Below, piece after piece: positions 1-45,158 of a stretch of DNA of 45,158 nt. A program made the position numbers and the translations under genes. Each line of letters starts with the position of its first letter. The first letter of the stretch is position 1. The stretch is from a bacterium (GTDB lineage Bacteria > Pseudomonadota > Alphaproteobacteria > Rs-D84 > CACZYB01): contig JAAVBO010000018.1 of NCBI GenBank assembly GCA_014803575.1, positions 1 to 45,158 of the forward strand, read 5' to 3'. The notes under the pieces were generated by a model. It was not told the origin of the DNA, made no database searches, and saw only the letters and a list, made by a program, of their open reading frames with translations.

Positions 1-821
1 CAAGATTGAGTTATGTTTTTTGCTTTTGTAAAGCTTGCATTGTCTTTCAAATCATCGACATTATCTATTTCAGATTCTATCATAGATATATCGGATTTGA
101 TTTGATTTGCGGATTTATCGCAATCTTTCATCTTGGCTATGAGGTCATCAAGCTTTTTTATATTAATACCGGAGGTAATGGTAGAAGTAGCCGAAGTCGC
201 TATACTTCCCGCCATAAGTCCTGTCCTTACGTTACCGAGGGTTTGGGATTTCTTTGTTTCGTCTGCAATCTTACCTTCCAATGCAGATACATCGGCGTTA
301 AGTTCTGGAATTATAGTTTCAAGTTGTTTTAAGAATTCTTCTTGATTATCAGATAAGTTTTCGGTTTTTGACTCCAAAAGTTTTATCTTGTTAATTTGGT
401 TTTCTAATTCCTCAATTGTTTTATCTGTCTTCGCTTTCATAATACCGGTCACCAATGCACCACCACTTGTCAAAGTTCCAAGCGAGCTTGCACCCGTGGA
501 AACACCGGCTAAAACTTGAATAGTTTTTAAATCATCCCTGATACCGGAACAAGAAGATTTTGCTTTCTCTATATTTGATTGAAGATTGGATAGGAGATTT
601 TTTAGCTCCTCTTTATCTTCATTTGAAGTGATATAATCCGGTTCAATTTGAAGACTTTGTACCTCTGACACATTTTGTAAAGAGATAGTAGGAACAGTTG
701 CAGTTGTTGTCGCAGTAGGTACCACACCACCGGAATTTCTCCTTTTTCTTGGTGCAGAAAATACTAAACTACCGTTCATTAACATTACTAAACTTAACGT
801 TATTATTGATACTTTCTTCAT
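1..821 (-). CDS. Secreted coiled-coil protein, partial (C-terminus outside window)
   Basis: The frame is open from an ATG at 821 to the left edge without a stop (273 codons seen). The start follows a GGAGATAGAATT spacer typical of a ribosome binding site. The product begins with a Lys-Lys n-region and a hydrophobic stretch ending near SLVFSA, a likely Sec signal peptide, followed by a basic RKRR patch and a Thr/Val-rich linker. The rest is rich in Lys, Glu, Leu, Ser and Asn with heptad-like spacing, suggesting long coiled coils broken by a Gly/Ser/Thr-rich segment. I do not recognise a family. It lies 26 bp downstream of the ankyrin protein gene on the same strand, so the two are probably co-transcribed and may act together outside the cytoplasm. 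Confidence 0.7.
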   Translation of the reverse strand, partial: MKKVSIITLSLVMLMNGSLVFSAPRKRRNSGGVVPTATTTATVPTISLQNVSEVQSLQIEPDYITSNEDKEELKNLLSNLQSNIEKAKSSCSGIRDDLKTIQVLAGVSTGASSLGTLTSGGALVTGIMKAKTDKTIEELENQINKIKLLESKTENLSDNQEEFLKQLETIIPELNADVSALEGKIADETKKSQTLGNVRTGLMAGSIATSATSTITSGINIKKLDDLIAKMKDCDKSANQIKSDISMIESEIDNVDDLKDNASFTKAKNITQS

Positions 822-847
822 AATTCTATCTCCTATTAAGTATTCCT

Positions 848-1675
848 CTAATCTTTTTTATTTTTTTCATGATATTCTAAAAGTAACTCTACAATATCAT
901 TATCTGATGTTATCTCACTAGGGTAATAACCACCATCACTATAATGTCCTTTTTTATCATAGGCTCCTTTTTCAAGAAGCTTCTTTACCATTTCATACTT
1001 GTTATTCTCTGCTGCATAATATAAAGGTGTTTTTCCGTCATAATTTTCCGCATTAACATTTATATTATTTTCAAGCAATAAATTCAATATATCCAAGTTA
1101 TTTCTTTTTATAGCAAGATGTAGAGCATTTTCATCAGAACTGTTTGTAACATTTATATTTTCTTTACTTAGGGCTTCTTTTACCTTTGCATAGTTTTGTT
1201 CACATACTGCTTTTAATAAAGCACTGTCACCATATTGACAAGTCAAATTTTTTCCATTTATCACTTCAAAACACTTTTCCACACCGGTTTTTAATTTCTC
1301 CATCGCTACTGTCTTATCAGCACAATCATAATAAGAAGGTAAAAATTCATTACATTGCTTGTGATTAGGAAATACGGTGTAGAATTTTTCACATATTTTT
1401 ATATAGTCATCGTAAATTTTTGCTTTATTATATTCATTACAAAAATTTAAATAAGCTTGTTGCACTTCTACTTCCTTTACTTTGTCTTTAATAGAAACAA
1501 TAAAATCCTTTATTTCTCTGTCGCTCATATTTGAACAATTTGTTGAAGATTTAAGAAGTGGTGCCAATTCGTTACAGCTTGCAATAAGGGACGAACGGTC
1601 AGGAGATTGAGAATAAGCATTACTGTTAAATATAAAAACACTAAATATTAAAGATATTAAAAAAAATTTTTTCAA
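848..1675 (-). CDS. Secreted ankyrin-repeat protein, possibly phase-variable or frameshifted
   Basis: The 275-residue frame starts with a Lys-Lys hydrophobic signal peptide ending near SNAYS. A Cys-containing helical region follows (residues 24-145), then ankyrin repeats at about 149-178, 181-210 and 214-245 (ALHLAIK, TPLYYAAE signatures) with a weaker fourth. Ankyrin repeats bind proteins, so it is probably an exported binding protein. The only start in this frame is a TTG at 1675 without a clear ribosome binding site. A good promoter, an AAAGGAG site and an ATG at 1734 lie just upstream, but in a frame offset by one base. A run of eight G between them would join the two frames if it were nine. 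The gene is therefore either weakly translated from TTG, switched by slippage, or broken by a one-base deletion or base-calling error. Confidence 0.75.
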   Translation of the reverse strand: MKKFFLISLIFSVFIFNSNAYSQSPDRSSLIASCNELAPLLKSSTNCSNMSDREIKDFIVSIKDKVKEVEVQQAYLNFCNEYNKAKIYDDYIKICEKFYTVFPNHKQCNEFLPSYYDCADKTVAMEKLKTGVEKCFEVINGKNLTCQYGDSALLKAVCEQNYAKVKEALSKENINVTNSSDENALHLAIKRNNLDILNLLLENNINVNAENYDGKTPLYYAAENNKYEMVKKLLEKGAYDKKGHYSDGGYYPSEITSDNDIVELLLEYHEKNKKD

Positions 1676-1692
1676 ATTATAATTCTTTGATT

Positions 1693-1734
1693 TTACAGGT
1701 GTTTTACCCCCCCCACAGGGCTTTTTTGAATCAT
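1693..1734 (-). other. Short leading frame with G8 tract (1707-1714) ahead of the ankyrin gene
   Basis: An ATG at 1734, eight bases after an AAAGGAG site, opens a 13-codon frame that runs into eight consecutive G (minus strand) and stops at 1693. With one more G the frame continues without stops into the TTG-started ankyrin frame, adding 20 residues with several Lys before the hydrophobic core. That is compatible with an extended signal-peptide n-region. Homopolymeric G tracts inside the first codons of surface-protein genes are a known slipped-strand switch. Confidence 0.55.
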
Positions 1735-1767
1735 AATGTAACTCCTTTTATTTGTTATATCTATTTT

Positions 1768-1796
1768 ATAATACTATATTTTTGGGGTATATTCAA
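1768..1796 (-). promoter_or_regulatory. Sigma-70-type promoter for the ankyrin/coiled-coil operon
   Basis: On the minus strand TTGAAT (1796-1791) is separated by 17 bases from TATTAT (1773-1768). Transcription would begin near 1761, just ahead of the AAAGGAG site and the ATG at 1734. This supports 1734, not 1675, as the natural translation start. Confidence 0.6.
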
Positions 1797-1807
1797 TAAG
1801 AAATTTG

Positions 1808-2422
1808 TTATTCTTTTAGGGGGAGGTTTGTAAAATAGGTGACAGTTGGGACCGTTGTGATATTATTGGCGTAAAAAATTGTTTGCATTAGAAAGACCAT
1901 ATCTTGCATAGAGTTAGTATGAAATTTTATGTTGTTGGTAATTAGGAAATTTCTGTTTATAAAATATCTGAAAATATAGTCATATTTATTAATTTTTGTT
2001 GTGCTGACTTTTTCTTTTATGCTATGTGCTATTTGATTTTTGGTATAGCAAAGTTTGGTGTGTGGGGTTTTGAAGCCACTTATGGCTATGTCACTTTTGT
2101 TTTCCGTTGCAAAGGTAAGCATTTTTTCGTAATAAAATGGAGAGATGTAATCGCAGGAGGCTATGAAGTGTATGAAATCGCCTGTTGCGTGGGAAAGTGC
2201 CAGATTGTTTATATTTTTGGATTTTGTTTTTATGATTTTTATTCTTTTGTCGGTTGATGCAAATTGTTTATAAATCTCTATTAAAGGTTTTTCTTTTATA
2301 TTATCTATGATTATAATTTCAAGATTTTTGTAAGCTTGATTTGTGATGCTTTTTAAACATTTTGACAGGCAAGTTTTAACATTTGTTATTGGAACAATTA
2401 CTGAGATTAAAGCTTTTTTCAT
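1808..2422 (-). CDS. Degenerate family-2 glycosyltransferase-like protein
   Basis: The 204 residues begin with a GT-A fold signature (ISVIVPITNVKTCLSKCL, then IEIIIID-like strand), as in family-2 glycosyltransferases that add sugars to lipid- or protein-linked acceptors. Two catalytic signatures are off. The usual DDGSTD after the second strand reads DNIKEK. The metal-binding LDSDD reads IASCD, losing the first two acidic residues. The protein is also shorter than the usual 250-330 residues, ending soon after the third conserved block. The start is well supported by AAGGAGGGAG upstream. It may be an inactive remnant, a regulator or an unusual enzyme. Confidence 0.6.
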   Translation of the reverse strand: MKKALISVIVPITNVKTCLSKCLKSITNQAYKNLEIIIIDNIKEKPLIEIYKQFASTDKRIKIIKTKSKNINNLALSHATGDFIHFIASCDYISPFYYEKMLTFATENKSDIAISGFKTPHTKLCYTKNQIAHSIKEKVSTTKINKYDYIFRYFINRNFLITNNIKFHTNSMQDMVFLMQTIFYANNITTVPTVTYFTNLPLKE

Positions 2423-2515
2423 AATAACTCCCTCCTTTTAATATGAAAAAAAGATAAGAATAAGAGAAATTTAATATATTATATAATAAATATTTAAGAA
2501 AATATTTCTATAAGA

Positions 2516-2549
2516 AAAAATACCCCTTTTTATAATAAGAGGTATTTTT
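2516..2549 (-). terminator. Rho-independent terminator after recA
   Basis: Arms 2516-2528 and 2537-2549 form a 13-bp stem with one mismatch around an 8-base loop. On the minus strand the right arm of the stem ends in GGTATTTTT, giving the U-run. It lies about 30 bp after the recA stop. The stem is A/T-symmetrical, so it could also work toward the plus strand. Confidence 0.7.
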
Positions 2550-2579
2550 GTAATAAAGAGAGATTATATTAATGAAAAT

Positions 2580-3641
2580 TTATTCTGCAGAATCTGTTGG
2601 CGGAATATCATCATCAACAGTTACATTTGCGGAAGTTTCAAGCATTTTTTCATTTATTATGCCGGATTTTTCCATAATCTTTTTGATTAATTCCTGTGCA
2701 ACCTTAGGATTATCCTTTAACCATTGACGAGCATTTTCCTTTCCCTGACCAATACGTTCAGAGTTGTAGGAGAACCATGATCCAGACTTTTCTATAACAC
2801 CGGCCTTTACACCAAGTTCAATAATTTCACCCTCACGAGAAATTCCTTGATTATACATTATATCGAAATCAACGGTTTTGAAAGGAGGAGCAACTTTGTT
2901 TTTAACAATTTTTACACGAGTTTCGTTTCCTATAACATTTTCCTTATCCTTTATAGAACCAACACGACGAATATCCATACGAACAGAAGAATAGAATTTT
3001 AACGCGTTTCCACCGGTTGTTGTTTCCGGATTTCCGAACATAACACCGATTTTCATACGGATTTGATTTATGAAAACTACAAGTGCATTTGATTTTGAAA
3101 CAGATGCCGTAAGTTTTCTTAATGCTTGCGACATAAGACGAGCTTGAAGTCCCATATGACTGTCGCCCATTTCACCTTCTAATTCAGCCTTTGGCACAAG
3201 AGCCGCAACTGAGTCAACTATAAGAACATCTATTGCACCGGAACGGACAAGAGTATCGGCAATTTCCAATGCTTGTTCACCGGAATCAGGTTGTGAAATG
3301 ATAAGATTATCTATATCAACACCGATTTTTTTTGCGTAAGCAGGATCAAGTGCGTGTTCAGCATCAACGAATGCGCAAGTACCACCAGCCTTTTGAGCCT
3401 CCGCCACTATATGCAAAGTTAATGTTGTTTTACCGGAGCTTTCCGGACCATAAATTTCAACAATTCTTCCACGTGGAAGTCCGCCAATACCAAGGGCTAT
3501 ATCAAGTCCAAGTGAACCGGTAGAAATAGATGGAATTTCAAGTCCCTCTTGTTCACCGAGTTTCATAATACTTCCCTTACCAAAAGATTTTTCAATTTGT
3601 GATAGTGCCGCTTTTAATGCTTCTTGTTTATTTTCAGACAT
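2580..3641 (-). CDS. recA: RecA recombinase
   Basis: Full-length 353-residue RecA, the ATP-dependent strand-exchange protein that also triggers LexA self-cleavage in the SOS response. Visible hallmarks are the Walker [10 protein letters not shown] at 65-73, the DAEHALDP and IVDSVAAL segments, the L1 loop with [14 protein letters not shown], the L2 loop with [22 protein letters not shown], and an acidic C-terminal tail ([12 protein letters not shown]). It lies 76 bp downstream of lexA on the same strand and has its own LexA box 20 bp upstream of the ATG. It is therefore LexA-controlled and probably also partly transcribed from the lexA promoter. Confidence 0.98.
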
Positions 3642-3661
3642 TTTTGTTTCCTTTTCTTGTT

Positions 3662-3676
3662 GTTCTATTTATGTTC
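3662..3676 (-). promoter_or_regulatory. LexA box upstream of recA
   Basis: GTTC-N7-GTTC on the plus strand (GAAC-N7-GAAC on the coding strand), an exact match to the direct-repeat SOS box known from alphaproteobacteria. It sits 21-35 bp upstream of the recA start. Confidence 0.8.
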
Positions 3677-3717
3677 TAACATAGATTCGTTTATTTTGCA
3701 AGGAATTTTTTCCTTTT

Positions 3718-4350
3718 TTAATAATGTCTTATCAACATTGCCAATTTTCCCTGTATTTTTACCCTGTCCGGTGAGAAAATTCTTGTTTGATAATTTGGAT
3801 TTGCAGGTTTTAATGCAATAGAACCATCCTTTTTATAAATATATTTAAGAGTCACTTCTTCGTTATCAATTAATGCCACAACTATTGTTCCATTTTCTGC
3901 GTTTGGAGTTTCTTGGATAATAACCCTATCACCGCTGTGGATACCGGCTTCTATCATAGAATCACCTTCAACCTTTAAAGCATAGAATTTGCCAATACCA
4001 AGCATATCTGACGGAATATCCATTGTTTCAGTTGTATCAGCAATTGCTGTGATAGGTGTTCCGGCAGCAATTTTTCCATAAAGAGGGATAGTTGTCATCT
4101 TTATATTATCATTTACAGGTTGATTTGTTGCGAAATTTTCAGGATATTTTAAAATTTCCAACGCCCTGGCCTTGTTTGGTATTTGTTTAATAAAACCACG
4201 TTCTTCCAAACTTTTTATAAGTCTGTGGATTCCAGATTTGGATTTCAAGCCGATTATATTTTTCATTTCTTCAAAAGATGGGCAAACACCATCTTTTTTC
4301 AAACTGTCATCAATAATCATAAAAAGTCTTAATTGCTGTTTTGTAAGCAT
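3718..4350 (-). CDS. lexA: LexA SOS repressor
   Basis: 210 residues with an N-terminal winged-helix DNA-binding domain (1-65; SFEEMKNIIGLKSKSGIHRLIKSLEERGFI) and a C-terminal S24 peptidase-like domain. The self-cleavage site is Ala96-Gly97 in KIAAGTPITA. The catalytic pair is Ser131 in GDSMIEAG and Lys169 in VTLKYIY. It represses SOS genes until RecA filaments promote its autocleavage. Its length is slightly below the usual 220-240 of alphaproteobacterial LexA. A near-consensus LexA box lies 37-51 bp upstream, consistent with autoregulation. Confidence 0.97.
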   Translation of the reverse strand: MLTKQQLRLFMIIDDSLKKDGVCPSFEEMKNIIGLKSKSGIHRLIKSLEERGFIKQIPNKARALEILKYPENFATNQPVNDNIKMTTIPLYGKIAAGTPITAIADTTETMDIPSDMLGIGKFYALKVEGDSMIEAGIHSGDRVIIQETPNAENGTIVVALIDNEEVTLKYIYKKDGSIALKPANPNYQTRIFSPDRVKIQGKLAMLIRHY

Positions 4351-4386
4351 ATTTATCTCCTTAATCTTATTTAATTTTACATCTAT

Positions 4387-4401
4387 ATTCTACATTTGTT
4401 C
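4387..4401 (-). promoter_or_regulatory. LexA box upstream of lexA (one mismatch)
   Basis: ATTC-N7-GTTC on the plus strand, one base off the GTTC-N7-GTTC SOS box, located just upstream of the lexA start. Together with the perfect box at recA it makes autoregulation likely. Confidence 0.6.
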
Positions 4402-4460
4402 CAATTCTTTGTCAACTATTAAAATCCACAATTGTATTTTATGTAAAAAATGTCCATTAT

Positions 4461-4877
4461 TTATTTTTTAGATATTTTTTTTACATTAGGAGTAAATTGT
4501 TTATTAAACATATCAAGTAAACGTTCTTTGTTTTTTTCAGATAAGCTTTGAAGCATTTTAAAAAATTCAATATAACTATCCAAAAGTTGAATATCGTCTT
4601 TCAAAATTTCATCGTCAACACCAGTTAGTAAATAAACTTTGTTTATATCCAAGATGTATGCCATTTTAGCAAGAAAATCAACTGTGAACTTTTGACGTCC
4701 GTTTTCAATTTTTTCAATATCCTTTTCTGAAACATCAAGTTTTTTCGCAAGTTCTTCCTCAGTCATATTTAATTCAATTCGTTTTGATTTTATTCTGCTA
4801 CCAATTAAATCATATAATTTTGATTTGTTTTCCGTTTTTAATTTTATTTCTTTAATATTTTTATTTGTATTTTTCAT
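4461..4877 (-). CDS. XRE-family transcriptional regulator
   Basis: 138 residues. A Lys/Asn-rich N-terminal tail is followed by a Cro/CI-type helix-turn-helix at about 25-85 (IGSRIKSKRIELNMTEEELAKKLDVSEKDIEKIENGRQ region) and a helical C-terminus ending in a Lys-rich tail. It probably binds operators in the 147-bp gap to the divergent XRE gene. It resembles the regulator families seen in prophages and in chromosomal antitoxin-like switches, but no prophage genes are adjacent. Which genes it controls cannot be told from sequence. Confidence 0.8.
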   Translation of the reverse strand: MKNTNKNIKEIKLKTENKSKLYDLIGSRIKSKRIELNMTEEELAKKLDVSEKDIEKIENGRQKFTVDFLAKMAYILDINKVYLLTGVDDEILKDDIQLLDSYIEFFKMLQSLSEKNKERLLDMFNKQFTPNVKKISKK

Positions 4878-4910
4878 TTTTTTCTCCTATAATATATAGT
4901 AATTGAATAA

Positions 4911-4999
4911 ATATCATATTTCCAGCAATATATGATATATTAGTATTATATACATATATTTTTATGTTTGTAAAGAGAAAAATACATATTTTTATATGT
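4911..4999. promoter_or_regulatory. Operator cluster between divergent XRE genes
   Basis: Three inverted repeats occur in the 147-bp intergenic region. The first is ATATCATAT/ATATGATAT (4911-4919 and 4930-4938). The second is the imperfect palindrome ACATATATTTTTATGT (4952-4967). The third is the perfect palindrome ACATATTTTTATATGT (4984-4999). The last two are near-copies spaced 32 bp apart, about three helical turns. This is the arrangement expected for a regulator dimer controlling divergent promoters. The DNA is AT-rich, so chance palindromes are a caveat. Confidence 0.5.
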
Positions 5000-5024
5000 T
5001 TTATATAAATAAAATAGGATAGAA

Positions 5025-5507
5025 ATGGAAGAAAAGTTAAGATTAATACGAGTTGAACTTGCAAAAACTCAAAAAGAAATGTCTACTTTATTGGGTTTGG
5101 GGACTATTACATGGCAAAACTATGAAAGAGGTATTTCAAAGCCCAATCTTAAAACTTTGCAAAAATTAACTGATTTAGGATTTAATATAAACTTTCTTAC
5201 TTCTGATGATGAACCTATGTTTTTAAAAGATAAGATAAAACAAAGTCAAGATAACAGGGTTGAGGAAGCTTCATTTATCAATCTGCCCTCTTCATCCATA
5301 AATAAATTAAAAATTTTTAATATGATTCTTAATGAAATGAGATTATTATATGAAAATGTTGATTTATCAAATAAAGAACAAAATTATCTTGAAAACAGAG
5401 CATTTGATATGACTATAAACATTCTTAATGTGGCACAAAATGATACTGATGCCATAAGAATGATTAAACTTCTTTTGAATCAAGAAAAGGGAAATATCCA
5501 AAAGTAG
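5025..5507 (+). CDS. XRE-family regulator, divergent partner
   Basis: 160 residues with an N-terminal helix-turn-helix (2-60: EKLRLIRVELAKTQKEMSTL, then TWQNYERGISKPN as recognition helix) and a helical C-terminal part without recognised enzymatic motifs. It is transcribed away from the XRE gene at 4461-4877, with palindromic operators between them. An AGGAT sits 7-11 bases before the ATG. Cross-regulation of the two genes is likely; the downstream CaCA exchanger gene follows after 71 bp and might be read from the same promoter. Confidence 0.75.
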   Translation: MEEKLRLIRVELAKTQKEMSTLLGLGTITWQNYERGISKPNLKTLQKLTDLGFNINFLTSDDEPMFLKDKIKQSQDNRVEEASFINLPSSSINKLKIFNMILNEMRLLYENVDLSNKEQNYLENRAFDMTINILNVAQNDTDAIRMIKLLLNQEKGNIQK

Positions 5508-5578
5508 ATAACAGATTTATCTACCTATTGACTTTTATATAAAAAAATAATAATTTTTTATCACAAAAGGAGATTATT

Positions 5579-6520
5579 ATGGTATATGTTTTATTCATTT
5601 TAGGATTAATTTTACTTGGTTTTGGTGGGGATACTATGGTATCCGGTGCTGTTGAAGTTGCAAAAAAATTGAAAGTTTCAACTCTTCTTATCGGTATTGT
5701 ATTAATAGGTTTCGGAACATCTACACCAGAGCTTGTTGCAAGTTTTATTGCAATTCATCAAGAAGTTCCATCAACCGGAATTGCCGTTGGTAATATTGTT
5801 GGAAGTAATATTGCAAATATTTTATTAATACTTGGGGTTTCATCAATTATTCATCCCATACACATAGAAAAAAAATCTTTTTTAAAAAGAGATGTTTGGT
5901 TTTTGATTGCTTCTACTTTTGTAATATTTGTTACTTCATATACAGGGGAAATAGGAAGAATTGCCGGTATTGTAATGGTTGCTTCGTTAATTTTTTATGT
6001 TATTTACAGTTATAAAACAGAAAAAGATTTTAAATCAGAAGATATGGAAATAGAGGAAGAAATTTCACTTGTGAAAACTAAACCTCTTTATATATCTTTG
6101 ATTATTGCGATAATTGGTATTGCAATGACACTTGGAGGAGCAAAGTTGCTTGTTGACAGTGCAATTACCATTGCAAGAAATTTTGGAATTGCCGAAAGTA
6201 TTATAGGGCTTACTATTGTTGCTGTTGGCACTTCACTTCCCGAACTTGCATCTTCTATTACAGCATCTATAAAAAAACATAATGATATTGCATTCGGAAA
6301 TATTGTTGGAAGCAACATATATAATACATTTTTCATACTTGGTATGGTTGCATTATTTACACCTATATTATTTCCAAGCGATTTAAAATCTGATGTGTAT
6401 ATTTTGATTGCGACAACTCTACTTTTAATAACAACCGGAGTTATCGGAAAAATCAGCAAATTATCGGGTGTTATATTTTTGGTTTGTTATGCTTTTTATA
6501 TCGCATATCTTGTAGGATAA
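5579..6520 (+). CDS. CaCA-family Na+/Ca2+-type cation antiporter (YrbG-like)
   Basis: 313-residue inner-membrane protein with about ten hydrophobic segments and the two inverted alpha-repeats of the calcium/cation antiporter superfamily. The first is GFGTSTPEL (44-52) with GNIVGSN (71-77), the second AVGTSLPEL (215-223) with GNIVGSN (240-246). The acidic residues in both repeats bind the transported cation. An acidic cytoplasmic loop (about 148-165) separates the halves. It exchanges Ca2+ or a similar cation for Na+ or H+. A strong AAAAGGAG site precedes the ATG. The DUF2062 gene follows after 3 bp, so the two form an operon. Confidence 0.9.
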   Translation: MVYVLFILGLILLGFGGDTMVSGAVEVAKKLKVSTLLIGIVLIGFGTSTPELVASFIAIHQEVPSTGIAVGNIVGSNIANILLILGVSSIIHPIHIEKKSFLKRDVWFLIASTFVIFVTSYTGEIGRIAGIVMVASLIFYVIYSYKTEKDFKSEDMEIEEEISLVKTKPLYISLIIAIIGIAMTLGGAKLLVDSAITIARNFGIAESIIGLTIVAVGTSLPELASSITASIKKHNDIAFGNIVGSNIYNTFFILGMVALFTPILFPSDLKSDVYILIATTLLLITTGVIGKISKLSGVIFLVCYAFYIAYLVG

Positions 6521-6523
6521 TAA

Positions 6524-7114
6524 ATGATAGAAAGTATTAAAAAATTTATAAAGAAATTATATAAATATATTCTTAAAACTTTTAAGGATAAAAAGAATAG
6601 ATCGCCTTCGTATATTGCAAGAACTTTTTGTGTCGGGCTTGTCGCAGGAATAAATCCGTTTTGGGGACAATCGCTTATCTGTCTTATTGTATGGAGTGTG
6701 GTTGACAGATTGTTGCATTTCAGATTCAACCTTATCATTGCGTGTCTTTTGACATTTGTCAGTAACCCGCTTACAACCCCTATTATGTTTTACATATTCT
6801 ATTTAACCGGTCAATTTATGCTTGGTGAAACATCGATTCCTTTTGCTGTGTTTGTAAAGGAAATAAAAGCTTTACTTATAGAAGATTTTTCATTAACACA
6901 CATTTGGGACTCTCTTGCCCTTCTTATAAAGGGACTTGGAAAACCTATATTGCTTGGAAATATTCCTTGGTCTATTATTATCGGAATTGTGGGGTATTAT
7001 ATAGGTTACAGGCTTTCCATAAAGCTTAGAAAACAACAGAATAAAAAGAAGAAGCATCGAATCAGAAGAATGATACAATTCTTCCACAAACAGGACAAAA
7101 AAGATTCCGTTTAA
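6524..7114 (+). CDS. DUF2062 membrane protein
   Basis: 196 residues with the DUF2062 pattern: a short basic N-terminus, then a Gly-rich membrane segment (ARTFCVGLVAGINPFWGQ), a second with FVSNPLTTP, and a final segment near residues 145-165 followed by a strongly basic tail. The biochemical role of the family is not established. It is sometimes encoded beside envelope or glycosyltransferase genes. A second, related copy lies at 39207-39797. Translation is likely coupled to the exchanger gene 3 bp upstream. Confidence 0.8.
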   Translation: MIESIKKFIKKLYKYILKTFKDKKNRSPSYIARTFCVGLVAGINPFWGQSLICLIVWSVVDRLLHFRFNLIIACLLTFVSNPLTTPIMFYIFYLTGQFMLGETSIPFAVFVKEIKALLIEDFSLTHIWDSLALLIKGLGKPILLGNIPWSIIIGIVGYYIGYRLSIKLRKQQNKKKKHRIRRMIQFFHKQDKKDSV

Positions 7115-7177
7115 AATAATATAAATAATTAACTTATTGATTTTACTGTATTTTCAAGAAAAAAAATCAATTTTATG

Positions 7178-7206
7178 TTGACAAAATAATTATTGCGTTA
7201 TATAAT
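7178..7206 (+). promoter_or_regulatory. Consensus sigma-70 promoter
   Basis: TTGACA (7178-7183) and TATAAT (7201-7206) with exactly 17 bases between, a full consensus match. It lies 32 bp upstream of the ATG at 7238, so the downstream gene is probably highly expressed from a short leader. Confidence 0.85.
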
Positions 7207-7237
7207 ACACTTATATTAACAAACGAAAGGATATAAA

Positions 7238-8437
7238 ATGAAAGAAATTTTAATAGGAATTATTAACACAGAACAAAATAAGGGTTATTCATCAAGTACT
7301 ACATCTTTGGTAAATGTTTCTGAAAATACAGAAAATATTATTTTTGATTTATCAAAGAACAATATGGAAGATGTAAAGGCAAAAGTAAAAGATATTTTGG
7401 CACATCAAAGCACTCTTAAAATCATAAGTGCTGGTGATATGGGTATTAATGCTTTTAATTCTTTACTTACCGACAATGATATTAAAAAAGCAGAAAATAA
7501 AATCCAATTTATACTTAACTCTGACAAGTATTATGCAAATGATTTGGATATGAAAAAGATTACTCTTATTATGCCAAATGTTGCAATAAAGGAGTTCAAA
7601 GAAAAAAATCCAAATTTGAAAATTACTTCTTATCCAGCGGATTTTGTTGCATCTCCTTCAAAGGAAGAACTTCAAAACAGAGCAAAAACATTTGAAGATG
7701 ATAATGATTTGTATGCTCAAGCAATCAGACATGTAAGCCTTAAAGCAAATACAACTATGTTTGTTGGTGGTCGTGTTTCAGATGGCAAAGGCGGTTGGAA
7801 AGAAAACACACCGGAAATTTTTGAACGTGCTGCAAATGATTATATGGCAATCCTAATTGACGGAAATAATTATAATCATGATAATGGTGTTGTTGTATTT
7901 CACGGACTTCGTTCATTTACAAATGCAAAGGGTGAAAATGATTTTTCAGCCGTTGAAAAATTCTATGAAGTTGTAAGATCTTCTTTACGTAGAGGACAAG
8001 CTGTTGCTTTCTTAACAAAGTCAGATGACGGCAAGGGCGATGATGGTAAATATAAACGTTCCCCTTTACTTAAAATCATTGCAAACCAAGGTGGCAAAAT
8101 AGTTGAAGAAGATACAAAGATTGTTGTAAATTCTCCTGCCGGTGAATATTATTGGCTTTTAAATGAATCTATTAAAGAAGGAAAATATATGCTCGCAACC
8201 GGTGAACAAATGAACTTTGCACCAGAGGCAACTGAAATGGGTGCTTCTATTAACGATATATTCTTTTATAATTGGGAATTGACTGTGCCATCAAATATTG
8301 CGACACAAGAAGATATTTTGAAATATTATAGAGAAACAAAGAAATTGCCTATGAATGCGACAAAGGCATTTAAGAAACTATTAAGTGATGAGGAAAAACT
8401 AAAGTTGGCTTCTCTTTCACAGGCAAAAAACAGATAA
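7238..8437 (+). CDS. Uncharacterised 399-residue cytoplasmic protein (weak ELM1-like resemblance)
   Basis: No signal peptide or membrane segment. An ACGAAAGGA site precedes the ATG. Alternating alpha/beta segments include a Gly-rich turn (FVGGRVSDGKGG, about 175-186), a strand with VVVFHGLRSF and a later YYWLLNESIKEGKYMLATGE segment. The order GG motif, basic loop, then a Thr-Gly segment before a Glu-Ala helix loosely recalls the second half of ELM1-like GT-B proteins, but I would not assign it. The full-consensus promoter in front implies abundant expression, which is unusual for an unrecognised protein. It ends 5 bp from the convergent ABC-F gene. Confidence 0.6.
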   Translation: MKEILIGIINTEQNKGYSSSTTSLVNVSENTENIIFDLSKNNMEDVKAKVKDILAHQSTLKIISAGDMGINAFNSLLTDNDIKKAENKIQFILNSDKYYANDLDMKKITLIMPNVAIKEFKEKNPNLKITSYPADFVASPSKEELQNRAKTFEDDNDLYAQAIRHVSLKANTTMFVGGRVSDGKGGWKENTPEIFERAANDYMAILIDGNNYNHDNGVVVFHGLRSFTNAKGENDFSAVEKFYEVVRSSLRRGQAVAFLTKSDDGKGDDGKYKRSPLLKIIANQGGKIVEEDTKIVVNSPAGEYYWLLNESIKEGKYMLATGEQMNFAPEATEMGASINDIFFYNWELTVPSNIATQEDILKYYRETKKLPMNATKAFKKLLSDEEKLKLASLSQAKNR

Positions 8438-8442
8438 GACAT

Positions 8443-10257
8443 TTAATTTATACTGTCTGCAAGTTGCAACCATTCGTTTTCGGTGGTTGCAATTTTTGTT
8501 TCAAGTGTGTGTAGTTGTTTTGAAAGGGGGGCGATTGTTTCGCCGTCCTTTGGTTGGGATAACTGGGCTATTAAATAATCCCTTTCTTCGTTTAATTCCC
8601 TTAATTTACTTTCAAGTTTTAAAAGATTTGCCTTTAACTGTCGTGTTTCCTTTGGATTAACAGCATGGGTTTGTTTTTTTTGTTCCGGCTTTTCCCTTTT
8701 CGGTTTGGAAACTATGAAATTTTTATAATCATCCAATGTGCCGTCAAATGGTGTGCAGGTGTGGTTATCAACAAGGTATAAATCATCGACTACCATATTT
8801 AGAAAATTAAAATCGTGGGTGATAAGTATTACTGCACCGTTATAATTATTAAGGGCTGTAATAAGGGCATCGCGTGCCTGTATATCCAAATGGTTGGTCG
8901 GTTCATCAAGTATTATAAGCGACGGATTGTTAAGGGACAGTTTTGTAAATACCACCCTGCTCTTTTCTCCTCCGGATAATTCCTTTATCGATGTCAACGC
9001 AATGTCCCCTATTATCCCGAAATTGCCGAGGAGAGAGCGGACCTGCGTTTCTGTTTTATCCGGAAGAAGTGATGATATATATTCAAGTGGGGTTTTGTTA
9101 AGTGGTAAATCCTCCGCCTGATGTTGGGTAAAGTATGCAATGTTTAGTTTGGTATTTTTAAACATTGTCCCCTTTAAAAGTTTTAAATCTCCGTATATAA
9201 GTTTTGCAAGGGTTGATTTACCGTTTCCGTTTTTTCCCAAAATGCCTATACGATCATTTGCCCCGATAATAAGATTTAATTTATTTAAAATCGGAGTTTC
9301 ATTATAACCGGTTGAGCCATTTTCAATTTTTATAATGGGGCTTGGAAGTTCGGGGGCGTCCTTAAAATTAAAATGTGAGGATTTATCAAGTTCGGTCACA
9401 ACTATATCTTCTAATTTTTCAAGCATTTTAAGACGGCTTTGGGCTTGTCGGGCTTTTGTTGCCTTATATCTGAACCTGTCAACGAAAGATTGGAGATGAG
9501 CCTTTGTTTCCGCCTGTTTCTTTGCAAGCTTTTCTTCGTTTTCGTGTTTAAGGATATAGTTTTTATAAAATGTATCGTAGTTGCCGGAATAAAACACCAA
9601 CTTTTGATTTTCAAAATGGATTATGTTTTCACAAATATCGTTAAGGATATTTTTATCGTGGCTTATGATTATCAAAGTCCCCTTATATTTTTTAAGGTAT
9701 GACATAAGCCAGATTGAGGCCTCCAAATCCAAATGGTTAGTCGGTTCATCAAGAAGCAAAATGTCGGAGTATTTAAACAATGCTCCAGCAAGTGCCAAAC
9801 GCATCCTCCAACCACCAGAAAAATCAGATATTGGGCGGGTTAAATCTTCATCATCAAAGCCAAGACCAGAGAGGATATTTGCAATCTGAGCCTCCCTGCT
9901 GTCGGAATCAAGTATACGAAGTTCCTCATATATTTCGGGAAGTTCCTCCGGCGTTGCGGTTTGCAATTTCGCACGTGTTTGCATTAACCTTTTATCCTTG
10001 CTTAACACAAAATCCATAACTGGTATGTTGGTATCGTAAAATTCCTGTTCCACATACGAAATTATTTGATTATTGGAAATTGTAATTTTGCCATCGGTGG
10101 GTTCCAACTCGCCCTTTATAATTTTAAAAAGGGTTGATTTCCCGCAACCGTTAAGTCCTACAATGCCGATCTTTTGATTATCGGAAATTTGGACAGAGGC
10201 ATTTTCCAGTAAAGTCCTTGATTGCATATAAACTGTAATATTTTCTATATTTATCAT
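8443..10257 (-). CDS. ABC-F family ATPase
   Basis: Soluble twin-ATPase without membrane segments. The first ATPase domain has Walker A GLNGCGKST, signature FSGGWRMRLALA and Walker B ILLLDEPTNHLD. The linker (about 235-300) is rich in charged residues and carries the KATKARQAQSRLKMLEKLE segment typical of the ribosome-binding P-site motif. The second domain has GKNGNGKST, LSGGEKSRVVF and LIILDEPTNHLD. A C-terminal coiled coil ends the protein, as in Uup/YheS types. ABC-F proteins act on ribosomes to relieve stalling. I chose the ATG at 10257 because the frame otherwise starts at a TTG (10275) and homologues begin at this methionine. Confidence 0.9.
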   Translation of the reverse strand: MINIENITVYMQSRTLLENASVQISDNQKIGIVGLNGCGKSTLFKIIKGELEPTDGKITISNNQIISYVEQEFYDTNIPVMDFVLSKDKRLMQTRAKLQTATPEELPEIYEELRILDSDSREAQIANILSGLGFDDEDLTRPISDFSGGWRMRLALAGALFKYSDILLLDEPTNHLDLEASIWLMSYLKKYKGTLIIISHDKNILNDICENIIHFENQKLVFYSGNYDTFYKNYILKHENEEKLAKKQAETKAHLQSFVDRFRYKATKARQAQSRLKMLEKLEDIVVTELDKSSHFNFKDAPELPSPIIKIENGSTGYNETPILNKLNLIIGANDRIGILGKNGNGKSTLAKLIYGDLKLLKGTMFKNTKLNIAYFTQHQAEDLPLNKTPLEYISSLLPDKTETQVRSLLGNFGIIGDIALTSIKELSGGEKSRVVFTKLSLNNPSLIILDEPTNHLDIQARDALITALNNYNGAVILITHDFNFLNMVVDDLYLVDNHTCTPFDGTLDDYKNFIVSKPKREKPEQKKQTHAVNPKETRQLKANLLKLESKLRELNEERDYLIAQLSQPKDGETIAPLSKQLHTLETKIATTENEWLQLADSIN

Positions 10258-10287
10258 AATGGGTAATGTTAGCAAATAGTATTTTTA

Positions 10288-10315
10288 TTGCAAGGGAATA
10301 TTTGTATGGTATAAT
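10288..10315 (+). promoter_or_regulatory. Promoter of the ankyrin lipoprotein gene
   Basis: TTGCAA (10288-10293) and TATAAT (10310-10315) with a 16-base spacer, 26 bp upstream of the ATG and followed by an AAGGAG site. Confidence 0.6.
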
Positions 10316-10340
10316 AGAATAAAAACTAAGGAGAAAAGTT

Positions 10341-10880
10341 ATGTTTAAGAATTTATTGGTTGTATCTATGTTGGCACTTTCATCTTGTGCCTTTTACACG
10401 AATGTTTGTGATTGTGAGGATACAAAAGAAAATATTAACTCACTTATGATAGAAACTATTGGGAAAAAAGATGTGGATATTAAACTTATAGAATTATTGT
10501 TGAAGGCTGGAGCTGATGTAAATGCCACAGATAATTATGGACATTCTATAACTTTTAGCCCTATATATTACAACAGATTGGATATTTTAAAATTATTATT
10601 GGATAATGGTGCAGAACTTAGCAGTTTTAAAAATTCCGAAGGAAAGTATCAATTAAAAAATTATTATAGATCATATAAGTATAAAGATATGGCAAAATTT
10701 CTTATAGAAAACAATGTCGATGTAAATGAAATGATAGATGATACCAGTATTTTAGATATTGTTGCAACTAATCCTGATTATTACGATAGAGAAGTCGCAC
10801 AAATGCTTATAAATGCAGGGGCGAAGTTGAATAAATATAAGGATGACAAAGAGGTCAAAGCATTCTTAGGTATTGAATAA
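10341..10880 (+). CDS. Ankyrin-repeat lipoprotein
   Basis: 179 residues. The short signal peptide ends in a lipobox-like LSSC at residues 13-16, so the mature protein would be lipid-anchored at Cys16. Ankyrin repeats follow (IKLIELLLKAGADVNATDNYGH; LDILKLLLDNGAELS; KDMAKFLIENNVDVNE; VAQMLINAGAKLN). These mediate protein binding, here in the periplasm or at the cell surface. It is the last chromosomal gene before the island and has its own promoter and terminator. It is distinct from the secreted ankyrin protein at 848-1675. Confidence 0.8.
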   Translation: MFKNLLVVSMLALSSCAFYTNVCDCEDTKENINSLMIETIGKKDVDIKLIELLLKAGADVNATDNYGHSITFSPIYYNRLDILKLLLDNGAELSSFKNSEGKYQLKNYYRSYKYKDMAKFLIENNVDVNEMIDDTSILDIVATNPDYYDREVAQMLINAGAKLNKYKDDKEVKAFLGIE

Positions 10881-10908
10881 AAAAGAGGTGGTTTCGCCAC
10901 CTTTTTTT
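10881..10908 (+). terminator. Rho-independent terminator after the ankyrin lipoprotein
   Basis: GGTGG (10887-10891) pairs with CCACC (10897-10901) around a TTTCG loop. The stem is extended by A-T pairs and followed by seven T. Confidence 0.85.
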
Positions 10909-11033
10909 ATTTTTGATTTTCGGTTTGTTTAAAAGCGTTATTGGGATTTAAAGAGTGAATTTATGAAAAGAATAAAAAAATTTTAAAATAAATATTAAAA
11001 ATTATAAATGTGTAATGGTAGAAATTTTAATAA

Positions 11034-11080
11034 TGCAGGCACACAAATCTTGGGGATTATGACCTGATGATTACAAATCA
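11034..11080 (-). repeat. Left attachment site: decayed 3' half of tRNA-Thr with 20-bp core
   Basis: The core gacctgatgattacaaatca (11061-11080) is identical to 35761-35780 inside the intact tRNA-Thr gene. Left of it, tgcaggcacac (11034-11044) matches the acceptor-end sequence of that tRNA at 10 of 11 positions, while the T-arm between has lost its pairing and TTCGA. This is the displaced chromosomal 3' end after integration. The rest of the 10,881-11,337 gap holds a terminator (10881-10908), CGGCAAT repeats (11209-11293) and otherwise AT-rich DNA. Confidence 0.85.
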
Positions 11081-11208
11081 TAAGGGCTATTATTTTACAA
11101 TTTTTGATTTTGATTTATTTTATTGTATAATCAATATGTTAAAGCATTTTATAAAAATTCTAAGATTTACCAAAATTGATGTATTTTGACCTTTTTTTAT
11201 AAAAAATA

Positions 11209-11293
11209 CGGCAATAATTCGGCAATGAAAATTGAATCAAAATCCTTGATTTTAGCACTATATAGGCTTATAATTAAATTACGATTCGGCAAT
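11209..11293 (+). repeat. CGGCAAT direct repeats, putative integrase arm sites (left)
   Basis: CGGCAAT occurs at 11209-11215, 11220-11226 and 11287-11293. The first two are 11 bp apart, one helical turn, separated by AATT. An equivalent 11-bp-spaced pair lies at the right end of the island. Integrases with an N-terminal arm-binding domain use such sites on both flanks of their attachment site. Confidence 0.55.
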
Positions 11294-11337
11294 AAACAAA
11301 ACAATTAAAGAACAAAGGGTTAAAATAAGGGTTTATC

Positions 11338-12498
11338 ATGTCAAAACAGTTTAACTTCACCAAAAAAGATATTGATGCCTTGCCTGTGCCAAGCAAGGGT
11401 TTTGCCACCTACTCCGACACAACTGAAAAGGGGTTGAAACTTTACATTACTTCAACAGGGACAAAGACTTTCTTTATTCGTAAATTTATAAACGGGCGGG
11501 ATGAGAGACTTATCATAGGTCCGTATCCGGACTTGACTATTTCACAGGCGAGGGAGAAAGCAAGAGTTTTAAAGGGGACTATTGCAAACGGTGTCAACCC
11601 AGCGGAGGAGAAAAGAAAACTTCGTCGTGATATGACTGTTGCAGAATTTTTTGATTACTATATTACAAATTACTCCACAAAGAAAAAGCGCCCTAACTCT
11701 ATCAGGTCGGAAAAAACTTTATATAAAAATCATATTGCAGATTTCCTCGGGTATAAAAAGATGACCCTGGTACAAAAAGCAGACATTGAACGGATCTTAA
11801 AACCCTTGGTAAATCAAGGCAATTTTGCTACAGCGAACAGGATACTAGCCCTGCTCTCTGGTATGTATAACAGAGCGATTGAATGGGGTTATCCCGATGA
11901 AAATCCGACAAAGGGGATAAAAAAGCAACGCGAAAAATCACGAGAGAGATTTTTGCAACCTGACGAATTGCCACGATTTTTTGAGATGTTAAACTCTGTT
12001 GGAAATGAGAATTTTAAAAACTATATATTGCTTTCGCTTTTCACGGGGCAACGGAAAAATAATGTGCTTTCAATGAAATGGGCACAGATAGATTTGTCGC
12101 TTGGGATTTGGTTTATACCGCACACAAAAAACGGAGAAAGTTTGAATTGTGCTTTGAGTGATGAGGCGATAAAACTTCTCTCTGATATGAAACAGAATGC
12201 AACCTCCGAATGGGTTTTACCAAGTGAAACTTCTGCTAGTGGTCATTATGAGGAGCCAAAACGTGCATGGAAAACTTTGCTTAAAAATGCAGGGATTGAG
12301 AATTTGCATTTACACGATTTAAGGCGAACTCTTGGAAGCTATCAGGCAATAGGCGGTTCCAGTTTGCAAATAATAGGGCAGTCTTTGGGACATAAATCCT
12401 TGCAATCAACACAAATATACGCTCGCCTTATCAACGCTCCCGTCCGCCAAAGTACAAACATGGCCGTCGCAAAAATTTTGGAATATGCGAAGAGGTAG
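11338..12498 (+). CDS. Tyrosine site-specific integrase (P4/DUF4102 type)
   Basis: 386 residues. The N-terminal DUF4102 arm-binding domain spans about 1-90 (GLKLYITSTGTKTFFIRKF, then IGPYPDLTISQAREKA). A SAM-like core-binding domain spans about 98-190, and the catalytic domain follows. All catalytic residues are present: Arg239 (TGQRKNNVL), Lys264 (HTKNG), His326-x-x-Arg329 (HDLRR), His352 (LGHKS) and Tyr361 (QIYARL). It recombines the island into and out of the tRNA-Thr gene. It is the first gene inside the left att site, the usual position for this family. Confidence 0.95.
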   Translation: MSKQFNFTKKDIDALPVPSKGFATYSDTTEKGLKLYITSTGTKTFFIRKFINGRDERLIIGPYPDLTISQAREKARVLKGTIANGVNPAEEKRKLRRDMTVAEFFDYYITNYSTKKKRPNSIRSEKTLYKNHIADFLGYKKMTLVQKADIERILKPLVNQGNFATANRILALLSGMYNRAIEWGYPDENPTKGIKKQREKSRERFLQPDELPRFFEMLNSVGNENFKNYILLSLFTGQRKNNVLSMKWAQIDLSLGIWFIPHTKNGESLNCALSDEAIKLLSDMKQNATSEWVLPSETSASGHYEEPKRAWKTLLKNAGIENLHLHDLRRTLGSYQAIGGSSLQIIGQSLGHKSLQSTQIYARLINAPVRQSTNMAVAKILEYAKR

Positions 12499-12514
12499 GA
12501 AATTATAATATAAA

Positions 12515-13291
12515 ATGAAAATAAGGCTTATATCTGATTTACACATAGATGTTAATGGTGACTTTCCAAGTATTGACAATAATATCTTTACTATTGTTGC
12601 AGGTGATATAGCTGGTAGTCCTCGCGTTTGCATAAAATGGTTAAAAAGAAACAAAGTAAAGGGGTGCTTTATTGCCGGCAATCACATTGTTTATAACAAT
12701 GAAGGAAAAACTTTATCACAGTTAAAAGATGAACTAAGAATTGCTTTTCCTAATATACCTAATGCTGACTTAGTATTCCTTGAAAGAGATAATATTGTTT
12801 TTGATAATGAAAAAATCGTTATTGTAGGGGCTACTTTATATACTGATTACTTATTAAATGGAGAAGCATTTCAGGAAATAGCTATGTATAATGCCATTCA
12901 TGGATTAAATGATTTTCGTTGGGGCAAAATTGAAAATTCAAAACTTAACCCTGAGTATTATTTGCAAGAACACTACAAAGCAAAAGAGTATATATCTGAT
13001 ATTTGCGAGAAATATCCTGATTATAAAATTATAGTGGTAACTCATCATTGTCCAAGTATAAAGTGCTTACCCTCACAATATCAAAATGATTCATTGAATT
13101 CCTCTTATGCTTCAAATTTGGAAGAATTTATTTTAGATAGACCTAATATAAAACTATGGTGTTGTGGTCATATTCATACAAAATGTGATTTTATGATTGG
13201 TAATTGCAGAATAATTTCAAATCCTAGAGGTTATATTAACTATGGAGAAAACCCTCAATGGGATAAGAATGGGTGTATAATTGAGGTGTAG
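12515..13291 (+). CDS. Calcineurin-like metallophosphoesterase
   Basis: 258 residues with the metal-ligand series of the family: Asp8-x-His10 (SDLHID), Asp31 (AGDIA), Asn56-His57 (AGNHIVY), THH in VVTHHCPS and GHIH near residue 220. Such enzymes hydrolyse phosphomono- or diesters with two divalent metals; the substrate cannot be read from sequence. It starts 16 bp after the integrase and probably shares its transcript. It has no second domain. In an island of this type it could be defence or housekeeping cargo. Confidence 0.85.
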   Translation: MKIRLISDLHIDVNGDFPSIDNNIFTIVAGDIAGSPRVCIKWLKRNKVKGCFIAGNHIVYNNEGKTLSQLKDELRIAFPNIPNADLVFLERDNIVFDNEKIVIVGATLYTDYLLNGEAFQEIAMYNAIHGLNDFRWGKIENSKLNPEYYLQEHYKAKEYISDICEKYPDYKIIVVTHHCPSIKCLPSQYQNDSLNSSYASNLEEFILDRPNIKLWCCGHIHTKCDFMIGNCRIISNPRGYINYGENPQWDKNGCIIEV

Positions 13292-13348
13292 GAAGATTTA
13301 ATTTTGTTACACTTCATCCTTTGGGTTTGTTTATGTTATTTTACCTTA

Positions 13349-13558
13349 TTAAAATCCTATTTGAATACTTTGCGTTGAAGAAATATTATTACCTGACTGA
13401 TTTTGATTAATTGATATACTACTACATTTATTGGTATTCTTATTAATCCAATCATATATATTTGTACAATATATAATTCCTGATAATATCATAATTATCA
13501 AAGAAATAATCACTGAAATCTTTTTTATGTTCTTCCAAATATTTTTTTTATTTTTCAT
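13349..13558 (-). CDS. Small single-span membrane protein
   Basis: 69 residues: a Lys/Asn-rich N-terminus, one membrane segment (about 13-31, ISVIISLIIMILSGIIYC) and a polar tail rich in Ser, Asn and Gln (INQNQSGNNISSTQSI). Its ATG overlaps the stop of the upstream membrane-protein gene by 4 bp, so the two are translationally coupled and probably form one system. The Asn/Gln/Ser tail after a single span is a recurring form of small effector partners, but I cannot assign a family. Confidence 0.6.
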   Translation of the reverse strand: MKNKKNIWKNIKKISVIISLIIMILSGIIYCTNIYDWINKNTNKCSSISINQNQSGNNISSTQSIQIGF

Positions 13559-14406
13559 TTATTTTCATCCTCATTAATAATAGTTTTTAAAATATTATAT
13601 AATTCCTTATTAAAAGTAATCATACTAACTGTTGCAGTATCTGTTAGTTCCATTTCTTGTAATAAATCATAATATTTTAAATCACTTGCATCTTCTAATA
13701 AATTAGAATCTATTATTTTTACATTCTCATATCCAGAAGAAGGGGCATTTACAATTTCTTTTAATATTTTCTTATGCTTACAAGAAATAGTATTATATAA
13801 AACTTTGCAAAATTTTAATTTTCGCTCTGTTGGTCTAATAAGTATTGGAGAAAAACCATCAAAAATCTTATTATATTTTTTTACAAGAATTTTCCAAACA
13901 TAATCCGGTATAATCATTGTTTGATTTCCAAAATTATTTATAAGGCCTTTGTTTTCTAACTCTCTTAAAAATTTTCCAACTTTCTCTTTTGTATCAAATT
14001 CATATCTATATAACTCTTTACCATTATTAATTCCAAAAAGTTCTTCATTTCTATAGAAATAAGAATCGAAATTCATGTCAATTTTTTGTTCATTATTATT
14101 TAAAAAAGTCTTATAATTAAAAAAATCTTTTTCTAAATTATTACAATTTTTCAATTTGAAAAATAAAATTTGATTTCTTATCTTTTGACATATTAAAGAT
14201 AAAAATTGCGAAATTAAAATTAATATAGATATAATAGCAATCACTAAGGAAATGAAATATACAAAATCAAAAGATAATTTAAAAGAATTAAACTCTATAA
14301 AATCAAAATTTTTATAATACTTTCCTACTACACAAATAATAGTACATGTAATAGCAATAAGTAATGTAATTTTAGTATTTTTAAATATATCCATTATAGC
14401 TTTCAT
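13555..14406 (-). CDS. Two-span membrane protein of unknown function (loosely SieB-like)
   Basis: 283 residues. Two hydrophobic segments lie in the N-terminal third (about 12-30 and 48-75), and a long cytoplasmic part rich in Lys, Asn and Glu follows, with a possible winged-helix segment (KVGKFLRELENKGLINNF, about 143-160). The layout of two N-terminal spans plus helical cytoplasmic domain resembles superinfection-exclusion proteins, but there is no diagnostic motif. The upstream region carries a 45-bp repeat with a promoter shared with the GIY-YIG operon. It is coupled to the small membrane protein downstream. Confidence 0.6.
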   Translation of the reverse strand: MKAIMDIFKNTKITLLIAITCTIICVVGKYYKNFDFIEFNSFKLSFDFVYFISLVIAIISILILISQFLSLICQKIRNQILFFKLKNCNNLEKDFFNYKTFLNNNEQKIDMNFDSYFYRNEELFGINNGKELYRYEFDTKEKVGKFLRELENKGLINNFGNQTMIIPDYVWKILVKKYNKIFDGFSPILIRPTERKLKFCKVLYNTISCKHKKILKEIVNAPSSGYENVKIIDSNLLEDASDLKYYDLLQEMELTDTATVSMITFNKELYNILKTIINEDENK

Positions 14407-14461
14407 CTTATCTCTTTCATTATACTTTATTTTAATTTATTATAATTTTATATATTTTTTA

Positions 14462-14506
14462 ATATTCTATTTTATATTTTGTTTATTTACAATATTTTAT
14501 TTCCTT
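14462..14506 (-). repeat. 45-bp promoter repeat, copy 1
   Basis: Identical over 45 bases to 20862-20906. On the minus strand it contains TTGTAA (14492-14487), 17 bases, and TAGAAT (14469-14464), a plausible promoter for the membrane-protein pair starting at 14406. The second copy has the same relation to the GIY-YIG operon. Confidence 0.75.
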
Positions 14507-14566
14507 TTTTAAATTATGATTTATAATATTAACAAAATGTAATTTATTAAATAAATAGGAGGTTTT

Positions 14567-15424
14567 ATGCAAGTATTTAGGCTTAAATTATTTCCATCAA
14601 CAACAGGTGAATATCATAAAGGGGATAAAGACTATTGTCTTAAAAATAATCTAGCAGCTATCGGTTGGGCTATAGATGAAAATGCTGATAGTATTGATGA
14701 TTTTATAAATAAAGCTAGAAAACAATATAACAATCAAAGAGGATTCAATACAGCTTCAAAAACAATAATTGAAATGCAAGTAGGAGATCTATGTTGGGTT
14801 CAAGTCAAAGGTGACGACTATAGATTAGGAAAAATAGAAAGTGATATTTTGTATCATCCAGATCCAAATAATCCAAGAATTGGTTTAAGACGTAAATGTA
14901 TTTGGAAAGACATAGACTTTGATGATATTCCTGGTAAAGTAATTAGTTGTTTTTGTGGGAGAACAGGTACATTACAAAAGATACAGGATATTTCTTATGA
15001 TTACTGTAATTGGTTATATGAAGACAAACAAAATAATTTAAAAGTACAAGATATTAAATCTCTATTACATTATGATGATTTGGAAGATCTACTCGGTCTA
15101 TATTTACAAGATAAAGGTTATTATATATTACCATCAACAAATAAACAATCAACTAAACTAATTGAATATGAATTAAGAGATAAAAAAGGAAATAAAGCTT
15201 GTATTCAATGTAAAATTGGTAATTCTACTGTTGATGATGAACTTTTTAATGATGAAAGATTTAAAGATCATACAATTTTTATTTCCACTATCAGCGATAA
15301 TAATTATGATATCAAAGGTAAAAATGTTAAAACAATAGAAATAGATGAGTTATTATCTTTTGCTAAGACACATTTTGATATTTTACCTGAACGAATAAAA
15401 AATTACATAAAATTATCTGAATAA
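14567..15424 (+). CDS. PUA/EVE-like domain protein with PD-(D/E)XK nuclease-like C-terminus
   Basis: 285 residues. The N-terminal half (about 1-140) has a GWAID segment, a GDLCWVQVKGDDYRLGKI strand pair and conserved aromatic residues, in the style of PUA/EVE-like domains that read modified bases. The C-terminal half (about 165-250) looks like an Mrr-type restriction endonuclease core: DLEDLLGLYLQDKGYYIL helix-strand, then Glu200/Glu202, then CIQCK with Lys216. This pairing suggests a modification-dependent restriction enzyme. An AGGAGG site precedes the ATG. The acidic residue pairing is not certain, and no GTPase partner is nearby. Confidence 0.6.
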   Translation: MQVFRLKLFPSTTGEYHKGDKDYCLKNNLAAIGWAIDENADSIDDFINKARKQYNNQRGFNTASKTIIEMQVGDLCWVQVKGDDYRLGKIESDILYHPDPNNPRIGLRRKCIWKDIDFDDIPGKVISCFCGRTGTLQKIQDISYDYCNWLYEDKQNNLKVQDIKSLLHYDDLEDLLGLYLQDKGYYILPSTNKQSTKLIEYELRDKKGNKACIQCKIGNSTVDDELFNDERFKDHTIFISTISDNNYDIKGKNVKTIEIDELLSFAKTHFDILPERIKNYIKLSE

Positions 15425-15441
15425 GTATTAAATGAATATTA

Positions 15442-17430
15442 TTATTTATAACCTATTTTTTTTAAAAAATAATCAAATGCGATTTTTTGTCTTGGAGTAG
15501 AATAATAAGCTGATAAATCGTTAATAAATTGTTTCATCTCTAATGAATCAATTTTATTTTCAAAAATTTGATTATAATACGTTTTTAAGCCATCTAAAAA
15601 ATGTTTCTTAATAATTTCTTTATGGTTATAAGATTCAAAATCTATAGTTAATAATATTTTAGGATTTTTATAAATTAAATCACTAAAATCTGATATAAAT
15701 TCTTGCAATATATGTATAATATTACCTGAAAAATCATGTATATTTATAAAATTATTATCCAAATCTCTCAATTCTTCCTTAAAAAAATTAAATACATTAT
15801 TTTCTCTGTATATGTTTATTTCATTATATATTAATTCTGAAATTTCTTTTATATTAGAAACTCCAAGCGTCCAAAATGATAAACCTATACATTTATAAAA
15901 AGTTGTATAATACTTATTAAGTATACTTTTTGTAATATCTACAAAATGTTGTGTATAAACATTAATCTCTTTTGTTGCTACTGCACATAAATTAATAAAT
16001 GCTTGAATATAATTTTCAAAATTTTCATTCAAACATTCTATTTGCTCACTACATTCCATAAGATTATTTTTAATCTTTTCAAATAATCCCTCATCTAGTA
16101 TCTCATTAGGTAAATGTCCTTGGATACAATATCTATTTAAAATTTGAAGTTTATTTTTATAAAATTCATTTTTTATAATTTTATCATTTATATTATTTAT
16201 TTTATCTTCAATGTTTATTGCATTAATTGTATATTCATTAAAAGTGTGTCCTTTTTTTAATTCTTCTTCTGTTAAGGAATCATAAATATATTTTTTAATT
16301 GTTACATCAATAATATGTTCAATATCACTATCTAAAATGAATATTTGCTCCTTATCTACATCTAATATATTATTTATTTCATCTTCAAAATTATTACAAA
16401 GCCAATAAATATTTTCATTAGATAATAAATTATTACTAAAAAGACGTTTAATATCATCAATACATCTTAAAATAAGTCTTAAATTCTTTGTAATAGGCTT
16501 TTCTCCAATACCATTAAAGTCTATATGAGGTTTTAATCCATCAATAACAAATTGCTTAACTTTCTTATTTTTAATTTGTTCTACAATATCATTAAATATG
16601 TCTTCTGTAATAGTAAGCTCACTTTCTTCATAATCTACTAATTTTTCCTTATATAAATTATAATTCTCTTTATTAAGATGTTCTTCATCACCAATCAATA
16701 AAATATTAAAACCGTGAATATATTTCAAATCTGCAATAAATCCCATTATGTCTTTAATTTTACAATCATCAGATATTCTTTCCAAATCATCAAATATAAA
16801 AATATTACAATATGGATTAAACAATTCTCCTATTTCTGATTTATTCATAGGGATTCCAGTACCTAAAAATTTATTAGACAATCCAAATAATATAGTTTTT
16901 ATGAAATCTAGTTTCATAAATTTAAAGATTAACCATAGAATACCTCCAAATAACAATATATAAAAAGGAGTAAAAAATTTAATAATAATTTTATGATTAA
17001 AGGCAATTGCTAAATCAACTCCATAAGTACAAAAAATTAAAACACAAATAACTGGAATAAATAATACTAAAAATACTTTATATTTGTAATTTAAATAATT
17101 ATTGATTAACTTTGTTTTTAACTCATCAACTGTCTTTATTCCAAACAAAGAAATATATACACAACGATAACCTTTATTTTTAAAAATGGGTTGTAAATTA
17201 TGTTTAAATCTATAAGTTTTTCCACTTCCCCAAGGAGAATTTATTAAAACACATTTGCCCTTTATTTCAACATCTTTTATTTTGTTAAAAATAAGTTTAA
17301 AACAACCAATAACACAGCTATTTAATAGATATTTACATCCATTTAATAAATATATACATACTTGATATAACCAGTTAGACTTATCATATTTTTTACTTAG
17401 ATTATTTCTTACTATTTCAATAATATCCAT
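15442..17430 (-). CDS. KAP-family P-loop NTPase with transmembrane insert (KAP1)
   Basis: 662 residues. Walker A is SPWGSGKT (65-72) and Walker B is IFIFDDLERIS (210-220), followed by a LLIGDEEHLNK strand. Between the two motifs lie two membrane spans (about 119-135 and 152-171), the hallmark of the KAP NTPase family, which places the ATPase on the cytoplasmic face. An extra N-terminal extension with a hydrophobic stretch (21-47) precedes it. The long C-terminal part is helical without enzymatic motif. It has the same architecture as KAP2 (17952-19703), including C-terminal similarity around NPKILLTIDF versus NPDVLLNINF. Upstream lies copy A of a duplicated regulatory region. Confidence 0.85.
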   Translation of the reverse strand: MDIIEIVRNNLSKKYDKSNWLYQVCIYLLNGCKYLLNSCVIGCFKLIFNKIKDVEIKGKCVLINSPWGSGKTYRFKHNLQPIFKNKGYRCVYISLFGIKTVDELKTKLINNYLNYKYKVFLVLFIPVICVLIFCTYGVDLAIAFNHKIIIKFFTPFYILLFGGILWLIFKFMKLDFIKTILFGLSNKFLGTGIPMNKSEIGELFNPYCNIFIFDDLERISDDCKIKDIMGFIADLKYIHGFNILLIGDEEHLNKENYNLYKEKLVDYEESELTITEDIFNDIVEQIKNKKVKQFVIDGLKPHIDFNGIGEKPITKNLRLILRCIDDIKRLFSNNLLSNENIYWLCNNFEDEINNILDVDKEQIFILDSDIEHIIDVTIKKYIYDSLTEEELKKGHTFNEYTINAINIEDKINNINDKIIKNEFYKNKLQILNRYCIQGHLPNEILDEGLFEKIKNNLMECSEQIECLNENFENYIQAFINLCAVATKEINVYTQHFVDITKSILNKYYTTFYKCIGLSFWTLGVSNIKEISELIYNEINIYRENNVFNFFKEELRDLDNNFINIHDFSGNIIHILQEFISDFSDLIYKNPKILLTIDFESYNHKEIIKKHFLDGLKTYYNQIFENKIDSLEMKQFINDLSAYYSTPRQKIAFDYFLKKIGYK

Positions 17431-17556
17431 TTTAAATTCCTTGTTTTTAGGAAATTATACAATATAGGTAATCAAAAAAGCAAGGAACAATCTTTAAATA
17501 CCTAGTCTCAAAATCTATAGTTTGTTATTTTCTATAATATAGTAATTATTACAAAT

Positions 17557-17781
17557 ATATACCATTTTCATACCATATTTGACCTTTTATTACCTGTTAG
17601 CTACCTTTTGCAACCACTTTGAGACTACTCCACAATCAGCAAGCAAATATGCGTTTTATAGAAAATAGTTGAATATAACATATTGAAAAGACAGAATAAA
17701 ACTTGAATTTATTTTTTGACTTTTAAGTCTGTTTACCCTAATTATGCAACCATTTAGAATTTTTTGGAACCAAATACCAAC
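17557..17781 (-). repeat. Duplicated upstream region, copy A (in front of KAP1)
   Basis: Two blocks match copy B (20911-21122). Block 17557-17629 has 65 of 73 bases identical. Block 17703-17781 is identical over all 79 bases. The linker between them diverges but keeps TATAACATATTGAAAAGACA-like DNA. It lies upstream of KAP1 on the minus strand. A GACTT-TT-AAGTC palindrome sits in the perfect block. The remainder of the 521-bp gap (17431-17951) shows no gene; it holds the hairpin below and AT-rich DNA. Confidence 0.8.
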
Positions 17782-17817
17782 ATGTTTGATATTTTTTATA
17801 CCTTATATCAACATGTT
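17779..17817. promoter_or_regulatory. Inverted repeat at the end of copy A
   Basis: AACATGTTTGATAT (17779-17792) pairs with ATATCAACATGTT (17805-17817) with one bulged base. It begins where the perfect 79-bp repeat ends. Copy B has a different-sequence hairpin at the same place. Confidence 0.55.
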
Positions 17818-17951
17818 AAACTACCATTTCAATAAAAAGTATTTAGATAGTCATTTTTATCTGTGTTTTTATTATTTGCCATTTTTACTCCTATTTATAT
17901 AGGTAGGAATTGTTTAAAATTTTTCAATATTCTATTATCGGAAACTTTCTG

Positions 17952-19703
17952 TCAATTTAGATCAAGAGTATCTCTTATTTGTTGTAATACCTGAGTATTA
18001 TTTATATCATCCTTTGATAGATGGTTAAATACATAGGCTATAAAAGGTCGATAGTTGTTGAAATTAATATTTAATAACACATCAGGATTATATTTTAATA
18101 TCATTTTAAACATTTTAAAATTATCACTAAATAAATATATATCAAAAGCCTTATTTGTTTCATTTAATTCATTTATAAACCAAGACAATATATCATTAGA
18201 TTTTACAAATGTTATCAATCTATTATCTATCATATCTGTGTTTATCTTTGGATCTATGTTACCATGTATATGTACTAAATCAGAAGCAGTTCCTTTTTTA
18301 AACCAAATATCAGATATTTTTATCAACCATTTTTCATTTTCTTTAATATATTTGTCTCCACAATATAAAAAGAAAGTTAAAATTAACCTACATTCATTAA
18401 AAGAACTTATTTGATCTTTACAATTTATAATTTCTTTTATTATCCTATAACAATCTTCTTTATTTTTATAAATAAAACATATATCTAAAATTAAAGATAA
18501 CTTTGTTTCTTCAAATTTTTCTTCTATATATCTATCATCAACAATAGATAAATTAGACCATTTTATTGTATTTTCTAAAATATTGGTAAATTTATTTTTA
18601 TCAAATTTTATTATATTTTCTTTTAAATCATCTATATGTTTAATATATAGGTTAAAATGGAATTGTAAATTAGCTAAAAATCCATAGGTACAAAGTTTAT
18701 TATTTTTATCTGCATTTAGTATAGAATCAATATTATGTTCTATAATAGATACATTATCTTTTTTTAATTTCATATAAACTTTTTTAACTATATCAATAAA
18801 AAGTATAATGATTCTTAGATTATTAGTCTGATCAGTTGATGACTTCGTAGAAATCGTGCAAGTAGGTTTTACTAAACGATCATATAAATTTTTAAGCTCA
18901 ACATTATCTGTTTTAGTTAATTGCTCATATATTTCTGGATTGTAGGTCATATTATATTTATCAATACACATTTTTTCCTTATAATATGTATATTTGTTGT
19001 AATTTCTGTTCAATTCTTCTTCATTAGCTATAATTATTATATTAAAACCTTCGTTTTCCCTTAATTCATTTATAAAACCTAAAATTTCTCGTATATCAGT
19101 AGTATCCGATATTCTTTCCAAATCATCAAAAATAAACAATGTATTTTTACTTTCAAATAAATTATTTACATTTACTTTATTTAAAGATAGTCCACTTCCA
19201 AGACATTTATTATATAAAGCTAATAATAAATTATTTAATGGGAACCATTTACTAACAACATTCAAAAAAATATATATAGAAAAAATATAAAATAATTTAG
19301 TTAATAAATGAAAAGGAAACCAAATAAACATATAGTCTTTATCAAAAAGAGGAATAGTTATATTAAATATAACAAATTGCTTCGTACAAAAAATAAGAAA
19401 AAACAAATAAGTAATATCAAATATCATAAATAGATAAAATAGGCATTTACCTATTTTACTTAATAGTTCTAATTTATTATTCATGTAAAAATCTATAATC
19501 TGATTTTTGATTTCTTCTTTATTTTTTATACCAAACAAAGAAATCTTAACTATATTTTTAAAATATTTTTTTATTTTGGGACATATATTATGTTCTACAT
19601 AATACGTTTTTCCAATACCCCATGGACCTTCAATCATACATATTTTTGGAGTATTGCTCTCTACTTTGTTGTCATTCTTAATTAGTTCCACTATATCTAT
19701 CAT
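17952..19703 (-). CDS. KAP-family P-loop NTPase with transmembrane insert (KAP2)
   Basis: 583 residues. Walker A GPWGIGKT (26-33) and Walker B LFIFDDLERIS (189-199) flank two membrane spans (about 87-105 and 128-150), as in KAP1; an IIIIANEEEL strand follows. It lacks the N-terminal extension of KAP1 but shares the SLFGIK segment after Walker A and the C-terminal helical region. It is the third gene of a minus-strand run behind the GIY-YIG and membrane-anchored wHTH-like genes, 53 bp after the latter. KAP NTPases are recurrent in antiphage islands, where the ATPase is thought to sense or transmit a signal at the membrane. Confidence 0.85.
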   Translation of the reverse strand: MIDIVELIKNDNKVESNTPKICMIEGPWGIGKTYYVEHNICPKIKKYFKNIVKISLFGIKNKEEIKNQIIDFYMNNKLELLSKIGKCLFYLFMIFDITYLFFLIFCTKQFVIFNITIPLFDKDYMFIWFPFHLLTKLFYIFSIYIFLNVVSKWFPLNNLLLALYNKCLGSGLSLNKVNVNNLFESKNTLFIFDDLERISDTTDIREILGFINELRENEGFNIIIIANEEELNRNYNKYTYYKEKMCIDKYNMTYNPEIYEQLTKTDNVELKNLYDRLVKPTCTISTKSSTDQTNNLRIIILFIDIVKKVYMKLKKDNVSIIEHNIDSILNADKNNKLCTYGFLANLQFHFNLYIKHIDDLKENIIKFDKNKFTNILENTIKWSNLSIVDDRYIEEKFEETKLSLILDICFIYKNKEDCYRIIKEIINCKDQISSFNECRLILTFFLYCGDKYIKENEKWLIKISDIWFKKGTASDLVHIHGNIDPKINTDMIDNRLITFVKSNDILSWFINELNETNKAFDIYLFSDNFKMFKMILKYNPDVLLNINFNNYRPFIAYVFNHLSKDDINNTQVLQQIRDTLDLN

Positions 19704-19756
19704 TTTAATTTTATTAGTTTTTAATTTCTTAAAATTTATAAAAAAGAAAACTTTAA

Positions 19757-20206
19757 TTATTTTTTTATATTTATATTATTTGTATTTTTCAATTCGGTTT
19801 TAACTATTGTTTGAATTTTTGTTTCATTTGGGAAATAGTAATTTAAAACAGAGATAATTAAACCTATGACAGCTATTAATGTTGTAATTGCCCATTTAAA
19901 ATTTTCGAACTTGTTTTTACTTATTTCTTCCAGATATTTTCGACCTATATTAGTCAATTTATAATCATCATGAAATGTATTCAATTTAGTAGGTATTTGA
20001 CATATATATTCTTTATCAAGAGCATTTTGTAATAATTGTTTAATCTTGTTATCATTAAACTCTTTTATATATTTTTTCAAATCGTTTAAATTCTTACCAT
20101 CTACATATTTGTGTAATCCCTCAATACTATAAAAATCAAATGTTTTATATTCTCCATTTCCTTCATACTCTGACATAAACTTTAATAATTTATCCGATTT
20201 TTTCAT
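19757..20206 (-). CDS. Membrane-anchored protein with winged-helix-like N-terminus
   Basis: 149 residues. The N-terminal 100 residues are helical with a LTNIGRKYLEEI segment typical of the last part of winged-helix domains. One membrane span lies at about 105-127 (WAITTLIAVIGLIISVLNYYF), followed by a short polar tail with repeated Asn. It overlaps the GIY-YIG gene by 4 bp, so expression is coupled. KAP2 is downstream. The tail resembles that of the 69-residue protein at 13349-13558 in composition. Function unknown; it may anchor the GIY-YIG protein or a complex at the membrane. Confidence 0.6.
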   Translation of the reverse strand: MKKSDKLLKFMSEYEGNGEYKTFDFYSIEGLHKYVDGKNLNDLKKYIKEFNDNKIKQLLQNALDKEYICQIPTKLNTFHDDYKLTNIGRKYLEEISKNKFENFKWAITTLIAVIGLIISVLNYYFPNETKIQTIVKTELKNTNNINIKK

Positions 20207-20832
20207 TCTTTTTCCTCATTTTCCTCTTCAAGTCTTAGTCTTCTATCAGCTAAAACCTCGCCTTCGTATTCAAAATATGCTGGACCTTGAACAGATTTCC
20301 AATGATAACCTAACTCTTCAATTAATTTCTGAGCAAGAGCGGACAAACTATACTCCTCTCCCTCATATTCAACTTTTTTATCAGAAATAACTTTTGCTAT
20401 TTTATTTTCATCACGAGTAAATGTAATTTCTGCACCTACCGGAATATTCGCACTTGAAAAAGTAAACGGAGTACGCAAACTTTTTTCAACTTTAGCATTT
20501 TCAAAAGTGCTACCATCTTCATCAATCATATCATTATTTCCAAATTGAACTTCTCTGCCTCCTATAGCTTTAAGCATAGAGACAGCACGTTCCGGAGATA
20601 AAGTAAAAAACTCTCTATTTTTCCTTACTCTGTGATCAGAAAAGGCATCATGTATAAGTTTTTCCTTGATATCATAATCTTCAACTTCTATTGCATAATG
20701 GCAACGAAAAGGAAGTGGGATTCCAGTAGTATCAAGCTCTCTCATCCTTCTTTTGATATCAGTTGTAATCCCAATTTTTATAACGCTGGGCATTGCATCG
20801 TTTGTAAAAATATAAATAATTCCCTTTGACAT
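20203..20832 (-). CDS. GIY-YIG nuclease (T5orf172 type) with DUF4357 domain
   Basis: 209 residues. N-terminal GIY-YIG-like domain of the T5orf172 subgroup (IYIFTNDAM, then IKIGITTDIKRRMREL with the conserved Arg in the helix, about 6-100, and EFFTLS near 96-101). C-terminal DUF4357 (about 120-195; IPVGAEITFTRDENKIAKVI, YSLSALAQKLIEELG). The domain pair is known from restriction-associated and mobile-element genes. It is the first gene of a three-gene minus-strand run with the wHTH-like membrane protein and KAP2. Promoter and SD (AAAAGGA) are visible. DNA cleavage is inferred from the fold. Confidence 0.8.
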   Translation of the reverse strand: MSKGIIYIFTNDAMPSVIKIGITTDIKRRMRELDTTGIPLPFRCHYAIEVEDYDIKEKLIHDAFSDHRVRKNREFFTLSPERAVSMLKAIGGREVQFGNNDMIDEDGSTFENAKVEKSLRTPFTFSSANIPVGAEITFTRDENKIAKVISDKKVEYEGEEYSLSALAQKLIEELGYHWKSVQGPAYFEYEGEVLADRRLRLEEENEEKE

Positions 20833-20861
20833 TTTATTTTCCTTTTATTGATTATATGAAG

Positions 20862-20906
20862 ATATTCTATTTTATATTTTGTTTATTTACAATATTTTAT
20901 TTCCTT
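20862..20906 (-). repeat. 45-bp promoter repeat, copy 2
   Basis: Identical to 14462-14506. On the minus strand it carries TTGTAA (20892-20887), a 17-base spacer and TAGAAT (20869-20864), 30-60 bp upstream of the GIY-YIG start. Confidence 0.75.
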
Positions 20907-20910
20907 CAAA

Positions 20911-21122
20911 ATATACCATTTCTACACTATATTTGACCTTTTATTACCAGTTAGCCATCTTTTGCAACCACTTTGAGATTACTTGTAACTGGTAAATAAA
21001 GTATTTTTTTATTAAGTATAACATATTAAAAAGACAGAAAAATTTGAATTTATTTTTTGACTTTTAAGTCTGTTTACCCTAATTATGCAACCATTTAGAA
21101 TTTTTTGGAACCAAATACCAAC
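20911..21122 (-). repeat. Duplicated upstream region, copy B (in front of the GIY-YIG/KAP2 operon)
   Basis: Counterpart of copy A: 20911-20983 is the 89% block and 21044-21122 the perfect 79-base block. In this copy ttaccagtta (20944-20953) pairs exactly with taactggtaa (20986-20995) around a conserved loop, a pairing not kept in copy A. The 414-bp gap 20833-21246 contains no gene; it holds the 45-bp repeat, copy B, the hairpin at 21124-21151 and the KAP3 promoter. Confidence 0.8.
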
Positions 21123-21123
21123 C

Positions 21124-21151
21124 TATTTGATGGTTTCTACATCATCAAATA
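21124..21151. promoter_or_regulatory. Inverted repeat at the end of copy B
   Basis: TATTTGATG (21124-21132) pairs perfectly with CATCAAATA (21143-21151). It lies directly after the perfect repeat block, as does the hairpin of copy A, but the arms differ in sequence. Confidence 0.55.
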
Positions 21152-21184
21152 AAGTTCTATACTAAAAAATCTTTAAATCCCATA

Positions 21185-21213
21185 TTGAAATTTAAGGACA
21201 TGTTTCTTATATA
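21185..21213 (+). promoter_or_regulatory. Promoter of the soluble KAP NTPase gene
   Basis: TTGAAA (21185-21190), 17 bases, TATATA (21208-21213), followed by AGAAGGA and the ATG at 21247. Confidence 0.55.
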
Positions 21214-21246
21214 ATAATATAAATTGAATTAAGAGAAGGATTTGCA

Positions 21247-22575
21247 ATGAAAGACAAAGCTAATTTTTATAAATTATCAAAAGAAGAGCAAGAAAATATA
21301 GAAAATTTGTGGGAAGATGCATCTCCGGATGTAAAGACATTTGCTGATAATCTAACGGAAGAAATCAAATCATCCGATACTCCTTTTGTTTTGGGAATAG
21401 ATGGAGGTTATGGGACTGGTAAAACCTACTTTGCAACACGATTTTCCGAACACTTAAAAAGAAATAATATAAATACAATATATTGCAGTGTGTGGGAAAA
21501 TGATTATCTTGAAAATCCATTCATTGCTATATCGAAAGAAATTGTAAAATATACTAAGAATAATAATTTAACAGAAAAAATTAAAAAGTTATTCACTTCT
21601 ATCTGTAATGGAGTGTCCATTTCTGTTGGAATACCCAAAGTCGGAGATATATCCATAAATCCTTCAGATATTATAAAATCTTGGCAAGATGAGAAAAATG
21701 AAATTATTGAGTTCAAAAAAGCATTTGCAAACTTTATAGATAAACTTACAAACAAAAAGCTTGTTTTAATAATTGATGAGCTTGACAGATGCAAACCTGA
21801 TTTTGCTGTTAAAACATTGGAAATATTAAAACACTTCTTTGATATAGAAGGGCTATTTGTAATTTTAATGATAAATAAATCTAGGTTGGAAGAACATATC
21901 AATGCCTACTATAATATACAAAAAGATAATAAAAATGGAGAAGAATATCTTCAAAAATTTATAAACAGATACGAGCATATACCGAATATGAATTATGAGG
22001 TTGTTATCAATGATTCTTTAACAGTTGATAGTCTAAAACCAGCTATTGATAACGGAAATATTACACAAGATGACGGAGTGTTTTATAGTTTTAAAGAACT
22101 TAAAAATTATTTAATAACAGCTTGTTCCGATGCAAGATTAACATACCGAGAAAGCCAAGAGCTTTGCCAGAAATGTATAGATTTTTGTAACAATTACAAT
22201 GAACTCATAAGATGTAGATTTTTACCATATATTTTGATAAAGGATAGATTAACAGATAAAATCATTTTTAAAGATTGTAAAAAGTATATAACTGAGAAAA
22301 AACAAGAAATTATTGGTTTATTAAACAGAGGGTATTTTACAGGAGCTCCTAGTTTACCTATATGGTCTGTAATTGAAAATAAATATAAATCATTAACTTA
22401 TATTGATGATTGGGGTGAGGAAAAGTTAATATCTACTATGCTTAGAGAAACATATGATAGAATAACAGAAATATACAACGAATTAAAATTATATGGCCCT
22501 GATGATAATGATGAAGAAAGATTACAAAAATATGAAACCATAGCAAAAGATTTTAACAAATTATATGAAAAATAG
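21247..22575 (+). CDS. Soluble KAP-family P-loop NTPase (KAP3)
   Basis: 442 residues. Walker A GGYGTGKT (53-60) and Walker B LVLIIDELDRCKP (172-184) with the DELDRC signature of KAP NTPases, then a VILMINKSRLEEHI strand-helix. No membrane span lies between the motifs, unlike KAP1 and KAP2, and the family resemblance is closer to the KAP ATPases that occur as single proteins or with partner genes in antiphage loci. The C-terminal 230 residues are helical. It is transcribed divergently from the GIY-YIG operon and convergently with the 1096-residue gene, from which it is separated by 110 bp. Confidence 0.85.
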   Translation: MKDKANFYKLSKEEQENIENLWEDASPDVKTFADNLTEEIKSSDTPFVLGIDGGYGTGKTYFATRFSEHLKRNNINTIYCSVWENDYLENPFIAISKEIVKYTKNNNLTEKIKKLFTSICNGVSISVGIPKVGDISINPSDIIKSWQDEKNEIIEFKKAFANFIDKLTNKKLVLIIDELDRCKPDFAVKTLEILKHFFDIEGLFVILMINKSRLEEHINAYYNIQKDNKNGEEYLQKFINRYEHIPNMNYEVVINDSLTVDSLKPAIDNGNITQDDGVFYSFKELKNYLITACSDARLTYRESQELCQKCIDFCNNYNELIRCRFLPYILIKDRLTDKIIFKDCKKYITEKKQEIIGLLNRGYFTGAPSLPIWSVIENKYKSLTYIDDWGEEKLISTMLRETYDRITEIYNELKLYGPDDNDEERLQKYETIAKDFNKLYEK

Positions 22576-22685
22576 ATAAATTTATACAAGACTATATATA
22601 GATAAAGAAATTAGCTTATATGATATATAGAAACTTATATTTTTCTTCAATGGATGAATAATTTACTTTACAAATATATATTTTA

Positions 22686-25600
22686 TTATTCAAAATAATA
22701 TTTTAACTTATCTATCCAGTTTTGATTTTCTGTTTGTAATAAAAATTCAGTCAAAAAATTATCCTTTTCTTTTTTTAATTCCTGAGATACATTATTTTGT
22801 TTAATGTATTTAACAACATCAATTATTATATTCCCATATGATAATTTAAAGTCTCTAGAATTTAATGATAATTTTTTCATTATATTAAATACTTGTATTG
22901 TATATAATGATAAGTCCTCTAATAATATTTCCCATTTTCCATATTCATCAAAATTTATATTAAACTTTTCTGATAGATCAATTAGTTGATTTAAACACCA
23001 TTCATGATTAAATTTACCATTTTGATACCAATATTGAAATCCATTTAGTTCTTTAACATTTATATTATCAGATTGTATTATAGTAAGTTTATATTTTTCC
23101 CAGAAATCAATAAATCTATTAATTTCTTTTTTTGTTATATCTTCATCGTTTTTATAAAATGCTATTTGTAAAATAAATTCTTTTCTTAAAATTGTATTCT
23201 TTTCCAATTTCAATAAAACTTTAATAATTTCACTAGAAGTATCAATTAAACCATAAGCAAAGTAATTAACTAAATGTTTAGCCATTACTCCACATAAATG
23301 AGATTCTTTATCTAACAGATTATTTGTTATAATATAAGTATATTTATTTCTTAATATATCCCACAATTTAAGAGATGTTTGGAAATGTTGTAATATTGGT
23401 GTAAAAGATGTAAGTAAAATATCTTCTTTTTCTTTGTTTTCTGGAAAAATATCATTTATATGTTTATTAACCCATTCAGGGATAGTTTTATATAATAAAT
23501 GAAATTTAATTCCAAAGATAGCGTACATTTCTAAATAAGTTTGTTTTGATAATATATCATCAAATAAAGGTATAACTTCATTAATATTCCTATTATTTAT
23601 AGTTTTCCAATAAGTATAAAATATCAAACATTCTAATATTTTCCCAAAATCTGAATTTATAGCATAAAAATCAATATCATTATCTTTTGAATATTTACTA
23701 TTTCTTTCATCTAATTTATTATCCTTTTGCAAAACTAAAACTTTTAATATTTTGAATATTTTATTTAAATATTTATCAGATAACTCTTTATTGTTATCAA
23801 CATTATAAAATAATTTGCATACTAATTCTATAAAGGAGATTTGAGCATCCTTCCAAGAAATTTCTATTTCTTCAACAGGGATATCAGTTTTTCTTTTCTG
23901 TTTAAATATCCAATAACCTAAATTTATTACTTTTTCCAATTCATGTAATGTTAATTCAACTTTTTGTAATCCATTAAAAATATAGTTTATATAAATGGGT
24001 TTAGATAAAGATTTAAATTTATTTAAAGAATTTGTATATTTTTTATGATTTTGTATAACATCAGTTTGAACAGTAGATGCTAAGCCAATATAAGAAAAAG
24101 CCTCAAAATCAAATTCATTAGCTGTAAATGTATTTAAATAATTTATTAATTGTTTAATTGACATATTTTTTATTGTATCAGCATCTATCGGAGATGAACA
24201 TTCCAATGATCTTTCACTCATATAATTACCAAATTTATCAGATTCTTCAAATTGTTTATCTGTTAAATAATCTTTAAATTGTTTTTTCTGTGTATTATTT
24301 AAATATTGTTTTATTGGTAATAATTTTCTAACTTTCCAATGATATACAAAAGAGGTATTCTCTTTATATTTTTCATTATTAGGACCGTTGTTAATATATG
24401 ATAGTATTTTATTTTGAATCTTTGCTGATAATTTATTGAATTTTTCATTTATTAATAAACTATATTCATGTTTATAGTTTGGATTTTCAAAGAAATTATA
24501 TTCTGTCAGATATTCTTCTAATACTTTTTTATCAAAACTATTTGAAACTCTAAGTAAATATAACATAATCCTGTTAAAAAATACAAACTTTTTATTGTTT
24601 AATAACTGTAATAGTTTATATGTTTTAGTTTTATCGTTTATATTTAAAATATTTTCTGATATATCTCGTATAACAGAAATAAATGAATATAAAATATTTT
24701 TATTATGTTCATCTTGGGTATGATACTCTATAGCTGCCCTTTGAGAAATATATGTATATAATTGATAAGATTGTTGTTGTTCCTCAGACAGATTTAAAAT
24801 CATATTTGTATACATATTACATAATTTTTCAAACAAACTTAAAGAATCAGGAAAATATTTTAAAGCTATCCGTGCTATTCTGTCATACTCATAAATATTT
24901 GTACTATTTGTTCCAAATTTACTTATCTCAATAAAATCTTCTCTTTTAATATTGAAAAAAATATCTTCATAAATTTCAATGTGTAATATTAATAATTCGT
25001 AAATAATATCTTCAGCTATATCATATTTACCTAATTCATTTAATCTGCTAATAAGTTTTTCCAACTCTTCATAATTATAAAATATTATATTGTTGTTATA
25101 TTTTAACCAATTTAAAAATAATTCAGCAATTTTTATAAATTCTTTATTTTTAAGTTCCAAACCTATATTAAATACTATTGTATATATAAGTTGCTCAGGA
25201 ATAGATGATTTATTATGAACATCATTAAATATTGTTGAAAATATTGACATTAGCTTTTTAGATTTTACATTTGCTATTCTTTTTAAATAAGGAAATGCTG
25301 GCCAAAATATATTTCTAAATCCACTTTCAGAATCTTGGTATTCCCATAACAATAATTTTGAATCTACTAATTTATTAAAACTAATATTATCAGCATTATT
25401 ATATTTATTGAAAAAATTAAATAATATAGACTTATCAAGTTTTTTTAAAGTGTCAATATCTCTATCTTTTAATTGTCTTTGATTCAATAAATTATCACAA
25501 CAATCTATTTTATCAAGCATAACATTTTTATGAATTAATAACATCATAAATTTATGAAATTTATTCATATAAAAGTCTAAGTTTTCATCAGAACAGAAAC

Positions 25601-25976
25601 TTCCATTATAATGTCTATAATTTGAAACATTTAGTTTTACCTTATGAATATTTTGTATTGCTTTTTCTAATTGTTCACTTGATATAAATTGTTTATAATT
25701 ACAAATTAAAAAATGTATTTTTTGTACTTCTTCATTATTTTTGTCCGTTGCATTATTCTTATATTTTCTATCTAAATAATTAATTAACTCATTAATACAA
25801 TGTGGTATAATTAGTTTTCTTGCAGGGAAATTTTCAATACGATAATTATAAATTATTGATTTATATATTTCAGAAATTTCTTCGCCATAATTAGATTCTA
25901 AGAATTCATAAATTTTTTTCTCTTCATTTGTTAATTGTATATTAGAAAATTGTCCTATGTCCAAAGATTTATCCAT
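22686..25976 (-). CDS. 1096-residue helical protein of unknown function
   Basis: No signal peptide, no membrane span and no recognisable nuclease, NTPase or protease motif. The sequence is very rich in Asn, Lys, Ile and Tyr and predominantly helical, with repeated amphipathic pairs in the middle (LISRLNELGKYDIAEDIIYE, for example) that look like TPR/HEAT-type solenoid repeats. The N-terminal segment has FPARKLIIPHCINELINYL, a conserved-looking Arg/His helix. The DNA is among the most AT-rich in the window. It stands alone between KAP3 and the PLD nuclease gene. Its size and place in a defence island make it a candidate stand-alone defence protein. Confidence 0.65.
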   Translation of the reverse strand: MDKSLDIGQFSNIQLTNEEKKIYEFLESNYGEEISEIYKSIIYNYRIENFPARKLIIPHCINELINYLDRKYKNNATDKNNEEVQKIHFLICNYKQFISSEQLEKAIQNIHKVKLNVSNYRHYNGSFCSDENLDFYMNKFHKFMMLLIHKNVMLDKIDCCDNLLNQRQLKDRDIDTLKKLDKSILFNFFNKYNNADNISFNKLVDSKLLLWEYQDSESGFRNIFWPAFPYLKRIANVKSKKLMSIFSTIFNDVHNKSSIPEQLIYTIVFNIGLELKNKEFIKIAELFLNWLKYNNNIIFYNYEELEKLISRLNELGKYDIAEDIIYELLILHIEIYEDIFFNIKREDFIEISKFGTNSTNIYEYDRIARIALKYFPDSLSLFEKLCNMYTNMILNLSEEQQQSYQLYTYISQRAAIEYHTQDEHNKNILYSFISVIRDISENILNINDKTKTYKLLQLLNNKKFVFFNRIMLYLLRVSNSFDKKVLEEYLTEYNFFENPNYKHEYSLLINEKFNKLSAKIQNKILSYINNGPNNEKYKENTSFVYHWKVRKLLPIKQYLNNTQKKQFKDYLTDKQFEESDKFGNYMSERSLECSSPIDADTIKNMSIKQLINYLNTFTANEFDFEAFSYIGLASTVQTDVIQNHKKYTNSLNKFKSLSKPIYINYIFNGLQKVELTLHELEKVINLGYWIFKQKRKTDIPVEEIEISWKDAQISFIELVCKLFYNVDNNKELSDKYLNKIFKILKVLVLQKDNKLDERNSKYSKDNDIDFYAINSDFGKILECLIFYTYWKTINNRNINEVIPLFDDILSKQTYLEMYAIFGIKFHLLYKTIPEWVNKHINDIFPENKEKEDILLTSFTPILQHFQTSLKLWDILRNKYTYIITNNLLDKESHLCGVMAKHLVNYFAYGLIDTSSEIIKVLLKLEKNTILRKEFILQIAFYKNDEDITKKEINRFIDFWEKYKLTIIQSDNINVKELNGFQYWYQNGKFNHEWCLNQLIDLSEKFNINFDEYGKWEILLEDLSLYTIQVFNIMKKLSLNSRDFKLSYGNIIIDVVKYIKQNNVSQELKKEKDNFLTEFLLQTENQNWIDKLKYYFE

Positions 25977-26078
25977 ATTAAATACTCAATTATTATATTT
26001 CATAAATTAAATAAATTTTCATTATATTATGTAGGAATAAATATAAATTTTTTCAAGAGTAATTACATTTTTCTTCCT

Positions 26079-26612
26079 TCACCCCTCAAAATGCTTCTCA
26101 ATCCACTTATCCGACTTCTCCTTCGTGTTTATTCGCCAGAGATACTCAAACCGCCTCTTATACTCCTCCACCGCCTCATCATCAAAAAACATACAGTTCT
26201 CACTATTCTTCTTTTCCGCTGGGTTGGTCCAATTAAATGACCCGGTAGAACCTACCTCCTTGTCATAGATTGCAAACTTGTTATGCTCTATCTTGAACTT
26301 AGAATGAACCCGAATATTAAGCCCATTATCATAAAGATACTTTACCTTGGAGCTTTTGCCTTTAGCCTGAGTTTTATCGGTGAGTATGCGGACTTTGACA
26401 CCTCGTTTTTTGGCATTGATTAAAGCCTCCACGATTTTATCATTGTTGATAGAGTAGACAGCTACATCCAGAGTTTTAGTAGTGGCGTTAATTTTATCCA
26501 CTATGTTTTTCTCGCATTTGCCACGAGGAGAGAAATAGGCTATGTTTTTTGCCTTTACCATAAAAGGACAAGACAATATGAGAGCCAAACTAAGTATAAA
26601 TTTGTGTATCAT
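26079..26612 (-). CDS. Secreted PLD-family endonuclease (Nuc type)
   Basis: 177 residues with a signal peptide (about 1-21, ending VKA) and one phospholipase-D catalytic motif: His110-x-Lys112 in EHNKFAIYD, then Asp117, GSTGSFNWT and Glu138. Single-HKD proteins of this size are typically dimeric, metal-independent nucleases of the Nuc type acting outside the cytoplasm. The 3' end of the gene is richer in G+C than its neighbours, suggesting a different origin. It is flanked by the 1096-residue gene and the DNA invertase gene. Periplasmic degradation of incoming DNA is a plausible role. Confidence 0.85.
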   Translation of the reverse strand: MIHKFILSLALILSCPFMVKAKNIAYFSPRGKCEKNIVDKINATTKTLDVAVYSINNDKIVEALINAKKRGVKVRILTDKTQAKGKSSKVKYLYDNGLNIRVHSKFKIEHNKFAIYDKEVGSTGSFNWTNPAEKKNSENCMFFDDEAVEEYKRRFEYLWRINTKEKSDKWIEKHFEG

Positions 26613-26729
26613 AATGATATAATTTTATATTGTATCAGTTTTAAAGGCAATGGTTTTTAACAGATACTTGAAATAATAAACTATATATTTATATTATAGT
26701 AAATAAATCTGATGAATATTTTACACTTT

Positions 26730-27326
26730 CTAATTTTTCATTTTTTTTATAAATTCACTTAATGTCTCCCTATGTACCTTTAATTTCTTTGATATATATA
26801 TTTTAGAATATCCCTGTGATATTAAATTTAAAATTATTTTTTCACATCCTGAAAGTTTTAATTTAGAACTCTTTGCACCAAATGGTCGACCTAATTTTTT
26901 ACCATTTGCCTTTCTTACAGCAAGAGCATCTCGAGTTCGTTGAGAAATTAAATTTCTTTCAATCTCAGCAGCTAAACCAAAAGCAAAAGCTAATACTTTA
27001 GATTGTATTCCCACATCAAGTCTAAAATTGTCTTTAATAGTAATAATTGTAGCATCTGTTTTTATACAAAAATGTAAAATAGACATTACTTCTAATAATT
27101 TTCTTCCTAATCTTGATAATTCACTTGCTATTAATAAATCTCCTGACTTTAATCCTTTTAATAATTTCCCTAATTTTCTTTGCGATAAATCTTTTGTTGA
27201 ACTAATTGTTTCTTCAACCCATTTATCAATTTTAATATTATATTTTTTACAATATTGTTGAATTTCCCATTTCTGATTTTCAAGGGTTTGTTTTGTAGTA
27301 CTAACTCTAATATATCCATAAATCAT
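26730..27326 (-). CDS. Serine recombinase / DNA invertase
   Basis: 198 residues from the ATG at 27326, chosen because AAAGGAAA lies just before it and the conserved start MIYGYIRVST follows. An upstream ATG at 27341 is in frame but has no site. Catalytic Ser9 and Arg7, SELSRLGR (about 70-77) and an AAEIERNLISQRTRDAL helix are present. The C-terminus has GRPFGAKSSKL and a helix-turn-helix, as in Hin/Pin-type invertases and small resolvases. The gene lies 55 bp from one arm of the 89-bp inverted repeat in hsdS, making it the likely catalyst of hsdS inversion. Confidence 0.9.
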   Translation of the reverse strand: MIYGYIRVSTTKQTLENQKWEIQQYCKKYNIKIDKWVEETISSTKDLSQRKLGKLLKGLKSGDLLIASELSRLGRKLLEVMSILHFCIKTDATIITIKDNFRLDVGIQSKVLAFAFGLAAEIERNLISQRTRDALAVRKANGKKLGRPFGAKSSKLKLSGCEKIILNLISQGYSKIYISKKLKVHRETLSEFIKKMKN

Positions 27327-27380
27327 TTTATTTCCTTTCATTTATATAATATCAGAAAATCTTTATACCACAAAAATTTT

Positions 27381-27469
27381 CTGCCGAAATTAAACGAGCC
27401 TTTAAATCCAGCAGATATACCGTTCCAAATACCTGATTCTTGGATGTGGGTAAGACTTGGAGATATTGG
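27381..27469 (+). repeat. hsdS inverted repeat, left arm (89 bp)
   Basis: Exactly complementary over 89 bases to 28438-28526. It encodes the conserved region before the second target-recognition domain (LPKLNEPLNPADIPFQIPDS and WMWVRLGDIG) in both the silent and the active hsdS. Confidence 0.95.
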
Positions 27470-27980
27470 GATATATAAAAAGGGTCCTTTTGGAAGTTCT
27501 TTAACAAAGGGAATTTTTGTAGATAAATGTCATAGTACAATAAAAGTATATGAACAGAAAAATGCAATTTATAAAAACCAAACATTGGGAACCTACTATA
27601 TCACAAAAGAATACTTTGAACGAAAAATGAAAGGATTTGAAGTTTTCCCTGGAGATATAATTGTTAGTTGCGCAGGAACTATTGGCGAAACATTTGTTAT
27701 GCCAGAAAATATGGAAAAAGGTATTATAAACCAAGCACTGATGAGAATAAGATTAAGCACTTTTGTTTTTGTTCCTTATTTTTTGCTGTTTTTCGAATGT
27801 ATAATCAAAAAAGCCTCTTCTGAAAAAAGTAAAGGTTCTGCAATAAAGAATATACCGCCATTTGAAATCTTCAAACAGATGCTTATGCCTTTACCTCCGC
27901 TAGCAGAACAAAAACGAATTGTCGAAAGAGTAAAAAGTTTAGACGGCCTGATTGATAATATGTTCAAATTGATGGCTTAA
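27381..27980 (+). pseudogene. Silent hsdS 3' cassette (alternative second recognition domain)
   Basis: About 200 codons in the opposite orientation to hsdS. After the 89-bp shared block it encodes a different target-recognition domain (IYKKGPFGSSLTKGIF, FEVFPGDIIVSCAGTIGETF) and the usual closing segment MPLPPLAEQKRIVERV. The frame extends upstream to 27255 but has no start with a ribosome site and overlaps the invertase gene, so it is not expressed as it stands. Its reading frame across the repeat equals that of hsdS, so inversion would give a full-length chimera. It overlaps the end of hsdS tail to tail by 42 bp. Confidence 0.9.
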
Positions 27981-28437
27981 CTTCATAAGTTCATCAACTT
28001 TATTTACAATTCTTTGTTGTTCATTTAAAGGCGCTAGTGGTATCAAAGTTTTTCCAAATTTTATTCCAGATATTTCTAAAAAAGTTGTTCCAGAAGCACG
28101 ACTAATAATATCCGAAAAACGAGATTGTAAAATATAATACAGGTATTCAATATCAATTAAACCGTATGGACTAATCGATCGAAAACCTTGGTTTGTGCAT
28201 AATTTTTCTTTAGTAATGGCTAAATATCCTATTGGGGCTCGACTAGAATAAACTATACTACCAGGTAGTAATAGTTGTGCAGAGGATTTTTGTAGTCCCA
28301 ATTCTGTGATTTTACGACTTCCAGATGAAACAAATTTATTTTTGATATTTTTCATATCGGCTGGGGTTAACCAAGGTATATCTCCATTCCAATATTCTAA
28401 AACTTCTGTCTTTGGTGTCCCACCACCAATAATTTGA
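27470..28437. other. Predicted invertible segment of hsdS
   Basis: 968 bp bounded by the exact 89-bp inverted repeats. It contains the active second recognition domain (minus strand) and the silent one (plus strand), converging at 27939-27980. Inversion exchanges one for the other and would change the DNA specificity of the type I system. Confidence 0.85.
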
Positions 28438-29438
28438 CCAATATCTCCAAGTCTTACCCACATCCAAGAATCAGGTATTTGGAACGGTATATCTGCTGGA
28501 TTTAAAGGCTCGTTTAATTTCGGCAGTTTAGATGGCTTGATTTTGCCCTCTTTGGTCAGCCTATTTTTCTCGGATTGGATTTGTTCGTATAGTACACTTG
28601 CTGGCTCATCCATTGGATCTTGCGGGACAAGACGACCTGAAACAGCTTCTTGTAAAATAGAATTTCTTAATTCATCTGGAAATGTGGATTTTAAACGAGC
28701 CAATTCTTCCGCCAAGTTACCATAACGATTAACTAACGGCTCAAGCTCTTCTATCTTTTCAACTATACGCCTTTGTTCCACCAGCGGTGGCAGAGGAATT
28801 AGTATATTATTTAAACTTGTAGAGTTTAAAGTTTTACCTTTGACGGCCTCCTTAGTATCAGATACAAATATAGTCAAATACGGTAAAGTTTTGAACAAAT
28901 AGTCGGTTATAATATTTGCCGTATCAATAAAAGGAAATATAGATACTATAGCTTCGTTATGAAAGGAATTCATTTCTAGCTTAGATACTTTACCTATGGT
29001 TAGTTTAAAACTCATAAGCAGGGTACCCTTAGGAGAAATCTTTTTTTTGAATATATCTACATTAGCTTTTTCTGATATACTTTCTTTTGTACAATTTATT
29101 GACTTTCCATCAACTAAATCGGCAATAGATACCCACGGGTATCCACATCCCCAATATTCTGTATCGTTTCTTGATGGGGTTTTCCCCATGACAAGCTCCG
29201 CAATATCTCCCAATTTTACCCACATCCAGCTGGATGGAATTTTAAACGGCGGCTCCAGCGGATTTATATGATTTTTTTTCTTCAGCGATTTTATTTTGCC
29301 TTCTTTTATCAGTCTATTCTTTTCGATTTGAATTTGCTCATATAGTACGCTTGCAGGTTCATCTGCAGGGTTTTGAGGAACAAGACGACCGGATATTGCA
29401 AGTTGAAGAATAGAATTTTTTAAATCTGTCGCTTTCAT
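27939..29438 (-). CDS. hsdS: Type I restriction-modification specificity subunit HsdS
   Basis: 499 residues with two target-recognition domains and repeated conserved regions. The N-terminus NSILQLAISGRLVPQNP and the central NSILQEAVSGRLVPQDP are internal copies. Recognition domain 1 spans about 55-215 (closing IPLPPLVEQRRIVEKI) and domain 2 about 325-480 (closing IPLAPLNEQQRIVNKV). Each domain reads one half of a bipartite DNA target. The ATG directly abuts the hsdM stop. The second half lies in the invertible segment, so the present sequence is one of at least two possible forms. Confidence 0.95.
   Translation of the reverse strand: MKATDLKNSILQLAISGRLVPQNPADEPASVLYEQIQIEKNRLIKEGKIKSLKKKNHINPLEPPFKIPSSWMWVKLGDIAELVMGKTPSRNDTEYWGCGYPWVSIADLVDGKSINCTKESISEKANVDIFKKKISPKGTLLMSFKLTIGKVSKLEMNSFHNEAIVSIFPFIDTANIITDYLFKTLPYLTIFVSDTKEAVKGKTLNSTSLNNILIPLPPLVEQRRIVEKIEELEPLVNRYGNLAEELARLKSTFPDELRNSILQEAVSGRLVPQDPMDEPASVLYEQIQSEKNRLTKEGKIKPSKLPKLNEPLNPADIPFQIPDSWMWVRLGDIGQIIGGGTPKTEVLEYWNGDIPWLTPADMKNIKNKFVSSGSRKITELGLQKSSAQLLLPGSIVYSSRAPIGYLAITKEKLCTNQGFRSISPYGLIDIEYLYYILQSRFSDIISRASGTTFLEISGIKFGKTLIPLAPLNEQQRIVNKVDELMKLSHQFEHIINQAV
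28438..28526 (-). repeat. hsdS inverted repeat, right arm (89 bp)
   Basis: Reverse complement of 27381-27469 without a mismatch. It lies inside hsdS between the central conserved region and the second recognition domain. Confidence 0.95.
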
Positions 29439-30896
29439 TTAATTTATCCCCAATATTGTCTTAATTTGACCAATTACTTCTAACATTTCATTTTCCAACA
29501 CAGTTTTCTTATTTTCAAACTGTTCGAAAAGCTCTTTAGGTTCCAAAATAACCGTCTCAACTGTTGGATAGCCACACAAATCTAAATTAAAATTGCGCTC
29601 CTTTAATTCATCAAAAGTATATTTCTTGGCTTTATCAAAACCATCTTCTTGTATTTCCTGTCTATTATTCCACCATTCTCTAACTGGATCAAAATGTTCC
29701 AGTTGCATTGGTTTTGTTTTATTAAAGGCTTTTACACCTTCTGGCATATCAAGTCGATAAAACCATGTTTCTTTTGTCTGACCACTTTTATCAAAAAATA
29801 ATAGATTTGTATTAATGCTTGTATATGGAGCAAATACTGTTTTAGGCAATCTTATAACTGTATGTAAATTACATTTCGTTAAAAGTTCTTCTTTTATACG
29901 AGTTTTTGCACCACCTTCGCCAAATAATGCTCCATCTGGCAAAACCATTGCACAACGTCCAGTATCTTTTAATAATTTAATGATTAAAACTAAGAATAAA
30001 TCAGCTGTTTCCTTAGTCCTAACATGTGCAGGGAAATTAGATTCTATGCCATCTTCCTCCTCGCCACCGAACGGTGGATTAGTTAAAATTATATTAACCT
30101 TATCTTTTTCTGAGTAATCACTTAATGGACGTGCTAAACTACCATTTATAAAGTGTTTAATATTCGGTGCATCTATCCCGTGTAAAATCATATTTGTTAT
30201 ACAGAGAATATAAGGAAGTTGTTTCTTCTCCCAACCTATGATACCATCGCATAGCGTATTAAAATCCTTACCAGTTTTTAACTGCAGATTCAGATAATTA
30301 ACAGCAGAAGCTAAAAATCCACCAGTTCCACAAGCTGGATCTAGAATTTTTTCACCTAACTTAGGTGCTGTCATTTCAACCATAAACTGTGTAACAGCAC
30401 GTGGAGTATAGAATTCGCCAGAATGTTTATTGTTTTGTAAATCTTTTAATAATTGTTCATAAATATCACCGAATAAATGTTTGTCGGTTCCTTTATTAAA
30501 ATCAATTTCATCAATTTTATTTATAACCTGCCGGAGTAATTGTCCAGATTTCATATAGTTATGGGTATCGTCAAAGACAGAACGCACCATCGCGGCATTA
30601 GGATCTGAAACACCCAAAGATTTAAGTCCTGGAAATAAATCTTTATTTACAAAATCGAGTAACTCCTCCCCAGTTATACCCTCATCATTTTCAGCCCATG
30701 AAGACCATTTCAAATTTTCAGGAATCGGGGATTTATAATCCTCGTTAATAAGGAGATTTTCTTTCTCTCTATCTGAGAATATCTTCAAAAATAACATCCA
30801 AGTAAGCTGGCCAAGTCTTTGAGCATCACCATCAACACCAGGATCTTTACGCATAATTTTCTGTATAGATTTTACTATTTGACTAACGTTTGACAT
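29439..30896 (-). CDS. hsdM: Type I DNA adenine methyltransferase HsdM
   Basis: 485 residues. SAM-binding motif DPACGTGGF (186-194) and catalytic NPPFGG (273-278) of N6-adenine methyltransferases. The N-terminal helical domain (1-160) with GQLTWMLFLKIFSDRE is typical of HsdM, and a C-terminal coiled-coil segment binds HsdS. It methylates the site chosen by HsdS and protects self DNA. It starts 6 bp after hsdR and abuts hsdS, forming the operon hsdR-hsdM-hsdS. Confidence 0.97.
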   Translation of the reverse strand: MSNVSQIVKSIQKIMRKDPGVDGDAQRLGQLTWMLFLKIFSDREKENLLINEDYKSPIPENLKWSSWAENDEGITGEELLDFVNKDLFPGLKSLGVSDPNAAMVRSVFDDTHNYMKSGQLLRQVINKIDEIDFNKGTDKHLFGDIYEQLLKDLQNNKHSGEFYTPRAVTQFMVEMTAPKLGEKILDPACGTGGFLASAVNYLNLQLKTGKDFNTLCDGIIGWEKKQLPYILCITNMILHGIDAPNIKHFINGSLARPLSDYSEKDKVNIILTNPPFGGEEEDGIESNFPAHVRTKETADLFLVLIIKLLKDTGRCAMVLPDGALFGEGGAKTRIKEELLTKCNLHTVIRLPKTVFAPYTSINTNLLFFDKSGQTKETWFYRLDMPEGVKAFNKTKPMQLEHFDPVREWWNNRQEIQEDGFDKAKKYTFDELKERNFNLDLCGYPTVETVILEPKELFEQFENKKTVLENEMLEVIGQIKTILGIN

Positions 30897-30902
30897 TTTA
30901 TA

Positions 30903-33254
30903 TTATCCCCCATATATTAAATTTTTTATTTTTTCTATCGTATTCAAATATTCTTCATTACCGCCAATTTTTCCAAACATTTCAACAATAGTTCCGTATT
31001 TTTTTTCAAAATTAGCTGTTTTTAAAATTTTTCTATCTTCCAATGCGGATATACCTATTTCAATATACCTCGTTAACATATCGGTATAAAATTCTTTTTT
31101 TATATCAGGAAGTTGTTCTATAAACTCATTACAAAAAACGGCACGTTCTTTTCGAGTAATTGGCTCTATGTCATAGGTATTTTTTAACAGCATATCAAAA
31201 ATATCTATATCGTCAGGATATAAAGATTTAAATTCTTTGATAATTAACCCATCCTCGACAAGTTCTTCTATAAGAGAAGTCTTTTTACGAGATGATAACC
31301 ACGCAGAACGGAAATCACTTTCAGTTGCATAACGTTTTAAAATAAAGTTTTTATAATAATTCTGTATGTTCTCACAAATAAGCTTTCCACTTTCATCTAA
31401 CCATTGAACTTGTTTATCTACAATAGAAACAGGAACATCATCTATAATATATTTATTATTTGGTCTTTCATCAACAATATCTGCGTCATCCCAATCCATT
31501 TCTGAAATATCATCTGGTTCGGATTCTACATCGATATCCCATTCATCTGGCGCATCGGACGGTTCATCAACATCAGCTCCTGCAACAATTTTTATTTCCG
31601 TTGGCGTTCCATCAAATTCTGGATCAGCAAACAACCTAGTAGCTTTACGGAAATCCATAATCGTGAAATAATATTTATGATATTCTTCATTTATACGAGT
31701 TCCACGTCCAATAATCTGTTTAAATTCTGTCATTGAATTTATTGTTCTATCTAGAACAACCAACTTACAAAGTTTTGCATCAACACCTGTTGTCATAAGG
31801 CGGGAAGTAACAGCAATAACTGGATATTTTACATCTAACGCAATAAAATTATCCAGTTCATACTTACCTTCCATATCATCACCAGTGATTTTCATAACAT
31901 ATTTACTATTTTCTTTCATGAAATCAGCTGCATGTCTTGCTATAGCATCTCTCATACGAGTGGCGTGATCTATATTTTCACAGAAAATTATTGTTTTAGC
32001 ATATGGATCGTTTTCTCTCAAGAATTTCATAACAGTCTTGGCAACTGTCTCCGTTCTGGCATTCAGAATAATTGTTTTATCCCAATCCTTATCTGTATAT
32101 TCTCTATCCGGTATTTCATTCCCATATTTATCCAACTTACCCAGTTCTGGTCTCCAGCCTAGATCTTTATCCAAAACTACCCGCATAACTTTATATGGTG
32201 CAAGAAAACCATCTGCAATCCCCTCCTTTAATGAGTAGGTATATATCGGTTTACCAAAATATAAACTTGTTGAAACATCCTTATCTTCTTTCGGTGTAGC
32301 AGTCATACCGATTTGTGTAGCAGAACTAAAATATTCAAGTATTTCATGCCATGATGAATTTTCCTTTGCAGACCCACGATGACACTCATCAACAATAATT
32401 AAATCAAAGAAATTTTTTGAGAATTGCTTGTATATATTTTTATCTTCTTCTGTACCTGTCACAGCCTGATATAAAGACAAATAAATCTCATATGATTTAT
32501 TAACAGTTCTGTCTTCTATCTTTGTCATAGCATTACCAAAAGGAGCAAAGTCTTGTACTTTTGTTTGGTCTATTAAAATATTCCTATCAGCAAGAAATAA
32601 TATTCGTTTCTTTTGTTTAGATTTCCATAAACGCCAAATTATTTGAAAAGCTGTATATGTTTTTCCTGTCCCTGTCGCCATTACCAACAAAATACGTTTT
32701 TGTCCCTGTATCACAGCTTCTACTGTACGATTAATGGCATTTCTTTGATAATATCTAGGTTCTTTCCCAGAGTTATCTATGTAGTAATCTGATAAAATTT
32801 CTTTCCCTTGCAATACATCTAAGCCTTTAGCAATCCGATAGCGCCTCCATAATTCTTCTGGAGTTGGAAATTCATCTATTTTCAACTCTCTTTCCTTACC
32901 AGTCAAAAAATCATGTTCATAAAAACCCTTGCCGTTAGAACTATATACAAAAGGCACATTCAAACATTCTGCATATGCCATTCCTTGTTGCAATCCATCA
33001 CTAACACCTCGATAAAGCTTCTTAGCCTCAACTATTGCTATCGGAAAATTTGGTTTATAAAACAATAAGTAATCTGCTTTCTTTTTCTTTCCCTTCCGAA
33101 TTTCTTTATCTTTTACCATTATCCTACCATTGGTAAAAGAATATTCCATCCTAATCTGATTTCTCGGATCCCACCCACTATTAGTAATAGCAGGCGTTAT
33201 TTCTAATCTTTTTGTATCTTCTTCGGATAAATTTTTATTTATACGAATTTCCAT
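30903..33254 (-). CDS. hsdR: Type I restriction endonuclease/translocase HsdR
   Basis: 783 residues. N-terminal PD-(D/E)XK nuclease with Asp61 and Glu76-Ala-Lys78 (IAIVEAKKL). SF2 translocase motor with Walker A MATGTGKT (192-199), DECH box (289-292), TATPKEDKD and GRGTRI (motif VI). A C-terminal helical region binds the methylase core. The length matches the shorter EcoAI-like class more than the 1000-residue EcoKI or EcoR124 type. It pumps DNA by ATP hydrolysis and cuts it remotely from unmethylated sites. First gene of the operon, with a good promoter 30 bp upstream. Confidence 0.97.
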   Translation of the reverse strand: MEIRINKNLSEEDTKRLEITPAITNSGWDPRNQIRMEYSFTNGRIMVKDKEIRKGKKKKADYLLFYKPNFPIAIVEAKKLYRGVSDGLQQGMAYAECLNVPFVYSSNGKGFYEHDFLTGKERELKIDEFPTPEELWRRYRIAKGLDVLQGKEILSDYYIDNSGKEPRYYQRNAINRTVEAVIQGQKRILLVMATGTGKTYTAFQIIWRLWKSKQKKRILFLADRNILIDQTKVQDFAPFGNAMTKIEDRTVNKSYEIYLSLYQAVTGTEEDKNIYKQFSKNFFDLIIVDECHRGSAKENSSWHEILEYFSSATQIGMTATPKEDKDVSTSLYFGKPIYTYSLKEGIADGFLAPYKVMRVVLDKDLGWRPELGKLDKYGNEIPDREYTDKDWDKTIILNARTETVAKTVMKFLRENDPYAKTIIFCENIDHATRMRDAIARHAADFMKENSKYVMKITGDDMEGKYELDNFIALDVKYPVIAVTSRLMTTGVDAKLCKLVVLDRTINSMTEFKQIIGRGTRINEEYHKYYFTIMDFRKATRLFADPEFDGTPTEIKIVAGADVDEPSDAPDEWDIDVESEPDDISEMDWDDADIVDERPNNKYIIDDVPVSIVDKQVQWLDESGKLICENIQNYYKNFILKRYATESDFRSAWLSSRKKTSLIEELVEDGLIIKEFKSLYPDDIDIFDMLLKNTYDIEPITRKERAVFCNEFIEQLPDIKKEFYTDMLTRYIEIGISALEDRKILKTANFEKKYGTIVEMFGKIGGNEEYLNTIEKIKNLIYGG

Positions 33255-33283
33255 GAAAGCCTCTTAGTTGTTAAATCCGCTTA

Positions 33284-33312
33284 ATTATACAGAGAACCTT
33301 TAAAAAAATCAA
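33284..33312 (-). promoter_or_regulatory. Promoter of the hsdRMS operon
   Basis: On the minus strand TTGATT (33312-33307), 17 bases, TATAAT (33289-33284). It is 30 bp from the hsdR ATG. No restriction-system control-protein box is apparent. Confidence 0.7.
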
Positions 33313-33433
33313 TAATAACAATATATTATTCAATAAAATTATGTTTTTTTTCAAATTTATTTAATAATATCTTTTCTTTTCAGTGTGTTACTTCAAATAC
33401 TTACAAGCTATTCAGGATTTCGAATAATTATGA

Positions 33434-33661
33434 TTATATTTCTCCTGCTAAAACAAATTTCTTTAAATCAGATAAATACATAACTTTTATGTAGTTATTT
33501 ATAATAAATAAATTAACATACAGTTTCTTTGCTAAATCTCCCTCATCAATTATCTCCTTGTCTATGGCAAGTCCCCGCTGGTGGCAAAACTCCATTACGC
33601 CAAATTTTTGACATGTATAATCTTGTTTATCTGTTGACACTCTGTAATATGCATATATCAA
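33434..33661 (-). pseudogene. Truncated serine recombinase
   Basis: 75 residues. The first 40 (MIYAYYRVSTDKQDYTCQ, then FCHQRGLAIDKEIIDEG) are the N-terminus of a serine recombinase with Arg7 and Ser9. After IDEG the expected Gly-Thr motif and the SELSRLGR catalytic helix are missing, replaced by an unrelated Tyr/Ile/Lys-rich stretch. It is therefore a remnant cut by deletion or rearrangement. It overlaps the stop of the upstream 111-residue gene by 4 bp, so the start may still be translated. Confidence 0.7.
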
Positions 33662-33993
33662 TTATCTTTCTCCTGTTCCATTTCCAAAAGTTTTTGAATT
33701 TCTTTAAAGTTTTCAATATCGTTTGTTTTTTCTTCCTCATCAATAAACTGTAAAATAAGACAGATAGCTCTTACATCTCCATTTAAACCTTTTTGTATAA
33801 GTGATATACATAATTTCTCTTTAAAACTAATCCCATCCGGTGATTTATTTTCCAATAAGTCATTTAATATTTTCTTAAATTTTCGTTTTTCTCTTCTTGC
33901 TTTACCGCTAGCAATACCACCTTTTTGAGCAATTTCTCTTTGTTCTTCCGTGGTTCGTTTATTTATTGGTATTAAGTTTTTATTATTTGACAA
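33658..33993 (-). CDS. Small basic protein of phage/satellite type
   Basis: 111 residues. A conserved-looking N-terminal segment (INKRTTEEQREIAQKGGIAS followed by GKARREKRKFKKIL) and an acidic C-terminal helix (FIDEEEK, LLEMEQEKD). Proteins with this RTTEEQREIA-KGGIASG start are common in phages and mobile elements, often near small terminase genes, but a function is not certain. It is followed by the truncated recombinase with a 4-bp overlap. Together with the AlpA-like and winged-helix genes it probably belongs to the element's own maintenance module. Confidence 0.6.
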   Translation of the reverse strand: MSNNKNLIPINKRTTEEQREIAQKGGIASGKARREKRKFKKILNDLLENKSPDGISFKEKLCISLIQKGLNGDVRAICLILQFIDEEEKTNDIENFKEIQKLLEMEQEKDN

Positions 33994-34161
33994 TTTTAAT
34001 ATCCTTTATTAACTCCTACATGGTATATTATATGTTTCCCAAAATTTAATACTTTGGTATAAATCAAAAGTATAAGATAAATATCAATTTTTGACCTTCT
34101 TAAACATATATAAATCAAATAAAGTCTTAAAAATTGATACATACAATAGCAAAAAATGATA

Positions 34162-34554
34162 CTATCTTGCATTTTTATATTCTTTCCATTCATTAGTTGG
34201 CGGATTATTATTATAATTAAAAAATGTAAGGATATAAGTAGTTGCTAATTTATATGTAAACATACCCTTTGTCTTAACTTTTATAAAACCTTTATCTATT
34301 AGTTCATGCGATGCCTTACTAAAAGTATTTTTTGATAAATTGCATAACTTAGCCCCTTCTGCAATCCCTACTCCAATTTCTCCATTATTCATCCCATTAT
34401 ATCTGCGAATAAATAATAGTAAGACAGTTTTTGCAGATGATGATAACTTTATATAATTAATATTATCAAACATTTGATGTGTGATTTTTATAAATCCCTC
34501 TTTATTTCTTCTTCCTGTCATTTTCTCAAATTTATTAACTTTGCGCTTAATCAT
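34162..34554 (-). CDS. Winged-helix DNA-binding protein, replication-initiator-like
   Basis: 130 residues. A winged-helix fold is suggested by KLSSSAKTVLLLFIRRY, GAKLCNLSKNTFSKASHELI and DKGFIKVKTKG, as in N-terminal domains of plasmid or satellite replication initiators and related regulators. The C-terminus is Asn/Pro-rich. It overlaps the AlpA-like gene by 8 bp on the same strand, a coupling often seen in the control region of integrative elements. The 168-bp gap downstream holds nothing I can support. Confidence 0.6.
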   Translation of the reverse strand: MIKRKVNKFEKMTGRRNKEGFIKITHQMFDNINYIKLSSSAKTVLLLFIRRYNGMNNGEIGVGIAEGAKLCNLSKNTFSKASHELIDKGFIKVKTKGMFTYKLATTYILTFFNYNNNPPTNEWKEYKNAR

Positions 34555-34762
34555 AATAAACCTCCATATTTATAGTTTTACTTTTCAACCATTCATAGAA
34601 CTTATCTTCTGGATAAAGAATAATCTTTCCTATTTTTATATATGGTAAATCTTCCCACCCTTTTGCTTTGATACAGCGATGATGGTTAAGGGTTGATAAT
34701 TTAATGCCTAATATCTCGGCTACTTCTTTTTGGGTAAGATATTGTGTTTTCATATCAATCAT
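34547..34762 (-). CDS. AlpA/excisionase-like helix-turn-helix protein
   Basis: 71 residues with a MerR-like winged helix: YLTQKEVAEILGIKLSTLNH, then PYIKIGKIILYPEDKFYEWL. Such proteins (AlpA, Xis) bind near attachment sites and promote excision, often by regulating integrase use. It lies about 1 kb from the right att site, at the opposite end from the integrase. The AAGGAG-like site upstream (AAAAGGAGATAAAAT) supports translation from the ATG at 34762, or the in-frame ATG 3 codons later. Confidence 0.8.
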   Translation of the reverse strand: MIDMKTQYLTQKEVAEILGIKLSTLNHHRCIKAKGWEDLPYIKIGKIILYPEDKFYEWLKSKTINMEVYYD

Positions 34763-34860
34763 ATTTTATCTCCTTTTTTTACATCTAAAATGTACGTACA
34801 AGAGGTAATATAGATTGATATTTTTTTTAAAGAAATCCCAAAAGGCGCTTTTGTACCCAA

Positions 34861-35550
34861 TTATTTTTTAATAACTTTTCTATAATAGCTTTTTGCAGTA
34901 TTTATACTAACTTTTTCTTTGAGCATAATATAGTCTAACTGACTTATATATTTAGTACAATCTTTCGGAAAATATCCATTTGGATTTGCTAAGTATGTTT
35001 TCTTGAATTTTCTAAACTTACTAACTCCCTTTTTTGCTCCATTATTTCTATTATTCTTTGTAATAATTTGCTTTGTATCTTCTTTTATGACACTTCTAAA
35101 TCCTGTATATATCAAAATACTTTCTAATTTAGCCAATAATATTATATAAGCATAAGCCTCTGAGTTAGTGTAAATTTCTTTTTCGATATCATACTTATTT
35201 TCAATTTCAAAACTAGCTATTATAAAAATAGAAATTATAATACTTTCAAAAGTTCCCAATAAAGATACGCCTAATATCTTTTCATATTTTTGTTCAAAAT
35301 CCTCTCTGAGAGTTATATGAGAATAGCGAGCTTCTACACTAAAATATTTAATTAAATGAAATATACTTTTATATTCTTTACTAATATCTTTAATAATCGT
35401 AATTATCTTATTTATGTAATCATCATCAAATGACGATGTTATCAATAAAATTCTCTCTATATCTTCATTTAGATAAGAATAAATTTGAGATTTTCTTAAA
35501 TGATATCTTTCTTTTAAATATTTTGAATAAAGCGATTCGTTAATTAACAT
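34861..35550 (-). CDS. Uncharacterised helical protein at the right end of the island
   Basis: 229 residues, mostly helical and rich in Lys, Ile, Ser and Tyr. A hydrophobic stretch at about 93-113 (LLGTFESIIISIFIIASFEI) could be a buried helix or a membrane segment. A basic linker (KNNRNNGAKKGVSKFRKFKK, about 163-182) is followed by a C-terminal part that may be a helix-turn-helix (VSINTAKSYYRKV). I do not recognise a family. It is the last gene before the right att site. Confidence 0.6.
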   Translation of the reverse strand: MLINESLYSKYLKERYHLRKSQIYSYLNEDIERILLITSSFDDDYINKIITIIKDISKEYKSIFHLIKYFSVEARYSHITLREDFEQKYEKILGVSLLGTFESIIISIFIIASFEIENKYDIEKEIYTNSEAYAYIILLAKLESILIYTGFRSVIKEDTKQIITKNNRNNGAKKGVSKFRKFKKTYLANPNGYFPKDCTKYISQLDYIMLKEKVSINTAKSYYRKVIKK

Positions 35551-35644
35551 AATACACCCTTATATTTTTAAATAATCAACTTCTCTATTTTAAATATAAT
35601 TCCCACAATAATCAAATTTTTTTCCAACAAATTTCCGCAAAAAT

Positions 35645-35662
35645 TCGGCAATGATTCGGCAA
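35645..35662 (+). repeat. CGGCAAT direct repeats, putative integrase arm sites (right)
   Basis: CGGCAAT at 35645-35651 and 35656-35662, 11 bp apart with GATT between, matching the pair at 11209-11226. They are about 100 bp from the core at 35761-35780. Confidence 0.55.
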
Positions 35663-35732
35663 TGGAAATTTTGCCCGCAAAACTCATCGTTCTTACAAAC
35701 TTCATAACTCGTTGATTTTTGGAGGATTTTAG

Positions 35733-35808
<76 letters not shown>

Positions 35809-35961
35809 GTTTAAGATATTTATATAATATAAATTGTTTTTTTCAAAAATCAAGAAAAATATTTCAATCAATAATAAAATTTCATAAATTCCTTGACTTA
35901 ACAAAAAAATAATGATAGTTTAACAGGGATTTCCCGACAGTTAAATAAAAATGGGAGAATA

Positions 35962-35999
35962 CGATAAACGGTGAGTTTTCACTCTTTATCGATTTTTTG
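35962..35999 (+). terminator. Hairpin with T-run upstream of rpsP (terminator or attenuator)
   Basis: CGATAAA (35962-35968) pairs with TTTATCG (35985-35991), and GTGA (35971-35974) with TCAC (35979-35982) inside it, followed by ATTTTTTG. No gene on the plus strand ends nearby except possibly transcripts from the promoter-like TTGACT at 35893. It may be a leader attenuator of the ribosomal cluster. Confidence 0.45.
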
Positions 36000-36045
36000 T
36001 TTAACTAAAACTTAATAATAAAAAGACAAAAGAAAGGATTTAAAT

Positions 36046-36516
36046 ATGTCTGTAAAAATAAGATTATCAAGAAAAGGTTCTAAAAAGCGCCCTTTCAATC
36101 ATATAGTAGTTGCAAACAGCCGTGCTCCTCGTGATGGCGATTTTATTGAAAAGGTTGGAACATACAACCCTATGCTTCCAAAGGAAGATCCAAAACGTGT
36201 TGTACTTGTTGCTGACAGAATAAAATACTGGTTATCAATCGGTGCTCAACCATCTGATAAAGTTGCAAGATTTCTAAGTGAAGCTGGAATCACCGGAAAA
36301 TATGTAATCAATGACAAACAAACAAAGAAACCTCTTCCAAAGGCAAAAGCACAAGAACGTGCAAAAGCATTAGAAGAAAAAAGATTAGCAGCCGAAGAAG
36401 CAAAAAAACAAGCAGAGGCAGAAGCACAAGCTCAATTCGAAGCTGACAATAAACCAGCTGAAGAACAAGCAAGTGTTGAAACAGCTCCTGCAACAGAAGA
36501 AACTCCGGTCGCTTAA
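36046..36516 (+). CDS. rpsP: Ribosomal protein S16
   Basis: 156 residues. The first 80 are the S16 core ([20 protein letters not shown], then GTYNPM and [15 protein letters not shown]), a small-subunit assembly protein. The remaining half is a low-complexity tail rich in Lys/Glu/Ala then Glu/Pro/Ala/Thr, longer than the short E. coli protein of 82 residues. AAAGGA precedes the ATG. First gene of the rpsP-rimM-trmD-rplS cluster. Confidence 0.96.
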
Positions 36517-36541
36517 ATAATACAACAGCAAAAGGGTTAAA

Positions 36542-37051
36542 ATGACTATATCAGATAAAATCTTAGTTGGAAAAATATTTGATGCTCATGGTATCCGCGG
36601 ATTGGTAAAGATAAAATCTTTTACTGAAAATCCTGTGGCAATTTGTGATTATTCTCCTCTTACAGATGAAAATGGCAAAGAATATAAAATACAACTTAAA
36701 AGCAAGGGTAAATCTGATATAATAATTGTGGCGATAAATGACATTTCAGACAGAACCACAGCCGAAACATTAAAAGGAACAATGCTTTATGCCTCTCGCT
36801 CTTCAATTATTGATAACGAGAAAGATGTTCTTATTTCCGAACTTGATAATTTCAAGGTAATGGATGATAAGGACAACATTGTCGGCACTGTACTTGGAAC
36901 TTTTAATTATGGTGCGGGTGATATTTTGGAAATTGAAATAAACGGCAGTGATAAAACCGCTCTTCTTTCAATTAACGAATATTCTGTTCGTGAAATAAAC
37001 AAAGAAAAGGAATATATAAAAATTGACCGAGAACACTTGTTGGAAAGTTAA
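36542..37051 (+). CDS. rimM: Ribosome maturation factor RimM
   Basis: 169 residues with the N-terminal RimM domain (VGKIFDAHGIRGLVKIKSFT, about 9-28) and a C-terminal PRC-barrel (VMDDKDNIVGTVLGTFNYGAGDILEIE). It binds S19 in the 30S head during 16S rRNA processing. It lies 25 bp after rpsP, and its 3' end overlaps the start of trmD by 29 bp in another frame. Confidence 0.95.
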   Translation: MTISDKILVGKIFDAHGIRGLVKIKSFTENPVAICDYSPLTDENGKEYKIQLKSKGKSDIIIVAINDISDRTTAETLKGTMLYASRSSIIDNEKDVLISELDNFKVMDDKDNIVGTVLGTFNYGAGDILEIEINGSDKTALLSINEYSVREINKEKEYIKIDREHLLES

Positions 37052-37736
37052 TATTTTAACACTATTCCCTGAAATGTTTGATTTTCTAAATCACTCAATA
37101 ATAAAAAGGGCAATAGATAATAAGATATTAAACTTAAACACAATAAATATAAGGGATTTTGCAACTGATAATTATAAAACAGTTGACGATACTCCTTATG
37201 GTGGTGGTGCTGGTCAACTTTTAAAACCTGATATACTTGGTTATGCGATAGATAGTGTTTATAACAAGGCTGAAAAGAAGGGATCAATCATATACCTTTC
37301 TCCTCGCGGAAAAATATTCAACCAATCTGTTGCTGAAAGATTAAGCAAGGAATCTGAAACTACCTTTATTTGTGGCCATTATGAAGGTATAGATGAACGC
37401 GTGATAGAGTATTATGAAATAGAGGAGCTAAGCCTTGGGGATTTTGTCCTTTCCGGTGGTGAAACTGCATTATTTCCTATACTTGATGCAACAACTCGTC
37501 TTCTTCCAAATGTTTTAGGAAGTGCACATTCCTTAACTGAGGAAAGTTTTTCTAATTCATTAAACGGAATGCTTGAATATCCACAATATACTCGTCCGGA
37601 GATTTGGAATGATATACCCGTTCCAGAAATTCTGAAATCGGGACATCATAAAAAAATTTCGGATTGGAAAAAGGAAAAATCTTTGGAAATAACCAAAAAA
37701 AACAGACCCGACTTGCTAAAAAATATTGAAAAATAA
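37023..37736 (+). CDS. trmD: tRNA (guanine-37-N1)-methyltransferase TrmD
   Basis: 237 residues. VNILTLFPEMF near the N-terminus, DDTPYGGGAGQLLKP, LSPRGKIFNQ, FICGHYEGIDERVIE and the knotted SAM site LGDFVLSGGE identify TrmD, which methylates G37 next to the anticodon to prevent frameshifting. The only usable start is a TTG at 37023 (preceded by AAAGGAA), because the residue before the usual WKVNIL start is a Cys codon. It therefore overlaps rimM by 29 bp, implying translational coupling. Confidence 0.95.
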   Translation: MTENTCWKVNILTLFPEMFDFLNHSIIKRAIDNKILNLNTINIRDFATDNYKTVDDTPYGGGAGQLLKPDILGYAIDSVYNKAEKKGSIIYLSPRGKIFNQSVAERLSKESETTFICGHYEGIDERVIEYYEIEELSLGDFVLSGGETALFPILDATTRLLPNVLGSAHSLTEESFSNSLNGMLEYPQYTRPEIWNDIPVPEILKSGHHKKISDWKKEKSLEITKKNRPDLLKNIEK

Positions 37737-37782
37737 AAACTACATTGTATTATTAAACTTATAAATAGAAAGGTAAAAAAAA

Positions 37783-38187
37783 ATGAATTTATTAAAAGCT
37801 ATTGAAACAAAAAATGTTGAAAAATTATCAACACATAAAATACCAAACTTCAAATCCGGTGATACTCTTAAAGTTCACACAAAGGTTATTGAAGGTAAAA
37901 ATGAACGTATTCAAATATTTGAAGGTGTATGTATTGCAAGAAAAAACAAAGGTATAAACTCTTCTTTCACAGTAAGAAAAATTTCTTTCGGTGAAGGCGT
38001 TGAAAAGGTATTTCCTCTTTATTCTCCAAATATTGCAAAAATTGAAGTTGTAAAATATGGTAAAGTAAGAAGAAGTAAACTTTATTACCTTAGAAGTTTA
38101 TTCGGTAAAAAAGCAAGAATTGCTGAAGATTTGGCAACAGCACACAAAATGAGTGAAGCTGAAAAAGCAAAAGACGAAGCAAAATAA
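37783..38187 (+). CDS. rplS: Ribosomal protein L19
   Basis: 134 residues. The L19 core is visible as [53 protein letters not shown] and [12 protein letters not shown]. The protein sits at the 30S-50S interface. A short charged tail follows. It comes 46 bp after trmD and closes the conserved cluster. Confidence 0.96.
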
Positions 38188-38211
38188 CAACAATAAAAAG
38201 GGGTCATAAAA

Positions 38212-38739
38212 ATGGTTAAGAAAAGCAAAAGTGGTTTTGTTAAGTTTCAAAACAAAATAACAAGAAATTTTGTTAACTTTTTTATGACTCTTTCAAAAAA
38301 TAAAAATCCTTTTGAAACTATTGTTGGATTTGCTATTTTATTTATTGCCATATATTTCCTTATTTGGGGAATTTTAACCGCAAAAACAAACAACATATCC
38401 GGATATAATTTATACACAAACTTTTCATCAATCGGCGGACTTTCCCGCGGGGCTGATGTTTCGGTCAACGGTGTAAAGGTTGGTTCTGTCATTGAAACAA
38501 AATTAAATCCGATTGATTACAGTGTTGATGTTTTAATGTCAATTGACAGTAAGTATAAATTTCCAAAAAATACTGTTGCCTCAATTTCAACTTATGGAAT
38601 AATCGGTGACAAGTATATAAAATTTGAAATAGGTTCAGAAAAAGATTTAATTGAACCTAACGGAAAATTGAAATCAAAACCTTTTAAATCATTAGAAGAA
38701 ATAATCAGTGATGTGATATTCAAATCAAACGAAAAATAA
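38212..38739 (+). CDS. mlaD: MlaD-like MCE-domain lipid transport protein
   Basis: 175 residues. A basic N-terminus, one membrane span (about 37-56), then an MCE domain (YNLYTNFSSIGGLSRGADVS, VKVGSVI, STYGIIGDKYIKFEIG), the layout of MlaD. MlaD forms a hexameric ring in the periplasm on the MlaFE transporter and carries phospholipids across the periplasm. No other mla genes are beside it. The DUF2155 gene follows after 14 bp. Confidence 0.88.
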   Translation: MVKKSKSGFVKFQNKITRNFVNFFMTLSKNKNPFETIVGFAILFIAIYFLIWGILTAKTNNISGYNLYTNFSSIGGLSRGADVSVNGVKVGSVIETKLNPIDYSVDVLMSIDSKYKFPKNTVASISTYGIIGDKYIKFEIGSEKDLIEPNGKLKSKPFKSLEEIISDVIFKSNEK

Positions 38740-38753
38740 CAGGTACAAAAATT

Positions 38754-39206
38754 ATGAAAAAAACATTAAACATTTTAATATGTATGACTTTTATATTTAT
38801 TTCCAATAACTGTTTTGCTTTTACAAATATACCACAAAATATGGCTATTATCAGAGCATTAAATAAGCAAACCGGAAGAACTAAGGATATTGAAATTCCT
38901 GTTGGTGAACAAACTATTTTCGAAAATATCTTGATTGATATGAAGGCTTGTTTTACTCGTCCGGAAGATGAAACACCGGAAGAAACATCCTTTGTTCAAA
39001 TAACAGAAGTTAATACAGGTTTCAAGGAAGAATTATCCTCTGTAAAAAAGGGAAAGTTAATATTTTCCGGTTGGATGTTCTCCTCTTCACCAAGTCTTGT
39101 TGCGATGGAACATCCAAACTATGATATATGGCTTTTGGAATGTAAAGATAATCCGAAACTTGCAAAAATCACACTTCCAACAGAACTACAATCGGAAATA
39201 AGATAA
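38754..39206 (+). CDS. DUF2155 secreted protein
   Basis: 150 residues. Signal peptide (about 1-22, ending CFA), then the DUF2155 pattern: ALNKQTGRTKDIEIPVGE, a Cys in DMKACFTRPEDE, SGWMFSSSPSLVAMEHPNYD and a Cys in WLLECKD. The two Cys probably form a disulfide in the periplasm. The family is common in alphaproteobacteria next to envelope genes; function unknown. The stop abuts the next gene. Confidence 0.85.
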   Translation: MKKTLNILICMTFIFISNNCFAFTNIPQNMAIIRALNKQTGRTKDIEIPVGEQTIFENILIDMKACFTRPEDETPEETSFVQITEVNTGFKEELSSVKKGKLIFSGWMFSSSPSLVAMEHPNYDIWLLECKDNPKLAKITLPTELQSEIR

Positions 39207-39797
39207 ATGCTTTTAAAAAGAAAAAAGAAATTAACATTTTGGGAAAAAACAAAAAATTTTATCTATCCGAAAAAGGGATTAATCAGAGCATACAAATATA
39301 TTTTTAAACGAGTATCTCGTATTCCAGATAAATCACATGCAATCGCAATAGGTGTTGCCTGCGGTGTAGGGGTATCCATGACTCCATTCGTTGGATTTCA
39401 GTTATTGTTAACTGCACTTTGTGCCTTTATTTTAAGGGGAAATATAATTGCAGGACTTTTTGCAACAGCAATCGGAAACCCTATCACTTTTCCATTTATT
39501 TGGATTGGGTCTTATAAACTTGGCAATCTTATCATAGGACAATCTGCATTATCCGAAGGAAAAATTCATTTCATAGAACTTTTCAAAGATATGAAAGAAG
39601 CCATAGTTATGCTTGATTTTAATTTATTGATAGAAAATGTTTTACCAATCCTTATTCCTATGGCAATAGGCGGAACTATAATGGCAATCATATCCGGATT
39701 TATTACATACTATCTTATAATAGGAATGATTGATGAATACAAACGCACGCATCAAAAAAAGATAGAAACTGCAAAGGCTAAAAGGACGCAAAAATGA
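39207..39797 (+). CDS. DUF2062 membrane protein (second copy)
   Basis: 196 residues with the DUF2062 pattern: a basic N-terminus, HAIAIGVACGVGVSMTPFVG, ATAIGNPITFPFIW and a last membrane segment before a Lys/Arg tail. It is related to the protein at 6524-7114 and has the same length. Coupled to the gene before it (adjacent stop/start) and overlapping acpS by 4 bp. Confidence 0.82.
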   Translation: MLLKRKKKLTFWEKTKNFIYPKKGLIRAYKYIFKRVSRIPDKSHAIAIGVACGVGVSMTPFVGFQLLLTALCAFILRGNIIAGLFATAIGNPITFPFIWIGSYKLGNLIIGQSALSEGKIHFIELFKDMKEAIVMLDFNLLIENVLPILIPMAIGGTIMAIISGFITYYLIIGMIDEYKRTHQKKIETAKAKRTQK

Positions 39798-40201
39798 TTT
39801 TTGGAATTGGAACTGATATAACAGACAATTCAAGAATTGAAAAAATACTTTCAAAGTATCCAACTTTGTTTTTAAAAAAATATTTTTCCGAGGCGGAATA
39901 TTTTCAATATAAAAATTTGGATAATGTGAAATTTGCAAAAAAAATTTCAAAACTTTATTCCGGAAAGGAAGCTTTTTTCAAAGCTATTGGCACAGGTCTT
40001 CGCTTTAATATGTCATTCAGAGATATTGTTATATTAAAGGATAATCTTGGAAAACCATACATAAAAATATCCGGTGAAACATTGAATTATATTGAAAAAA
40101 ATATTACTTCAATAAACAATATTAAAATACATATCTCTTTATCAGATGAAATAAATTCGTCAATTGCCTTTGTTATTATTGAAAAAATTGATATTTTTTA
40201 A
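39794..40201 (+). CDS. acpS: Holo-[acyl-carrier-protein] synthase
   Basis: 135 residues. The conserved start IFGIGTDITD with Asp8, and the second Mg-binding motif SGKEAFFKAIGTG with Glu59. It transfers 4'-phosphopantetheine from CoA to acyl carrier protein. It overlaps the upstream DUF2062 gene by 4 bp and precedes lepB and rnc, an order common in alphaproteobacteria. Confidence 0.95.
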   Translation: MIFGIGTDITDNSRIEKILSKYPTLFLKKYFSEAEYFQYKNLDNVKFAKKISKLYSGKEAFFKAIGTGLRFNMSFRDIVILKDNLGKPYIKISGETLNYIEKNITSINNIKIHISLSDEINSSIAFVIIEKIDIF

Positions 40202-40274
40202 TTTTATCATTGTTTTTTTTCGTATAATTATTTATTATTATAAAATAAAAATTTCTAAAAAATAAGTGGGTAAA

Positions 40275-41174
40275 ATGGGAAAAAAGAAAAAAAAAGCATC
40301 ACAAGAATTAAAAGAAACGATAAAGGCTATTTTTTGGGCTGCAATTCTTGCTATAATAATTAGAACTTTTGCAATTGAACCTTTTCATATTCCATCTGAT
40401 TCTATGATACCAAATTTATTTGTCGGAGATCATTTATTCGTATCGAAAATATCTTACGGCTATTCACGACAATCATTTCCTTTTTCTTTGCCATTGATAA
40501 AGGACAGAATATTTTTTACCGAACCAGAAGTCGGTGATGTAATTGTTTTCAAAAAAATAAAGGGCAAGCCTGATAATTATATAAAACGACTTATTGGTCG
40601 CCCAGGTGATGTAATTCAAATGAAAAATGGTATTTTAAATATAAATGGCAAACAGTTGAAAAGAGAATATATTGATAAATTTTTTATTGTAAATCTACCA
40701 TATAATTTGAGAAAGTCTGACAGCATTACTATTACAACACAAGATGCACAAACTTTGACTGTAATTGATACAAAAAAATTATATATAAACGGACGTCCTC
40801 TTAAAAAAGATCAATATAGTATCGCATATAAGAATATTCCTAATTTCAAAGGAGAAGCGATTGAGTTAAATAAGTATAAATATACTCTTCCAAATGGAAA
40901 AGAACATTTTGTAATTGAAATAAGCGATTCCGAGCAAATGGACAATACCGGTGAATATATTGTTCCGGAAGATCATTACTTTATGATGGGTGATAATCGT
41001 GATATGTCCGAAGACAGTAGATTTTTGGAAGATGTTGGATATATTCATAGGCGTGATTTAATCGGTCGTGCAAATATAATTTTTTATTCCCATAATAATT
41101 CGGTAAACATATTTGAAGTATGGAAATATTTTAAACCAATAAGATATGAAAGAATTTTTAACAAGATAAAGTAA
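40275..41174 (+). CDS. lepB: Signal peptidase I
   Basis: 299 residues from the ATG at 40275; a GTG three codons earlier (40266) is also possible. A Lys-rich start, one membrane span (about 16-34), catalytic Ser43 in IPSDSMIPN, and general-base Lys104 in NYIKRLIGRPGD. The C-terminal GDNRDMSEDSR box is intact. It removes signal peptides of exported proteins on the periplasmic side. A 90-residue insertion lies between the Lys and GDNR motifs. Confidence 0.95.
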   Translation: MGKKKKKASQELKETIKAIFWAAILAIIIRTFAIEPFHIPSDSMIPNLFVGDHLFVSKISYGYSRQSFPFSLPLIKDRIFFTEPEVGDVIVFKKIKGKPDNYIKRLIGRPGDVIQMKNGILNINGKQLKREYIDKFFIVNLPYNLRKSDSITITTQDAQTLTVIDTKKLYINGRPLKKDQYSIAYKNIPNFKGEAIELNKYKYTLPNGKEHFVIEISDSEQMDNTGEYIVPEDHYFMMGDNRDMSEDSRFLEDVGYIHRRDLIGRANIIFYSHNNSVNIFEVWKYFKPIRYERIFNKIK

Positions 41175-41179
41175 AAAAA

Positions 41180-42022
41180 ATGATAAAAGAAACAATTGTT
41201 GATGATATTTATTCACCAAAGCCACCTAAAAAAACAAAGAAAACAAAAATAACTTATGATGATTTTTGTGAAATTTTGAATTATCGTTTTAAAAAGGTTG
41301 TCCTTTTGAAACGTGCTCTTACTCATTCGAGTTTTACGAAAAATCGTCTTGAAAATAACCAAAGATTGGAATTTTTGGGAGACAGAGTTTTGGGATTGAC
41401 TATTGCATCAATTTTATATGAAAATTATCCTCTTGAAGATGAGGGGTCTCTTGCAATTCGTCATTCAACTTTGGTATCTGCAAAAACTCTTGCCGGTATT
41501 GCCGATAAAATAAGAATATCTGATTTATTGGAATTGTCCCCACAGGAATTAAAAAGAAAAGGTTATAAAAACAAAAATATTCTTGCCGATTCTATGGAAG
41601 CATTGCTTGGTGCAATTTATTTGGACAGTGGTTTTGAAACGGTATTTAAAATAATTCAAAGACTTTGGGCTGAAAATATTGAAAAATCAAGAACTCCGTT
41701 GAAGGATTCAAAAACAAAGCTTCAAGAATATACACAAAAAAAATATAATACCCATCCTATATATACACTTCTTGAAAAAATCGGTCCTGCACACACTCCG
41801 ACATTTAGGACTACTTGCACTATTGGTGATGTGACCGAAGTTGCCGAAGGTCCATCAAAGCGTGATGCGGAACAATTGACTGCTGCAAAAATTCTTCAAA
41901 GATTAAATCTTTTAAATGAGGAAGAATTGGAAGATTTAAAATTGTATGAAGAATCTGTTGAAAAGGAAAAAGAAAAAAATAGGGAAGCAAAAGACATAGT
42001 AATTGAGCCTACATCATTTTAG
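41180..42022 (+). CDS. rnc: Ribonuclease III
   Basis: 280 residues. The RNase III domain has the signature NQRLEFLGDRVL with Glu64 and Asp68 and the second acidic pair Asp137/Glu140 (ADSMEALLGAIYLD). A double-stranded RNA-binding domain follows (KTKLQEYTQKKYNTHPIYTL through AEQLTAAKILQRL), then a charged tail. The N-terminal 20-residue Lys/Pro extension and the 35-residue C-terminal tail are longer than usual. It processes rRNA and structured RNA. It starts 5 bp after lepB. Confidence 0.95.
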   Translation: MIKETIVDDIYSPKPPKKTKKTKITYDDFCEILNYRFKKVVLLKRALTHSSFTKNRLENNQRLEFLGDRVLGLTIASILYENYPLEDEGSLAIRHSTLVSAKTLAGIADKIRISDLLELSPQELKRKGYKNKNILADSMEALLGAIYLDSGFETVFKIIQRLWAENIEKSRTPLKDSKTKLQEYTQKKYNTHPIYTLLEKIGPAHTPTFRTTCTIGDVTEVAEGPSKRDAEQLTAAKILQRLNLLNEEELEDLKLYEESVEKEKEKNREAKDIVIEPTSF

Positions 42023-42053
42023 TATAAAGATACAATTATAAAATTCTTTAATT

Positions 42054-43565
42054 TTAAGGTAATTTTCGCCTAAATGATAAGGCCATAGATATATCAGTCG
42101 GAATAACAATGTCGCGTTGTTCCATATCTGCGATAGTTCTTGCAACTTTCATAGTTTTATAATAACCACGGGCTGATAATTTTAATTTTTCTGCGGATTT
42201 TGTAAGAAGTTCCATCGCCTCCGGTATTATATTAGAAGATTCTTCAATTTGTTTTCCGGATAAAGAAGAATTTAGCAAGTTATCAATGTTGTAAATCTTT
42301 TTTAATCGTTCGTTTTCAAATTTTCTTGCCTTTATGACACGTTCCCTTACAGTTTTAGAATCGTCTGACACCTTTATTTTATCCAAATCCCACGGATTAA
42401 TATTTTCAACCTCTACAGTTAAATCAATTCTGTCATACAAAGGTCCGCTTATTCGATTTTGATATTTCAAAGCACAAAGCGGAGCAGAAGAGCAAGCATG
42501 CTCCGGATCACCAAAATGTCCACATTTACAAGGATTCATCGCCGCGATAAGTTGAAACTTCGCCGGATATGTTATGTGTCCGTTTGCCCTTGCAACACTT
42601 ACAATACCTCTTTCCAACGGTTGTCTTAAACTGTCAAGTGCAGAGGAGGAAAATTCAGGAAGCTCATCTAAAAATAAAATACCGTTATGGGCAAGTGAAA
42701 CTTCTCCCGGTTTTGCGTGTATTCCGCCACCGGTCAATGCCACTTGTGAGGCGGTATGATGTGGTGAGCGAAAAGGTCTTGTGATACAAAGTCCCTTATC
42801 TCCTAAAAGTCCAGCAACAGAATTTATTGTTGAAATTTCCAATGCCTCCTTTGCTGTCATAGGAGGAAGTATTGTAGGAAGACGTGATGCAAGCATAGAT
42901 TTTCCTACACCTGGGGGACCAATCATTAACATATGATGCCCACCAACAGCAGCAATTTCAAGAGCCTTTCTTGCGGTTTCCTGTCCCTTTATTTCTATCA
43001 TATCAACGGAATATTTTTCATCAAATACAGGTGGGGTCATTTCATTGGTTATGATTTGAGTTCCCTTAAAATGATTTATTAATGCGACAAGATTTGTGGC
43101 TCCCAAAACATCTTTGTTTCCGGCCCATAATGCCTGAGATACTTGTAATTCCGGACAAATTATACCTAAGCCCATAGCATTTGCATTTACCGCAGCCGGC
43201 AAAATACCATTTACCGGTTTTATCATACCATCAAGTCCAAGTTCACCTAAAATCATATATCTTGAAATTTCCTCATTTGGAACAACACCAAGAGCCGTCA
43301 ATATTGCCATGGCAATAGGTAAATCGAAATGAGAACCCTCCTTTACCACATCCGCAGGTGCAAGATTTACAATTATTCTTTTTGCAGGAAGAGAAAATCC
43401 CATAGCGGAAAATGCGGATTGAATACGCTCTTTTGCTTCGCTTATTGCCTTATCCGGAAGTCCAACAATTAAAAATTTAGGAAGTCCCGCTGAAATCATA
43501 ACTTCCACAGAAACTTTTATTACATCTATACCATTAAAAGCCGGCGTAAAAATTTTAGCTATCAT
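42054..43565 (-). CDS. comM: YifB/ComM-family Mg-chelatase-like AAA+ ATPase
   Basis: 503 residues from the ATG at 43565, chosen for its AGGAGGAAT site; the longer frame to 43643 only adds hydrophobic shadow sequence. The N-terminal ChlI-like domain (residues 30-170) with LVGLPDKAISEAKERI is followed by an AAA+ core with Walker A MIGPPGVGKSM, Walker B NGILFLDELPEFS and a Cys-containing zinc-like loop (CKCGHFGDPEHAC). ComM is a hexameric helicase that aids branch migration when foreign DNA is integrated. It is convergent with rnc and divergent from the outer-membrane gene. Confidence 0.9.
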   Translation of the reverse strand: MIAKIFTPAFNGIDVIKVSVEVMISAGLPKFLIVGLPDKAISEAKERIQSAFSAMGFSLPAKRIIVNLAPADVVKEGSHFDLPIAMAILTALGVVPNEEISRYMILGELGLDGMIKPVNGILPAAVNANAMGLGIICPELQVSQALWAGNKDVLGATNLVALINHFKGTQIITNEMTPPVFDEKYSVDMIEIKGQETARKALEIAAVGGHHMLMIGPPGVGKSMLASRLPTILPPMTAKEALEISTINSVAGLLGDKGLCITRPFRSPHHTASQVALTGGGIHAKPGEVSLAHNGILFLDELPEFSSSALDSLRQPLERGIVSVARANGHITYPAKFQLIAAMNPCKCGHFGDPEHACSSAPLCALKYQNRISGPLYDRIDLTVEVENINPWDLDKIKVSDDSKTVRERVIKARKFENERLKKIYNIDNLLNSSLSGKQIEESSNIIPEAMELLTKSAEKLKLSARGYYKTMKVARTIADMEQRDIVIPTDISMALSFRRKLP

Positions 43566-43650
43566 AATTCCTCCGATATAGAACAAAAATAGCACGTATA
43601 ATATAAAAAGTAAAGTATTTTTTCCTAAAATAAAAAAAATCAAGAAATTG

Positions 43651-43678
43651 TTGACAAAAGTTATTTTTATGTTATATT
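43651..43678 (+). promoter_or_regulatory. Promoter of the outer-membrane protein gene
   Basis: TTGACA (43651-43656), 16 bases, TATATT (43673-43678), 33 bp from the ATG at 43711. Confidence 0.65.
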
Positions 43679-43710
43679 GATATAAACAAAATAAATTTTA
43701 AGGATAAAAT

Positions 43711-44649
43711 ATGAAAAATACTCTTATCAGTTTAGTTCTTATTTGGTTTGCCGCAATAACAAGAGATGTTTTTGCAAAAATACCTAATACTTCTGACAAT
43801 ATAGTTGAAAGTATATATATAAAGGATACAAAAAATTCTACTTCAAATAATGACGTTGAAAATTATGAAGAACAAGTTGTTAAAGAAGAAAAAACTATGT
43901 CCGAATCGGTAAAACAAAATGAACTTCCAAGATTAAAAAGGATATATATTGTTGCCTATGGCGGTTATTTTTACACAAAGGAAAATAATTTTGAATTCAA
44001 CCCTACAAATAATTGTAATCCGTCATATAATTTTATTTGCAATAATGATAATTCTATAAATCCTATTAAAGCAGAGGCAAAGGATGTGTATTTCCTAACC
44101 GGTGCTTTTGGTATTAATTCTGAAAATCCTCTTCGTTTAGAACTTTCCTATTATAAAATGGGAAAGGAATTAGAGTTAAATGGGCAAAATCAAGTTAATT
44201 TAAATACAATTGATTATAAAAGTCAGATTGATTTAAAGGGTGGGTCTGTAAATATGTACTTTGATTTTATTTTTAACAGAAGACAGCCTTTTTTTATCTT
44301 TACTCCTTATGCTATGGCTGGTATCGGTATATCTGACATAGAACTTAATGACATTAATTTTACAGGTGATAATAACAGTTCTGTATCAATAAAAGGTAAA
44401 AGTCAAAGAAATAAAACCGTAATTTATGGGGCTGGTTTAACTGCCGGTATTAATAATTATATTTCTTTGGATATTGGATACAGATATTATGATTTTGGTA
44501 AAATAAAAACTTCACATACCATGACAAAAACTTCTGTTGATATGAGTGATGTTGATAATCCTATTGAAACAGTTAATGAATATGATTTAGAACTTCAAAG
44601 TGATTTTGATGCACATGTCGCAGTAATAGGGTTAAAAATACAGATATAG
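43711..44649 (+). CDS. Outer-membrane beta-barrel protein
   Basis: 312 residues. Signal peptide (1-22, ending VFA), an acidic linker with repeated Glu and Lys (about 35-70), then alternating hydrophobic/polar strands of a small barrel: RIYIVAYGGYFYTKENNF, VYFLTGAFGINS, LRLELSYYKMG, FIFTPYAMAGIGI, TVIYGAGLTAGINNYISLDI and GYRYYDFGKI. The last strand ends VAVIGLKIQI. The pattern resembles OmpA/OmpW-like or alphaproteobacterial surface antigens; a specific assignment is not possible. It has its own promoter and terminator. Confidence 0.75.
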   Translation: MKNTLISLVLIWFAAITRDVFAKIPNTSDNIVESIYIKDTKNSTSNNDVENYEEQVVKEEKTMSESVKQNELPRLKRIYIVAYGGYFYTKENNFEFNPTNNCNPSYNFICNNDNSINPIKAEAKDVYFLTGAFGINSENPLRLELSYYKMGKELELNGQNQVNLNTIDYKSQIDLKGGSVNMYFDFIFNRRQPFFIFTPYAMAGIGISDIELNDINFTGDNNSSVSIKGKSQRNKTVIYGAGLTAGINNYISLDIGYRYYDFGKIKTSHTMTKTSVDMSDVDNPIETVNEYDLELQSDFDAHVAVIGLKIQI

Positions 44650-44670
44650 AAAAGATATTGACTGAAAATT

Positions 44671-44697
44671 ACTCTCTTTTTATAAGAGAGTTTTTTT
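44671..44697 (+). terminator. Terminator of the outer-membrane protein gene
   Basis: ACTCTCTT (44671-44678) pairs with AAGAGAGT (44684-44691) around a TTTAT loop, followed by six T. Confidence 0.9.
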
Positions 44698-44714
44698 ATA
44701 TACACATTTTATAG

Positions 44715-44743
44715 TTGAAAAAAGTATTTATTAATAATATACT
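44715..44743 (+). promoter_or_regulatory. Promoter of the structured RNA
   Basis: TTGAAA (44715-44720), 17 bases, TATACT (44738-44743). Transcription would begin near 44750, right before the helix array. Confidence 0.65.
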
Positions 44744-44749
44744 TAGAAA

Positions 44750-44948
44750 TAGATAGTAAAAACTATCTAGGGTCGTAGAAAACCCTTTTGTACATTGCTT
44801 GTAGTTGTTTGGACTACATTCTACCTGTGGCTGAATTCAACCTTTGGGTTGGATGTCGGCTAAATAAGGTTTTGGCTGAATAAGCCGAGCCATATAATGT
44901 ACATGGTTTTCTAACGTCCACCCCTTAATAAATTTTAAGGTTTTTTTT
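44750..44948 (+). ncRNA. Structured RNA of about 200 nt, unassigned (ncRNA or leader element)
   Basis: A closing stem joins 44771-44784 to 44905-44919 (AGAAAACC with GGTTTTCT plus an imperfect GC extension). A second helix GTACATT/AATGTAC joins 44790-44796 to 44896-44902. Inside the junction are three hairpins: 44800-44818 (TGTAGT/ACTACA), 44828-44862 (TGGCTGA/TCGGCTA continuing with ATTCAACC/GGTTGGAT) and 44872-44888 (TTGGCT/AGCCGA). A terminator follows. The 324-bp gap 44650-44973 holds this RNA and two terminators. I checked it by eye against tmRNA, SRP RNA, 6S, RNase P and common riboswitch cores and saw no match. Confidence 0.6.
44923..44948 (+). terminator. Terminator at the end of the structured RNA
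   Basis: CCTTAA (44923-44928) pairs with TTAAGG (44935-44940), followed by eight T. It lies between the RNA and the next gene's ribosome binding site, so read-through would be needed if the two share a transcript. Confidence 0.7.
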
Positions 44949-44973
44949 ATAAAAACAAAGGAGGAAGAAAGCT

Positions 44974-45158
44974 ATGAGGAAACAAAAATATCTGTATGTT
45001 TTAATCAGTATAGTAATTTTAACTAATTTATCAACCACTGCAGTCAATTCTGCCATGTTATCAGAAAGTTTATCGGCCTATTGTGTAGCATCAAACTGCA
45101 CAACACTAACGAACTTTGGAGGCACGCAAGGATACAACTTAGGGGGATGTAGCAAAGC
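44974..45158 (+). CDS. Secreted protein, partial (runs off right end)
   Basis: Sixty-one codons from an ATG preceded by a strong AAAGGAGGAAG site. The N-terminus RKQKYLYVLISIVILTNL with SAM following is a signal peptide; the mature part has several Cys and Gly (YCVASNCTT, GGTQGYNLGGC). The gene is 26 bp downstream of the terminator of the structured RNA and may be controlled by it. No family can be assigned from this fragment. Confidence 0.75.
   Translation, partial: MRKQKYLYVLISIVILTNLSTTAVNSAMLSESLSAYCVASNCTTLTNFGGTQGYNLGGCSK

What the first reader, a model, noticed from the sequence alone, without database searches (positions are those of the whole stretch)
27381..28526. Invertible type I restriction specificity gene with an adjacent serine recombinase
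An exact 89-bp inverted repeat joins the active hsdS and a silent, oppositely oriented hsdS half carrying a different second recognition domain. The frame is preserved across the repeat in both. The two genes converge inside the 968-bp segment with a 42-bp overlap. A Hin/Pin-like serine recombinase gene begins 55 bp from one arm. Phase-variable hsdS loci are usually associated with tyrosine recombinases, so the serine enzyme would be unusual. Inversion would change the methylome and restriction specificity of the cell.
Basis: partly seen in the sequence, partly recalled or inferred. Interest (0 to 1): 0.85.

Follow-up and report, generated by a model that had tools for sequence, protein, structure and literature searches.

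The report
Flippable hsdS run by serine invertase
A gut bacterium carries a DNA-defence gene whose sequence-reading half can be swapped by flipping a 1.1-kb DNA segment, apparently by a neighbouring serine invertase of the Mpi family (best known for flipping surface-gene promoters) rather than by the tyrosine recombinase found at the other switches of this kind that could be checked.

Summary
In detail: an exact 89-bp inverted repeat (27381-27469 / 28438-28526, 968 bp apart) joins the second half of an active hsdS to an oppositely oriented hsdS half. Flipping the segment in silico swaps a 499-aa HsdS for an intact 503-aa HsdS with another second TRD. The neighbouring recombinase is not Hin/Pin proper: it passes the NCBIfam cut-off for Mpi-family serine invertases. 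Five contigs carry an hsdM at least 91% identical. Two (rabbit, horse) repeat the whole layout; three stop within hsdS, and one of those genomes has an Mpi gene beside the same repeat on a second contig. TRDs silent in one lineage are active in another, and the silent TRD is under purifying selection (dN/dS about 0.09). A site matrix built only from non-hsdS Mpi-linked repeats puts its two best positions in 26.0-33.3 kb inside the two arms. Related Mpi + inverted-TRD cassettes occur in type IIG-like genes of the same order, IMG/VR contigs and a Lactococcus plasmid. Inversion itself, its catalyst and a methylome change are inferred, not observed. Verdict: real; a new variant of a known kind (phase-variable type I R-M) with a different recombinase class.

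The parts
27381..27469 (+). inverted repeat arm next to the invertase; start of the silent hsdS half (start of TRD2)
   Evidence: 89 nt, 100% complementary to 28438-28526
28438..28526 (-). inverted repeat arm inside the active hsdS
27392..27403 (+). proposed crossover site AAACG-AG-CCTTT, core AG at 27397-27398
   Evidence: best-scoring site pair of a held-out matrix in 26.0-33.3 kb; function inferred
28504..28515 (-). proposed crossover site, partner copy
   Evidence: function inferred
27939..29438 (-). active hsdS, 499 aa, two TRDs
27381..27980 (+). silent hsdS half with an alternative TRD2 (37% identical to the active TRD2)
26730..27341 (-). Mpi-family serine invertase, 203 aa (or 198 aa from 27326)
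29439..30896 (-). hsdM, 485 aa
30903..33254 (-). hsdR, 783 aa, EcoAI/FtnUII family
   Evidence: NF046051 1046 bits, cut-off 550

Best explanation
[quoted passage not shown] hsdR, hsdM and hsdS lie in that order on the minus strand. The 3' half of hsdS sits in a segment bounded by inverted copies of the sequence at the start of TRD2. A linked Mpi-family serine invertase, divergent from the silent half, recombines the two copies, probably at the quasi-palindrome AAACG-AG-CCTTT, and flips the segment. That replaces TRD2 and leaves the reading frame, TRD1, hsdM and hsdR unchanged, so the cell alternates between two bipartite recognition sequences sharing the TRD1 half-site. Shown: architecture, frame preservation, recurrence, TRD exchange between lineages, selection on the silent TRD, shared site motif. 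Inferred: that inversion occurs, that this invertase does it, and that methylation changes.
For: Exact 89-bp arms and intact 503-aa flipped product. Mpi family above cut-off, catalytic motifs intact. Same layout in rabbit L052 and horse L054; sheep G062 contigs start with the same ~97 bp and continue into hsdS/hsdM on one and an Mpi gene on the other. All 10 in-silico flips in five loci leave intact genes. L054 active TRD1 is L052 silent TRD1 (83%); W silent TRD2 is L052 silent TRD2 (74%) with dN 0.139, dS 1.53. Held-out site matrix picks both arms. Cousin invertases sit beside type IIG-like genes with inverted TRD copies and beside a promoter-type switch.
Against: No flipped form of this very locus was found; one assembly per species is held. 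The Mpi family includes trans-acting enzymes, and the same genome has two more Mpi-like genes (one with an internal stop) plus a fragment, any of which could act here. The motif test is small and partly post hoc. General recombination over 89 bp is not excluded. No consensus promoter was found in 27300-27500.
Confidence: 0.8

Rival explanations
1. The segment inverts, but by RecA-dependent or other general recombination over the 89-bp repeat; the neighbouring Mpi gene acts on other sites.
For: recA is present (2580-3641) and 89 bp is long enough for homologous recombination (general knowledge). In S. pneumoniae, spnIII inversion is only partly due to the linked CreX (PMC6620402).
Against: In that same study inversion was RecA-independent. 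Mpi genes recur 25-60 bp from the arm in hsdS and type IIG loci, with repeats as short as 17-25 bp in the latter, and the arms carry a site shared with a promoter-type switch.
Confidence: 0.12
2. The arrangement is static: a leftover duplication that no longer flips.
For: Only one orientation of this locus was seen.
Against: Arms are 100% identical, the silent TRD is open and under purifying selection, and TRDs change places between lineages.
Confidence: 0.05
3. Assembly artefact: two hsdS alleles wrongly joined head to head.
For: The genome is an unnamed 26-contig assembly of 1.12 Mb, most likely a MAG.
Against: Separate assemblies from rabbit and horse show the same layout with different TRDs and a different invertase sequence.
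Confidence: 0.02

Closest known systems
Inverting type I R-M systems with a linked tyrosine recombinase (S. pneumoniae SpnIII/cod with CreX/PsrA; B. fragilis hsdS shufflons; S. suis SsuCC20p)
   Same: One expressed hsdS, an inverted silent copy, repeats between TRDs, a linked recombinase, in-frame TRD exchange
   Different: The linked recombinase is a serine invertase of the Mpi family; only TRD2 switches in the window, a two-state switch
Mpi of Bacteroides fragilis (master promoter invertase)
   Same: Same NCBIfam equivalog family
   Different: Mpi flips 13 regions, mostly polysaccharide promoters, in trans (PMC4747536, PMC5903667); this gene is linked to one R-M locus and would flip a coding domain in cis
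Hin/Gin/Pin invertases
   Same: Catalytic domain; best solved matches are DNA invertases (4m6f, 3uj3)
   Different: Different subfamily; dependence on Fis and an enhancer unknown
Type IIG-like R-M genes with inverted TRD copy and Mpi-family invertase (L119, L121, L209, L241, L269)
   Same: Same cassette plan and invertase family, similar site motif
   Different: Target is the C-terminal TRD of a fused methylase, not HsdS

Membership tests
Phase-variable (inverting) type I R-M system | hsdR, hsdM and hsdS present | tested here: met
Phase-variable (inverting) type I R-M system | inverted repeats linking expressed and silent hsdS with frame preserved on inversion | tested here: met
Phase-variable (inverting) type I R-M system | both orientations found within one population | not testable with these tools
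   no reads; indirect signs only in related loci
Phase-variable (inverting) type I R-M system | methylation specificity changes with orientation | not testable with these tools
   needs methylome data
Mpi-family serine invertase | score above NF009949 cut-off | tested here: met
   284.5 vs 272 bits; relatives 292-305 bits
Mpi-family serine invertase | conserved serine-recombinase catalytic motifs | tested here: met
   R7, S9, R72, R75, E121, E123 invariant in six sequences; aligned to invertase structures
Mpi-family serine invertase | inverts DNA between its sites | not testable with these tools
   only a site motif in the arms
hsdS inversion by a linked tyrosine recombinase (CreX/PsrA type) | linked tyrosine recombinase gene | tested here: not met
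   the adjacent gene is a Resolvase-fold serine recombinase; the window's only integrase-like gene is 15 kb away at 11338-12498
EcoAI/FtnUII-type R-M | HsdR above the NF046051 cut-off | tested here: met
   1046 vs 550 bits

The most novel reading that the evidence does not exclude
Mpi-family serine invertases form a general, exchangeable engine for R-M specificity switching (type I HsdS and type IIG-like enzymes, in Alphaproteobacteria, a Lactococcus plasmid and IMG/VR contigs). Within one locus nested site pairs carry different central dinucleotides (L052 GT and AG; L121 AG, AC, AT), so one enzyme would exchange TRD1 and TRD2 independently without cross-joining them.
Probability: 0.35. Interest if true: 0.72.

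Novelty: new variant of a known kind. Interest (0 to 1): 0.55.

Why it matters
If true, methylome switching by hsdS inversion is not tied to tyrosine recombinases, and the invertase family known for capsule-promoter switching also switches defence specificity in little-studied gut Alphaproteobacteria. It offers a site motif (about AAAWCG-NN-CGWTTT) to look for further switches, and a simple two-state system testable with one enzyme and two arms.

Tried and rejected
IMG/VR scans with the single invertase found nothing and with hsdM one distant locus; a six-protein alignment worked. Succinivibrio dextrinosolvens (L111) has a serine recombinase next to hsdS, but it is not Mpi family (29.7 vs 272 bits) and no inverted repeat of 20 bp or more was found, so it was not counted. 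The 22-member Mpi-like clade of the order has no clear linked R-M repeat and probably serves other sites. A first motif guess on the wrong strand was replaced by the dyad model once type IIG and promoter sites were added. The Bacteroides Mpi site consensus could not be checked: the original paper is not held and a term search found nothing. Two key hsdS-inverton papers were not held.

Full report
Observation. The repeat tool finds arms 27381-27469 and 28438-28526, 89 nt, 100% complementary, 968 nt apart. hsdS runs 29438..27939 on the minus strand (499 aa), hsdM 30896..29439, hsdR 33254..30903. The silent hsdS half is open from the repeat at 27381 to the stop at 27980, giving the 42-bp overlap. 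Pfam gives two Methylase_S stretches in HsdS and one in the silent half. Reversing 27381-28526 in silico gives an intact 503-aa protein that departs from the active HsdS at residue index 334. 'Silent' is inferred from the missing 5' half of the gene.

Recombinase. The neighbour is a 198- or 203-aa small serine recombinase. It passes the NCBIfam equivalog cut-off for the 'master DNA invertase Mpi family' (284.5 vs 272 bits). Its closest solved relatives are DNA invertases (4m6f, 3uj3). The catalytic serine and the arginine and glutamate motifs are invariant in six R-M-linked relatives. 'Hin/Pin-like' is right in class but not in subfamily.

Recurrence. A scan of GTDB genome contigs with HsdM returned 67 loci; five match at 91-93%. 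Rabbit MAG L052 has hsdR-hsdM-hsdS, a nearly full-length convergent inverted hsdS and an Mpi gene, with three repeat pairs. Horse MAG L054 has hsdS, an inverted half and an Mpi gene, with a 59-bp repeat pair. The other three contigs stop within hsdS: L053 (98.8% identical to L052) and L055 at the TRD1-start repeat, L056 near the central region. L055 is the same contig as G062:C8 by length and sequence; in G062 a second contig starts with the same ~97 bp and continues into an Mpi gene. Every in-silico flip in W, L052, L054, L119 and L121 (10 flips) leaves an intact gene. HsdM at 91% or more occurs in only 4 of 201 genomes of the order, including this one, so the system is sporadic, which suggests horizontal spread.

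TRD exchange and selection. L054's active TRD1 matches L052's silent TRD1 at 83%; L054's active TRD2 matches L052's active TRD2 at 78%; W's active TRD1 matches L052's active TRD1 at 73%; W's silent TRD2 matches L052's silent TRD2 at 74%. Other pairs are about 23-41%. A TRD silent in one lineage is thus active in another. W's silent TRD2 against L052's has dN 0.139 and dS 1.53, a ratio like those of the pairs of expressed TRDs (0.07-0.10). A half-gene that was never expressed should not look like this. dS is near saturation, so the ratio is rough.

The invertase family in context. Matches to the window's invertase occur in 78 of 96 relatives at E <= 0.001. The nearest, in G067 and G039 (63-64%), sit beside type IIG-like R-M genes of about 1100 aa with a convergent inverted TRD copy. 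IMG/VR contigs L209, L230 and L241 and Lactococcus cremoris plasmid pJM1F (NZ_CP016750.2, L269) have the same design with frame-preserving flips; L219 too, though its sequence holds an N and one flip breaks the frame. 'Type IIG-like' is my reading of a fused methylase with a C-terminal TRD; the G067 protein also scores weakly to BREX PglX models. In G089 a related gene flanks a 92-bp segment with 19-bp arms in front of an autotransporter-like gene, a promoter-type switch. In the tree the R-M-linked genes fall outside the 22-member clade and the promoter clade, but deep forks are weakly supported.

Site. The repeats of these loci share a quasi-palindrome, about AAAWCG-NN-CGWTTT. A matrix built from seven non-hsdS sites, central two bases ignored, was scanned over the window. 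In 26.0-33.3 kb its two best of 14,578 positions are 28504 and 27392, one in each hsdS arm. In the whole window 7 of 90,294 positions reach that score, and 6 of 507 tiles of 89 bp do. In L052 the best two are at the outer edge of the TRD1-start repeats and the next two in the central repeats; in L054 the arms rank 2-3. W and L054 are homologous and count once. The training sites were picked by eye and several type IIG sites are homologous to each other, so this is good but not conclusive support. A discovery run on six repeats reached an information content that 0 of 150 mononucleotide shuffles matched. The central dinucleotide differs between nested pairs of one locus (L052 GT/AG; L121 AG/AC/AT). 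Serine recombinases need matching central dinucleotides to religate (general knowledge), so this may act as an address; that is inference.

Evidence for inversion in nature is indirect. In G052 a type IIG-like gene runs off contig C5, and the Mpi gene with the silent piece starts contig C2; they share only 17 bp, GTCCGTTTTCTTAAAAC. A 17-bp repeat should not break an assembly unless both orientations were present, though low coverage is another possible cause. The G062 break fits too, but a ~97-bp repeat can break an assembly by its length alone.

Setting. The locus lies in a putative 24.7-kb island: a P4-like integrase at 11338-12498 and a 20-bp direct repeat at 11061-11080 and 35761-35780, the second inside tRNA-Thr. 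The island also holds KAP-type ATPases and several PADLOC candidate defence proteins.

Comparison and novelty. Inverting hsdS systems are well known. Where the enzyme class is stated in the papers consulted it is tyrosine (PMC3090145, PMC7096588); Atack 2020 (PMC7394358) speaks only of 'recombinase/integrase'. The two inverted-hsdS controls found here (L063 Clostridia, L098 Leyella stercorea) carry Xer-like tyrosine recombinases. Ten searches of the held library found no paper on a serine invertase at hsdS, but key surveys are not held, so priority cannot be claimed. I rate it a new variant of a known kind.

Noticed in passing
window 11061-35780: Putative 24.7-kb genomic island: 20-bp direct repeat GACCTGATGATTACAAATCA at 11061-11080 and in the tRNA-Thr gene (35761-35780), integrase at 11338-12498.
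   Followed up: partly
window 14567-22575: Several PADLOC candidate defence proteins (PDC-S02, PDC-S49 twice, PDC-S57, PDC-S20) cluster in the same island.
   Followed up: no
window 22686-25976 (-): 1096-aa protein with no Pfam, NCBIfam or PADLOC match.
   Followed up: no
window 33434-33661 (-): Short fragment of a second serine recombinase gene (37% over 41 aa to the Mpi gene) just upstream of hsdR.
   Followed up: no
L119 8016-9216; L121 9772-11447: Type IIG-like R-M genes with nested inverted repeats, a convergent spare TRD and an Mpi-family invertase; flips keep the frame.
   Followed up: yes
L269 4188-5973 (Lactococcus cremoris plasmid pJM1F): Same cassette plan on a named plasmid: N-6 methylase, inverted TaqI-like specificity domain, Mpi-family invertase, three repeat pairs.
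   Followed up: partly
L155 9911-10040: 19-bp arms around 92 bp between an Mpi-like gene and an autotransporter-like gene: likely invertible promoter.
   Followed up: partly
L266 6377-6393 and L267 61-77 (G052): Two contigs of one genome end at a 17-bp shared sequence in a type IIG-like gene and next to an Mpi gene, as expected if both orientations coexist.
   Followed up: partly
L053: A contig filed under a Gastranaerophilales MAG is 98.8% identical to alphaproteobacterial locus L052; probably misbinned, though transfer is possible.
   Followed up: partly
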